Source of the DNA: Planctomyces sp. SH-PL62
GTDB taxonomy: Bacteria > Planctomycetota > Planctomycetia > Planctomycetales > Planctomycetaceae
Assembly (NCBI GenBank): GCA_945905295.1
Contig: CAMDPX010000044.1
Coordinates: forward strand, 1 to 40,405
DNA length: 40,405 nt
Direction of reading: 5' to 3'
The notes beneath the pieces are model-generated. The model was not told where the DNA came from. It searched no databases and worked only from the letters and a program-made list of their open reading frames with translations. The position numbers and the translations under genes are program-made. Below are positions 1-40,405 of the stretch, in pieces (the first letter of the stretch is position 1; the number at the start of each line of letters is the position of its first letter).

Positions 1-83
1 GCGTCTGGGGAATTCACCGCATGAGGGGCTGCGGCATGAGCCTCTCGTTTCGCAATTTCCAAGAGTCGAACGGGAAGACTCAT
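1..83 (-). CDS. RelE/ParE-like toxin, N-terminal fragment (cut by window edge)
   Basis: An open frame starts with ATG at 83 and stays open through the window edge (27 codons seen). It begins MSLPVRLLEIAKREAHAAA, which resembles the first beta strand and helix of RelE/ParE ribonuclease or gyrase-poison toxins. The ATG overlaps the stop of the upstream addiction-module gene as ATGA, the usual arrangement for translationally coupled antitoxin-toxin pairs. Family assignment rests on this short N-terminus and on the neighbour. No catalytic residues lie in the visible part, so it could also be an unrelated small gene. Confidence 0.45.
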   Translation of the reverse strand, partial: MSLPVRLLEIAKREAHAAAPHAVNSPD

Positions 84-313
84 GATGCCGACAACTCATT
101 CAAGTCGGCTTCGATCTCCTGAAGCGCCTCACGCCAATCGACCGCTTTCAACTCCCCGCGCGAGTATGCTGCGGATCGCGCCAGCACTTCCGCGGCCCAA
201 GCCTCCGAGACTCCCTCATCAACCGGTTCATCATCCAAACTTTCCAACACCACGACCGCCAAACGACCTCGATGGTCAAAGTTGCCGAAGTGGTGTGACT
301 GAATCCGTTTCAT
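80..313 (-). CDS. Addiction module antitoxin-like protein (PF09720 type)
   Basis: This is a 77-aa protein. Residues from about 17 on (RLAVVVLESLDD, then a Trp-containing helix ending in a VDWREAL-like motif) match the pattern of the short addiction-module component family, whose members have LLESLDE followed by W..E...R...Y..G..K.I.W.E. It should bind and neutralise the toxin encoded immediately downstream, which overlaps it by ATGA. The N-terminus is odd: family members normally start with a long helix of the LPxEERxxL type, while this one has an unrelated MKRIQSHHFGNFDHRG stretch. The start region may therefore be decayed or frameshifted. No good ribosome binding site precedes the ATG. It lies 54 bp behind the giant secreted protein on the same strand. 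Confidence 0.6.
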   Translation of the reverse strand: MKRIQSHHFGNFDHRGRLAVVVLESLDDEPVDEGVSEAWAAEVLARSAAYSRGELKAVDWREALQEIEADLNELSAS

Positions 314-367
314 CCGTGGAGCGACTGCCTCAGGACCGTTCTGTTTTCGGAAGAGAATTCGGACCGC

Positions 368-3300
368 CTAATCCTTCTTCCTCGCTACGTCTGCCTCGGT
401 TCGTCCCAAGAGGATGCGGTCGAAAGTCGCGGCACCGCCAACTGTGCTCAGTGACATGGAGCCGATCGTCATTTCACGTCCGGCCAGCTTCCACAGATCG
501 ATCGTGACTATCGTCCATTCCTTCGGCGGTGTTGTGGCAACCTGATGCGTCGCGAGCACCGGTTCGAACTTGGTCGCTTCGCCGGCATGCAGTGCCACTC
601 CGCCGGCGTGATGTTCGCCCACACGCAGCGTCATGCCGCGCGAACCCTCGGATCCCTTCCACGCGAACGAAAGCCAGCGATATTCGCCCGGCTTCGTCGG
701 CTGCTCCACGATGCGGAACGCCCAGTTCGGAATCAGGTGACCGAAGGGAGGCCGGTAGTACGCGTTGGCGGTCTTGTCGGATTCCATCGCCAGGCACTTG
801 CCGCCGCTGAAGGGGTCTTCGTAGCGAAATGAAAAGCCGTTGTTCGGATACTTGAGCGACGTCAGATCGCTTTCGTTCTCGTCGAACAGCACTGCCATCG
901 GTTTGTTCGCGACCGCGTCGGGATGCGATGGACCGAGTTCCTCGCCGTGGAGCATGATCTCGCTGAGACGCAGGTTGCCGACGAACCCGCGCGGCAACGA
1001 CAGTCGGAAACGCGCGGCTTCGACAGGCTTTGGCAAGATGTGCGTGTGAGTTGCTTGGTCGCTCAGCAGCCGTCCCGCCGGTTCCCACGTTTCCTGGCGA
1101 GGGTTCCAGGATTCAAACAGCACGTCGCGCAACCACGACTCGGGATGCGCTGGATCTTCGACGATCGTCACAGCGTTGACTCGCAGATTGGTGTTGAAGC
1201 GGTCGATGATGAGCGTGAAGTTGGTCCCACCAGAGCCAACGGGATACACGTCCCGCCAGTTGATCCACGGTTTGGCGGGAGCCGTCCGGTCCCCGTCGAA
1301 TAGCTTGCCAGGTTGGTCGGTGAATTCGACCTGCTGGTCGTTGCTCCGCCGAAGCAAAACGACCGTCTTGCCCGGCGTCAGCAGATTCGTGGGTGCGACC
1401 TGCTCGGACGGCTGCGCGTTGGTCCAGAGTTCGTAGCGTGAGGTCGGTGTCGGATCGGCTTGCAATGCGATCGGACGGATGTCGTGAATCGCGGGATCGG
1501 GCGACAGCAGCGTGCGCCACTTTTCCATGTACCGCTCGTCGAGTCGCACCACCGTCCCCATCCAAGTCGCCAACAGCAAGTCCCCTTGCGGGAGCCACGC
1601 GGGGACGGTCAGAGCGCGCATATCGCGCTCAAGCAACACGTCGCCATCAAGGGACAGAACAGAGGCCGTGCCCAGCTCGCTGGAGAACGCGATCCGTTTT
1701 CCGTCCGGGGCGAAGCGCGGGTGATGCACCCGGTCGTCGCCGTTGAACTGCCAGATCAATCCGCCGGCCGAGTCATACAGCTTGAGCTTCTCCACGTCCG
1801 TGAGAGCCAGATGCGAACCGTCAGGTGACACGGACAACTCATCGCCCGAAGCGGGAATCGTGTTGATCACCCGGCCGTTGCGGATGACGAACAGCCGACC
1901 GGACTCGGTGGTCGTGAGAGCGACAAGTGTGTTGCCGTCGGCCGAGGCAACCACGCGAGTGATCTCGCCGCTGCTCGCCAGGTTCAGCCGCCACTTCGCG
2001 GTGCCGGTGCGTGGATCGTGGGCGAGGACTGTCATGCCGCGAGTGGAGGTGAGAGTCTCATCGTTGAGTGTCGTAAGCAGCACACCCGTCGGGGCTGACG
2101 ACCTCGACCAATCCTCAGCCCAGAGTTGCCGACCTTCACGATCCCACGCCGCCATGCCGAGGCTTCCCGCCGCGGCAATCCAATCTGCGTTCGACGAGAC
2201 CGCGAACTGGTTCGTGCGATCCAGCAACAGCGCACCGCTGATGAACTCGTGCGGCAGACGCTGCGGCAGGCCCGGCAACACGAAGCGACGCGACGGCTTC
2301 CCTTCCTTGTTAAGCAAATGCAGGTGATAGCCCTGCGCCGAAGTGAAATCGTAGCCCTGCACCGCAAAGCCGTTTCCCGTCGACTGCGGGGCGAAGGCGA
2401 AGTAGTGGCCGACTCGGTCGCGCCACTTGATCTGGCCGTTGTTGATGTCGAGGCCATAAAGATTGTTGTCCCAATTGAAGGCGTTGAGCACCGCGACGTC
2501 CCCAGCAATCGCGATGTCTTTGAGATGCGGACCGAAATGAGGCGCGACCTTCAACGATGGCCTCGCGCTGACCATCGCGTCGACCGCCGGTTTTGCTTGG
2601 CTCGGCACGATGGCATAGACGCGCATCGGCAGCGTGCGCAGATCGCATTCCATCCGGCCGGCCGTGTCCGGCTGCACCTGCCGGCCGTCGAACAGGTCAT
2701 ACACCGAGCAGCCCGCTATGTCGCGCAGACCGAGCGTCGTCTTCACCGGCAGACGGGTCGCGATGCCCAATGTCATCCTCCACAAACTGCCCGGCTCGAC
2801 AGGCGTGGTCGTGTTGTTCACGGCGAAGACGTAGCGCACACCGTCGTGACTCGTCGAGAGGCGTTCGGTCAGCGTCACTTCCGAGTTGTCGCACTCGGCC
2901 ACGGGAGGCACGATCGGCCCCAGCTTCTCGCGTAGCACGGTCGAGTGCTCCTTCAAGAGTCGCGGGTGTTCCCAGTACGCGAAGTCGTTGTTGATCGAGT
3001 GCAGCTTCTCGAACTGATTGAACGACACGCCGAGCGGCTGGAAGTCGGCGACCAACTCCGCCCGGCACGAGCCATCGGCGAACACCGCCACGCCCGCGTC
3101 TTTGGCGACGCGCAATGCTTCGGCCAGCTTGGGCTCCATCTCCACCGTCTGCCCGACGACCAGCACGGCCTGATATTTTTTCAGTCCGTTCGCGTCGATG
3201 TCGTCGAGGAACACGATGCTCGCCGGTCGGTGGGCGTAGAGGCACAACTGATACGCTTCGAACAGCCGCGAGAAATACAGTCCGCTGAAGTCCTGCCAGT

Positions 3301-5917
3301 TGTCGATCTTGATGAGCCGGGGCGAGACGACGATTGCAATGCGGTCGTGCTTCTTCGTCTTGAGCATCCACGGGTCGTGCTCGTGAAAGAGCTCGCCCGC
3401 GGCCCGCATGATCGACGGCAACCCGTGATAGCCGGAGCGGCTGTCGTACGGCTGCGGTCCCCAGTTGGGAACCCAGCCCGATGAGCCCACACCGTCGCCG
3501 CCGCGCATCGCAATCTGAAACAGCACGGGCAGGATTTGCTCGCCGGTCCCTTGGTCGTTCCAGATCTCCGGATGAAACCACGCCGGTTTGCCCGGCCGTT
3601 TCTCGAAGTCGACCGCGTGCATGTGCCAGTTCGGGACCGTGATCTGTTCGGCTTGGAATTGCACATCGACCTCGTCCACGTCGCGGTACGTCACCGGCGG
3701 ATAAACCTGGACGTTGCGGTATGGCCCGCTGTCCGCCTGCTTGAGTTGCGGTGCGACCTCGTCCATCGCCGACTCGAAGACCTTGCGCGAGTCCACCGGC
3801 AGGTTCCAGCGCGCCTCGCCGACTTCGTCCAGGATCGGATCCCACTTGCCGGACTCCTTCGCGACCTTGAGCGCCGCCTCGTAAGCCTTCCACTTGGCTT
3901 CGGCGACGATCTTGGTTGGTTCGTAGATCCACCAGTTACTCGTCCAGCTCCAGCCGCGGAAACTTGGAAACGGTTTGAGCAGCGACGTGATCGACTTCAC
4001 GTCAGCCTGATACTGCGCGGGCGAACGACGGTCGTGGCCGCTACCCAGTGGCAGGCCGGCGTCCATGTACGTGAGGATCGACCACTGCCGCACGCCCCCC
4101 GCGCCGTACGCGGCCAGCGTTTCCAGACCCGGCGGAAGAATGCGAGCCTTCTCCGGATCGACGCCGATGGGGTCGGCTGCCAACCGCTTCATCAGATCAG
4201 GAAGTTCCGGCGCGTTGTGATGCGACCACTCGAATTGCCCACGGAAGTGAGCGATGCCGAATCGGTCCACGAACTGGTTGACGCGCCGCTTGTCGATGCG
4301 AGCCATGTGCGTGGCCAGCACATCGCGGCTGTCCCAAAGATTGCCGTAGTTGGCGGTCAGTCCGTAATCACCGTGAACGGTCATGCGAAAATCGGATGCC
4401 GCATCGAGACCGGTCCCAATGACCAACGGCTGCGCCGCGACGGTGAAACCAGCAACTTGCGCGGTGAGTCGATATCGTCCGGGCTTGAGTGCGGCAATCG
4501 AATCGGCAGCGAACGTCACGTCGCCTCGTCCCTCGGCGTTGATCGCGGCGTCCTGCTTGGCAAGCGTGAGTTTCCCGTCGGTCAACGACACGGTTACGGT
4601 TGCCGGTCGCCGATCAGCCGGGGCGCGCACTACGACTGCTGCCGTGACCTTCTCACCCTTCGCGAAATGAGTTCGGTTGCCCGGCGTCAGAATGCTGATG
4701 GTCCCCACGCTGTCGAGGACGCGGACTTCGATCATGTCGCGGACAAGGAATTCCGCAGTCGAGCCCGATTGGGCTCCGCGCAGCTCGGGGCTGACCTTGA
4801 GTTGGTACAGCCCAGCCATGTCCGCAGGCACGACGATCCGGCCGTCTCTCGACGGCAATTCACGCCAATCGACATCGCCCCACGTCGCGGCCCAAACTCG
4901 CCAGCGCGGCGCGATCGGTCTCCCGCCGGCGTTGAACTCAATCGTGAATGGTGTCGCCTCGCCCGCCTTCCAAAGAGGCGTCGGATAACGCACGGTCAGT
5001 TGCTCGTGGTCGAGCGACACGACCGCCTTCCGCTGGCCCGTTGCGCGATCAAACGATTGAAACAACTCTGTCGGATGAGACCGTTTGATGAGCAACTCGC
5101 CGCCGAAGACCCGCAGCGACGAGAGGTGCATCCCGGAAGCAGGTTTCTGATCGCCGAACTGGAGTGTGAAGTTGCCGTCTGGCTGACCGGCGGAATTGAG
5201 CCAGACTCCCTTGTCGTGAACGGGCCCGATGACACAGACCTTGCCATCGGAGTCCACGTCAAACGAACCGAGGCCATCGGGATGCCGGTAGCTCCAGCGC
5301 GTCTTTCCGGTCAGGTCCGAGCAACGAACCGTGTGATTCTCAACGTGCCAGTAAAACGATTGTGTCTTCTCGCAGACTCGGAAGCCCGCGAATCTCTTCG
5401 TCTCCTTCTCATCGGCGAAAATCGGATACGTCGTGACGGTCCGCCCCTGCGCGTCGATGCGCACGACGCGATTGCGGTGGTGATCGATGCCGTAGAAGTC
5501 TCCAGACGTCTCGCCCGCCTCGACACCGAGCGGGGCGTCCCAGCCAACGGCGTCGCTGACGAGAAACTCGGCGTTGGCCGCCAGAGCTTTGAAGTTCGCG
5601 TCGTACAGATTCACCGCATGAGCGAAGTGAGCATTGGCCGTCGCGATGACTCCGGCGGCGTTGGCCGTGGCATTGCCCATCGCATACACGACCGTCCCGC
5701 CAACCTTGTCCGATCCGTCTCGTCCAAAACGAAGCACGAACCCTGGCGACTGCTGGTTACTGAGATACACCCGCCCGTCTCGGCCGACTGTCATCACCGC
5801 ACTGCGACTGTCGAACGCAGCGTTCTCGCGAGAAACGATCTGCGTGAGCTGCACCTGAGCGAACGCAGAGGAAGTCAGGATCAAAGCGACGAACGTGACG
5901 AGCCAAGTCTTAAACAT
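368..5917 (-). CDS. Giant secreted multidomain protein: beta-propeller, glycosidase-like and discoidin-like
   Basis: This is an 1849-aa exported protein. The start chosen is the ATG at 5917, because it is followed directly by a clear signal peptide (MFKTWLVTFVALILTSSAFA). The frame stays open further upstream but would overlap the sulfatase gene. Residues about 20-320 look like an NHL/propeller repeat region. Residues about 505-1110 resemble a TIM-barrel glycoside hydrolase followed by a GATase-like flavodoxin fold, as in GH42-type enzymes. Residues about 1130-1500 are PQQ/WD-like propeller repeats (LYGLDINNGQIKW, TAKWRLNL). Residues about 1530-1660 look like a discoidin-type ligand-binding sandwich, and the last 180 residues form another beta-sandwich. 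It follows the sulfatase by 79 bp on the same strand, so a joint role in attacking or sensing a sulfated glycan is inferred. Catalytic residues were not identified. Confidence 0.75.
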   Translation of the reverse strand: MFKTWLVTFVALILTSSAFAQVQLTQIVSRENAAFDSRSAVMTVGRDGRVYLSNQQSPGFVLRFGRDGSDKVGGTVVYAMGNATANAAGVIATANAHFAHAVNLYDANFKALAANAEFLVSDAVGWDAPLGVEAGETSGDFYGIDHHRNRVVRIDAQGRTVTTYPIFADEKETKRFAGFRVCEKTQSFYWHVENHTVRCSDLTGKTRWSYRHPDGLGSFDVDSDGKVCVIGPVHDKGVWLNSAGQPDGNFTLQFGDQKPASGMHLSSLRVFGGELLIKRSHPTELFQSFDRATGQRKAVVSLDHEQLTVRYPTPLWKAGEATPFTIEFNAGGRPIAPRWRVWAATWGDVDWRELPSRDGRIVVPADMAGLYQLKVSPELRGAQSGSTAEFLVRDMIEVRVLDSVGTISILTPGNRTHFAKGEKVTAAVVVRAPADRRPATVTVSLTDGKLTLAKQDAAINAEGRGDVTFAADSIAALKPGRYRLTAQVAGFTVAAQPLVIGTGLDAASDFRMTVHGDYGLTANYGNLWDSRDVLATHMARIDKRRVNQFVDRFGIAHFRGQFEWSHHNAPELPDLMKRLAADPIGVDPEKARILPPGLETLAAYGAGGVRQWSILTYMDAGLPLGSGHDRRSPAQYQADVKSITSLLKPFPSFRGWSWTSNWWIYEPTKIVAEAKWKAYEAALKVAKESGKWDPILDEVGEARWNLPVDSRKVFESAMDEVAPQLKQADSGPYRNVQVYPPVTYRDVDEVDVQFQAEQITVPNWHMHAVDFEKRPGKPAWFHPEIWNDQGTGEQILPVLFQIAMRGGDGVGSSGWVPNWGPQPYDSRSGYHGLPSIMRAAGELFHEHDPWMLKTKKHDRIAIVVSPRLIKIDNWQDFSGLYFSRLFEAYQLCLYAHRPASIVFLDDIDANGLKKYQAVLVVGQTVEMEPKLAEALRVAKDAGVAVFADGSCRAELVADFQPLGVSFNQFEKLHSINNDFAYWEHPRLLKEHSTVLREKLGPIVPPVAECDNSEVTLTERLSTSHDGVRYVFAVNNTTTPVEPGSLWRMTLGIATRLPVKTTLGLRDIAGCSVYDLFDGRQVQPDTAGRMECDLRTLPMRVYAIVPSQAKPAVDAMVSARPSLKVAPHFGPHLKDIAIAGDVAVLNAFNWDNNLYGLDINNGQIKWRDRVGHYFAFAPQSTGNGFAVQGYDFTSAQGYHLHLLNKEGKPSRRFVLPGLPQRLPHEFISGALLLDRTNQFAVSSNADWIAAAGSLGMAAWDREGRQLWAEDWSRSSAPTGVLLTTLNDETLTSTRGMTVLAHDPRTGTAKWRLNLASSGEITRVVASADGNTLVALTTTESGRLFVIRNGRVINTIPASGDELSVSPDGSHLALTDVEKLKLYDSAGGLIWQFNGDDRVHHPRFAPDGKRIAFSSELGTASVLSLDGDVLLERDMRALTVPAWLPQGDLLLATWMGTVVRLDERYMEKWRTLLSPDPAIHDIRPIALQADPTPTSRYELWTNAQPSEQVAPTNLLTPGKTVVLLRRSNDQQVEFTDQPGKLFDGDRTAPAKPWINWRDVYPVGSGGTNFTLIIDRFNTNLRVNAVTIVEDPAHPESWLRDVLFESWNPRQETWEPAGRLLSDQATHTHILPKPVEAARFRLSLPRGFVGNLRLSEIMLHGEELGPSHPDAVANKPMAVLFDENESDLTSLKYPNNGFSFRYEDPFSGGKCLAMESDKTANAYYRPPFGHLIPNWAFRIVEQPTKPGEYRWLSFAWKGSEGSRGMTLRVGEHHAGGVALHAGEATKFEPVLATHQVATTPPKEWTIVTIDLWKLAGREMTIGSMSLSTVGGAATFDRILLGRTEADVARKKD

Positions 5918-5996
5918 AGGGGTTGGTCGCTCTGTTGTTGATCGGGGCTGAGGTATTCGTAGCGTGATTGGCGTTGTCGGCGCGATGTGATGCCAC

Positions 5997-7925
5997 TCAC
6001 TCGCCCAGGATGCCGAGTTCCGCGACGGTTGCGAACGACTGCTCGCTATGTGCTGAGTGGGCTCGCAACAGAATGTAGCGACCTTTGGTGGCGGGGCATT
6101 CGATGGTTTGCGGTTCCTTCTTCTTGGCGAGTTTTGTTTTGATCGCCGGTTCGCCGAACTTTTCCGGGGACTGACTGATGCAGAACTCCATGTCCTTGAT
6201 CGCACCGTTCCAGCCGGTGTCTTGGCGGCCCAGATAGACGAAGCCGCGAATGGTGCGTTCGGCTCCGAGGTCGATTACCAGTTCGTGTGGCGGTGGTGCG
6301 ACGGTGCCGGAGAACTTGGTATGCCAGAGCGTCGTCGGATCGCCGTCGATGGCGTTGCGAGCGAACTTTTTGTTGTCGGTGTTCTCGCTGCTGACGCGGA
6401 CGATCTTCCAGTCCTTGTTGGAGAGCATCCCTTTGGTCGGCATCACGGCGGCTTTGGTGTTCGGCTTTGCTCCGGTCAGCGGGTCGGGGGCGTTGGGATT
6501 GTCCTGTTGGCCGGTCTTCGCGCGGCGGTCACGCTCATGACGGTCGGTGCGAGCGAATGTGCCTTCAACGGCTGGGGTGTGAGCTTTCGTCGCGAGAGCA
6601 TCGAGCTTGGCGACGATGTCCGGCTTCGCAGCGGCGAGGTCTTGCGATTCGCTCGGATCGGCGGTGAGATCGTACAGCTCCCACTTCGCGTTTTGCTTCG
6701 GTCGCACCGCTCGCCACGTTCGCTGACGAATGGCGGTTGCTCCGCCGATCTCCCAGTAGAGAAAGTCGTGTTGCTGCTGAGCGTGGCCGGCGGCCTTCTC
6801 GCCAATCAACGTGGACAGAATCGAGAGGCCATCGACATCGGCGGGAGCTTTGGCTCCGGCCACTTCGGCGATCGTCGGCAGCACGTCGGGGAAGTACGCG
6901 AGATGTTCGGTCACTCCGCCCGGTGCGATCTTGCCCGGCCAACGTGCGAGGAACGGGACTCGCAGCCCGCCTTCGTAGAGCTGACCTTTGTGGCCACGAT
7001 ATTCAACGCCAGTCTGAGGATGCTTGTTCGCGGAATGCACGCCGCGCGGATGCTCGGCGGAAGAAAAATAGTCGGCCCCGCCATTGTCGCCGCTGAATAG
7101 GACGAGCGTGTTCTGCTCGATGCCCAGTTCCTTCAGCGAGGCGAGCACGTCGCCGACTTGCCGATCGACCATGCTGACCATCGCGGCGTACCGGCGAGCG
7201 TTCTCGGGCCACGGCTTGTCTTTGTAGATCGCCCACGCCGAGTCCGAATCAGGAATGTCGAAGTTACCGTGCGGCGGCGTGTAAGGCAGATATGCAAAGA
7301 ACGGTTTGTCCGTTTTGCCGTGCTCGCGGATGAACTTCATCGCCGCGTCGTGAATGAGATAATGCGAGTACGTCTGCCCCTTCGATCCGCCGTTGTTGCC
7401 AGCGAGCGTGACTTCCTCGCTGTTGCGGATCAGGTACGGCGGGTAATAGGTGTGAGCATGGACTTGGTCGTAATAGCCGAAGAAGAGATCGAAGCCATGC
7501 TTCTCTGGCACGCCGGTGGAATCGCGTCCGCCGCAGCCCCACTTGCCGAATCCGCCCGTCGCGTAGCCGAGCGGCTTGAGCATCGACGCGATCGCCGTCT
7601 CGTCGGCACGCAGCGGAGTGCCACCGCCGTTGACTCGCACGGAGCTATGCCCGCTGTGCTTGCCGGTCATCAAACAGCACCGAGTCGGAGCACACACCGA
7701 CGACCCGGCAAAGAGGTTCTTGAACCGCATCCCCTCCGCCGCCATGCGATCGAGATTCGGCGTCTTGATGTTCATCCCGCCATTGAAGCCCGGTTCGTAG
7801 TACCCAAGCTCGTCGGCCATGATATAGACGACATTCGGCCTGGATGACGAAGGAGCGGCAACGGCATCAAGCTCGAACGATGACGCGAGCAACAGGGCAA
7901 TGAGGAGAGCGTGGGTGTGCTTCAT
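5997..7925 (-). CDS. Secreted type I sulfatase with C-terminal discoidin-like domain
   Basis: This 642-aa protein has a signal peptide (residues 1-24, cleavage near AVAA). The N-terminal 460 residues are an alkaline-phosphatase-fold sulfatase. The formylglycine motif is CAPTR at Cys78, and metal-binding NVVYIMADELGYYEPG lies near residue 31; a Glu sits where many sulfatases have the second Asp, as in a common planctomycete subgroup. FSGDNGG and GHKGQLYEGGLRVP motifs are present. Residues about 500-642 form an F5/8-type (discoidin) sandwich (NAIDGDPTTLWHT, HELVIDLGAERTIRGFVYLGR), probably tethering the enzyme to glycan. It would hydrolyse sulfate esters after maturation of the Cys by a formylglycine-generating enzyme, which is not in this window. 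It sits 98 bp behind the 617-aa protein and 79 bp ahead of the giant protein. Confidence 0.93.
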   Translation of the reverse strand: MKHTHALLIALLLASSFELDAVAAPSSSRPNVVYIMADELGYYEPGFNGGMNIKTPNLDRMAAEGMRFKNLFAGSSVCAPTRCCLMTGKHSGHSSVRVNGGGTPLRADETAIASMLKPLGYATGGFGKWGCGGRDSTGVPEKHGFDLFFGYYDQVHAHTYYPPYLIRNSEEVTLAGNNGGSKGQTYSHYLIHDAAMKFIREHGKTDKPFFAYLPYTPPHGNFDIPDSDSAWAIYKDKPWPENARRYAAMVSMVDRQVGDVLASLKELGIEQNTLVLFSGDNGGADYFSSAEHPRGVHSANKHPQTGVEYRGHKGQLYEGGLRVPFLARWPGKIAPGGVTEHLAYFPDVLPTIAEVAGAKAPADVDGLSILSTLIGEKAAGHAQQQHDFLYWEIGGATAIRQRTWRAVRPKQNAKWELYDLTADPSESQDLAAAKPDIVAKLDALATKAHTPAVEGTFARTDRHERDRRAKTGQQDNPNAPDPLTGAKPNTKAAVMPTKGMLSNKDWKIVRVSSENTDNKKFARNAIDGDPTTLWHTKFSGTVAPPPHELVIDLGAERTIRGFVYLGRQDTGWNGAIKDMEFCISQSPEKFGEPAIKTKLAKKKEPQTIECPATKGRYILLRAHSAHSEQSFATVAELGILGE

Positions 7926-8002
7926 GGCTGATTACTCCGGTCGTCCGTTGTCCGAGGGTTTCTTGCCATCGATGATCGCCTTGGCTTGGCGAACGTACGG
8001 AA

Positions 8003-8020
8003 GCAGGCGGTGCCACCTGC
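8003..8020. repeat. Single short palindrome between two minus-strand genes
   Basis: GCAGGCGGTGCCACCTGC folds as a stem of five pairs, one mismatch and two further pairs around a two-base loop. It lies in the 98-bp gap between the 617-aa gene and the sulfatase gene. It resembles one unit of the double-hairpin elements found elsewhere in the window, but no partner copy is present. Confidence 0.4.
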
Positions 8021-8023
8021 GGG

Positions 8024-9877
8024 CTATTTGTTCTTGCGCCAGGTCCAGAACGAGTAATACTTGCCCTTCTTGTCGTGAGCGGCAGCGATCATCGCAGGGC
8101 GGAAGCCATCGGCGGCCAGCTTCTTCCATTCGGCGAGAGTCTCTTCATGCGTCTTGTTGGCCCCCGCGACCTCCGTCACACCTTCGAGAATCTCGGTCCA
8201 AGTAATGAAGTGGGGCGAGTTGTCGCCGGCACTCACACCGACGTCTCCGACCAGTCCCTTACCGCTGGAATGTTCGGCGATGTTCTTGATGTTCCATTCG
8301 ACGGTGCCGCCTCCTTGCATGCCTCCGGCACTGATCGGCTTTTTGAGAATCATGTCGGAAAAACGTTTGCCATCGGCGTGCATCCAAGTATGGATCGTCG
8401 ACATCCACATTCCCCTTTCGTTGGCCGGCTTGCCTTGAGTCCCATCAAGCCAGCCAACTTGAACCACTAACTCTTCCTTCTCCTTGAGTGGCCGACGCAC
8501 TGAGGTCAGCACATAGCGAGCGACTCCGTCCTGGTCGGGATAGCCGGCGATGTCGCAGGGAATCCAGCCTTCGGCGCGCATGGCTTTGTCATGTTCGGAC
8601 ACCTCGTATTCCTTGCCGTCGAAGAGTTCGCCGGGGAATTCGTCGCGGTGCCAGATCGCGGCGACGAGCGGACCATCAGCGGTCCAATACGGGCGGAACC
8701 GAATCGGCCGTAGCTTTCTCAAGGCCAGTGACTTCGACATTGCGATCGCATCGTCGAGCTTCGCCGCCTGACAAATCGCGAAGTCCTTCGTGAGCAGTCC
8801 ATGAAAGCTCGCAAAGCGAACTTCCAGATCGGCCTCCATGCGATTGAGCAACATCAGTTTGTTCGCACTTCCGTTCGTTGCTGCCCACTCGCTCTCGCTG
8901 ATTCGTTGCTCGGCCTTCGTCTTGCTGAAGCCTTTGAGGTCGGGCGCGGCATATTCAGCCCATTGACCAGCTCGCAGTTTGAACTGCTGCTTGAGTCGCG
9001 GCAGGGATTGCTTCTGCCCCAATTCCCACCATCGCTGCGAGATCGCTTCCGCCTCTTCGGGAGATGCCAGAGCTTGAGCTGCGACCAACTTGAGGTCTTG
9101 CTCGGCGGCTTGCTTGATCGCTGCGTCCGATGACTTCGCCAGCAGTGGCAGGCCGGCATTCCAGTCGTTCTTCACCATGATCTCGAACCGCCCAACGGTG
9201 TCGTTCGCGGCGGGATCGTCTGTCTTGTTTTTGAGAGTCTGACGCGCGGTCGGCAGCTTGTCGGCGAGCTTCTTCAGTTCGGTCAAATCCGTGCGACCTG
9301 CGCTCGCCTTCTTGCCGAGGTCCGCAGACTTCAGCTTGAGAGCAATCGAGCTCACAACGTCATAGCAGTCCTTCGCCACGTCGAAGCGTTCGGCCGCAAT
9401 CTGCTCGGACGCGACCGACAACAGTTTCTCCGCGAGCGCTGAATGGTACTCCTTGTCGGTCGGCCCGACGGCGAGATCCTTCAGCGTCTGCACGATCAAC
9501 GTTGTCTCGTCGACATCGAATCGTTGTCCAATGATCCGTGCGACCTTCAGAGACAATTCGGTGTTGTTGGCCTTCACGGCGATTGCATGCGCCTGGGTCA
9601 GCAGCGCGTAGTCGCTGCCTGCTGAGGCCGCGTCGTTCTGCACGTTCTCGATCATGCGTTCGGCCAGCGAGCTCTGCTGGGCTTTCGATTTCGCCGCCGC
9701 GATGTCGGCTTTGAAAACGTCTTTGACGCTCGCTTGAAGCTGCTTGAGCTCCGCAGCAGGCGGCACGGGACTGCGGTCAGCACTCAAGCACAGACCACTG
9801 GATAAGATGAAAACCAAGAGCACGCCCAGAAGGCGAGCAAGCTTGATCCAACGAATCGTCCTCTGAGAAACCAGCAT
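8024..9877 (-). CDS. Exported protein of unknown function with two C-terminal A-x-G-[FW]-x-P-x-x-IA repeats
   Basis: This is a 617-aa protein. The ATG at 9877 is chosen because it precedes a signal sequence (MLVSQRTIRWIKLARLLGVL, then LVFILSSGLCLSA); the frame continues 20 codons upstream into the divergent promoter region. Residues about 30-300 are Lys/Ala/Glu-rich and predicted helical, possibly TPR-like. The C-terminal 250 residues are globular. A motif of about 30 residues occurs twice, at residues 433-463 (MRAEGWIPCDIAG) and 587-617 (LAADGFRPAMIAA). Each is followed by an aromatic strand. I recall similar units in other planctomycete secreted or kinase-linked proteins, but their function is unknown to me. 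Position ahead of the sulfatase suggests an operon. Confidence 0.7.
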   Translation of the reverse strand: MLVSQRTIRWIKLARLLGVLLVFILSSGLCLSADRSPVPPAAELKQLQASVKDVFKADIAAAKSKAQQSSLAERMIENVQNDAASAGSDYALLTQAHAIAVKANNTELSLKVARIIGQRFDVDETTLIVQTLKDLAVGPTDKEYHSALAEKLLSVASEQIAAERFDVAKDCYDVVSSIALKLKSADLGKKASAGRTDLTELKKLADKLPTARQTLKNKTDDPAANDTVGRFEIMVKNDWNAGLPLLAKSSDAAIKQAAEQDLKLVAAQALASPEEAEAISQRWWELGQKQSLPRLKQQFKLRAGQWAEYAAPDLKGFSKTKAEQRISESEWAATNGSANKLMLLNRMEADLEVRFASFHGLLTKDFAICQAAKLDDAIAMSKSLALRKLRPIRFRPYWTADGPLVAAIWHRDEFPGELFDGKEYEVSEHDKAMRAEGWIPCDIAGYPDQDGVARYVLTSVRRPLKEKEELVVQVGWLDGTQGKPANERGMWMSTIHTWMHADGKRFSDMILKKPISAGGMQGGGTVEWNIKNIAEHSSGKGLVGDVGVSAGDNSPHFITWTEILEGVTEVAGANKTHEETLAEWKKLAADGFRPAMIAAAHDKKGKYYSFWTWRKNK

Positions 9878-10114
9878 GTTCGGACCTCGAACCGAATGAC
9901 CCTCAACACAAAAAATCGTGCTCATCCCAAAACGCAAGTTGTCGTGATGATTCTTAACAGGGATTGCTGGGATGAGAAGTCACTGCCGCAGATGTGCCAC
10001 ATCCTCCACGCCCCGGCGAGCACGCCGCAGTTGTGGGCGGAAGAAGAGTCAGATGTAATGCGGTCGCAGGCAGTTGTTTCTTGCAGCAAAGTCAGATCGC
10101 CAGCGGAGAGTTGC
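9878..10114. promoter_or_regulatory. Divergent intergenic region with 9-bp inverted repeat
   Basis: This 237-bp gap separates two divergently transcribed exported-protein genes, so it should hold both promoters. It contains a perfect inverted repeat, CTCATCCCA at 9921-9929 and TGGGATGAG at 9968-9976, spaced by 38 bp. That could be an operator pair or a long hairpin. No convincing -35/-10 pair was identified. A purine-rich GGAGAG lies just before the ATG at 10115. Confidence 0.35.
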
Positions 10115-11416
10115 ATGATGCGTCGGCAATCCGGTCCTCTTTTTTGGGTTTTGTTGGGATCGAATTTGATTGCGGCGCTCGGGCTGGGATTCGTCGACCA
10201 TGCGTTCTCGCAAAGCGCAAAGGCGAAATTCAAAGGTGCAGCGGCATCGAATGAGGACTTGTCGAAATACATTTCGAAGCTGAACAGGGACGAGTCTCCG
10301 ATTGCCGTGGGGAAGACCGTCACGCTGGTTCTCGCCAACGGCAAGATTCTTTCCGAGGTGGAAGTCACTGAGTTACTCCTGGGCAGCGAAAGCGAGATCC
10401 TCAAATCGCTGTCGGTTGCGGATCGCGATGGCAAAAAGAAACAAAAACTCGGGGCCACTTCGGTGACTCGCATTCGATCCGGGGACCACGAATTCAATGT
10501 CGTCCTCGATCCGAGCAGAAAGGGGCACGTGCTGATCGACATCACCGCGCGTGATGCCGACGTCAACGAGCGACTCAAGTCGATGCAACAACGATTGTGG
10601 CCGGAGCCGACCGATGACGAGCGAGCGAAAACGATCGCCGAGTACAAAGAGTTTCTGAAACGTGTGCAGGCCAGCTATCAGGCTCCATGCTTCCTTCAGG
10701 AAACCGAGTTCTTCCTGTTCTTCACGGATCTGCCCGCCGCTCAGGTTCCTCCGTATGTGGCGAATCTCGACAAGATGTATTTCAAGCTGTGCGAAGCGTT
10801 CGGGGTGCCGAAAGGGAAGAACATCTTTCTTGGGAAGTGCATCATCGTCGCCTTCGCCAAAGAGGAATCGTTCTTGGCGTTCGAGGAAAAGTTTCTCGAC
10901 AACCCCAATGCGAAAGGAGCACAAGGACTGGCTCACGGTTCCAGCGATGGGCGAGCAATCATCGCTTGCTTTCGCGGTCACTACGACGTGGCGAATTTCG
11001 GAGCGTTGCTGGTTCACGAAACCACACACGGCGTGACACACCGGCTGCGGTCAACCGTCGCGCCTCCGAAGTGGATCGGTGAAGGCATGGCCGATTGGGC
11101 GGCGCATGCTGTTGTGCCACGAAAGAGCGCCTTCGATCGTCAAAAAGAATCGGTGGTGAAGGTTCAAAAGTCCGGATCGCTCGGAGGAAAATTCTTCGAC
11201 CAGGATGCCAAGCTTGAAGCGTGGCAATACGACATTGCGTCGCATTTGGTGAGTTTCCTGGCGCAGCTCGACCCCGGCAGATTTCGAGCGTTTTTCATGA
11301 ACATCAAAGAAGGGGACACCCCCGAAGAGGCTCTTGCTCGCAGCTATGGTCTCACCCCAGCGGAGTTGTTGACTCAATACGGCCGGTCAATTGGTGTTGC
11401 CAACTTGCGACCGTGA
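10115..11416 (+). CDS. Exported HExxH (gluzincin-like) metalloprotease, uncharacterised
   Basis: This is a 433-aa protein. The frame is open from 9896, but the ATG at 10115 has GGAGAG six bases upstream and is followed by a signal-type segment (FWVLLGSNLIAALGLGFVDH). Residues about 50-140 look like a small beta-barrel (TVTLVLANGKILSEVEV). The catalytic part has H301-E302-T-T-H305 and a downstream GEGMADW whose Glu323 fits the third zinc ligand of gluzincins. It probably cleaves or processes proteins in the periplasm or outside; the substrate is unknown. Its stop lies 68 bp from the stop of the convergent cytochrome gene, without a clear terminator. The family name is not certain. Confidence 0.72.
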   Translation: MMRRQSGPLFWVLLGSNLIAALGLGFVDHAFSQSAKAKFKGAAASNEDLSKYISKLNRDESPIAVGKTVTLVLANGKILSEVEVTELLLGSESEILKSLSVADRDGKKKQKLGATSVTRIRSGDHEFNVVLDPSRKGHVLIDITARDADVNERLKSMQQRLWPEPTDDERAKTIAEYKEFLKRVQASYQAPCFLQETEFFLFFTDLPAAQVPPYVANLDKMYFKLCEAFGVPKGKNIFLGKCIIVAFAKEESFLAFEEKFLDNPNAKGAQGLAHGSSDGRAIIACFRGHYDVANFGALLVHETTHGVTHRLRSTVAPPKWIGEGMADWAAHAVVPRKSAFDRQKESVVKVQKSGSLGGKFFDQDAKLEAWQYDIASHLVSFLAQLDPGRFRAFFMNIKEGDTPEEALARSYGLTPAELLTQYGRSIGVANLRP

Positions 11417-11484
11417 TGGCGCATTGGTCCTGAACTCACGATCGCGGATACCTCACCGCTACAAAGTCTTGGCGTTTCCAACCA

Positions 11485-14400
11485 CTACCGCCGGACGGTG
11501 GCGGGTGTCTTTAGCTCGCGGCTGGCTGAGCGGAACAGGAACGATGGGTCTTTCGGGTCGTTGGTGACTTTCCAGACTTGGCCGTTGTGCATGTAGACGC
11601 GGCGTTGCTCTTCGAGGTTGAATGGTCGCGCTCCGATGCGGCCGAAGACGCTGAGTTGGTTGCCGGCTTCATCGACGGCTCGGTCGCGGTCCACGCCTTC
11701 GGAGATGCAGACGGCGTGGCCGTCTTTGGGAAGTTTCCTGGTGGCGATGAGCTGCGGAGTGGGACGTGTCGCAAAGCCTCCCGTGCCGGGTGTGTCGGCG
11801 TTGGTGAGCTGTACGACGTGCATGCCGTTGTGGCCGTCGGCGAGGTAAGCGAATTCGCTGTTGCAGGTGATGCCCAGCTTCACATCGTTCAGGTCGCCGA
11901 TGCAGCCGTTGGCGGTGTAGATCTGATCGACTTTCGGTTCGAGCGGATTCTTGACGTCTACAATAATCAGTCCTTCGTGTCCGCCGGAGACGTAGGCGTA
12001 GGTGCGGGCGACGTAGACGTTGCGAGCCTCGTGGAGATGCAGGCTGGCCTTCGGTTCGGGGGACGCGAGGTTGGTCACGTCCAATACCTTGAGTCCGTCG
12101 TTGTCGGCGACGAAGGCGTAGCGGAATTGAACTTGGACGGCTTTCGGGTTGTTCAAGAACGGTGCGCCGATGACGGTCTCGATGCGTGGGGTCGTCGGCG
12201 TGCTGAGATCGACGACGACTAGGCCGACGTCGGCACAGATGTAGGCGTAGGTGCCGACGATCGTGATGGCTCGTGCTCCGCAGAGGATGCCGTTGGGATT
12301 GAAGGTGACCGCACGCTCCAGGAAGTTGTTGGTCGGATCGCCGTCGAGCAACGTGCCGGCTCCGACGAGGATCAGCCCCTCTTGGCGATCGGCGACGTAG
12401 ATGTAGGCGTAGAGCATGTGAACTTTCTGCTCTTCATTTTCCGGATGCTGCTTGCGTGTCGGGTCCGGAGCCGTCGTGGACGGCGCGGCCACGGCGGCGG
12501 CGTCTTTGGTGGGGACGTAGAGTCGCTGACCGAACGGTGACACGGGGGCGGTGGTGATTCGCTCCGCAAAGCCTTTGTGGTCGATGAAGGCGGCGTCGAA
12601 GACACGGAAGCCGGCCTCACCGCAGGCGGCGTACACATACTCGCCGCGTAACTGAAGACTCTGGATGTTCGCCTTGCGGCGCGGATGTCGGATGCGGTCG
12701 GCGACGTCGTGGCCGGGGTGCTCGTGGGCGTGTTCGATTTCGCCCCCCTTCTCGCAGTGCTCGTGGAATTGTTCCGGGAACGCGAGCTTGTGCAGCGTGC
12801 TGCCGATGACCGCTTGCGGCTCGTCACGTTCGGTGACGACGACCGCTTCCATTCCGTGCTCGCCGGCTCCGACCCAGCAGTATTCTCCGATCCAGTTCGT
12901 GTAGTTGGTGCCGTGCATCAACAACTGAGCCATGATGGCGTTGTTGTCTTCCGCTTTGCTGAGATGGCAATCGGAGCATTGTTTGGTGCCGTCTTTGCCG
13001 CGGACGGTGTGTGGCACGTTCGTGGAGAACGCGATGCCGCTCAGGCCGTCGGAGGAAATCGTCTGCTGCTGCACGTAGATCGACTCGCGGTTGTTGTTGT
13101 AGCTGCTGACATGCACCGCGCACGCCGAACGGACTGGGTTCGTGCGGTTGCCGGTGACGGTACTGTCCTTGCCCAGCATGTAGACGTCGTCTCGCAAGGT
13201 TTGGAAGTTGTACGACGTGTAGTTCCGGCTGACGTCTCCGTCGTTGTGCAGTCCGGGCATTTTCATGTTGGCTCGCTGCTTGAGGTGGCAGCCGTAGCAA
13301 CTGGGGTTCCAGGACGAGTGGCAGCTCGCACAGGACATCTTCTTGTTGTCGTGAGCACAGTTCGCGGAATCCTTGGGCTTCGCTCCCCAAGTGATCTGAT
13401 CTCCCTCGAAGCGGACGGTCTTGGCGAGATGCGACTTCTCGTTGTATCTGGGATGGCCTGGCGTGATCGTGTCGATGACCTGCGGAACTTCCCACTGACG
13501 AGGTTGGTCTCCGTTCTTCTCCACCATTGCCGTTTGGATGATCTTTCCGTTGGGGCCGCCGACGCGGCGGAAGCGCGGCTTGCCTGACGGAGTGGACAGC
13601 AACTCGAGGTTCGTGCCCCCGTCCGGAGCGGCTGGACCGCTGGTGCGGAGCGACGCACGCTGATATGCGGTGCCGTGGCAGTCTTCGCAGGAGATCTCGA
13701 TGGCGGCGCGCACTTCTCCGTAGAGCTTCGTGTTGCCGTGATTGTCTTGCTTGAAGTGACAGTCGATGCAGTGCATCCCTTTTTCCAAGTGGATGTCCAT
13801 GAAATGCACCGGCATGCCGTCCTTCTCCGTCCGGCAGTCGGGATGCAACATCGCGTAGTTCAGCTTCGCTGTTGTTTCATCCTCGATGATCGTCCCCTTG
13901 TGGTCGAGCAAATGGCCTTCGCGATCCTTCTTGAAGACGGCTCGGAAGACCCAGCCGTGGCCGTGGAAGTCGGCGAACTGCATGTGCTTCAGTTGCGGAT
14001 TCAGATCGGCCGTGTTGGCGAGGAACTCAGGATCTGACCATTTGCCGCGCAAGGAACCCTCTTCTGGATTGTTCATGGCCGCGCGGACAAATTCCTCGGC
14101 CGTCGGTTTCTTTTGATGCTCCGGGTACATCAACTCTCCGTCGGTTTCATTGTCCCACCACTGCATACCCAGGTAACTCTGCAAGACGGTCGTACCGGGG
14201 TGCATGTGACAGACGACGCATTGACTGGTTGGAATCGCGGTGGTGAATTCGTGGCGGATGGGGTGACCGGGTTCATCCTTGGGGATCGTCGGATCGGGGT
14301 TCTGTGTCAGGCTGCGATTACCGGCGCTGGCATACGGGCCAGAATGCACCGGCGAACGATCGTTGGCGTAGATCACATGACACGCCGTGCAACCGCTGGA

Positions 14401-15519
14401 GCGGTAGTCGCCGGGATGATCGTTGGTGCCGAGGAAATTCAAGGTCGGGTCGAGCAATCGCGTCTTCGCCAATCCGACGAAGACTGGGTCGGTGCGGTTC
14501 TCAGTGCCGAGGCCACGATTACTGAGTCGCGTTCGCGGACGCCCTGGCTCTTCATCGCGAGTCGGGACGCCGACATCGGTGCGGAATCGACCGCCGCGCT
14601 CGAAGATACGGAGCACGTTGCCGGGGTGAGAGATCTCAAACCGCGGCAGAGGATCCAGGAACGGGACGACCCCTTTGTGCTTCATCTCCCACTCCGTCGG
14701 AGCCGGCACCGTTTGCAAGCGTTGCGGAACGCCGTTCATCGAGTAGCTCTCGCCATAGCTCGAACGTTTATTCGGAACCGCACCGTTGTTGTAGAGGGCC
14801 GCGCCCCACAACATGCAGCCGTGAGTCATCATGCTCTTTTTGACTTCCAGCGTTTCGCGCGGATGGCAGCCGGCCGTCCCGCAACTGAGATGCGCGATGC
14901 GCAAGTCGCCGGGATTCACGAACCGGACGAACTCGGGGCACTCGTGGTTCAGCACGGTGTAGGATCGGACCGGATTGCCCGATGAGCCCCAGACCTCCGG
15001 GAAACGCGGCTGGACGTGAGAGTACCACTTGTTCGTGGTGGAGGCGTCGCCGCCGTGGCAATCGACACAGCCCAAGTTCAACGTGTTGGGCTTGTGCATG
15101 TCGCCGCAGTTCTTGTGGCACTCCACGCAGCTCCAACTCTTGGCGTGCGCTTCATCAGCCGTCTGCCGCATCAAGCTGAATTGGTCCAATCGGGCCAAGT
15201 CCGCCGCGCGGTCGGCCTTCGAGCCATGCGGCGAACGCACCGGCTGCGGCGGATCCTCTGGCGACGGAGGGAGGTCGATCAACTCTTTGAAGCTGACCGG
15301 AGACACATCCGTTGTGCGATCGGCCGTCGCGGCGGGCGATGACCGCGCCGCCTTCGGCGAATCATCCTGTGCGACAGCCACGTCGATCAGCTCTTTGAAG
15401 CTGCTGGGACGTGCGGCGCGTGCCGGCTTCGGCTCGGCAGCACTCGCCGTTGCGGTGAGGCCCGCACAAAGAATGGTCAAGCAGAAGATTGGCGTTCGGA
15501 GCGGCATGATCTCGTCCAT
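11485..15519 (-). CDS. Secreted multiheme c-type cytochrome fused to LVIVD beta-propeller
   Basis: This is a 1344-aa protein with a signal peptide near the N-terminus; ATG at 15507 is an alternative start giving a more typical signal sequence. A 36-residue unit beginning FKELID occurs twice in tandem (residues 41-76 and 77-112). The next 800 residues hold nine CXXCH heme-attachment sites (CVECH, CVDCH, CTACH, CVVCH, CIDCH, CEDCH, CASCH, CYGCH, CSDCH) and one CX4CH site (CGTAGCH), so nine or ten covalent hemes are expected. The C-terminal third has five or six LVIVD-type repeats (TYAYVSGGHEGLIIVDVKNP), a propeller usually found on surface proteins. It lies 124 bp behind the outer-membrane barrel gene. 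Electron transfer at or across the outer membrane is inferred; the redox partner is unknown. Confidence 0.88.
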   Translation of the reverse strand: MDEIMPLRTPIFCLTILCAGLTATASAAEPKPARAARPSSFKELIDVAVAQDDSPKAARSSPAATADRTTDVSPVSFKELIDLPPSPEDPPQPVRSPHGSKADRAADLARLDQFSLMRQTADEAHAKSWSCVECHKNCGDMHKPNTLNLGCVDCHGGDASTTNKWYSHVQPRFPEVWGSSGNPVRSYTVLNHECPEFVRFVNPGDLRIAHLSCGTAGCHPRETLEVKKSMMTHGCMLWGAALYNNGAVPNKRSSYGESYSMNGVPQRLQTVPAPTEWEMKHKGVVPFLDPLPRFEISHPGNVLRIFERGGRFRTDVGVPTRDEEPGRPRTRLSNRGLGTENRTDPVFVGLAKTRLLDPTLNFLGTNDHPGDYRSSGCTACHVIYANDRSPVHSGPYASAGNRSLTQNPDPTIPKDEPGHPIRHEFTTAIPTSQCVVCHMHPGTTVLQSYLGMQWWDNETDGELMYPEHQKKPTAEEFVRAAMNNPEEGSLRGKWSDPEFLANTADLNPQLKHMQFADFHGHGWVFRAVFKKDREGHLLDHKGTIIEDETTAKLNYAMLHPDCRTEKDGMPVHFMDIHLEKGMHCIDCHFKQDNHGNTKLYGEVRAAIEISCEDCHGTAYQRASLRTSGPAAPDGGTNLELLSTPSGKPRFRRVGGPNGKIIQTAMVEKNGDQPRQWEVPQVIDTITPGHPRYNEKSHLAKTVRFEGDQITWGAKPKDSANCAHDNKKMSCASCHSSWNPSCYGCHLKQRANMKMPGLHNDGDVSRNYTSYNFQTLRDDVYMLGKDSTVTGNRTNPVRSACAVHVSSYNNNRESIYVQQQTISSDGLSGIAFSTNVPHTVRGKDGTKQCSDCHLSKAEDNNAIMAQLLMHGTNYTNWIGEYCWVGAGEHGMEAVVVTERDEPQAVIGSTLHKLAFPEQFHEHCEKGGEIEHAHEHPGHDVADRIRHPRRKANIQSLQLRGEYVYAACGEAGFRVFDAAFIDHKGFAERITTAPVSPFGQRLYVPTKDAAAVAAPSTTAPDPTRKQHPENEEQKVHMLYAYIYVADRQEGLILVGAGTLLDGDPTNNFLERAVTFNPNGILCGARAITIVGTYAYICADVGLVVVDLSTPTTPRIETVIGAPFLNNPKAVQVQFRYAFVADNDGLKVLDVTNLASPEPKASLHLHEARNVYVARTYAYVSGGHEGLIIVDVKNPLEPKVDQIYTANGCIGDLNDVKLGITCNSEFAYLADGHNGMHVVQLTNADTPGTGGFATRPTPQLIATRKLPKDGHAVCISEGVDRDRAVDEAGNQLSVFGRIGARPFNLEEQRRVYMHNGQVWKVTNDPKDPSFLFRSASRELKTPATVRR

Positions 15520-15550
15520 GAAATCTCGTGCGTTCGGAATGTGTATAGGA

Positions 15551-15629
15551 CTCAGAGACTATCTGAGACGCCCGTTGCCTGACTCTCTGAGTCGGGGCTT
15601 TCGCGAGAAAACACCCGACTCGGAGAGTC
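15551..15629. repeat. Two hairpins in the barrel-cytochrome intergenic gap
   Basis: CTCAGA and TCTGAG (15551-15567) form a small hairpin. GACTCTCTGAGTCGGG (15581-15596) pairs with CCCGACTCGGAGAGTC (15614-15629) with one G-T wobble across a 17-nt loop. Each arm is also itself a palindrome (GACTC, three bases, GAGTC), the double-hairpin architecture seen elsewhere in the window. Located between two co-oriented genes, it could attenuate or process their shared transcript. Confidence 0.6.
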
Positions 15630-15643
15630 CGGCTACGGTGACA

Positions 15644-17710
15644 TCAGAAGGTGAAGTCAATTTCCATGAAGCTGGCGAAGAAACCACTCGGACTATCGTT
15701 GGTGCGATGGTACAAGTCCTTAAAGCCGGCACCGGGAATCAAGCCTGAAACACCGCCGACGATGATGACGTTGTTGTTCAGGAATGGCCGGTACTCAAAG
15801 CCGGTGCTCAAGTCCGTTCCGATGCTGTGCCCGACGTGTTCTTGAAAAATGAACGTCTCCAGAACGCCGGTCTTGTCAAACCACAGGAAGTTGCAGTTGT
15901 TGATAAACCGCAGCTTGGGAGTGATGTCGTAGTCCACACCCAGATTGAACAGGAACAGGCCCGGATTGACGAAGTTCGATTGGCCTTGGAATTTGCTGGA
16001 GCGCAGATCCGGGACGAGGCTCTGGCGGTTGACAAGGTTCACTCCGAAGAGGCCGATGGTCTGACGTTGCCAATAGCTGAAACCGCCGCCGCCAAAGTTC
16101 GGGTTGTCGAAGATGGTGTCGAAACCTCTGGCCTTTCCGTCATTGATGTTGTTGTCGCCGCTGGACCAGAAGAACGACGTGCGGAAGCGCGCCCAGTCTC
16201 GATCGTAAGACAACTCGATGGCGGCCATCTGCGCGTTGATGTCCTGCGCTTTGCCGGCTAACGGGTTTTGCGTGTCGCGCCCCAACGCCCAATAGAACGC
16301 ATGGCTGATGTTGAAGCGGTTGATGTGCCCGTCGCCGGCAAAGCCCAGGTAGTACGACTCGACCCTGTGCTGCTGGAACGTACCGACTCCGTCAGGACGG
16401 GCCAGGTTATCGTTTTTATCCAACTCGAAACTGGGTCCGTCGTTGTTGTAGTGAAAGCTGGCTTCCGCCGTGTAACCGGGCCAGATGAAGTCCTGGCGGT
16501 AGTAGTTGGCGATGATCGTGTTCTGGTGCCGGTCATCAAACGTATTGAGCAAGCTGTTGGACTGCTTCTCGGTTTGATCGAAGAAGACGAGGTTGAACTG
16601 GTCACGATTGGCGTTGTTGGTGCCGAACAGCCGGACGCCGCGGTTGGTGTCACTGAAGATGAATCCGCGGAAGTCGCTGAGAAAGAACTGCGAGCCGGCG
16701 CGGACCGAGACGAAGTCGTAATACGGACTGGTGTCGGCGAGCTTGGTCTCGACGAACCATTCCTCCAAGGCACCATCGCCACGTGACCGAGTCGAGCCTT
16801 CATTAACGTTCGGGTTGACGATGGCCAGCTCGTTGACGTCGAGGTAGTTAAAGTTGAGGATCGGAGTCAGTTTGACGCGCCAGTCGGCTGGCTTAAATGC
16901 TCCGTCGCCATGAACCAGGTCGAACGACATTATAAAGTTTTGCACATAGAGAAACTGATTCGGGTCGCCAAAGAACTCGTTCTGGTCGGGACTGCCGGTG
17001 CTTTCGAAGGGAGTGGTCGGCGTCGGAACCTGACGCGCTTCCAAAATCGAAAGAGCGGTTCCCGTGAAGGTCAAGAACGTGTGCTGACCAATAATGGGAT
17101 AGTCCCCCTTGAGCACGTTCTGGTTGTACGGGTCGAGCATACTGCCTTGCACATACGGGTAATCGTCCACCCAGGGATGGCCTTTGCCGTAGCGGTCCCA
17201 AGCGGGAAATCCGGATCGCCAGCGATCCTCCATCGGGACGAAGTGGCTGCTCTCCTGACCTTCGCTGGGAACCACACTGCTCTGCCCGCTGAAGCCGAGC
17301 GGTGCTTCCACGGGGTAGGCGAACAAGACGCCTGGCTCCAACGGCATTTCGGGAAGCAGCAGCGGATCTGTCTCTGAGAAGCTCGGCGACAACGGTCGGC
17401 GCAGGACCGGCGGCTGAATGTTTTCTGTGTCGGGCGGTGGCGGCACCGAGTCGTCTGCGTCCGTCGCTCCCGTCATTTCGATACCGGGATCGGACTCGGT
17501 CTCTCCGTCTTCATAGAGAGCCGGCAAGATCTCTTCCGAGTCGAGAAGCGGCGGCGCGGCGAACGAACTTCGCCATGCGACGAGGGACAACAGGCTCAGC
17601 GTAATACACACACCACTGACACGCCGAACGCCAGAGTTGCGCAGTCCTCTGCCAATCCAACATGCGAGCGATTCGGGGTTCTCTGTTTGATGCGACACGT
17701 CTCGCCTCAT
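15644..17710 (-). CDS. Outer-membrane beta-barrel (porin-like) protein
   Basis: This is a 688-aa protein. The ATG at 17710 is preferred over a GTG at 17818. A long, basic N-region is followed by a hydrophobic signal segment (VSGVCITLSLLSLVAWRSSFA). An acidic/proline-rich linker (about residues 55-140) precedes about 500 residues of alternating aromatic beta strands with Asn/Asp-rich turns (FNYLDVNELAIVNPN, YDFVSVRAGSQFFLSDF). The chain ends in ...FMEIDFTF, the terminal Phe signature of outer-membrane barrels recognised by the BAM machinery. It is the first gene of a likely two-gene operon with the multiheme cytochrome. A porin that sheaths or anchors the cytochrome is inferred; no similarity to a specific porin family was recognised. 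Confidence 0.8.
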   Translation of the reverse strand: MRRDVSHQTENPESLACWIGRGLRNSGVRRVSGVCITLSLLSLVAWRSSFAAPPLLDSEEILPALYEDGETESDPGIEMTGATDADDSVPPPPDTENIQPPVLRRPLSPSFSETDPLLLPEMPLEPGVLFAYPVEAPLGFSGQSSVVPSEGQESSHFVPMEDRWRSGFPAWDRYGKGHPWVDDYPYVQGSMLDPYNQNVLKGDYPIIGQHTFLTFTGTALSILEARQVPTPTTPFESTGSPDQNEFFGDPNQFLYVQNFIMSFDLVHGDGAFKPADWRVKLTPILNFNYLDVNELAIVNPNVNEGSTRSRGDGALEEWFVETKLADTSPYYDFVSVRAGSQFFLSDFRGFIFSDTNRGVRLFGTNNANRDQFNLVFFDQTEKQSNSLLNTFDDRHQNTIIANYYRQDFIWPGYTAEASFHYNNDGPSFELDKNDNLARPDGVGTFQQHRVESYYLGFAGDGHINRFNISHAFYWALGRDTQNPLAGKAQDINAQMAAIELSYDRDWARFRTSFFWSSGDNNINDGKARGFDTIFDNPNFGGGGFSYWQRQTIGLFGVNLVNRQSLVPDLRSSKFQGQSNFVNPGLFLFNLGVDYDITPKLRFINNCNFLWFDKTGVLETFIFQEHVGHSIGTDLSTGFEYRPFLNNNVIIVGGVSGLIPGAGFKDLYHRTNDSPSGFFASFMEIDFTF

Positions 17711-18003
17711 TCCCTGAGAACGCGGCCTGTTCCTCCGATGAGGAAACAATCGGCGTCCCTGCCACAAATACGAAAGTCTTCCCGCAGTCGCCCGAATGAC
17801 TACGGCTTTTCCTTTCACATCGGTTCTTCCGGTGAAAACAAATCAATCTGTTCTCAACGGTTCTAACATCCGATGAAGGAAATCAGTCCGACGCGCTGAT
17901 CCGAGAAAACACAAAAGTCAGGTAGCTTTGGGTATCCCGGCTGAATAGTTTGTGCGAGTCCTCGCAATTTTATGGAATCTTCGGGCCAAGGAGAGTTTCG
18001 CTC
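17711..18003. promoter_or_regulatory. Divergent promoter region between barrel and GlcG/HbpS-like gene
   Basis: This gap of 293 bp lies between divergent genes and should hold promoters for both the barrel-cytochrome unit and the surface-protein gene. It is more AT-rich than its surroundings. AGGAGAG lies eight bases before the ATG at 18004. I could not define -35/-10 boxes or an operator with confidence. Confidence 0.4.
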
Positions 18004-21000
18004 ATGTTCTTCCCATCCTTCCGCCGGCTGGCACGCCGCAGGCACCGATCCGCGAATCAAATCGAACAATTGGAGTCGCGTGAATTGCTGGTCGCGCAAT
18101 TGACGACTGCCGAAGTGACCAAGCTGCTGGATCGCGCCTCAATGGCGACCTCCACCGACGACGCCATCATCGCCGTTGTGGATCGCGGTGGGCACATCCT
18201 GGGAGTTCGCACGGAACAGGGAGTGCTCGACGGGATTGATGCCGACACCCTCAATGGCGGCAACGCGAACGACCTGATCGATACCGCTGCGGAAATCAAT
18301 ACGCTGGTCTACGCGATCGACGGCGCAGTGGCCAAAGCTCGGACAGCCGCCTTTTTTGCCAACGGGACTGCGGACACCCGAATTGTTCCTGACGAAGACG
18401 GTCCGATACCCGGAACCATCACACCCTCGGTGGGCCCCTTGACGTCACGCACCATTCGCAACATCAGCCAGTCCACGATCACACAACGCGAAGTGCAATC
18501 GAATCCCAGCATCAGCGATCCCAACTCCACGCTCCGTGGTCCGGGATTCGTCGCACCGATTGGTGTGGGGCAACATTTCCCGCCAGGAGTTCCACACACG
18601 CCGCAGGTGGACTTGTTCGCGATCGAACACACGAACCGCGACAGCATCGTGCATCCCGGCTTGGATAGCATCAAAGGGACCGCCGACGACATCGCGCTCC
18701 AGCAACGATTCAACATCGATCCCGCATTCGTGCCCGATGGAAAAACCATCGATGCCCCGGAAAGTTATGGCTTCACATCAGGACTGGCCCCCAACGCTCA
18801 AGCCCGCGGCATCGCGACCCTACCGGGAGGATTGCCGCTCTATCGCATCTTCGATCAAGACCCGAACAGCCCCACTTTCCAGCAGCTCGTGGGACTCGAT
18901 GTCGTGGGTGGCATCGGAGTGTTCTTCCCCGGCACGGTTGATCCCGATGGTCCCGGCGGACCAGGTCGCATTGGCGACGCCACTTTTGAGCAAGACTATC
19001 CGAACGCCCAAACCGAATTAGCGCGGACAAATGCTCCCAAAGTCTTGGAGTCCGAATACGCGGCGCTGTTTGCCATCGGCGGCGGAATGTTTGGCGGACT
19101 CAACTTGGCGACGGACCGCTTCTTCGGAGGCGACTTCCCAATTCCGTTTGGACGAATCGACCTGGTCGGGATCACGCTCCAGATCATCGGGCCCACTCCT
19201 GGTGTCTCGGGCGTGCGCACGATCGAGGCCATTGGCAACACGATTCCGAAGGGGGATGTGAAACTCGGCGCGCGAATCAGCCAGACGGCCACCACGCTGA
19301 CCGTCAACAACGCTTCGTTACTCCCCGCAGTCGACGGAAACTCGGCGTCGGTCGATTTCCGAGTGCTCATTGATAATGAGATTCTGGCGGTCACCAACGT
19401 CGTGGGAAACACGCTGACCGTCGTACGCGGTCAGAACGGCACTGCTCCCGCAGCACACTTGGCCGGAAAAGCAGTCATCCAGGGCACCGTCCAACTTTCG
19501 GCCGCCGTCAATATCTCGGCGACCACGATCACGGTCACCGACTCCACGGTTCTGCCAGCCTTTGATGCGGATCCGGCAAGCGTGGACTTCTTCGTCCGCA
19601 TCGAAAACGAAATCGTCGCCGTCAAGAATGCCGTGCAGAATCCCAACGGAACGGCGACCCTGTCGATCGACCGCGCGCAGAATGGAAGTCTGGCCAAGGC
19701 TCACGCGAAGGGGAAAGAACTCGTTGCTGGCAGCGGTGCCAACCAGTCGGTCAAGATCACCTCCAGTGTTGCGGCCACCTTAAGTGACTCGGCAACAAGC
19801 CTCGAAGTCCCCGACGCTTCAGTGTTCACGCAGGCGACGCTCCCCTTCTCGATCACCATTGATACCGAAGTGATCTCGGTCACCGGCGTCGATACCGTCA
19901 CGAATACGTTGGCCATTACTCGTGCGCCGGGGGCTGTGGCTCATGCCATCGGAGCCACGATCCGAACCGTGACGAACTTCACCGCCGTGAACGGGAGAGA
20001 GATCGGGGAAGGCTTTTTGGTCACTCCACATGACTCGCCGTTATTGACGACGGCGACCTCCAGCGTGTCCGTCGCTTTGGACGCGGTGGCCACGACACTG
20101 ACGGTGCCCAATGCCTCCGTGTTTCCGGCCGTAGACGGAAATACTGCCTCGATCGACTTCTTTATTCGCATTGAGAACGAAGTCATCGCGGTCACCCATA
20201 TCTCTGGAAACACTTTGACGATCGTCCGTGCGCAACGTGGCACCACGGCCGCGTCTCATGCGATCGGGACAACGATCTTTACGACGGAGCTCACTGGGGC
20301 GCAGGTTTTGCAAATCATCCAGCAAGGCATCGTTGTAGCCGCCGATACCGAAACACGGTTGGACCTGGACAATAACGGCCAGCCGGACCTCACCAGCGAC
20401 GGACGTCGGGTGCGAGCCGCCATTCGGTTGGAAGTCTCAGGGGTCAACCCCGCGACAATCAGAGGCAATGATCAGCGGCAACTGAATCGAGTGGGGACGA
20501 ATCCCGGTGCCTCCGCGATCATGGTTCTGGCCGTCGCGGATGCCGATGGCAACGTCTTGGGTCTGTACCGCATGCACGACTCGACGATCTTCTCGATCGA
20601 TGTGGCCGTGGCCAAAGCACGCAACACGGTGTACTACGCCGGCCCGACCCTTCAAGACGTCGACCGAGTCGATGACAACCGCGACGGCATCCCTGATCCC
20701 AACGTCCCGCTGGGGACCGCGTTCACGAATCGCACGTTCCGCTTCTTGGCCGAGCCGCGCTTCCCACAAGGGGTCGATGGCAGCCGGCCCGGTGCTTTCT
20801 CGATCCTCAATGAAACGGTCGGGGGAGTGCCAGTGACTCAAACACAGTTTCTCGCATCGAGAAGTCCGCAGACCGCAGTGCGTGCGGCCGACAATAACGG
20901 CGGTCCGGTCGCCGCATCCGCCTTCCAGACGGTGCTCGGCTTTGATGCCTTCAATCCCGGTCGAAACTTCCGCGATCCGAACAACATTGCCAATCAAAAC

Positions 21001-21237
21001 GGCATCGTTTTCTTCCCCGGCAGCACTCCGATCTATGCCGGTGTCGGTTCTCTCAACGCTGGCGCGCTGAATGGAGGCTTCGGGATCAGCGGTGACGGCG
21101 TCGATCAAGACGACGTCGTCACCTTCTTCGGCGCACGACAATTCTTGCCACCCGATGCGAACGTGATCGCCGATGAAGTCCGAGTCCGCAACACTCGACT
21201 GCCTTACCAGAAGTTTAACCGCAATCCGTTCGGGTAA
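18004..21237 (+). CDS. Large surface protein with two GlcG/HbpS-like modules flanking four beta repeats
   Basis: This is a 1077-aa protein. The ATG at 18004 has AGGAGAG upstream. The N-terminus is Arg-rich and carries IEQLESRELLVA, a variant of the planctomycete LEPR-XLL export motif. A GlcG/HbpS-type segment follows (LTTAEVTKLLDRA, AIIAVVDRGGHILGV, YAIDGAVAKARTAAFF). A second one lies near the C-terminus (AIMVLAVADADGNVLGLYR, FSIDVAVAKARNTVYY, then GGFGISGDGVDQDD). This family includes heme-binding HbpS. Between them are four related repeats of about 75 residues encoded at about 19267-20280 (pattern TLTV.NAS..PA.D...ASVDF.I.I.NEI.AVT....NTLT..R...GT..A.H..G). It is divergent from the cytochrome operon. 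Heme or redox-cofactor binding at the cell surface is inferred. Confidence 0.78.
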   Translation: MFFPSFRRLARRRHRSANQIEQLESRELLVAQLTTAEVTKLLDRASMATSTDDAIIAVVDRGGHILGVRTEQGVLDGIDADTLNGGNANDLIDTAAEINTLVYAIDGAVAKARTAAFFANGTADTRIVPDEDGPIPGTITPSVGPLTSRTIRNISQSTITQREVQSNPSISDPNSTLRGPGFVAPIGVGQHFPPGVPHTPQVDLFAIEHTNRDSIVHPGLDSIKGTADDIALQQRFNIDPAFVPDGKTIDAPESYGFTSGLAPNAQARGIATLPGGLPLYRIFDQDPNSPTFQQLVGLDVVGGIGVFFPGTVDPDGPGGPGRIGDATFEQDYPNAQTELARTNAPKVLESEYAALFAIGGGMFGGLNLATDRFFGGDFPIPFGRIDLVGITLQIIGPTPGVSGVRTIEAIGNTIPKGDVKLGARISQTATTLTVNNASLLPAVDGNSASVDFRVLIDNEILAVTNVVGNTLTVVRGQNGTAPAAHLAGKAVIQGTVQLSAAVNISATTITVTDSTVLPAFDADPASVDFFVRIENEIVAVKNAVQNPNGTATLSIDRAQNGSLAKAHAKGKELVAGSGANQSVKITSSVAATLSDSATSLEVPDASVFTQATLPFSITIDTEVISVTGVDTVTNTLAITRAPGAVAHAIGATIRTVTNFTAVNGREIGEGFLVTPHDSPLLTTATSSVSVALDAVATTLTVPNASVFPAVDGNTASIDFFIRIENEVIAVTHISGNTLTIVRAQRGTTAASHAIGTTIFTTELTGAQVLQIIQQGIVVAADTETRLDLDNNGQPDLTSDGRRVRAAIRLEVSGVNPATIRGNDQRQLNRVGTNPGASAIMVLAVADADGNVLGLYRMHDSTIFSIDVAVAKARNTVYYAGPTLQDVDRVDDNRDGIPDPNVPLGTAFTNRTFRFLAEPRFPQGVDGSRPGAFSILNETVGGVPVTQTQFLASRSPQTAVRAADNNGGPVAASAFQTVLGFDAFNPGRNFRDPNNIANQNGIVFFPGSTPIYAGVGSLNAGALNGGFGISGDGVDQDDVVTFFGARQFLPPDANVIADEVRVRNTRLPYQKFNRNPFG

Positions 21238-21325
21238 CCGACGGAGCCGCCCGATCGGGTGGAATGCTCAACCTCGTTTGCAACACTCGTGTCGCCGTTC
21301 ATCGGCGATCGAATCAGGAGACGCC

Positions 21326-21724
21326 ATGATGGCCACACCTCACCGAGACGGATTCCGAATCGGCCGACATCTCGCCACCGTTGTTTTGACAGCGATCATC
21401 GCATCATTTGTCACACCACTCAGCGCGAGCGATGAGCAATGCCCAAGCTGCGAATCCCACGACCGTCACGCTTGCGCGGGCTGGCCGCAGTGTATTTCTC
21501 CCTGGGCTCGCCCTTCGTATGGCTGCCATGAATGGGGCGGCTACGTCGGCGGTGGTGCTCCCCATCACGGCGATTCTCGTTGCGCCCACGAAGGGACTTG
21601 GGGCTGGGACTATCACGGCCGCCTCTTCACCAAACGAGTCTGGCTCGGCTGGCACCACGGCCGCCGCGAACAAGGGGGCTACGGAGCCTACAAGTCAGAC
21701 GGGCCGCGCATTCTGCCGGAATAG
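21326..21724 (+). CDS. Small exported Cys/His/Trp-rich protein
   Basis: This is a 132-aa protein. The start is set by CAGGAG five bases before ATGATG at 21326. Residues 1-34 form a signal peptide (HLATVVLTAIIASFVTPLSA). The mature part contains six Cys, including CPSC and CAGWPQC, many His, and Gly-Trp/Gly-Tyr runs (WGWDYHGRLF, WLGWHHGRREQGGYG). No family was recognised. It is 88 bp behind the GlcG/HbpS-like gene on the same strand and may be part of the same surface module. Cys and His density suggests metal or heme contact or disulfide cross-linking, but this is only inference. Confidence 0.65.
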   Translation: MMATPHRDGFRIGRHLATVVLTAIIASFVTPLSASDEQCPSCESHDRHACAGWPQCISPWARPSYGCHEWGGYVGGGAPHHGDSRCAHEGTWGWDYHGRLFTKRVWLGWHHGRREQGGYGAYKSDGPRILPE

Positions 21725-21756
21725 GCGCTTGGCCATCGCTTGTGGTCAACACGCAC

Positions 21757-21809
21757 CCTGACAAGAATCGCCGCCCGTTTCGTTCTTCGGGTTTTGGTTT
21801 TCTGTCAGG
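21757..21809 (+). promoter_or_regulatory. Possible hairpin sequestering the argG ribosome binding site
   Basis: CCTGACA at 21757-21763 is exactly complementary to TGTCAGG at 21803-21809. The latter overlaps the AGGAAGG ribosome binding site of argG (start 21820). Extra pairs (AGAA with TTTCT, with interruptions) can extend the stem. The fold would hide part of the Shine-Dalgarno sequence. It may be chance in a 53-nt span. Confidence 0.3.
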
Positions 21810-21819
21810 AAGGTGTTTC

Positions 21820-23034
21820 ATGCCGTCGTGCGTTTTGGCTTATTCAGGTGGTCTCGACACGTCTGTGATTCTCTGTTGGCTGCAAGAGCAAGGCTACGAC
21901 TGCCACGCGGTCTACGTGGACCTCGGCCAGCCCTGCGAGGATCGCGAGGTGATCATGCAGAAGGCGAAGAATTGCGGAGCGATTTCGTCCCGCATTGTCG
22001 ATGTGCAGGAAGAACTGTGTCGCGACTTCGCATTTCCGATCATGCAGTTTCAGGCGAAGTACGAAGGCTGGTACTTGCTGGGAACCTCGATCGCTCGGCC
22101 GTTGATCGCGAAAGAGTGCGTCCGCATCTGCCGCGAGGTCGGAGCCGAGGCGTTCGCTCACGGAGCCACCGGCAAAGGCAACGATCAGTGCCGCTTCCAA
22201 CTCGCGGCTGAAGCACTCAACCCGGCAGTTCAGATCATCGCGCCCTGGCGAATTGAAAAGTACCGAGCCGCGTTCCCCGGCCGGACCGCCATGATCGACT
22301 ACTGCAACGCGAAGAACATCCCCGTCAAGGCGTCGGTCTCGAAGCCGTACTCTTCCGACGAGAATTGCCTCCATATCAGCTATGAAGCGGGTCAGCTCGA
22401 AGCACTGACCACCAACGGAGTCGAGTTGGTCGAGTTCGGCATGTGCGTCACGCCAATGGCCGCTCCCGACAAACCAGAAACGCTCACGATTCACTTCGAG
22501 TCAGGAGTCCCGGTGTCGCTCAACGGACAGAAGAAGTCCGCGCTCGAAATGGTCAAAGAGCTCAACACCATCGGTGGCCGAAACGGAGTCGGCATCATCG
22601 ACATGGTCGAGAACCGCTTCGTCGGCATGAAGAGCCGCGGCGTATACGAAGCTCCGGGCATGACGATCCTGTATCACGCTCACCGCGTCATCGAACAAAT
22701 GACGATGGACCGCGACCTGATGCACCTCCGCGACCGCCTCGCCCCAGAAGTCGCAGAGATGGTGTACTACGGCTTCTGGTATCACGCGAAGATGGACGCG
22801 CTGCTGGCGTTCAACCAAAACGCTCAACGCCACGTCACCGGCGATGTCACGCTGAAGCTCTACAAAGGGAACATCATCACCGCCGCCCGCAGCAGCCCCA
22901 ACAGCCTCTACGACGAAGGCATTGCCACGATGGAGGGCGGCGGCAGCTACAACCAAACCGACGCCGAAGGGTTCTTGCGGATTCAAGGCTTGCCGGGGCG
23001 CGTGCAGGGGCGAGTTACGCCACGAAGTTATTGA
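21820..23034 (+). CDS. argG: Argininosuccinate synthase
   Basis: This 404-aa cytoplasmic enzyme condenses citrulline and aspartate using ATP to give argininosuccinate, the penultimate step of arginine synthesis. Its length is typical for the family. The N-terminal ATP-pyrophosphatase P-loop is AYSGGLDTSVIL (residues 7-18). The family motifs GATGKGNDQCRF and PYSSDENCLHISYEAG follow, as does GRNGVGIIDMVENRFVGMKS in the synthetase half. The ATG at 21820 is chosen because AGGAAGG lies six bases upstream; the frame is open further upstream but overlaps the preceding gene. No argH or other arginine gene is adjacent, so it appears to be a stand-alone locus. A small membrane-protein gene follows 19 bp later. 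Confidence 0.97.
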   Translation: MPSCVLAYSGGLDTSVILCWLQEQGYDCHAVYVDLGQPCEDREVIMQKAKNCGAISSRIVDVQEELCRDFAFPIMQFQAKYEGWYLLGTSIARPLIAKECVRICREVGAEAFAHGATGKGNDQCRFQLAAEALNPAVQIIAPWRIEKYRAAFPGRTAMIDYCNAKNIPVKASVSKPYSSDENCLHISYEAGQLEALTTNGVELVEFGMCVTPMAAPDKPETLTIHFESGVPVSLNGQKKSALEMVKELNTIGGRNGVGIIDMVENRFVGMKSRGVYEAPGMTILYHAHRVIEQMTMDRDLMHLRDRLAPEVAEMVYYGFWYHAKMDALLAFNQNAQRHVTGDVTLKLYKGNIITAARSSPNSLYDEGIATMEGGGSYNQTDAEGFLRIQGLPGRVQGRVTPRSY

Positions 23035-23053
23035 GAGTTCAAACTGGCACGCC

Positions 23054-23353
23054 ATGAAAATCACACTCAGCATCATCATCGGTTCGCTGATGCTGGCGAT
23101 TCTCGCGACGGTTCTAGTCGAAAGCCGCTTGCCTCGCCGGTTGAGTGAGAGAACCGCAGTGAAGTTTGCTGGCTTTGCAGTTCTCTGCTGTTACGTTGTC
23201 TGCATTGGTGTGGTTTCTGCACTTCTCAGTCATTGCTTTAACATCCGCGAATGGCTTGCCATTCTGATCGCGGTTCCGCTCGGAGCTCTTTTTTGGCATT
23301 GCTTGCAAAAGCCTCTGAGGGTTGAAAATGGTCCTGAGACTTGCCGCGGCTGA
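23054..23353 (+). CDS. Small two- or three-segment membrane protein, unknown function
   Basis: This is a 99-aa protein with hydrophobic segments at about residues 3-21 (LSIIIGSLMLAILATVLVES), 36-60 (VKFAGFAVLCCYVVCIGVVSA) and 68-84 (WLAILIAVPLGALFW). It starts 19 bp after argG on the same strand and may be co-transcribed with it. No family was recognised. The preceding ribosome binding site is weak (GAGAG about 20 bases upstream), so the call rests on the membrane-like composition. Confidence 0.5.
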   Translation: MKITLSIIIGSLMLAILATVLVESRLPRRLSERTAVKFAGFAVLCCYVVCIGVVSALLSHCFNIREWLAILIAVPLGALFWHCLQKPLRVENGPETCRG

Positions 23354-23389
23354 CCGGTACACTCAAATCCACACGGAAGGAATTCTTCA

Positions 23390-23695
23390 ATGCCTGGACT
23401 CAAGACTCAGAAACGTCGAACGACGAAGCCAACGGAACGAAAGATCGTCGTACCGATGGATGACTCCAGCCGCGCGGCGGTTGTACGCGCGGCTGAACTG
23501 AGGCATGTCAGTGCAAGCGACTATGTCCGTGAGATCGCAGTGGCTCAGGCGAAGCACGAAGTGAAGGCGGCTCAGCGGCAAGTCATCGCGTTATCGCCCG
23601 CTGAACAGCTTCAGTTTTGGAACGCACTCAACACACCGCCTCAACTGACGCCGGCCCAGAAGCGGCTCGGCAAAGTGATGCGAGGCGGGAAGTGA
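23390..23695 (+). CDS. DUF1778 (TacA-type) antitoxin
   Basis: This is a 101-aa protein. After a basic N-terminus, residues 18-55 form a ribbon-helix-helix-like DNA-binding part (KIVVPMDDSSRAAVVRAAEL, then VSASDYVREIAVAQA), typical of DUF1778 antitoxins that repress their own operon. The C-terminal tail (LSPAEQLQFWNALNTPPQLT) matches the toxin-neutralising segment with its conserved Pro-Pro. GGAAGG lies nine bases before the ATG. Its TGA overlaps the GTG start of the downstream acetyltransferase as GTGA, giving translational coupling. The pair forms a type II toxin-antitoxin module of the TacAT class. Confidence 0.88.
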   Translation: MPGLKTQKRRTTKPTERKIVVPMDDSSRAAVVRAAELRHVSASDYVREIAVAQAKHEVKAAQRQVIALSPAEQLQFWNALNTPPQLTPAQKRLGKVMRGGK

Positions 23696-24216
23696 ATGAG
23701 ATTGTTCTTCCAAACGGGTTCCGATGGGAGCGACTTCGCCGTGAGCATCGCCGCCGCGAATTCGTTTGTGGTGAACCTTTGGTTGACGACTGGTTGAAAA
23801 CGAAAGCATTGCAGCATCAGTCGAAGCACTTATCTGTCACTAAAGTGCTGTTGGATGATGTCGCCCACATCGCAGGATTGTTCACCCTGGCAACGGGGCA
23901 AGTCAGCTTCGCTGATCTACCCGCTGAAATCGCGGAACGTTTGCCAAAGCGTGAACTGCCCGTCGCCGTACTGGCTTGGTTGGGAGCGAGTCAGCAGTCT
24001 CATGGCCAAGGCTTCGGACGATTGCTGTTGGCTCAAGCATTACGCGACTGCCACATCGCGGGCCAAACTTTTCCCTTCGTCGCCGTGATTCTCGATTGCC
24101 TCAATGAAACCGCGAAGGCGTTCTATCGCCGCTGGGATTTTCAAGAACTCCCCGGCCACGGCTTTCGACTATTTCTGGGCACCACGCAACTCGAATCGAT
24201 GATGCACGCGAATTAG
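23692..24216 (+). CDS. GNAT-family acetyltransferase toxin (TacT-type)
   Basis: This is a 174-aa protein. The GTG start at 23692 overlaps the antitoxin stop and has a GGCGGGA ribosome binding site; the nearby ATG at 23696 is out of frame. GNAT features are present: an N-terminal FVCGEPLVDDWLKTKALQHQ typical of TacT/AtaT toxins, the acetyl-CoA pyrophosphate loop QQSHGQGFGRLLL, and the C-terminal AKAFYRRWDFQ with the conserved Tyr. Family members acetylate the amino group of aminoacyl-tRNA and so stop translation, and the DUF1778 partner holds them inactive. Length matches the family. The tRNA target cannot be told from sequence. Confidence 0.88.
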   Translation: MNEIVLPNGFRWERLRREHRRREFVCGEPLVDDWLKTKALQHQSKHLSVTKVLLDDVAHIAGLFTLATGQVSFADLPAEIAERLPKRELPVAVLAWLGASQQSHGQGFGRLLLAQALRDCHIAGQTFPFVAVILDCLNETAKAFYRRWDFQELPGHGFRLFLGTTQLESMMHAN

Positions 24217-24230
24217 TTTTGGAAGTTCAC

Positions 24231-24635
24231 ATGCCAGTACATCGCATGTTCTTGAAAGGCCCGTGGGAGGTTCGGCGGCTGGATCGCGATGAACCGTCGC
24301 GTCGTGTGACGATGCCGGCGAGTTGGCAGACGATCTTCGAGGAGAGCAATTGCGGTCGCGCCGAGTTCCGCAGGAAGTTCAATCAGCCGACAAACCTCGA
24401 ATCGCACGAGCATGTCTGGATCGTGTTTCAAGGCGTGCGTGGCGCGGCTTGGGTGGACCTCAACGGCCAGCGACTGGGCGGCATCGACATGGACGACGAA
24501 ACGGGCGAGTTTGAAATTACCCCGCACCTCGCATTGCACAACGAGCTGGTCGTGCAACTCACGTTTTGGGTCGGAAGTCCTCCCGATCAGCCGGGAGGTT
24601 TGTGGGGACCAGTCGCGTTGGAGATCCGCTCGTAG
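24231..24635 (+). CDS. Stand-alone GH2 sugar-binding (jelly-roll) domain protein
   Basis: This is a 134-aa protein. The ATG at 24231 follows GGAAG by five bases. The whole chain resembles the N-terminal galactose-binding-like domain of glycoside hydrolase family 2. It has FLKGPWEVRRL, then PASWQ, AEFRRKFNQP, WIVFQGVRGAAWVDLNGQRL, and an FEITPHLALHNELVVQL strand. There is no signal peptide and no catalytic barrel follows, so it is either an orphan binding domain or a remnant of a larger glycosidase. It begins 14 bp after the TacT-like gene on the same strand. The TAG stop lies at the edge of an inverted-repeat element. Confidence 0.68.
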   Translation: MPVHRMFLKGPWEVRRLDRDEPSRRVTMPASWQTIFEESNCGRAEFRRKFNQPTNLESHEHVWIVFQGVRGAAWVDLNGQRLGGIDMDDETGEFEITPHLALHNELVVQLTFWVGSPPDQPGGLWGPVALEIRS

Positions 24636-24700
24636 GCCAGGCTTTCCAACCTGACTCTGACTGGGTCCGAAGCGTTCGAGTCAGGCTCGAAAGCCTGACC
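24633..24700. repeat. Double-hairpin inverted repeat between convergent genes
   Basis: The left arm (about 24636-24658, GGCCAGGCTTTCCAACCTGA...) is imperfectly complementary to the right arm (about 24679-24700), which itself is a perfect hairpin GTCAGGCT-CGAA-AGCCTGAC. The element fills the gap between the convergent GH2-like gene (plus) and His-rich membrane protein (minus). It overlaps the plus-gene stop region and probably ends transcription from both sides. It is related in sequence to the elements at 35391 and 37863. Confidence 0.75.
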
Positions 24701-24704
24701 GACT

Positions 24705-25187
24705 TCAATGACTGGCGTGCCCGTGATCCACATGTCCGGTCGCAGGACTGTGAGCATCATGTCCATGGCCGCCGTGGCCGTGGTCGCCATGAGCGTGCGG
24801 GTCGGGCATCGTCACTTCGCACCATTGCTGGCAACAGCCGGAGAGCTGCACGCTGCCGCAGAGAAACATTAAGCAGAACAGCGCGGTCACATAAACCAGC
24901 TTGCCGACAAAATTGCTGAGCGTGAGGCCGAAGAGGTGATGACTGCCGCTCGCAGGCGGAGCCACGACACCCCAAATCAACACCCAAATCGCACCGATCA
25001 ACAGCACGCCCAGCAGGCCACCCTTTGAAACCAAAACCTCGCGCAGCTTGTTCCAATTCACAGCGCACAGCCAAAAGCCAATCCACACCGCCAACGGAAA
25101 CCACGGCAGCAACAAGCCGCTCACGGCCTTCAACAGACCCCAAGCGGCGACAACCAAGTCGCTCAGGCTGACCAGTAATTCCGTCAT
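24705..25187 (-). CDS. Membrane protein with His-rich C-terminal tail
   Basis: This is a 160-aa protein. The ATG at 25187 has GGGAG eight bases upstream. Three hydrophobic segments are visible: about residues 11-42 (two closely packed stretches ending in VWIGFWLCAV), 56-78 (LLGVLLIGAIWVLIWGVV) and 92-118 (GKLVYVTALFCLMFLCGSV). A Cys pair (GCCQQWC) follows the last segment. The final 33 residues contain 11 His with Asp and Gly, which should bind Zn, Ni, Co or Cu. I do not recognise the family. A metal-related membrane function such as transport, storage or delivery is inferred from the tail. A terminator-like hairpin lies in its leader. Confidence 0.68.
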   Translation of the reverse strand: MTELLVSLSDLVVAAWGLLKAVSGLLLPWFPLAVWIGFWLCAVNWNKLREVLVSKGGLLGVLLIGAIWVLIWGVVAPPASGSHHLFGLTLSNFVGKLVYVTALFCLMFLCGSVQLSGCCQQWCEVTMPDPHAHGDHGHGGHGHDAHSPATGHVDHGHASH

Positions 25188-25220
25188 TTGGACAACTCCC
25201 AACACCTCGCGGCGACTCAA

Positions 25221-25250
25221 CAAAAAACCGCACCTGCCGGACAGTGCGGT
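25221..25250 (-). terminator. Terminator-like hairpin in the leader of the His-rich membrane protein gene
   Basis: On the minus strand ACCGCAC (25250-25244) pairs with GTGCGGT (25233-25227) around a 10-nt loop and is followed at once by a run of T residues (GGTTTTTTG). This is a standard intrinsic terminator shape. It lies 34-63 bases upstream of the start codon of the gene it would precede, not behind a gene. It could therefore act as an attenuator, or end a short leader transcript. Confidence 0.6.
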
Positions 25251-25371
25251 CTGCAAACTCCTTAACGGGGCAGGACTGTCGCAAGTCGCATCGCGGAAAT
25301 CAACGGAGGGTTCAGGCTCTCGATTCCGATTCCGTCAGTTGCTACCGTGGCCGCATCGAAAGGAACATCTC

Positions 25372-25641
25372 ATGTCAGAGGCACAAGTAACTCCGTCCCC
25401 CGAATCTCCCTCGAAAGAGGAACTCAAGCTGGCCCTGAAGGCGTTCCGAAAGCGTCTGAAAATGACTCGACTCGATGATGAGTCGCGGCTGGGCTATGGC
25501 CCGATGTCGAGCGGCGGAAAGTCCAGCATCATCGCGATCTCACCGCCGAACCAATTCTCGATGCGGGTGTGGGAAGAACTCGTCAGACAGGGAAAGTTGA
25601 AGTCCGCCGGACACGGGATGTTCGAGTTGACGGACCCGTAG
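25372..25641 (+). CDS. Conserved hypothetical protein, small and cytoplasmic
   Basis: This is an 89-aa protein without a signal or membrane segment. AAAGGA lies seven bases before the ATG. After an acidic/proline-rich N-terminus (about 18 residues), the body is ELKLALKAFRKRLKMTRLDD, then GPMSSGGKSSIIAISPP and VWEELVRQGKLKSAGHGMFE. I believe this is a small protein conserved in planctomycetes, but I know no function. The pattern of a basic helix followed by short strands could suit nucleic-acid binding. It is followed by a double-hairpin repeat and then the Gfo/Idh/MocA gene. Confidence 0.7.
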   Translation: MSEAQVTPSPESPSKEELKLALKAFRKRLKMTRLDDESRLGYGPMSSGGKSSIIAISPPNQFSMRVWEELVRQGKLKSAGHGMFELTDP

Positions 25642-25696
25642 CGCAGCGGCGTTGCTCTGCGACTCCGATCCGAGTCGCGGTGCGACTGTGAAAGAA

Positions 25697-25765
25697 TTGG
25701 TAGCTGAACTCGCCAGAGTTCAGTTTTCTCGGCGAATTCTGAAGTCTGGCGACTTCAGCTACCAA
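25697..25765. repeat. Double-hairpin inverted repeat with compensatory arm differences
   Basis: Two 27-nt arms (25697-25723 and 25739-25765) are inverted copies with two differences. Each arm is itself a hairpin: CTGAACTC-GCCA-GAGTTCAG on the left and CTGAAGTC-TGGC-GACTTCAG on the right. The two differences are exactly those that keep each arm's own stem paired (C-G against G-C). The element sits between the 89-aa gene and the Gfo/Idh/MocA gene, both on the plus strand. Confidence 0.85.
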
Positions 25766-25925
25766 AAAGTTCACAGCCTCGGAGCGACTCGGCGACGGGC
25801 GTCATTGGTTTTCATCGTCGCTTGTCCTGCCTAGACTCCTCGCCGACGTTTCGTCAGGCGAGAGGAGCCGCTCGCGCCTGTCTGCAAAATACTCGGCTGA
25901 AACTCAGCTTTTCGGAGGAAGTGCC

Positions 25926-27326
25926 ATGAGCCAGAAGAAAACTCGACGCGACTTCATGCAGACCACACTGGCGGCCGCCGCAGCCAGTTCGATGCCGTAT
26001 TGGTTCTTCCGCGATCCGGCGGAAGCGAAGGCGTTTCAGTCGCCCAACGAGCGGCCGATCATCGCCTGCATCGGCACCGGCGACCGCTGGAACGCCGTTG
26101 GCCCGAACGCTCTGAAGTTCGGCGATTGCGTCGCCGTCTGCGATGTCGATGCCGAGCACAAAGAGAAGGGCAAGAAAAGGGTCGAGGAGACTCAGAACAA
26201 GAAGGGGGCCGCCAAAGAGGTCAAGACTTACGAGAACTATCTCGAACTGCTCGACAAGCACCCGGAAGTGCAACTGGTGACGGTCGTCACGCCGGACCAC
26301 TGGCACTCGAAAATCTCGATTGACGCGATGAAGCACGGCAAAGACGTGTACTGCGAGAAACCGCTCACGCTGACCATCGACGAAGGCAAGCAGATCATCA
26401 AAGTGCTCGACGCCACGAAGCGCGTCTTCCAAGTCGGCACACAGCAACGCAGCGAGATGTCGGCCAACGGCGGCAAAGTCCAGCAACAGTTTTTGGTCGC
26501 GGTCGCGATCGCCCGATCGGGACGGCTCGGCAAGATTCAAAAAGTCGAGTGCCGCATCGGCGGAGCACCGACCAGTTCGGACATCCCAAAGGCAGACGTC
26601 CCCAAGCATCTCAACTGGGACATGTGGCTGGGCCAAGCTCCGATGACCGACTATCTGCAAGGTGCCTTCGGGAACAACAAGCAGTACCCGGAGGCTCGCA
26701 CACATTACGAGTTCCGTTGGTGGTACGAGTACTCCGGCGGCAAGATGACCGACTGGGGCGCTCACCACGTCGATATCGCCACCTGGGCGATCGGCATGGA
26801 AAACAGCGGCCCGATCAGCGTCGAAGGGACGGCGAAACATCCGGTCCCGTTCGAGAACGGCAATCCGACCGTGACCAACCGTTACAACGCGGCTCACGAG
26901 TTCAAGATCAACGTCAACTACCCGAACGGCGTTGAGATGCTGATCCGCAGCGACGAGGAAAACGGTATCCTGATCGAAGGGACCGAAGGCCGCATCTTCG
27001 TCAGCCGTGGCTCACTGAAGGGGAAGCCGGCCGAAGACCTTGAAGCCAACCCGCTGCCGGCCGATGCCATCGCGAAACTCTATAAAGGCAAGAAGCCCGG
27101 CGACCACATGCGGAACTTCTTCGAATGCTGCGTGGACCGCACTCAGCCGATCAGCGACGTCTACACGCATCACCGAGCGATGACGACCTGCCACTTGTCC
27201 AACATCGCCATCCGCCTGGGCCGCAAGCTGACCTGGGATCCCGAAAAGCAAGAACTTGTCGGAGACGCCGAAGCCAAGAAGATGCAGTCCCGCGAACAAC
27301 GCAAAGGCTACGAAATCATCGTCTGA
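25926..27326 (+). CDS. Tat-exported Gfo/Idh/MocA family oxidoreductase
   Basis: This is a 466-aa protein. A GGAGGAA ribosome binding site precedes the ATG. The N-terminus has the twin-arginine motif KTRRDFMQTTLAAAAAS, so it is folded with its cofactor and exported. A Rossmann nucleotide-binding region follows (RPIIACIGTGDRWN, then CVAVCDVDAEHK). The conserved EKP motif is at Glu145-Lys-Pro147 (YCEKPLTL). The C-terminal half is the family alpha/beta dimerisation and substrate domain (WWYEYSGGKMTDWGAHHVD). Members oxidise or reduce sugars or cyclitols with NAD(P). In planctomycetes many such exported paralogues exist, and the substrate is unknown. An intrinsic terminator follows. Confidence 0.9.
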   Translation: MSQKKTRRDFMQTTLAAAAASSMPYWFFRDPAEAKAFQSPNERPIIACIGTGDRWNAVGPNALKFGDCVAVCDVDAEHKEKGKKRVEETQNKKGAAKEVKTYENYLELLDKHPEVQLVTVVTPDHWHSKISIDAMKHGKDVYCEKPLTLTIDEGKQIIKVLDATKRVFQVGTQQRSEMSANGGKVQQQFLVAVAIARSGRLGKIQKVECRIGGAPTSSDIPKADVPKHLNWDMWLGQAPMTDYLQGAFGNNKQYPEARTHYEFRWWYEYSGGKMTDWGAHHVDIATWAIGMENSGPISVEGTAKHPVPFENGNPTVTNRYNAAHEFKINVNYPNGVEMLIRSDEENGILIEGTEGRIFVSRGSLKGKPAEDLEANPLPADAIAKLYKGKKPGDHMRNFFECCVDRTQPISDVYTHHRAMTTCHLSNIAIRLGRKLTWDPEKQELVGDAEAKKMQSREQRKGYEIIV

Positions 27327-27357
27327 GCAATTCTCAACGACCTGTTTCAGAACCTCG

Positions 27358-27389
27358 AAAGGCAGCCGATGCAAGTCGGCTGCCTTTTT
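27358..27389 (+). terminator. Rho-independent terminator of the Gfo/Idh/MocA gene
   Basis: GGCAGCCGA (27361-27369) pairs perfectly with TCGGCTGCC (27376-27384) around TGCAAG. Flanking AAA/TTT can extend the stem, and a T-rich tract (TTTTTCTTT) follows. It begins 32 bp after the stop codon. Confidence 0.9.
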
Positions 27390-27591
27390 CTTTGCGCCGG
27401 CGCATTCGCCCGTCCGGGCAACGCCGCTATTCATTTTTATGAAGCCAGCACACGCTCGGTGAATTCTTGAGCGTGCGTCTCCACTCGAACCACCACCGCC
27501 AACGAGTCGCCGCGCAGGATTGATCGGGCTGCCGTGGCCAGCTTGCGGAGCAATCTCATCGTCGCCACGATTTCGGTCTGTGAGGCTCATC

Positions 27592-27680
27592 GCAACTCCG
27601 CGTTGGTCCTCAATCAAGCTCGGTGGGGGTCATTGGTTGGTAACCACCGAGGCGAGCTCGGCGGAGTTGCTTGATTGAGG
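27592..27680 (+). ncRNA. Pseudoknot-like inverted-repeat cluster, candidate structured leader
   Basis: Three perfect complementary pairs interlock. GCAACTCCGC (27592-27601) pairs with GCGGAGTTGC (27661-27670). CCTCAATCAAGC (27608-27619) pairs with GCTTGATTGAGG (27669-27680). CTCGGTGG (27619-27626) pairs with CCACCGAG (27644-27651). The order A-B-C-C'-A'-B' means A/A' and B/B' cross as in an H-type pseudoknot, or are mutually exclusive. B' ends 32 bases before the thioesterase start. It could be a cis-acting RNA switch or a rearranged repeat. Nothing is known to me about this element. Confidence 0.45.
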
Positions 27681-27712
27681 GTTCGTAATGCCTCGCATCA
27701 GATCGAGGCGAC

Positions 27713-28111
27713 ATGCGACAGCACGAGACTCAATTCCGAGTGCGATACTCCGAAACCGATGCGATGGGCTTCCTGCATCACGCGAATTATTTCTCGTACT
27801 TCGAGGTCGGTCGGACGGAGTTGTTTCGCGCTCAAGGGGGTGACTATCGAGCGATGGAGGAGGGGGGCTTGTTCCTCGTCGTCGCGAAGCTCGATTGCCG
27901 GTATCGCGTGCCGGCACGATTTGACGATGTGCTGACGCTGAGAACGACGATTACGGCGGCAACCGAGGCGAAGCTCGAACACGAGTACCAACTCTTTCGC
28001 GAGGGGACGCTGCTTTGTACTGGGCATAGCACGTTGGCTTGTGTGGATCGCAGCGGAGCACTCCAGCGGATGCCGGCGGAGTTGCTGTTGATGTGCGGCG
28101 AAGAAACGTAG
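27713..28111 (+). CDS. YbgC/4-hydroxybenzoyl-CoA-type acyl-CoA thioesterase
   Basis: This is a 132-aa single hotdog-fold protein. The N-terminal [27 protein letters not shown]-like region has the family's catalytic Asp in the ETDAMG motif, and the HHANY loop is typical of YbgC/FcbC enzymes. It hydrolyses acyl-CoA thioesters in the cytoplasm; some relatives work with the Tol-Pal envelope system, but no tol genes are near. The ATG at 27713 follows GAGGCG closely. It is preceded by the interlocked inverted repeats at 27592-27680 and is convergent with hemE, separated by a long inverted repeat. The exact substrate is not evident. Confidence 0.9.
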
Positions 28112-28133
28112 CGTCACATGCGAGGCTCCCGAT

Positions 28134-28211
28134 GGGAGGGCGAGGCTCCCGCCGAGCCAGAACGGGGATGAAGCGTTCTCCGTCTCGGCTCGGCGGGAGC
28201 CTCGCCCTCCC
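28134..28211. repeat. Perfect 25-bp inverted repeat between convergent genes
   Basis: The arm 28134-28158 (GGGAGGGCGAGGCTCCCGCC...) is the exact reverse complement of 28187-28211. The 28-nt centre holds a further small stem, AGAACG with CGTTCT. It lies between the stops of the thioesterase (plus) and hemE (minus) genes. It would form a very stable hairpin on either transcript and probably works as a two-way terminator or RNA 3'-end protector. Confidence 0.88.
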
Positions 28212-28220
28212 CTGGCGGCG

Positions 28221-29261
28221 CTACATGGTGCCGAGTTCGTGAACGATCTCGACGAGTGCTTTCGCGTGTTCCGGTGGGACATCGGGGGTGATGCCGTGGC
28301 CGAGGTTGAAGATGTGGCCGGGGCGATGCTCGGCGGCGGCGAGAACTTCTAGGGCTCGGCGGCGGATCGTGGGGATGTCGGTCAGCAGCGTGATTGGATC
28401 GAGGTTGCCTTGGACGGCGACATCGTGGCCGACCGTTTTCCAACCCTCGCGCAGATCGACTCGCCAATCGAGGCCGATCACGTCGCCGCCTCCTTCGCGG
28501 AGCAACGGTAACAGCGCGGGGTTGCCAGTTGCGAAGTTGATGACCGGTGCGGCGTGTTTCACTCCGTCGATGATGGCTTTCGTGTGCGGCAGGACGTATT
28601 CGCGATAGTCGCTCGGCGAGAGGCAGCCGGCCCAACTGTCGAAGAGTTGAATGGCCTGACAGCCCGCCTCGACCTGCGCGAGGATGTACTTGATGAGACT
28701 GTGCGTCAGGCAGTTCATCAGCGCGGTCCATGCGCCGGAGTCGGAATACATCAGCCGTTTGACGTTGGCGTAATTCTTCGAACTTCCCCCTTCGATGGCA
28801 TATGACGCGAGCGTGAATGGTGCCCCAGCGAAGCCGAGTAGCGGGATGTTGGCGGGCAGGTCGCGGCGAATCAGTCGGACGGCGTCGAAGACGAATTGCA
28901 ACGAATCCACATCGTCGAGTGGTCGCAGCGCGTCAATTCCAGCGGCGTCTCGGACCGGATTGTGAATCACGGGGCCTTCGCCAGCGGTGTATTCGAGCTG
29001 TAAGCCGATCGGTTCGAGAATCGGCAGCAAGTCAGCGAACAGGATCGCCGCATCCACGCCGAGCACTCGCTGAGCGGTCAGTGTGACTTCGGCGGCGAGG
29101 TCGGGGCGTTTGCAGAGTTCCATGAACGTCACGCGGCGGCGGACCTCCATGTATTCCGGCAGGTAGCGGCCGGCCTGCCGCATGATCCAGATGGGTGTTG
29201 TGTCGGTCGGCTCGCGGCGGACGGCTTTCAGGAAACGGCAATTGTGGAGCGTGTCGGACAA
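28221..29261 (-). CDS. hemE: Uroporphyrinogen III decarboxylase
   Basis: This 346-aa cytoplasmic enzyme removes four carboxyl groups from uroporphyrinogen III to give coproporphyrinogen III in heme synthesis. Family motifs are the N-terminal [19 protein letters not shown] with the substrate-binding Arg residues, [13 protein letters not shown] with the catalytic Asp, [17 protein letters not shown] and FDSWAG. The start is TTG at 29261: no ATG in frame lies upstream, GAGGAA is placed six bases before it, and the encoded N-terminus ([18 protein letters not shown]) aligns with family starts. No other heme gene is adjacent. Heme supply is relevant to the multiheme cytochrome in this window but not linked in an operon. 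Confidence 0.96.
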
Positions 29262-29623
29262 GATTTGTTCCTCGGTTGTCGGTCGCGGCGGATTCTAGTG
29301 GCCGCCGCTGAATTCGTCTTTGCGGAGCGGCTCGGTTGGCGAATTCTTCCAACAAAGTGGGTTCGAGGTTGCGGGGGCGTCGTGGTTTTGCCGCATCGGC
29401 AGTCCGTTCTTTGGCAACCGCGAGGGCAAGGATTCCTGATTTTCCTGCGGATGCAGAACGCCGACAACGGTTGTGACATCAACACGGTCGACCAGATTGA
29501 AGAATTCGTCATCCATGTGCGGCGTGCTGGAAAGCGTCGGGAGTGACTGATTTAATACTCGTCCGATTCTCTGTGCTACAGTTCGCCGTCCCGCATCGCG
29601 TTGCACGTTTGGGTTGATTTCGC
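29262..29623. other. Intergenic region between hemE and kinase genes (divergent)
   Basis: This 362-bp gap between divergent genes should hold both promoters. Apart from the doubtful small frame at 29295-29516, I see no gene, repeat or clear promoter. The stretch just before the kinase (29540-29580) is AT-richer, with TTTAATACT as a weak -10-like site. Confidence 0.4.
29295..29516 (-). CDS. Possible small protein upstream of hemE (doubtful)
   Basis: This 73-aa frame, ATG at 29516 and stop 33 bp before the hemE start, has moderately GC-rich third positions like neighbouring genes. It begins MDDEFFNLVDRVDVTTVVGV. No family, signal peptide or ribosome binding site was recognised. It may be coding by chance. 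Confidence 0.25.
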   Translation of the reverse strand: MDDEFFNLVDRVDVTTVVGVLHPQENQESLPSRLPKNGLPMRQNHDAPATSNPLCWKNSPTEPLRKDEFSGGH

Positions 29624-32600
29624 ATGGCCCTCAAGCTGACCGTCGAATCGTTTTTGCAAGTCGTTCGGCAGAGCGGCTTGATCGACAAGGATCAGCTTCA
29701 AAAGCTGTTGCAGCAGTATGAGGCTCGCGGCATCGACGTCCAAAAGTCGCAGTCCATTGCGGATGCGCTCGTTGGCGACGAAGTCGTCACACGCTGGCAA
29801 GCCGAAAAACTGCTGGCCGGAAAGCACAAGGGCTTCTCGCTGGGGAAGTACAAGCTGCTGGACTTGCTGGGTAAGGGGGGAATGAGTTCGGTGTACCTCG
29901 CCGAGCACGTGCTGATGAAGCGGCGGTGCGCGATCAAGGTTCTGCCGTCCAAACGAGTCAACGACACGTCGTACCTCGCTCGATTTCATCGCGAGGCGCA
30001 AGCGGTCGCGTCGGTCGATCACCCGAACATCGTCCGAGCCTATGACGTCGATTGTGCTCAGGACCGCGACTCGCAGATTCATTTCCTGGTGATGGAGTAC
30101 GTCACCGGCCAGAGCTTGCAGGAGTTGATCGTCGGCAACGGCCCGGCTGAGTATGCGGACGCGGTCGAATACGTCCGGCAATCGGCGGAAGGATTGGAAC
30201 ACGCGCACCGCGCGGGACTCGTGCATCGCGACATCAAGCCGGCGAACATTTTGATCGACGCGAACGGCGTCATCAAAATTCTGGATATGGGTCTCGCACG
30301 GTTCTTCAACGATGCGGACGAGAATCCGCTGACGGTGGCGCATGACGAAAAAGTGCTCGGCACCGCCGACTATCTGGCCCCGGAGCAGGCCCTCGACAGC
30401 CACACGGTTGATACGCGAGCGGATATCTACAGCTTGGGCTGCTCGCTGTATTTCTTTCTGACGGGACATCCGCCGTTCACTGAGGGGACGCTGACGCAAC
30501 GGCTGATGTGGCATCAAACCAAGTCGTTTCCGCCGCTGACCGACTCGCGGCTGGATTGCCCGGCGTCACTCATGGCGATTCTGGACAAGATGGTCGCGAA
30601 GCTCCCGGACGATCGTTATCCATCGGCGGCCGCAGTGGCGGCCGCGTGTCGGAATTGGCTGGACGAGAACGCGGGAGTGGAATGGCGGCAACGTCATGTG
30701 TCCGTCACTCGCAGCGGATCGGACCCTCGATTGACCGCGACTTCGCGTGGTCTGCAAAGCGATTCCGTGACGGTGGCCAAAGGTGGGTCGAACGTTCTGG
30801 AATCATCGGTCTCACCCCGCGATGACGCTGAATCCTCTGCCACGAAAATCTCACGTCCGGGAACTGCACCGGCGGCACAGACTCCGGTTTCATCCGCCGA
30901 ACCGACGGCGATTGCACTGCCGGTGGCCGCGCCAATTCCGGCTGCGATTCCGGTCCCAAGTCTGCCGGTCGCCGCTCCCGTGATTGCGATGCCGGTCGCT
31001 CCCGCCGCGCCGCCGATTGCGCAGCCGGTGGCCGTTCCGCCTCCTCCATTCGCTCGGCCTGTTGTTCCGGTCGCCATGCCGGTCGCGGTGCAGATCCCTT
31101 TGACCCCCGTTGCTCAGCCGGTCAACGTGCCGGCTCCAGTTGCGACTCCGATCGCACCGATCACAACGCCCATCGAACAGCCTCCGGCACCGTCGGACGA
31201 AGTGCCAGACTTTCAGTTTGGTTCGGACGCTGCCACCGCAGAGACGGTGATGGTGACACCGGACGCGGCGACAGAATCGGACGCGGCAGGCGATCTGTTT
31301 TCATTGTTCTCTGGCGGGGAAGAGCCTCCGACCGCCGAGCAACCCGCCTCGGCACCGCCCGCTGCCGCACCGCCCGCTGCCGCACCACCCGCAGAAGAAC
31401 CTGAGTCCGCTCCGGATTTCAACTTCTCCGAGCCGATCGATTCCGAGCCGGCGGAAGCTGCGTTCCCGCAGGCTGAAACGGTCTTGTTTGAACCTCAAAC
31501 GGAACCGCAGCCGGAAGCCGGCGAAGTCAATTTCGATGTCCGTGAAGCGGCTGCGACGGAGCCACCTCCAGCCAAGCCCGCACCCGCCAGCAGCTCCTCC
31601 ATCAAGGCCATCAAGCTCAATAAAAACGTGTTGTATGCGGCGATCGCCGGTGCGGTCGTGGTGGTGCTCGGTGGGGTTGGCTGGTGGATGACTCGGGGGA
31701 CGTCCAAGGATGGTGAGTCCGTGACCAAGTCCGGTAAGAAAGGCACCAAGTCGCTCGCTGGTGGCGGGACGACAGCCACCAAACAGATCGACGCTCACGA
31801 GGTAATTCTGCACGTCGGAGCGGGTAGCGAGTTCCAATCCGTCGGCCGAGCATTGCATTCGGCGGTGGAAGGTCGGGCCGACCACGAGGCGGCCGCCAAA
31901 GGCAAGCCGCTGCGTTTCGTGATTAGCGTCAAGCCGGGGCCGCCGTTCGAGGAATCGCTGGTGTTCGATGAATCCATCCCTGGTGAAGTGCATCTACTCT
32001 CGGAGACCAGCGGCAAGAACATCACGTTCAAGTCGCCGGGCGACGAACCCGCCATCACCATCAAGAACCTCAGCGGCGTGACGATCGAGAACGTCTTCAT
32101 CGACCTCGCCGGGTTCCCTCCGAAGGACACCGGCATCGTCGTCAGTGGTGCCGCCGCGCGCTGTCGCATCAAGAACAGTGTCATCTCCAAAGCGGGAAAA
32201 TCCGGCATCGAACTGAGCAGTGCGGTCGGAGGCGACGGCACCGACGGCATCTCGATCGACGGGGTCACCTTTCAAAACGCGGCACCCACGGCGTTTGGCG
32301 TGCATGTCGCCAAGCCGGCCAATGGCTCACCGACTCAACGCGTGACTGTGCAGCGCTGCCGATTTATTGGTTCGATGTCGGCGGCTGTGTTCCTGGAGGG
32401 CTCCATCGAATCGCTGACGATTCGAAATTGTGGCGCATCCAGTACGAACAGTGGAGTCCGCTTCGCCGCCGGAGTCGTCGCCAAGAATGTGCTCATCGAT
32501 CACTGCTCGTTCCGGCAACATGCGGAGGCCGGCCTGCTCTTTGACGCCATGCCGGGAGCGGGTTCCGGCGACTTCAAGTGGCGGAATTGTCTCTTCGCCG

Positions 32601-32863
32601 GAATGAAGAAAACCGAACTCCTCATCGCAAAAGAATACGACGCGGCCAAGTTCGACGCGCTGATGAGCGCCGACAAGCCCGCCGAAAACAACTGGAGCGA
32701 TCGCGAAGCTACGAAGCAGGTGAGTGGCGAACGTGATGTGCTCGGAAAGGGTGGCGCGCGCGTTCCTGCCATTCAATTCGCATCGACCAGTCCCACCTCG
32801 GATCTGTTTTTGGTCTCGAAGCCCGGCGAGCCGTACAAGACGGCCGGCATCAAATCGAAATAG
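29624..32863 (+). CDS. Membrane Ser/Thr protein kinase with extracytoplasmic beta-helix domain
   Basis: This is a 1079-aa protein. Residues 1-70 are the planctomycete kinase N-terminal region (LIDKDQLQKLL, VTRWQAEKLLAGKHKGFSLG). The kinase domain spans about 76-345. It has a Gly-rich loop GKGGMSSVYLAEH, Lys105 in CAIKVL, catalytic Asp203 in HRDIKPANIL, DMG at 221-223 in place of DFG, and APE in LAPEQA. A proline/alanine/valine-rich linker of repeated PVA units (about 420-530) and an acidic region follow. A single membrane segment lies near 667-690 (LYAAIAGAVVVVLGGVGWW). Residues about 720-1050 look like a right-handed parallel beta-helix (ITIKNLSGVTIENVFIDLAG), probably a carbohydrate or surface sensor. 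Targets are unknown. Confidence 0.9.
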   Translation: MALKLTVESFLQVVRQSGLIDKDQLQKLLQQYEARGIDVQKSQSIADALVGDEVVTRWQAEKLLAGKHKGFSLGKYKLLDLLGKGGMSSVYLAEHVLMKRRCAIKVLPSKRVNDTSYLARFHREAQAVASVDHPNIVRAYDVDCAQDRDSQIHFLVMEYVTGQSLQELIVGNGPAEYADAVEYVRQSAEGLEHAHRAGLVHRDIKPANILIDANGVIKILDMGLARFFNDADENPLTVAHDEKVLGTADYLAPEQALDSHTVDTRADIYSLGCSLYFFLTGHPPFTEGTLTQRLMWHQTKSFPPLTDSRLDCPASLMAILDKMVAKLPDDRYPSAAAVAAACRNWLDENAGVEWRQRHVSVTRSGSDPRLTATSRGLQSDSVTVAKGGSNVLESSVSPRDDAESSATKISRPGTAPAAQTPVSSAEPTAIALPVAAPIPAAIPVPSLPVAAPVIAMPVAPAAPPIAQPVAVPPPPFARPVVPVAMPVAVQIPLTPVAQPVNVPAPVATPIAPITTPIEQPPAPSDEVPDFQFGSDAATAETVMVTPDAATESDAAGDLFSLFSGGEEPPTAEQPASAPPAAAPPAAAPPAEEPESAPDFNFSEPIDSEPAEAAFPQAETVLFEPQTEPQPEAGEVNFDVREAAATEPPPAKPAPASSSSIKAIKLNKNVLYAAIAGAVVVVLGGVGWWMTRGTSKDGESVTKSGKKGTKSLAGGGTTATKQIDAHEVILHVGAGSEFQSVGRALHSAVEGRADHEAAAKGKPLRFVISVKPGPPFEESLVFDESIPGEVHLLSETSGKNITFKSPGDEPAITIKNLSGVTIENVFIDLAGFPPKDTGIVVSGAAARCRIKNSVISKAGKSGIELSSAVGGDGTDGISIDGVTFQNAAPTAFGVHVAKPANGSPTQRVTVQRCRFIGSMSAAVFLEGSIESLTIRNCGASSTNSGVRFAAGVVAKNVLIDHCSFRQHAEAGLLFDAMPGAGSGDFKWRNCLFAGMKKTELLIAKEYDAAKFDALMSADKPAENNWSDREATKQVSGERDVLGKGGARVPAIQFASTSPTSDLFLVSKPGEPYKTAGIKSK

Positions 32864-33266
32864 CCGGCTCAACGTTCCCGCCGCCAACTCCCCAGTCGTC
32901 CGGTTTTCTCCTTGTGCAACCGGCACAATCGTCAGAGCCGCCCACCGGCGACATCGCTGGGTACTGAACAGACTACGAAGTTTAGTTTCGGCGAGCCGTC
33001 TTTCTGGCCAACTCGCAAATCCTAAGAAATGGCGTTTCCGCCGGGGCTTTTGAGGCTTTCAGAGCGTTCGCCTTGGCGATCGCCGGTCGTCGCCTCCAAC
33101 TGTCCAAGGCCGCAGAATCGCTGCAACTCCCTGCCTCGCCGCCTCTTTCTCTGTACAGGTAGCGTCCCCCTGGTTCGAGCCAGAGGATGTCCGGCACCTC
33201 GCGGTCAGTCTGCCTGAGACTCGCCCGCACTGAGTCCTCAAAAACATCTGCCGTCTCGCGCCGATC
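32864..33266. other. Intergenic region, no supported gene
   Basis: This 403-bp gap lies between two plus-strand genes. A minus-strand open frame (32982-33230) has no ribosome binding site or recognisable product and was not accepted. Only short stems such as CTGG-TTCGAG-CCAG near 33170 were seen. I found no terminator, RNA gene or long repeat. Confidence 0.5.
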
Positions 33267-33932
33267 ATGAAACGCTCATCGACCAACTCGACAAGTCGCA
33301 CGATCCCTGGCCTGCGCGCCGGCCGACGCAAGACTGCCTCGCGTCCCGTGGCGACGTTCCGCCAACGCGGAAATGGTGGTGCCGAAGAGAAGTCCGCCTT
33401 CTTCGCGCAGGAAGACTGGCACCCGCCGCGTTCCGACAACGAACGTCCAACCAACGAGACTCGATTCATCGTGCAACCAGCCGGACCGAAGTTCGTCCAC
33501 GCGGTCACGGTCGCCGAGGTTCGCGAACGATTGACGCTGTTGCCGCAGTCGATTGTCGATCAAGTCGAGGTCATTCAACTCAGCCGTATGACTCGCAAGC
33601 GGCAGTTGTTTCCGTGCTACGGAATGCAGTGGGGAGCCAGCGTCTACCTCTACCCGATCGAGGAGTCGCTGATTGAAACCTACATCCGTCCGCCCACTCC
33701 ACAGCAACAGATCGAAGCTCGCATGTTCGGCGGCGTGTGGTCTGAAGCGGATGGCGAGTGGACACTGACTTGGACGCCAGAGACGTTGAAAGACTTCTAT
33801 CTCAACAACGTCCTGATCCACGAAATCGGACATGTGCTCGACAAGCGCAACACGCGGACCGAAGACCGCGAGCGCTACGCCAATTGGTTTGCCATCGAGT
33901 ACGGCTATCGCGCGTCCCGTGGCCGAAAGTGA
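33267..33932 (+). CDS. HEIGH-motif zinc metallopeptidase-like protein
   Basis: This is a 221-aa protein. The first 60 residues are Ser/Thr/Arg-rich and probably disordered. The C-terminal half has H185-E186-I-G-H189 within NNVLIHEIGHVLDKRNTRTE, a zinc-binding HExxH helix, followed by EDRERYANWFAIEYGYR where Glu or Asp could be the third ligand. There is no signal peptide, so it is probably cytoplasmic or released by another route. The substrate is unknown; it may be inactive as a protease and act only as a fold. It ends 23 bp before the stop of the convergent DUF6580-like gene. Confidence 0.65.
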   Translation: MKRSSTNSTSRTIPGLRAGRRKTASRPVATFRQRGNGGAEEKSAFFAQEDWHPPRSDNERPTNETRFIVQPAGPKFVHAVTVAEVRERLTLLPQSIVDQVEVIQLSRMTRKRQLFPCYGMQWGASVYLYPIEESLIETYIRPPTPQQQIEARMFGGVWSEADGEWTLTWTPETLKDFYLNNVLIHEIGHVLDKRNTRTEDRERYANWFAIEYGYRASRGRK

Positions 33933-33955
33933 GACAGGCGAGCGATGCGGCCGCG

Positions 33956-34546
33956 CTAATTCACCGTCGCCTCGACAAGCCGAGGCTTGAGTTGCGGGAC
34001 GACTTGCTCCAGCAGAGCGAAGCCGCCAAACAGCACCGCGGAGTAAACCAAGTCGCCGACAAACGTGCCTCGGAAGAAGGGCACTCCGGCGATGTAGCAG
34101 TTGATCAACCCGCTCAGCGTGCGTGAATACGTGGCCGGTTCGGTGGCACTCAGCGGCAGGCTCAGCGACAGCCACGCTCCAAAGTTCGTGATAAGAAAGA
34201 AGATCGCCGAGCTGGCCAGCGTCGTTCCGATCACTCGGCCGATGGTCACTCGCTGACGCAGCCACTGTCCCAGCAACGCAATCACGGCGAAGGTCGAGTA
34301 CACGAACAGCATGTTGCTCACGGCCTGTTCGCGGTAGGCCACGTCTTTGGTCGCGTACAACACGACGTCGCTCAGGAACATCGCGGCGAGCGGCAGCAAG
34401 ACACTCCAGCGGCGGCTGGGCAAATAGGCGGCCGCAAACAGTGTGATCGCCGCGATCGGTGCCGCGTTATGCAGATGCGGCACCAAACGAGAGAACGCAG
34501 CAGCAAAAACCAAAACAACCAGCAAAAGAACTCGCGATGTGAGCAT
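33956..34546 (-). CDS. DUF6580-like integral membrane protein
   Basis: This is a 196-aa protein. The ATG at 34546 places the first hydrophobic helix at the N-terminus (LLLVVLVFAAAFSRLVP); an upstream ATG at 34597 would add 17 polar residues. It has about five membrane segments. The SRLVPHLHNAAPIAAITLFAAAYL-like region and the LPLAAMFLSDVVLY segment fit the DUF6580 family, which resembles ECF-transporter substrate-binding (S) subunits. Uptake of a vitamin or metal is a possibility, but no ECF ATPase or T component is nearby. It follows the gamma-carbonic-anhydrase-like gene by 144 bp on the same strand. Confidence 0.75.
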   Translation of the reverse strand: MLTSRVLLLVVLVFAAAFSRLVPHLHNAAPIAAITLFAAAYLPSRRWSVLLPLAAMFLSDVVLYATKDVAYREQAVSNMLFVYSTFAVIALLGQWLRQRVTIGRVIGTTLASSAIFFLITNFGAWLSLSLPLSATEPATYSRTLSGLINCYIAGVPFFRGTFVGDLVYSAVLFGGFALLEQVVPQLKPRLVEATVN

Positions 34547-34690
34547 GGGGGCGGAACTCTCCTCGAAGAACATCAAAACTTCTGGGCCTGTTAGCATCGA
34601 CTGCCACGGCGGCCGGTCACGCGGGGCGGGAGTATAGCGCGATGTTTCGCGAATTGGGAACGTCGCTCGATTCCAGCGATGCTCTGGAGC

Positions 34691-35320
34691 TCAGGTTGGT
34701 CGGACGGCCGTCAGAAGCTCGTCAATGTGTCTTCGCCCGAATCTCGCGAGTGCCAGTTGGCCGTTGTTGACGTAGTGCTTCCAAGTGTGAGCCATTCGCG
34801 CGAGTTGCTCATCGGTCAGGTCTTTGATCTTTCGAGCCGGGCAACCGGCCCACAGCGTTCGTGGCGGGACTTGCGTTCCTTCCATCACGACTGCTCCGGC
34901 GGCGATCAGAGCTTGCTCGCCGATGACGCAGCGGCTGAGGATCGTCGCGCCAATCGCGATCATCGCTTCGTCGCCGACCACCGACGCATGGACCAACGCA
35001 CGATGACCGAGCGTGACTCGATTGCCCAGCACGCAGGGAAATCCGTGATCGACGTGCAGAATCGAGCCGTCTTGCACGTTCGTGTCCTCGCCGACTTCGA
35101 TCATGTCGCCGTCTCCGCGAAGTACGCAGCCGTACCAGACTGAGCTGCGAGCCTTCAGACGCACTCGGCCGAAGACCGTCGCGCCGGGAGCGACCCAGGC
35201 GGTCGGATCGATCTCCGGCGGAGTCCACAGGGCGTCCCAAACATTGCCTTCTTCGGGGTAAGGCAGAGCAGGGCAGGGGATTGTCGCGGGAGACACAACG
35301 AAATCGGTGAGCGTATTCAT
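34691..35320 (-). CDS. Gamma-carbonic anhydrase family protein (left-handed beta-helix)
   Basis: This is a 209-aa protein. The body is a hexapeptide-repeat left-handed beta-helix (TAWVAPGATVFGRV, SSVWYGCVLRGDGDMIEVGE, TNVQDGSILHVD, CVIGEQALIAAGAVV). The His ligands expected for the trimer-interface metal are in ILHVDHG and VTLGHRALVH, so metal binding is likely. Members are carbonic anhydrases or related YrdA/CaiE-type proteins; activity cannot be settled from sequence. The N-terminal 40 residues before the helix are Pro-rich and longer than in YrdA. It is divergent from the FAH-family gene, with a double-hairpin element in between. Confidence 0.88.
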   Translation of the reverse strand: MNTLTDFVVSPATIPCPALPYPEEGNVWDALWTPPEIDPTAWVAPGATVFGRVRLKARSSVWYGCVLRGDGDMIEVGEDTNVQDGSILHVDHGFPCVLGNRVTLGHRALVHASVVGDEAMIAIGATILSRCVIGEQALIAAGAVVMEGTQVPPRTLWAGCPARKIKDLTDEQLARMAHTWKHYVNNGQLALARFGRRHIDELLTAVRPT

Positions 35321-35390
35321 GGCGGAACATTCTCGCTTGACGTGCTCGCTTGCAACGCTGGCAGCGAGTTGTCGTAATGCCCGCCGCTCG

Positions 35391-35444
35391 TGGGGCAGGT
35401 TTTCAACCTGCCCGTCCAGACTGGCAGGTTGAAAACCTGCCCCA
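35391..35444. repeat. Perfect 22-bp double-hairpin inverted repeat
   Basis: The arms 35391-35412 and 35423-35444 are exact reverse complements around a 10-nt centre. Each arm also folds alone as GGCAGGTT-TTC-AACCTGCC. Unlike the others it lies between divergent genes, 20 bp ahead of the FAH-family start codon. It is therefore not placed to be a simple terminator and would be in the FAH gene's leader if transcription begins upstream. Confidence 0.88.
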
Positions 35445-35463
35445 CACCTCAGGAGCCTGCCTC

Positions 35464-36267
35464 ATGAAGATCATTCGCTATCGCGATTCGGCTGGGAACA
35501 CACACTACGGACGACAAGCTGCCGACGGCTCGGCGACACGGATCGACGGCGACATTTTCGCTCAGCATCGCGACACCGGCGAGAAGGCGGATGTCGCCAA
35601 GTTGCTGACGCCCATCGCACCGGTTGATGTGCTGTGCATCGGCTTGAACTACCGCCGTCACGCCGAAGAGGGAAACCAAGCGATCCCCGAATGGCCGGTG
35701 CTGTTCATGAAGAATTGCGGAGCGGTCAATCATCCCGGCGATCCGATTCTGCTGCCTCGGCATCTGCGGAGCGACGCCGTCGATTACGAATGCGAACTGG
35801 CGGTCGTCATCAGCAAGCCGTGCAAGAACGTCTCGAAGGCGGACGCTCTGAAATATGTGCTCGGCTACACCTGCGCGAACGACGTGAGCGCTCGCGACTG
35901 GCAGATCAAGCGCGGGGGAGGGCAGTGGTGCCGAGGCAAAACGTTTGCGACGTTCTGTCCGCTGGGACCGTGTCTCGTCACCGCCGATGAGATTCCCGAT
36001 CCGAATACGCTGAGCATCAAGACGATTCTCAACGGCCAGGCGATGCAGGACTGGAACACGAACGACATGATCTTCGACGTGCCGACGTTGATTGAATTCC
36101 TCAGCGGGAGCATGTTGCTGCTGCCGGGCACGGTGATCCTGACCGGCACGCCGCACGGTGTTGGCGGAGCACGCAAGCCGCCGGTGTTCCTCAAACACGG
36201 CGATACCGTGACCATCGAAATCGAGAAGATCGGATCGTTGACGAACCCTGTTCAAGACGAGCAATAA
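35464..36267 (+). CDS. Fumarylacetoacetate hydrolase (FAH) family protein
   Basis: This is a 267-aa protein. AGGAG lies eight bases before the ATG. The short N-terminal region is followed by the FAH catalytic domain: VDVLCIGLNYRRHAEE with the catalytic His, metal ligands in DYECELAVVI (Glu109, Glu111) and CANDVSARDWQ (Asp140), and the closing GTVILTGTPHGVG loop. Members cleave C-C bonds of beta-keto acids or hydrate/isomerise ring-cleavage products, using Mg or Mn. The substrate here is unknown; the form is close to the 2-hydroxyhepta-diene-dioate isomerase/ureidoglycolate-lyase type. It is six bases ahead of the Hsp70 gene, so the two are co-transcribed. Confidence 0.92.
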   Translation: MKIIRYRDSAGNTHYGRQAADGSATRIDGDIFAQHRDTGEKADVAKLLTPIAPVDVLCIGLNYRRHAEEGNQAIPEWPVLFMKNCGAVNHPGDPILLPRHLRSDAVDYECELAVVISKPCKNVSKADALKYVLGYTCANDVSARDWQIKRGGGQWCRGKTFATFCPLGPCLVTADEIPDPNTLSIKTILNGQAMQDWNTNDMIFDVPTLIEFLSGSMLLLPGTVILTGTPHGVGGARKPPVFLKHGDTVTIEIEKIGSLTNPVQDEQ

Positions 36268-36273
36268 CCAATC

Positions 36274-37866
36274 ATGAGCGATCCGTCCGTCAAATTTGTG
36301 GAAGGTCAGACCGTCGGGATTGATTTGGGGACGTCGTACTCCGCGCTGTCGCGATTGGGAGAGGACGGGAATCCCGAAGTCATCAACAACTCGCACGACA
36401 GTCCGATCACGGCGTCGATCGTCGTGCTTGGCGAGAACGGCAAGATCCTTGTCGGGCCGCCGCCAGAGTTGCTGGCTCAGCAAGATCCGAGTCGAGTGGT
36501 CATCGCGATCAAACGTGAGATGGGCAACCCGCGGTTCTCGTTGCACTATCAAGAACGCCGCATGACGCCCGAACTGATTTCGTCGTTGATCCTGACGAAG
36601 CTCAAGACCGATGCCGAGAAAAAGATCGGCCCGATTGGCAACGCGGTCATCACCGTGCCGTACTACTTCAACGAACCCAAGCGAGCGGCCACGAAATACG
36701 CTGGCAAGATCGCGGGCCTCAACGTTGTGGATATCATCAACGAGCCGACGGCCGCCACGCTGGCTTACGCCTGGACGAAAGGGGAACTGGGTCGGCTGGA
36801 TGTGCCCGGCAAGACGAAGACGATTCTGGTCTACGACCTCGGCGGCGGCACGTTCGACGTCACTGTCGTGAAATACACGCCGACGGAATTCACCGTGCTG
36901 GCGACCGATGGCGACACGATGCTCGGCGGTTTGGACTGGACGGAGCGAGTGCTCGACTTTGCGTGCGATAAGTTCGTCGCGAAATACGGCATCGACCCGC
37001 GCGAGGATGTTCTGGCCAAGTACGCGTTGCTGCGCGAATGCGAATCGGCCAAACGAGAACTGAGTCATTGGGTCAAAACGAAGATTGCGGTCACGTATCG
37101 CGGCCAAACTCTGCCGGTCGAACTTTCTCGGCCAGAGTTTGAGCAGATGACGCTCGACTTGCTGCAACGCACGCGCGACACGACAGAGTTCGTCATGGAA
37201 AGCAACAACGTCTCGCGCGACGAAATCAGCGAGGTCTTGCTCGTCGGGGGCAGCACGTCCATCCCCGCCGTCGTCGAGATGCTGGAGAAAGTCACCGGCA
37301 AGCGGCCGTCGAAAGTGCTTAACCCGCAACTCGCGGTTGCTCAGGGTGCCGCCATTCACGCGGCGATCCTCGAAGCCAAAGCGACCGACGCGCACGGACG
37401 GTTGTCCCCGGCTCTTCTCAAGCGTCTGCGAGCCGTCACCACGACGGATGTGAATTCGCACTCGCTCGGCGTCGAGATCACCGATCCGAAGAATCCAAGC
37501 CTCCGACGCAACCACGTCATGATCCCGCGCAACTCGCGGTTGCCCTGCGGGACGAAGAAGCAATTCGTCACCAACACCGAGACGCCGCAAAGCATCGTCA
37601 TCCGACTGCTGCAAGGCGAAGTCAGCGACGTCTCCGCCTGCACCTACATTGGCGACGTGCGGATCAGCCAATTGCCGAAAGCTCTGCCGGTCGGCTCGCC
37701 CGTCGAGGTCGTTTATAGCTACGACCACCGCGGCCACATCACCGTCGCCGCCAAAGAACTCACGGGGGGAGGTTCCGCCGCCGTCGAGATCGCTTGGGAC
37801 GGAGCACTCGACAGCCACGCGATCGAAACCCTGCGGCAACTCACGCAGCAATATCACGTCGAGTAG
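36274..37866 (+). CDS. Hsp70 (DnaK-like) protein lacking the C-terminal lid
   Basis: This is a 530-aa protein, about 100 residues shorter than DnaK. The nucleotide-binding domain is intact: VGIDLGTSYSALS phosphate 1 motif, AVITVPYYFNEPKRAATK, INEPTAATLAYAW, VYDLGGGTFDVTVV phosphate 2 motif and VLLVGGSTSIPAV adenosine motif. A beta-sandwich substrate-binding part follows (residues about 390-500: HSLGVEI, then IPRNSRLPCGTKKQF). The helical lid that closes over the substrate in DnaK is missing, the chain ending after one short helix. It probably binds clients loosely or has a specialised partner. No dnaJ or grpE is adjacent. The stop TAG lies inside the inverted repeat at 37863. Confidence 0.92.
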   Translation: MSDPSVKFVEGQTVGIDLGTSYSALSRLGEDGNPEVINNSHDSPITASIVVLGENGKILVGPPPELLAQQDPSRVVIAIKREMGNPRFSLHYQERRMTPELISSLILTKLKTDAEKKIGPIGNAVITVPYYFNEPKRAATKYAGKIAGLNVVDIINEPTAATLAYAWTKGELGRLDVPGKTKTILVYDLGGGTFDVTVVKYTPTEFTVLATDGDTMLGGLDWTERVLDFACDKFVAKYGIDPREDVLAKYALLRECESAKRELSHWVKTKIAVTYRGQTLPVELSRPEFEQMTLDLLQRTRDTTEFVMESNNVSRDEISEVLLVGGSTSIPAVVEMLEKVTGKRPSKVLNPQLAVAQGAAIHAAILEAKATDAHGRLSPALLKRLRAVTTTDVNSHSLGVEITDPKNPSLRRNHVMIPRNSRLPCGTKKQFVTNTETPQSIVIRLLQGEVSDVSACTYIGDVRISQLPKALPVGSPVEVVYSYDHRGHITVAAKELTGGGSAAVEIAWDGALDSHAIETLRQLTQQYHVE

Positions 37867-37944
37867 GTCAGCCTTTCCAGGCTGACTTGAATGGCGGGTT
37901 GACGCGGCTTGGCCAAAGCGGTCAGCCTGGAAAGGCTGACCTAC
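37863..37944. repeat. Perfect 24-bp double-hairpin repeat supplying two stop codons
   Basis: The arms 37863-37886 and 37921-37944 are exact reverse complements. Each folds alone as GTCAGCCT-TTCC-AGGCTGAC. Both outer ends read GTAGGTC inward. The TAG at 37864-37866 is the stop of the Hsp70 gene, and the TAG read on the other strand at 37943-37941 is the stop of the dioxygenase gene. It is presumably also a two-way terminator for these convergent genes. Confidence 0.92.
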
Positions 37945-38768
37945 GTCGGCAACATCAACTCCGGTAACTCGGCCGAGCGTGTTCCCGGCAACGGCAAATT
38001 GTCCGCCGCGCGAAACGTGAATACGGCCGAGTATTTTGTCTGTATGGAGTAATTGCGACTCGCCGAGTGCAGCGTCTTCGCGTGGAAGAACAGCACGTCA
38101 CCCGGATCAAGCTCCACCGGGACCGCGTTGGCGATGACCGCTTGGTTCTCCGGCAAGTCGCCGCGAAAGAAAAGCGAGTCGTCGAATCGCGAACGGGCGA
38201 AGCTCGTGCGGTGCGAACCGGGAATGACTCGCAGACAGCCATTCTCGACACGTTCCGGCACCAGGGAGATCCACACGCTGATGAGATCCGGTCGTTGATA
38301 GGCCCAGTAGCGGATGTCTTGATGCCATCCCGTGTCGCTGCTGAATTTCGGTTGCTTGGTCATGATGCAGTTGTGGTGCGCCAGCGGCATGGCCACGCGC
38401 GGGCCGAGCAAATCGGCGAGCCGGTCGGTCAGTTCGTGGTCGCTCAGCCACTGCGTGAAGACGGAATGCCGCGAGTGCGCCTGCTTGAGCCGCCGAATCG
38501 TGCGGCCTCCCTCGGCCGCCAGCGAGGTCGGCGCGCCGGGCTAGTGCAGCTCGGCTTCGTACTCGATCGGCCCGATCTCCCGCTCGACGCCGTCCAGCGT
38601 CACGGCCAGCATCTGCTCGCGCACCGCCGCCGGAATGAGCTGCCGAAACACCAGAAACCCGTCGCGCTGAAACCGCTCCCACTCCGCCACGCTCAGCCGC
38701 CGCAACTTTTCGTTTGGCGGCGAGGCGGGTGTCGGAACGGGATCGAGCAAATCAGCAGCCGTGTCCAT
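37941..38768 (-). pseudogene. Phytanoyl-CoA dioxygenase (PhyH) family gene with one in-frame TAG
   Basis: A 276-codon frame from ATG 38768 to TAG 37941 is interrupted only by TAG at 38543-38541. Both sides are in the same frame and the product reads through as one PhyH protein: EYEAELH, stop, PGAPTSLAAEGGRTIRRL. Relatives I recall have Tyr at the stop position (YPGAP), so a single TAC/TAT to TAG change is likely. Fe(II)/2-oxoglutarate ligands are intact downstream (HQD in TGWHQDIRYW, His in KTLHSASRNY), as is the N-terminal RFQRDGFLVFRQL. Alone, the 75-codon first part cannot be active. It may be a fresh nonsense mutation, a sequencing error or a suppressed codon. Confidence 0.82.
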
Positions 38769-38784
38769 GAATTGGCATTTCCCG

Positions 38785-38887
38785 CCACCCTGCTTGCCAG
38801 GGTGGTTCCCGCGCTTCTGCATTACGAATCCTGCTGTGAGTTTCGCGTAGTGCAGAAGCGCTGGAACCACCGACGCAAGGTCGGTGG
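38785..38887. repeat. Composite palindromic element with three nested hairpins
   Basis: The left hairpin is CCACCCTG-CTTGC-CAGGGTGG (38785-38805). The right hairpin is CCACCGAC-GCAAG-GTCGGTGG (38867-38887). Between and overlapping them, 38801-38826 and 38846-38871 form a 26-bp inverted repeat with three mismatches (GGTGGTTCC, GCGCTTCTGCA and complements). It has the same two-hairpin architecture as the other elements, but is longer. It lies directly upstream of the broken PhyH gene. Confidence 0.82.
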
Positions 38888-39033
38888 CGTTCTATCGAGA
38901 GCCTGCCACGATCGCGGTACGGCTCGGCGTCGAAAACAAAAACCGCCGGAAGGCGGAACGACGAACAGATCGTCTTGCTTGCCACCGCGACCTGCAAGGG
39001 ATGCAATTGTCGCGGTCGTGAAGGATGCCGAGC

Positions 39034-39059
39034 CACGGATTTCACGGATCGACACGGAT
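39034..39059. repeat. Three spaced CACGGAT copies
   Basis: CACGGAT occurs at 39034, 39043 and 39053 with 2- and 3-base spacers, just upstream of the phosphoesterase-fold gene. I recall similar CACGGAT-type runs between genes in Planctomycetota and Verrucomicrobiota. Their role is unknown. Confidence 0.6.
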
Positions 39060-39089
39060 GAGGCAAGACGCGGCTGAGTGAATAACTTG

Positions 39090-39833
39090 ATGATGCGAAT
39101 TCAAATTCTGAGCGACTTACATTTGGTGGTTGAAGATTTCACGCCACCGCAAGTTGAGGCTGATGTCGTTGTTCTTGCAGGGAACATTGGGAGTGCAGAA
39201 CGCGGTTTTCGTTGGGCCGCTAAAACATTTGCCGGTCGCGAGGTTATTTATGTGCTTGGCGAGTCCGAGATAGGCAATAAACGCGGGCAAAAAATTGAGA
39301 AGCTGACGGCTATCGGACACGACTTCGGGCTTCATGTTTTGGAAAAGAACAGTATCGAGATCAATGGCGTCCGTTTTATTGGGGCAACAATGGAGACGAA
39401 TTTCAGGTGGTTGCCGAGCGATAAGCTTGTTTGGCGAACCGTTGGGGCAGAGTACGACAAAATTACTCAGACCAAGGGCTTTCGGCAGTTCCGCCACCGC
39501 GATCGTCGTGTCCGGCATCGCATGATCGTGGAAGCTATGACTTGGCTTCGACAAGCCGTCGGTAATGGCAATCGAAACACAATAATCGTCACGAGTGGCG
39601 CGCCCATATCGCGGTCGTTACCTCCCGAACTCAGAGAAGAATGGCTTCATCACGAGTACTCCATCGAACGTGACGAGATATTTGCGGCCTGCCAAGTGCC
39701 AGTTTGGATTCACGGCCAAACGTACTTCAATGTCGATTACACGATCGGCACAACACGAGTCGTCAGCAACCAACGAGGATATCCACGCGACCCTGCACCA
39801 GGATTTCGTCCTGGGTTAGTCGTCGAAGTTTGA
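39090..39833 (+). CDS. Metallophosphoesterase-fold protein with most metal ligands replaced (likely pseudoenzyme)
   Basis: This is a 247-aa protein from ATG 39090 (ATG 39093 is equally possible; residue numbers here count from it). The fold-level pattern of calcineurin-like phosphoesterases is clear: RIQILSDLHL with Asp8 and His10, ADVVVLAGNIG, VIYVLGESE, GVRFIGATMETNF, IIVTSGAP, VWIHGQTYFNVDYTIG and TRVVSNQRGY. The active-site positions are changed: AGDI to AGN31I, GNHE to GE57-S58-E, THHAP to TS168-G169-AP, GHTH to GQ209-T-Y211. Only the first DxH motif is kept, so phosphoesterase activity is unlikely. The frame is intact and the gene is visibly less GC-rich than its neighbours, suggesting transfer. 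A binding or regulatory role is inferred. Confidence 0.75.
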   Translation: MMRIQILSDLHLVVEDFTPPQVEADVVVLAGNIGSAERGFRWAAKTFAGREVIYVLGESEIGNKRGQKIEKLTAIGHDFGLHVLEKNSIEINGVRFIGATMETNFRWLPSDKLVWRTVGAEYDKITQTKGFRQFRHRDRRVRHRMIVEAMTWLRQAVGNGNRNTIIVTSGAPISRSLPPELREEWLHHEYSIERDEIFAACQVPVWIHGQTYFNVDYTIGTTRVVSNQRGYPRDPAPGFRPGLVVEV

Positions 39834-39875
39834 AATCCACCATCGCCTCTTTTTCTGCCTCAAGGAGTCTTCCCC

Positions 39876-40405
39876 ATGCGAACGATTCTCTCATCTCTGT
39901 TTGTGGTCTTCGCGACATCGACTTGTTTTGCGGCTGACTTGCCGCTGGTTACGGAGGTTGAGCATCAGCCGCTGGTGGCGGCGACGGAGCGGTTGCTGGA
40001 AGCGTTGGATTTTGTCGGTGCTCCGTTGCCGGCGGAGGATACGAAGGCGTTGCAGGGGGCGTTGAAGGAGACCGATGCCAAGGTCGCGAATCGGACCATC
40101 CAACGCGTGCTCGATGCGCATTGCGTCGTGGGGGTGACGATCAATCCGGAGAGTCGCGTGTCGGTCGTCGAGGGGCCGGTGGCGAAGCGGCTCATTCAAG
40201 GGGGGTGGGCGACGTTTTTGATCAAGGTGCAGAACGATGCGGGGATCACGCCGCAGCTCAAGCCGGAGAGTCCGAATTCGGCTCCGCTGTATATGCGCGG
40301 CTCCGTCAACCAGCGGCAGAAGCCGTTGACCGATGAGAAGGACAAACTCGTCAAGCCGGAGGATGTGCCGCATCGGTTTCTCGACATCGCCATGTTCGAC
40401 AAGCA
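39876..40405 (+). CDS. Exported planctomycete protein, N-terminal part (cut by window edge)
   Basis: An open frame begins at ATG 39876, eight bases after AAGGAG, and runs off the window (176 full codons). A signal peptide is clear (MRTILSSLFVVFATSTCFAA). The following region is helical (LVAATERLLEALDFVGAPLP), then beta-rich (GGWATFLIKVQNDAGITPQL, then ESPNSAPLYM, then DVPHRFLDIAMFDK). I recall this pattern at the N-terminus of large secreted planctomycete proteins, some with PHP/CehA-type metallohydrolase domains further on. That part is not visible here, so the enzyme class is not claimed. Confidence 0.8.
   Translation, partial: MRTILSSLFVVFATSTCFAADLPLVTEVEHQPLVAATERLLEALDFVGAPLPAEDTKALQGALKETDAKVANRTIQRVLDAHCVVGVTINPESRVSVVEGPVAKRLIQGGWATFLIKVQNDAGITPQLKPESPNSAPLYMRGSVNQRQKPLTDEKDKLVKPEDVPHRFLDIAMFDK

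Follow-up and report, generated by a model that had tools for sequence, protein, structure and literature searches.

A candidate outer-membrane half of an electron relay outside the Mtr/Pio family in Planctomycetota

Several bacterial systems join an outer-membrane barrel to multiheme cytochromes. The MtrCAB and PioAB systems of Shewanella and Rhodopseudomonas pair the barrel with a decaheme cytochrome, and the Pcc (OmbB-OmaB-OmcB) and Ext clusters of Geobacter likewise combine a barrel with multiheme cytochromes. Verrucomicrobia carry clusters in which a non-Mtr porin with at least 20 predicted segments lies beside an eight-heme periplasmic cytochrome, and these have been proposed to serve extracellular electron transfer (PMC5615132). 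Compared by their description in that paper, the Verrucomicrobia clusters are the nearest published parallel to the locus reported here, which likewise combines a non-Mtr porin with a multiheme cytochrome and comes from a PVC phylum. They differ in the eight hemes and periplasmic nature of the cytochrome, and the passages of PMC5615132 that describe them mention neither a propeller nor an HbpS partner. The open (non-subscription) literature yielded no prior description of an LVIVD propeller with multiheme cytochromes, of HbpS with multiheme cytochromes, or of Sphingobium with multiheme cytochromes.

The locus lies on contig CAMDPX010000044.1 of Planctomyces sp. SH-PL62 (GCA_945905295.1). The whole stretch of DNA analyzed, 40,405 nt of the forward strand, is called the window here. 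A cytochrome gene and, just upstream of it, a barrel gene share the reverse strand, and genes for an HbpS-like protein and a small exported protein diverge from them on the forward strand (Table 1). All four genes of the original prediction were confirmed in place when the sequence was re-read. We consider it fairly probable, on the strength of sequence comparison, that they form the outer-membrane and surface part of a relay that moves electrons across the envelope, with components unlike those of the textbook iron-breathing system.

Table 1. Positions of the module in the window and of related features in other sequences.
Feature	Sequence	Positions	Strand	Details
Decaheme c-type cytochrome with C-terminal LVIVD beta-propeller	Window	11485-15519	-	1344 aa; Sec-type signal peptide without lipobox
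LVIVD propeller region	Window	11545-12672	-	PF08309 repeats; limits approximate
Heme-binding part of cytochrome	Window	12964-15129	-	Nine CXXCH and one CX4CH; alignment of 27 homologues
Third heme site, CGTAGCH (CX4CH)	Window	14863-14883	-	Residue 213; CXXCH in most relatives
Intergenic hairpin, barrel/cytochrome	Window	15578-15632	-	Fold energy
Outer-membrane beta-barrel protein (predicted)	Window	15644-17818	-	Strand pattern, aromatic C-terminus, conserved N-terminal motif
Exported protein with two HbpS/GlcG-like (PF03928) modules	Window	18004-21237	+	1077 aa; LEPR-XLL-like N-terminus
Small exported protein, Gly/Trp/Tyr core	Window	21326-21724	+	Likely start ~21326; signal-peptide-like N-terminus
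Inner-membrane set L112	Contig C5	8539-16821		cNMP/4Fe-4S, b561-like, ten-heme and four-heme cytochromes; gene with NuoE and NuoF domains
Inner-membrane set L113	Contig C171	2250-11103		cNMP/4Fe-4S, b561-like, ten-heme and four-heme cytochromes
Cytochrome ORF beside barrel, L084	Genome G013	4946-6835		18 CXXCH
Cytochrome ORF beside barrel, L093	Genome G125	4860-8798		16 CXXCH

The stretch between the barrel and cytochrome genes folds into a very stable hairpin (-57.8 kcal/mol, z -6.1). The two closest relatives lack it, so that a role as a conserved regulator is unsupported. Elsewhere in the window, a very large protein similar to PQQ/WD40-like propellers (368-7925) adjoins a sulfatase with an F5/8 type C domain, and a Ser/Thr kinase domain is fused to a right-handed beta-helix (29624-32863). 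In some other genomes, kinase ORFs recur close to the module as well, which probably reflects how common kinases are.

That the four genes form a unit, as had been proposed, is borne out by their shared occurrence and adjacency. Among 294 genomes sampled from across Planctomycetota, the cytochrome, counted as present only where the match extends beyond single heme stretches, is found in 32, and the barrel in exactly the same 32. The probability of this overlap by chance is about 1e-43 if the genomes are taken as independent; because they are related, such p-values overstate independence. The pattern of co-occurrence is far beyond chance. Barrel and cytochrome are adjacent in nearly all 32 genomes, the exceptions being a contig end or a separation of a few kilobases, and the distance matrices of the two proteins are correlated (r = 0.85, 0/2000 permutations). 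In 21 of these 32 genomes, the examined flank of the pair includes the HbpS gene, divergent or in line, and further carriers have it farther along the same contig or on another contig; strong HbpS matches fall almost exclusively in genomes with the pair (23/24). The small protein is present in 18 of 40 relatives, every one of which also carries the cytochrome, and 19 relatives have neither; its gene is usually on the cytochrome's contig, 5 to 10 kb away. The co-occurrence across Planctomycetota on which the original prediction was staked is therefore seen for all four genes; for the small gene, this holds within the class only. The order cytochrome-barrel-HbpS-small protein also holds in a different genus and in a different family (L154, L155, and L156). 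The four genes occur together across one Planctomycetota class, and all but the small one are also found together elsewhere in the phylum and on large plasmids of some Sphingomonads. A contig search with one query sequence returned two close relatives only, and no relatives were found on viral contigs.

The assignment of the upstream gene as an outer-membrane barrel ending in Phe is supported by an alternating strand pattern and by a C-terminal residue that is aromatic (Tyr, Trp, or Phe) in 34 of 35 homologues and Phe in the window. The N-terminal part, ahead of the predicted strands, carries a conserved motif, DPYxQNVLKGDYPI. Neither Pfam nor NCBIfam has a family that the barrel matches above cut-off, and no PDB chain is homologous to it at E<=1. 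The original prediction that the module is not built from known Mtr parts holds for the barrel, for which neither Pfam nor hhalign gave an MtrB/PioB family match: PF11854, the model of that family, has no match in the window genome, and homology to MtrB was rejected given an hhalign probability of ~0.1% against six Planctomycetota MtrB proteins. From published structures, MtrB is expected to have 26 strands, and a simple strand count recovered 26 to 28 in MtrB controls at the same penalty. This crude count gives about 18 to 20 strands for the window barrel, starting near residue 246. Because the barrel is predicted to be narrower than MtrB, it may not enclose a cytochrome. An AlphaFold model of the barrel domain, built from three near-identical input sequences, had a mean pLDDT of 26 and was discarded.

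These properties bear on a special form of the relay, a strict MtrCAB-like conduit in which a cytochrome would occupy the barrel lumen and serve as a wire across the outer membrane. The gene pairing and the redox neighborhood argue for such a conduit, whereas a barrel that is non-homologous to MtrB/PioB and has fewer strands argues against it, and we regard it as doubtful. They also bear on the main rival, wherein the barrel is a substrate porin, an AlgE-like channel for solute import, accompanied by a redox enzyme. The decaheme-propeller protein would then be a periplasmic or outer-membrane-tethered oxidoreductase and the HbpS protein a binder or helper, with electrons kept inside the envelope. 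A barrel of 18 to 20 strands is consistent with such a porin, as is a weak Alginate_exp similarity in 5 of 32 barrel homologues (best E 2.7e-5; two listed singly below cut-off), but ordinary porins do not need a phylum-wide, one-to-one pairing with a decaheme protein.

The cytochrome had been described as carrying nine CXXCH sites and an LVIVD propeller. Both features stand, but the heme count was short, as a tenth site, CGTAGCH, had been missed. An alignment of 27 homologues reveals that all ten heme sites are invariant, the position of CGTAGCH being CXXCH in most homologues and CX4CH in some. At least ten further His residues are invariant in the same alignment, and more are nearly so. We infer that these would suffice to provide a second axial ligand for every heme, making all of them bis-His. 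The fact that ten extra His residues are invariant fits an electron-transfer (wiring) role better than that of an enzyme with an open heme, and leaves the porin-enzyme alternative with no obvious catalytic heme. The propeller is matched by PF08309 in three stretches (3.2e-22, 78 bits; gathering cut-off 20.2 bits), and LVIVD repeats are present in all 27 homologues scanned.

A strict lipobox follows the signal peptide in about 13 of 33 cytochrome homologues and a looser one in about 10 more (about 23 of 33 on the lenient count), and the family is likely anchored to the outer membrane. The lipobox is absent in the window cytochrome, its nearest relatives, and the Sphingomonad versions, so the lipobox evidence for surface anchoring does not extend to the window member. 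The ten hemes are spread over ~720 residues, so that heme density is low, and long stretches without heme sites are conserved. This anatomy is not MtrA-like and is closer to that of an MtrC/OmcB-type surface lipoprotein. The low density and the non-heme stretches could also point to an oxidoreductase served by a porin, as could the weak similarity of a short segment to a chain of an octaheme nitrite reductase. Given the invariant His residues and the lipoprotein character of most relatives, which count against it, we judge this rival explanation to be unlikely.

The window cytochrome matches no MtrA/DmsE- or OmcA/MtrC-type NCBIfam model at E<=1. The MtrC/MtrF domain model is matched weakly by 2 of 27 homologues (best E 8.5e-4), the window protein not among them. 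Its similarity to the ExtM model (NF040943) is weak, partial, and located around the heme stretches (72.9 bits versus a cut-off of 800). Because barrel and cytochrome both fail these family tests, the module is not an Mtr/Pio family member. It shares with MtrCAB/PioAB a barrel and decaheme cytochrome pair, lipoprotein signals in most cytochrome relatives, and, in many carriers, an inner-membrane electron source nearby; it differs in its non-homologous barrel with fewer strands, in the propeller on its cytochrome, in the lack of MtrA/MtrC NCBIfam matches, and in its HbpS partner. From the Geobacter Pcc and Ext clusters, it differs in a cytochrome far below the ExtM cut-off, a barrel without an NCBIfam match above cut-off, and recurrent neighbors among which no rhodanese or Rieske gene was seen. 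Barrel and multiheme cytochrome are strictly linked, occurring in one set of 32 genomes out of 294 and next to each other in nearly all of them, as in a porin-cytochrome system; the module would appear to work like one from outside the Mtr/Pio family.

The divergent gene encodes the 1077-aa LEPR-XLL-type protein that had been predicted to contain two HbpS/GlcG modules. PF03928 matches it in two stretches (3e-9, 37.4 bits; gathering cut-off 25), and the LEPR-XLL-like N-terminus was read from the sequence; the Sphingobium homologue scores 80.5 bits with the same model. The two modules have the HbpS/GlcG/EfgA fold, which here, unlike in its known representatives, is duplicated, exported, and fixed beside a barrel-decaheme pair, with a long insert splitting the window copy. 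By eye, four repeats of ~80 residues (pattern ...SVDFFIRIENEVIAV...) are evident within the gene at ~19270-20260; they sit between the two modules and are seemingly missing from shorter homologues. PF03928 is named for the heme-binding protein HbpS, which would be consistent with heme uptake or storage, wherein HbpS binds heme and the cytochrome acts as a reservoir. However, relatives of this fold with known structures include EfgA and NahX, the fold family includes proteins with other roles, such as EfgA, and none of the recurrent neighbors examined was recognized as a receptor, oxygenase, or transporter for heme. Since uptake genes were not found there, the heme-scavenging half of the original prediction was abandoned, and we consider heme uptake or storage highly improbable.

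The fourth gene likely starts at ~21326 rather than 21173. Its product had been called a small exported Cys/His-rich protein; a signal-peptide-like N-terminus is present, but Cys/His richness does not define the family, because these residues vary among homologues. Metal or heme binding through Cys/His was rejected for the same reason. The protein has a core of Gly, Trp, and Tyr residues (YVGGG, EGTWGWDY, and GWxHGR).

Neighbor clustering and family scans revealed that the cluster in several other carriers extends into an inner-membrane set. This set consists of a cNMP-binding/4Fe-4S protein, a b561-like membrane protein (weak similarity), a ten-heme c3-type cytochrome, which in Sphingobium and G149 also has an FHA domain, and a c554-like cytochrome. 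In G042, the first three lie within ~12.5 kb as a compact cluster, and the set is wholly or partly present in G063, G132, G003, G280, G178, G149, and Sphingobium; 17 of 19 strong b561-like matches are in genomes with the pair. The window genome has two inner sets, on contigs C5 and C171, which are away from the pair and show no linkage to it. In the C5 set, a NuoE-NuoF-like fusion gene lies between the other genes. A tetraheme c554-like protein, encoded at several loci, could fill the lumen of a strict conduit, although its gene is missing from many loci. Elsewhere in the window genome, at L068 (contig C94, 8209-12322), a second set of c554-like protein, barrel, and cytochrome is found, its cytochrome truncated by the contig end. 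The recurrent neighbors include no known acceptor or donor gene that marks the substrate.

Of the two functions originally proposed, electron transfer is strongly favored because of the ten conserved hemes with their extra invariant His residues, the lipoprotein signals, and the linkage to the inner-membrane set. In the relay that we favor, electrons would travel between the cytoplasmic cNMP-binding 4Fe-4S protein, at one locus near a NuoEF-like NADH-oxidizing protein, and the outer membrane by way of the b561-like inner-membrane protein, a periplasmic or membrane-anchored decaheme cytochrome, and the tetraheme c554-like cytochrome. The outer-membrane decaheme-propeller protein, presumably held at the barrel, would trade electrons with a surface partner, for which the HbpS protein or a substrate bound by it is a candidate, with the propeller as a putative docking platform. 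In the window genome, contigs C5 and C171 would supply the inner half. An outward direction, from NADH, is favored.

Plasmids in 12 Sphingobium records and in one from Sphingopyxis also carry the pair; there, the cytochrome has 41 to 46% identity over 90% of its length and the genes stand in a row of tetraheme c554-like gene, HbpS gene, barrel, and cytochrome. In a midpoint-rooted tree of the cytochrome, the Sphingomonads are nested in Planctomycetota, beside G158 and G058. A separate, well-supported group is formed by G061, G130, G013, and G125, which are without the HbpS gene. In G013 and G125, no HbpS gene is near the pair, and cytochromes with 16 to 18 hemes adjoin the barrel, so such cytochromes may take a place similar to that of HbpS. 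No such gene was seen in the stretch examined around the pair of G061 and G130.

More tentatively, the module may be a class of its own among trans-envelope electron conduits, one that is widespread among Planctomycetota and that Sphingomonad megaplasmids share through horizontal transfer. Its non-Mtr barrel would present the decaheme-propeller protein, and the double-HbpS protein would be a surface redox partner that 15- to 18-heme cytochromes replace in at least two HbpS-lacking genomes. If the relay is real, an electron route across the outer membrane that is as yet undescribed and escapes homology searches for Mtr/Pio parts is present in roughly a tenth of the Planctomycetota genomes sampled and in some Sphingomonads from soil, and exported HbpS-fold proteins gain a redox role. 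A laboratory test is realistic, because Sphingobium herbicidovorans MH is in culture and carries the module on a plasmid. On its plasmid pMSHV (L008, 458-8611), the region directly upstream of the module encodes a two-partner-secretion transporter along with a protein of 2092 aa for which there is no Pfam match.

Follow-up and report, generated by a model that had tools for sequence, protein, structure and literature searches.

A putative pseudoenzyme of the metallophosphoesterase fold in a variable one-gene slot of a bacterial chromosome

We analyzed a stretch of 40,405 nucleotides, referred to here as the window, and found that one of its genes, at positions 39090 to 39833, encodes a 247-residue protein in which most catalytic residues of the metallophosphoesterase (calcineurin-like) superfamily are replaced while the order of the family motifs and the reading frame are kept. 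The reading that we favor, with moderate confidence, is that this product is a catalytically dead metallophosphoesterase of the phrog_1649 type, the fold of which was kept under selection in a donor lineage and which now serves as a binder. The gene lies in a slot that holds a different single gene in each of seven independent genomes of the same genus. Features and coordinates are collected in Table 1.

Table 1. Positions in the window of the gene, its altered motifs and its surroundings, and genes found in the slot in relatives
Feature	Positions	Strand	Details
Fixed left neighbor, phytanoyl-CoA dioxygenase (PhyH)	37941-38870	-	In-frame stop in this genome only
Conserved noncoding element R, left edge of slot	38921-39014	+	3' core 38974-39003
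Hypervariable one-gene slot	39015-39861	.	Seven independent same-genus genomes carry seven other ORFs
Candidate pseudo-metallophosphoesterase ORF	39090-39833	+	247 aa from ATG 39090; no internal stop
Alternative starts of this ORF	GTG 39078, ATG 39093	+	
Motif I D9-L-H11, sole metal ligands retained	39114-39122	+	Homologue alignments
N32 replacing bridging Asp	39183-39185	+	D in 148/148 homologues having the column
E58-S59 replacing invariant N-H	39261-39266	+	N-H in 151/151 homologues
E102 replacing invariant Trp of TLWTDF	39393-39395	+	151/151 homologues
E121 replacing invariant Asp of MND	39450-39452	+	151/151 homologues; alignment-dependent
S169 replacing invariant first His of THHAP	39594-39596	+	151/151 homologues
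Q210 and Y212 replacing both His of GHxH	39717-39725	+	151/151 homologues each
Fixed right neighbor	39876-40405, off contig end, continued on contig C212 of the same genome	+	91-97% identity for the part in the window (seven same-genus genomes)
Cargo in G008			156 aa; paired Cys motifs
Cargo in G001			229 aa (frame from first Met used); YcxB-like membrane protein, Pfam match under curated cut-off
Cargo in G002			139 aa; DUF4279-like, Pfam match under curated cut-off
Cargos in G006, G004, G003			164, 88, 95 aa; small membrane-like proteins
Cargo in G005 = G007			184 aa; zinc-ribbon-like, Pfam match under curated cut-off

Sequence profile and predicted fold together place the protein in the metallophosphoesterase superfamily. 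The phrog_1649 "metallo-phosphoesterase" profile covers residues 1 to 234 (E = 1.5e-18), and tblastn at E ≤ 0.01 matched 72 plasmid and 90 phage records, the top one being 34% identical; the altered motifs are thus not an artefact of motif calling. Against Pfam Metallophos_2, the protein reached 15.8 bits, below the cut-off of 27, whereas four of four intact homologues easily passed the cut-off of PF00149, so that the miss reflects the altered motifs. Homology at the sequence level to any PDB chain was ruled out, phmmer having returned chance hits only.

The metal center of this fold is built from seven ligands, Asp, His, Asp, Asn, His, His and His, as they are listed for archaeal PolD DP1 (PMC4996933). 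Five of these seven canonical ligands are lost in the 247-residue protein (D32N, N58E, H169S, H210Q and H212Y). A further substitution, H59S, removes the His of GNH, which we take to be the eighth catalytic residue in all counts given here. At the level of motifs, DLH is kept and AGD has become AGN, GNHE has become GESE, THHAP has become TSGAP and GHTH has become GQTY. The TLWTDF and MND motifs, now TMETNF and GAE, carry W102E and D121E; the MND column varies with the alignment, the aligned residue being K124 in the profile alignment and E121 in the others. All these changes, including the preserved order of motifs and the open frame, had been claimed in an earlier sequence-only reading and are confirmed here. 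A test for the motifs of an active enzyme likewise found DxH present and the bridging Asp, GNH(D/E), the THHAP His and GHxH all missing. Since five of the seven ligands are gone, the two-metal center would be unable to form, and normal phosphoester hydrolysis would not be expected.

The losses are concentrated at particular positions. Eighteen positions are conserved in at least 98% of 151 homologues, and the protein retains 10 of them (D9, H11, G31, G57, G98, P172, W206, G209, N227 and G230, which include all six Gly/Pro) and has lost the other 8 (D32, N58, H59, W102, D121, H169, H210 and H212). A structural Gly or Pro still adjoins each lost ligand motif. Fisher tests, with groupings chosen after the list of conserved positions had been seen, gave p values of 0.010 for the canonical eight residues against the six Gly/Pro, 0.015 for nine polar positions against nine others and 0.054 for the widest comparison, the canonical eight against the other ten invariant positions. 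The retention of motif I, together with polar replacements that cluster in the former site, would also suit an enzyme with a rebuilt site, in which D9 and H11 together with E58, S59, S169, Q210 and Y212 bind one metal or none and support a different reaction. We consider such an enzyme improbable, as neither the bridging Asp nor any M2 ligand is left and the replacement residues are used at these positions by no homologue.

Among the matches listed, all eight catalytic residues were intact in 167 of 173 distinct homologues, and the remaining six lacked some columns without showing any substitution. The set of 173 was obtained from 206 alignment rows by removing rows with fewer than 180 aligned residues and exact duplicates, which left 174 sequences including the 247-residue protein. 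The search patterns for two of the sources, genome_contigs and viral_contigs, included SDLH, and the viral one also W-[TS]-D, which enriches these sets for intact motif I and Trp; the 247-residue protein itself matches both genome_contigs patterns and the SDLH pattern of the viral_contigs search. The sequence-only reading had raised the prospect of homologues with the same substitutions, and this was not borne out: none of the 173 among the matches listed shared a catalytic substitution. It had also held that close homologues which all keep the metal ligands would speak for local decay. No close homologue was found, the best identity among the matches listed being ∼39%, and all the distant ones keep the ligands.

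A sister with the same substitutions was absent at every taxonomic level searched. In its own genome only the gene itself matched, and a recent duplication of a resident gene was ruled out, as this genome holds no second copy. None was present among the 58 nearest relatives, and a search of the genus with the family profile returned just two phosphoesterases, one in G007 and one in G003, both of a distant and different kind and with their aligned motifs intact. A homologue was found in 1 of 169 other genomes of the family (intact), in 4 of 396 other genomes of the class (L246 to L248 intact, L249 internally shortened with intact N-terminal motifs) and in 9 of 391 other genomes of the phylum, again without matching substitutions. 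Neither genome_contigs nor viral_contigs yielded a sister among the matches listed, and of the three stretches that fit a degenerate DNA version of the altered C-terminal motif, none was a relative by profile. L246, L247 and L248 are full-length intact copies from the same family and class, 33 to 36% identical to the 247-residue protein and with every ligand present. The pseudo-state is so far a singleton, found in 0 of 173 homologues among the matches listed.

Several of the relatives had features of their own. The shortened copy L249 (G779, contig C39), from a species related to G748, lacks ∼160 middle residues and keeps an open frame. An intact relative in G748 (L254, contig C463) lies among small ORFs that follow one another closely on one strand, as in accessory-gene arrays, and no repeat common to these ORFs was found. 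The matched stretch of a Desmonostoc homologue (L034, 3001 to 3741) contains an in-frame stop.

We assessed how far neutral decay could account for the altered gene by simulating it from one intact homologue, with substitutions and without indels, until six of the eight catalytic residues were lost (3,000 runs). Reaching this state took about 389 substitutions and left a mean of 7.7 stops and a mean of 3.2 of eight chosen structural residues. Zero stops occurred in 5 of 3,000 runs, all eight structural residues were intact in 27 of 3,000, and the two together were never obtained (0/3,000); the real gene has no stop and eight of eight structural residues. This outcome is in line with the earlier argument that random decay would usually bring stops or loop losses first. 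Because simulated decay never gave an open frame together with the eight structural residues, the sequence makes it most likely that constraint still acted on the remainder of the protein when the ligands were lost, which is a statement about past loss and not about selection in the present genome.

A competing explanation is that the gene is a useless recent acquisition, the pseudoenzyme state of which reflects, wholly or partly, decay under relaxed selection in a high-turnover slot, caught before the first stop or frameshift. We judge this to be unlikely, though it is the most serious of the rivals. The foreign GC3 of the gene, the fast turnover of cargo in the slot, the absence of the pseudo-state from every relative among the matches listed and the in-frame stop already present in the left neighbor, PhyH, all speak for it, as does a very long branch. 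Of 152 branches, that of the 247-residue protein was the second longest (1.76; median, 0.57); a quick maximum-likelihood tree gave 1.46 against 0.66. The placement of the protein was weakly supported. Its identity to the remaining homologues averages 0.307, which is lower than the average of any of these (lowest, 0.309), and the long branch and low mean identity are also compatible with relaxed constraint. Besides the outcome of the simulation, the GC1, GC2 and GC3 values of the gene (0.597, 0.419 and 0.516), which still follow a coding-like pattern, argue against decay. The earlier claim of a selected, acquired pseudoenzyme is thus partly supported: invariant positions are hit, their structural neighbors are spared and neutral decay fails to reproduce the gene, but the substitutions recur in no homologue among the matches listed. 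The roles suggested along with it, as a nucleotide or protein sensor or as an immunity or decoy protein, gained no support from these analyses.

An AlphaFold2 model of the 247-residue protein (pLDDT, 86.3; pTM, 0.88) showed the two-layer β-sheet fold of metallophosphoesterases. The input alignment consisted of 60 locus-derived homologues, intact ones, so that a confident model is expected and is weak evidence for the protein's own folding. Confidence fell below 50 at residues 112 to 120, 122 to 129 and 189 to 192, which make up part of the region around the former active site. The nearest solved structure by VIA-align was PptH (6unc; Z = 19.0, 3.5 Å over 223 residues), further ones being aq_1956 (2yvt), MPPED2 and Mre11. 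Lower Foldseek rows contained Plasmodium GAP50, Vps29 and the DNA polymerase epsilon B-subunit (5vbn); among the families listed in the VIA-align and Foldseek rows, none was a new functional partner.

The gene is missing from the slot in all eight same-genus genomes, G001 to G008, in which the locus could be aligned. There, the match covers element R, or its right half, and resumes at ∼39847 to 39873, with a gap between. The genes on the left side (Hsp70-like and PhyH) and the right-side gene starting at 39876 are conserved in the relatives. Two of the eight, G005 (contig C86) and G007 (contig C416), are listed as different species and yet are 100% identical over the 1,469 bp that they share; one of these bins may hold the other's contig. 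We counted them once since they are identical over all 1,469 bases, which gives seven independent relatives and, with the 39090-39833 gene, eight cargos in all. BLASTP of cargo against cargo at E ≤ 0.1 gave no match except for the G005/G007 pair. Among the remaining genomes of the genus, G010 has element R on a contig that ends just after it, G011 has the right-hand gene in part only, at the start of a contig, and G009 lacks both R and a close copy of that gene.

All eight distinct cargos have GC3 values of 0.49 to 0.62, against 0.71 to 0.80 in ten other genes of the window. The 39090-39833 gene itself (GC, 0.511; GC3, 0.516) falls below its ten neighbors in overall GC as well (0.59 to 0.62), as had been noted before. 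Its absence from the slot in the relatives and its foreign codon usage support the earlier suggestion of acquisition. The proposal that repeats flank the gene stands for the left side, which has an imperfect 44-nt inverted repeat at 38783 to 38889 and element R, and fails for the right side, where nothing comparable was seen. A transposon was ruled out by the repeat structure, the two sides having no matching repeats. A Pfam scan of 20 ORFs of the window revealed no recombinase gene. A search upstream of the 39090-39833 gene found no promoter-like site, which counts against the favored reading.

That the gene is a product of sequencing or assembly error seems extremely improbable. The assembly is a draft of 476 contigs and the gene is near a contig end, but the ligand positions carry coordinated multibase codon changes within an open frame, and the identity between the flanks and seven related genomes is as expected. 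Bases 40261 to 40405, the final 145 of the window, are identical to the start of contig C212, which bears the rest of the 39876 gene. On the left side, the PhyH frame is open in four whole-frame copies from the genus (L207, L209, L212 and L253) and in L211 (313 codons, one changed marker residue), and a perfect 24-nt inverted repeat at 37863 to 37944, between the Hsp70-like and PhyH genes, is probably a terminator common to both.

The slot is bounded on the left by element R. The 30-nt core of R, with at most one mismatch, was present in 10 of 12 genomes of the genus and in none of the family's 158 other genomes, as a single copy except for two in G001, and a reversed control pattern of the core gave no matches. 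R is more conserved than the flanking genes (97 to 100% over 38 to 46 nt, versus ∼82 to 90% for the flanks in G003 and G004). In G001, two copies of R with its flank (128 nt, 95% identical) surround a 53-nt inverted repeat (L206, 3557 to 3937). The G005/G007 cargo, alone among the cargos, has a second copy of the R core (83%) on its right side. Where R matches in part at other sites of the genome, the match is a ∼25-nt hairpin piece and not the core. A reading of R by eye, with the attC site of an integron gene cassette in mind, revealed no GTTRRRY core. R may have a regulatory function, serve as a recombination site, or do both. A bolder idea, which we regard as a long shot, gives R the role of fixed acceptor in a so far undescribed system that exchanges one gene at a time: the slot would lose its cargo and receive another single AT-rich orphan gene of outside origin, with one such gene in each species. 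Selection would then retain the useful ones, which here would be a disarmed phosphoesterase that serves as decoy or inhibitor, perhaps directed at phage-encoded enzymes of the same family.

If the 247-residue protein is indeed a dead enzyme with a selected fold, catalysis would have been lost in the donor lineage during selection on the fold, and a role as binder or scaffold appears most likely from the sequence. It might use its former pocket or its surface to bind, whether as a scaffold, as a titrating decoy or as a regulator of the substrate or partner of an active relative. Many such relatives are phage- and plasmid-borne, and the protein may have a role against phages. Calcineurin-like pseudoenzymes are known as old scaffold subunits, at least in the case of DNA polymerase B-subunits (PMC4996933); a lone mobile bacterial pseudoenzyme from a phage-rich subfamily, if confirmed, would mean that disarming happens in accessory genes too. 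The rotating one-gene slot, which was not part of the sequence-only reading, is at least as interesting as the pseudoenzyme. With one chromosomal position, one conserved element and seven other unrelated, foreign-looking genes in relatives, it constitutes a natural experiment that allows the entry and exit of single genes from chromosomes without an evident recombinase to be tested directly.

Among known proteins, those of phrog_1649, from giant Caulobacter and Brevundimonas phages, proteobacterial plasmids and cyanobacteria, are homologous to the 247-residue protein from end to end (31 to 39% identity), with the same order of motifs and with DLH, GVRF-GAT, TRVVSNxRGYP and the C-terminal strand in common. 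They keep the eight catalytic residues (167/167 with the columns, among the matches listed), whereas the 247-residue protein keeps two. The nearest solved folds, Mycobacterium tuberculosis PptH (6unc), rat MPPED2 (3rl3) and Rv0805, are 12 to 16% identical (Foldseek) and have the fold but not the function in common with it. PptH and Rv0805 are active metal enzymes. The PADLOC candidate defense family PDC-S10 matches weakly and over residues 2 to 107 only (∼105 residues of the N-terminal half; E = 6.7e-6), and it matches two intact relatives at 3.4e-12 (L246) and 1.2e-11. This match and the small-ORF context of the intact G748 relative are leads to accessory or defense roles, nothing more. A literature search for PDC-S10 by name found nothing, and searches on pseudoenzymes of the metallophosphoesterase family, GAP50 and gene slots of Planctomycetes found, among the papers listed, no description of the 247-residue protein or of the slot. 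A precedent is provided by the eukaryotic DNA polymerase B-subunits, one of which, the Pol epsilon B-subunit 5vbn, was also among the fold-search matches. They are described as containing inactive calcineurin-like phosphodiesterase domains that have lost the metal motifs and turned the fold into a scaffold (PMC4996933). In contrast to these fixed parts of ancient complexes, which have an extra OB domain, the 247-residue protein is encoded by a lone mobile bacterial gene and belongs to another subfamily.
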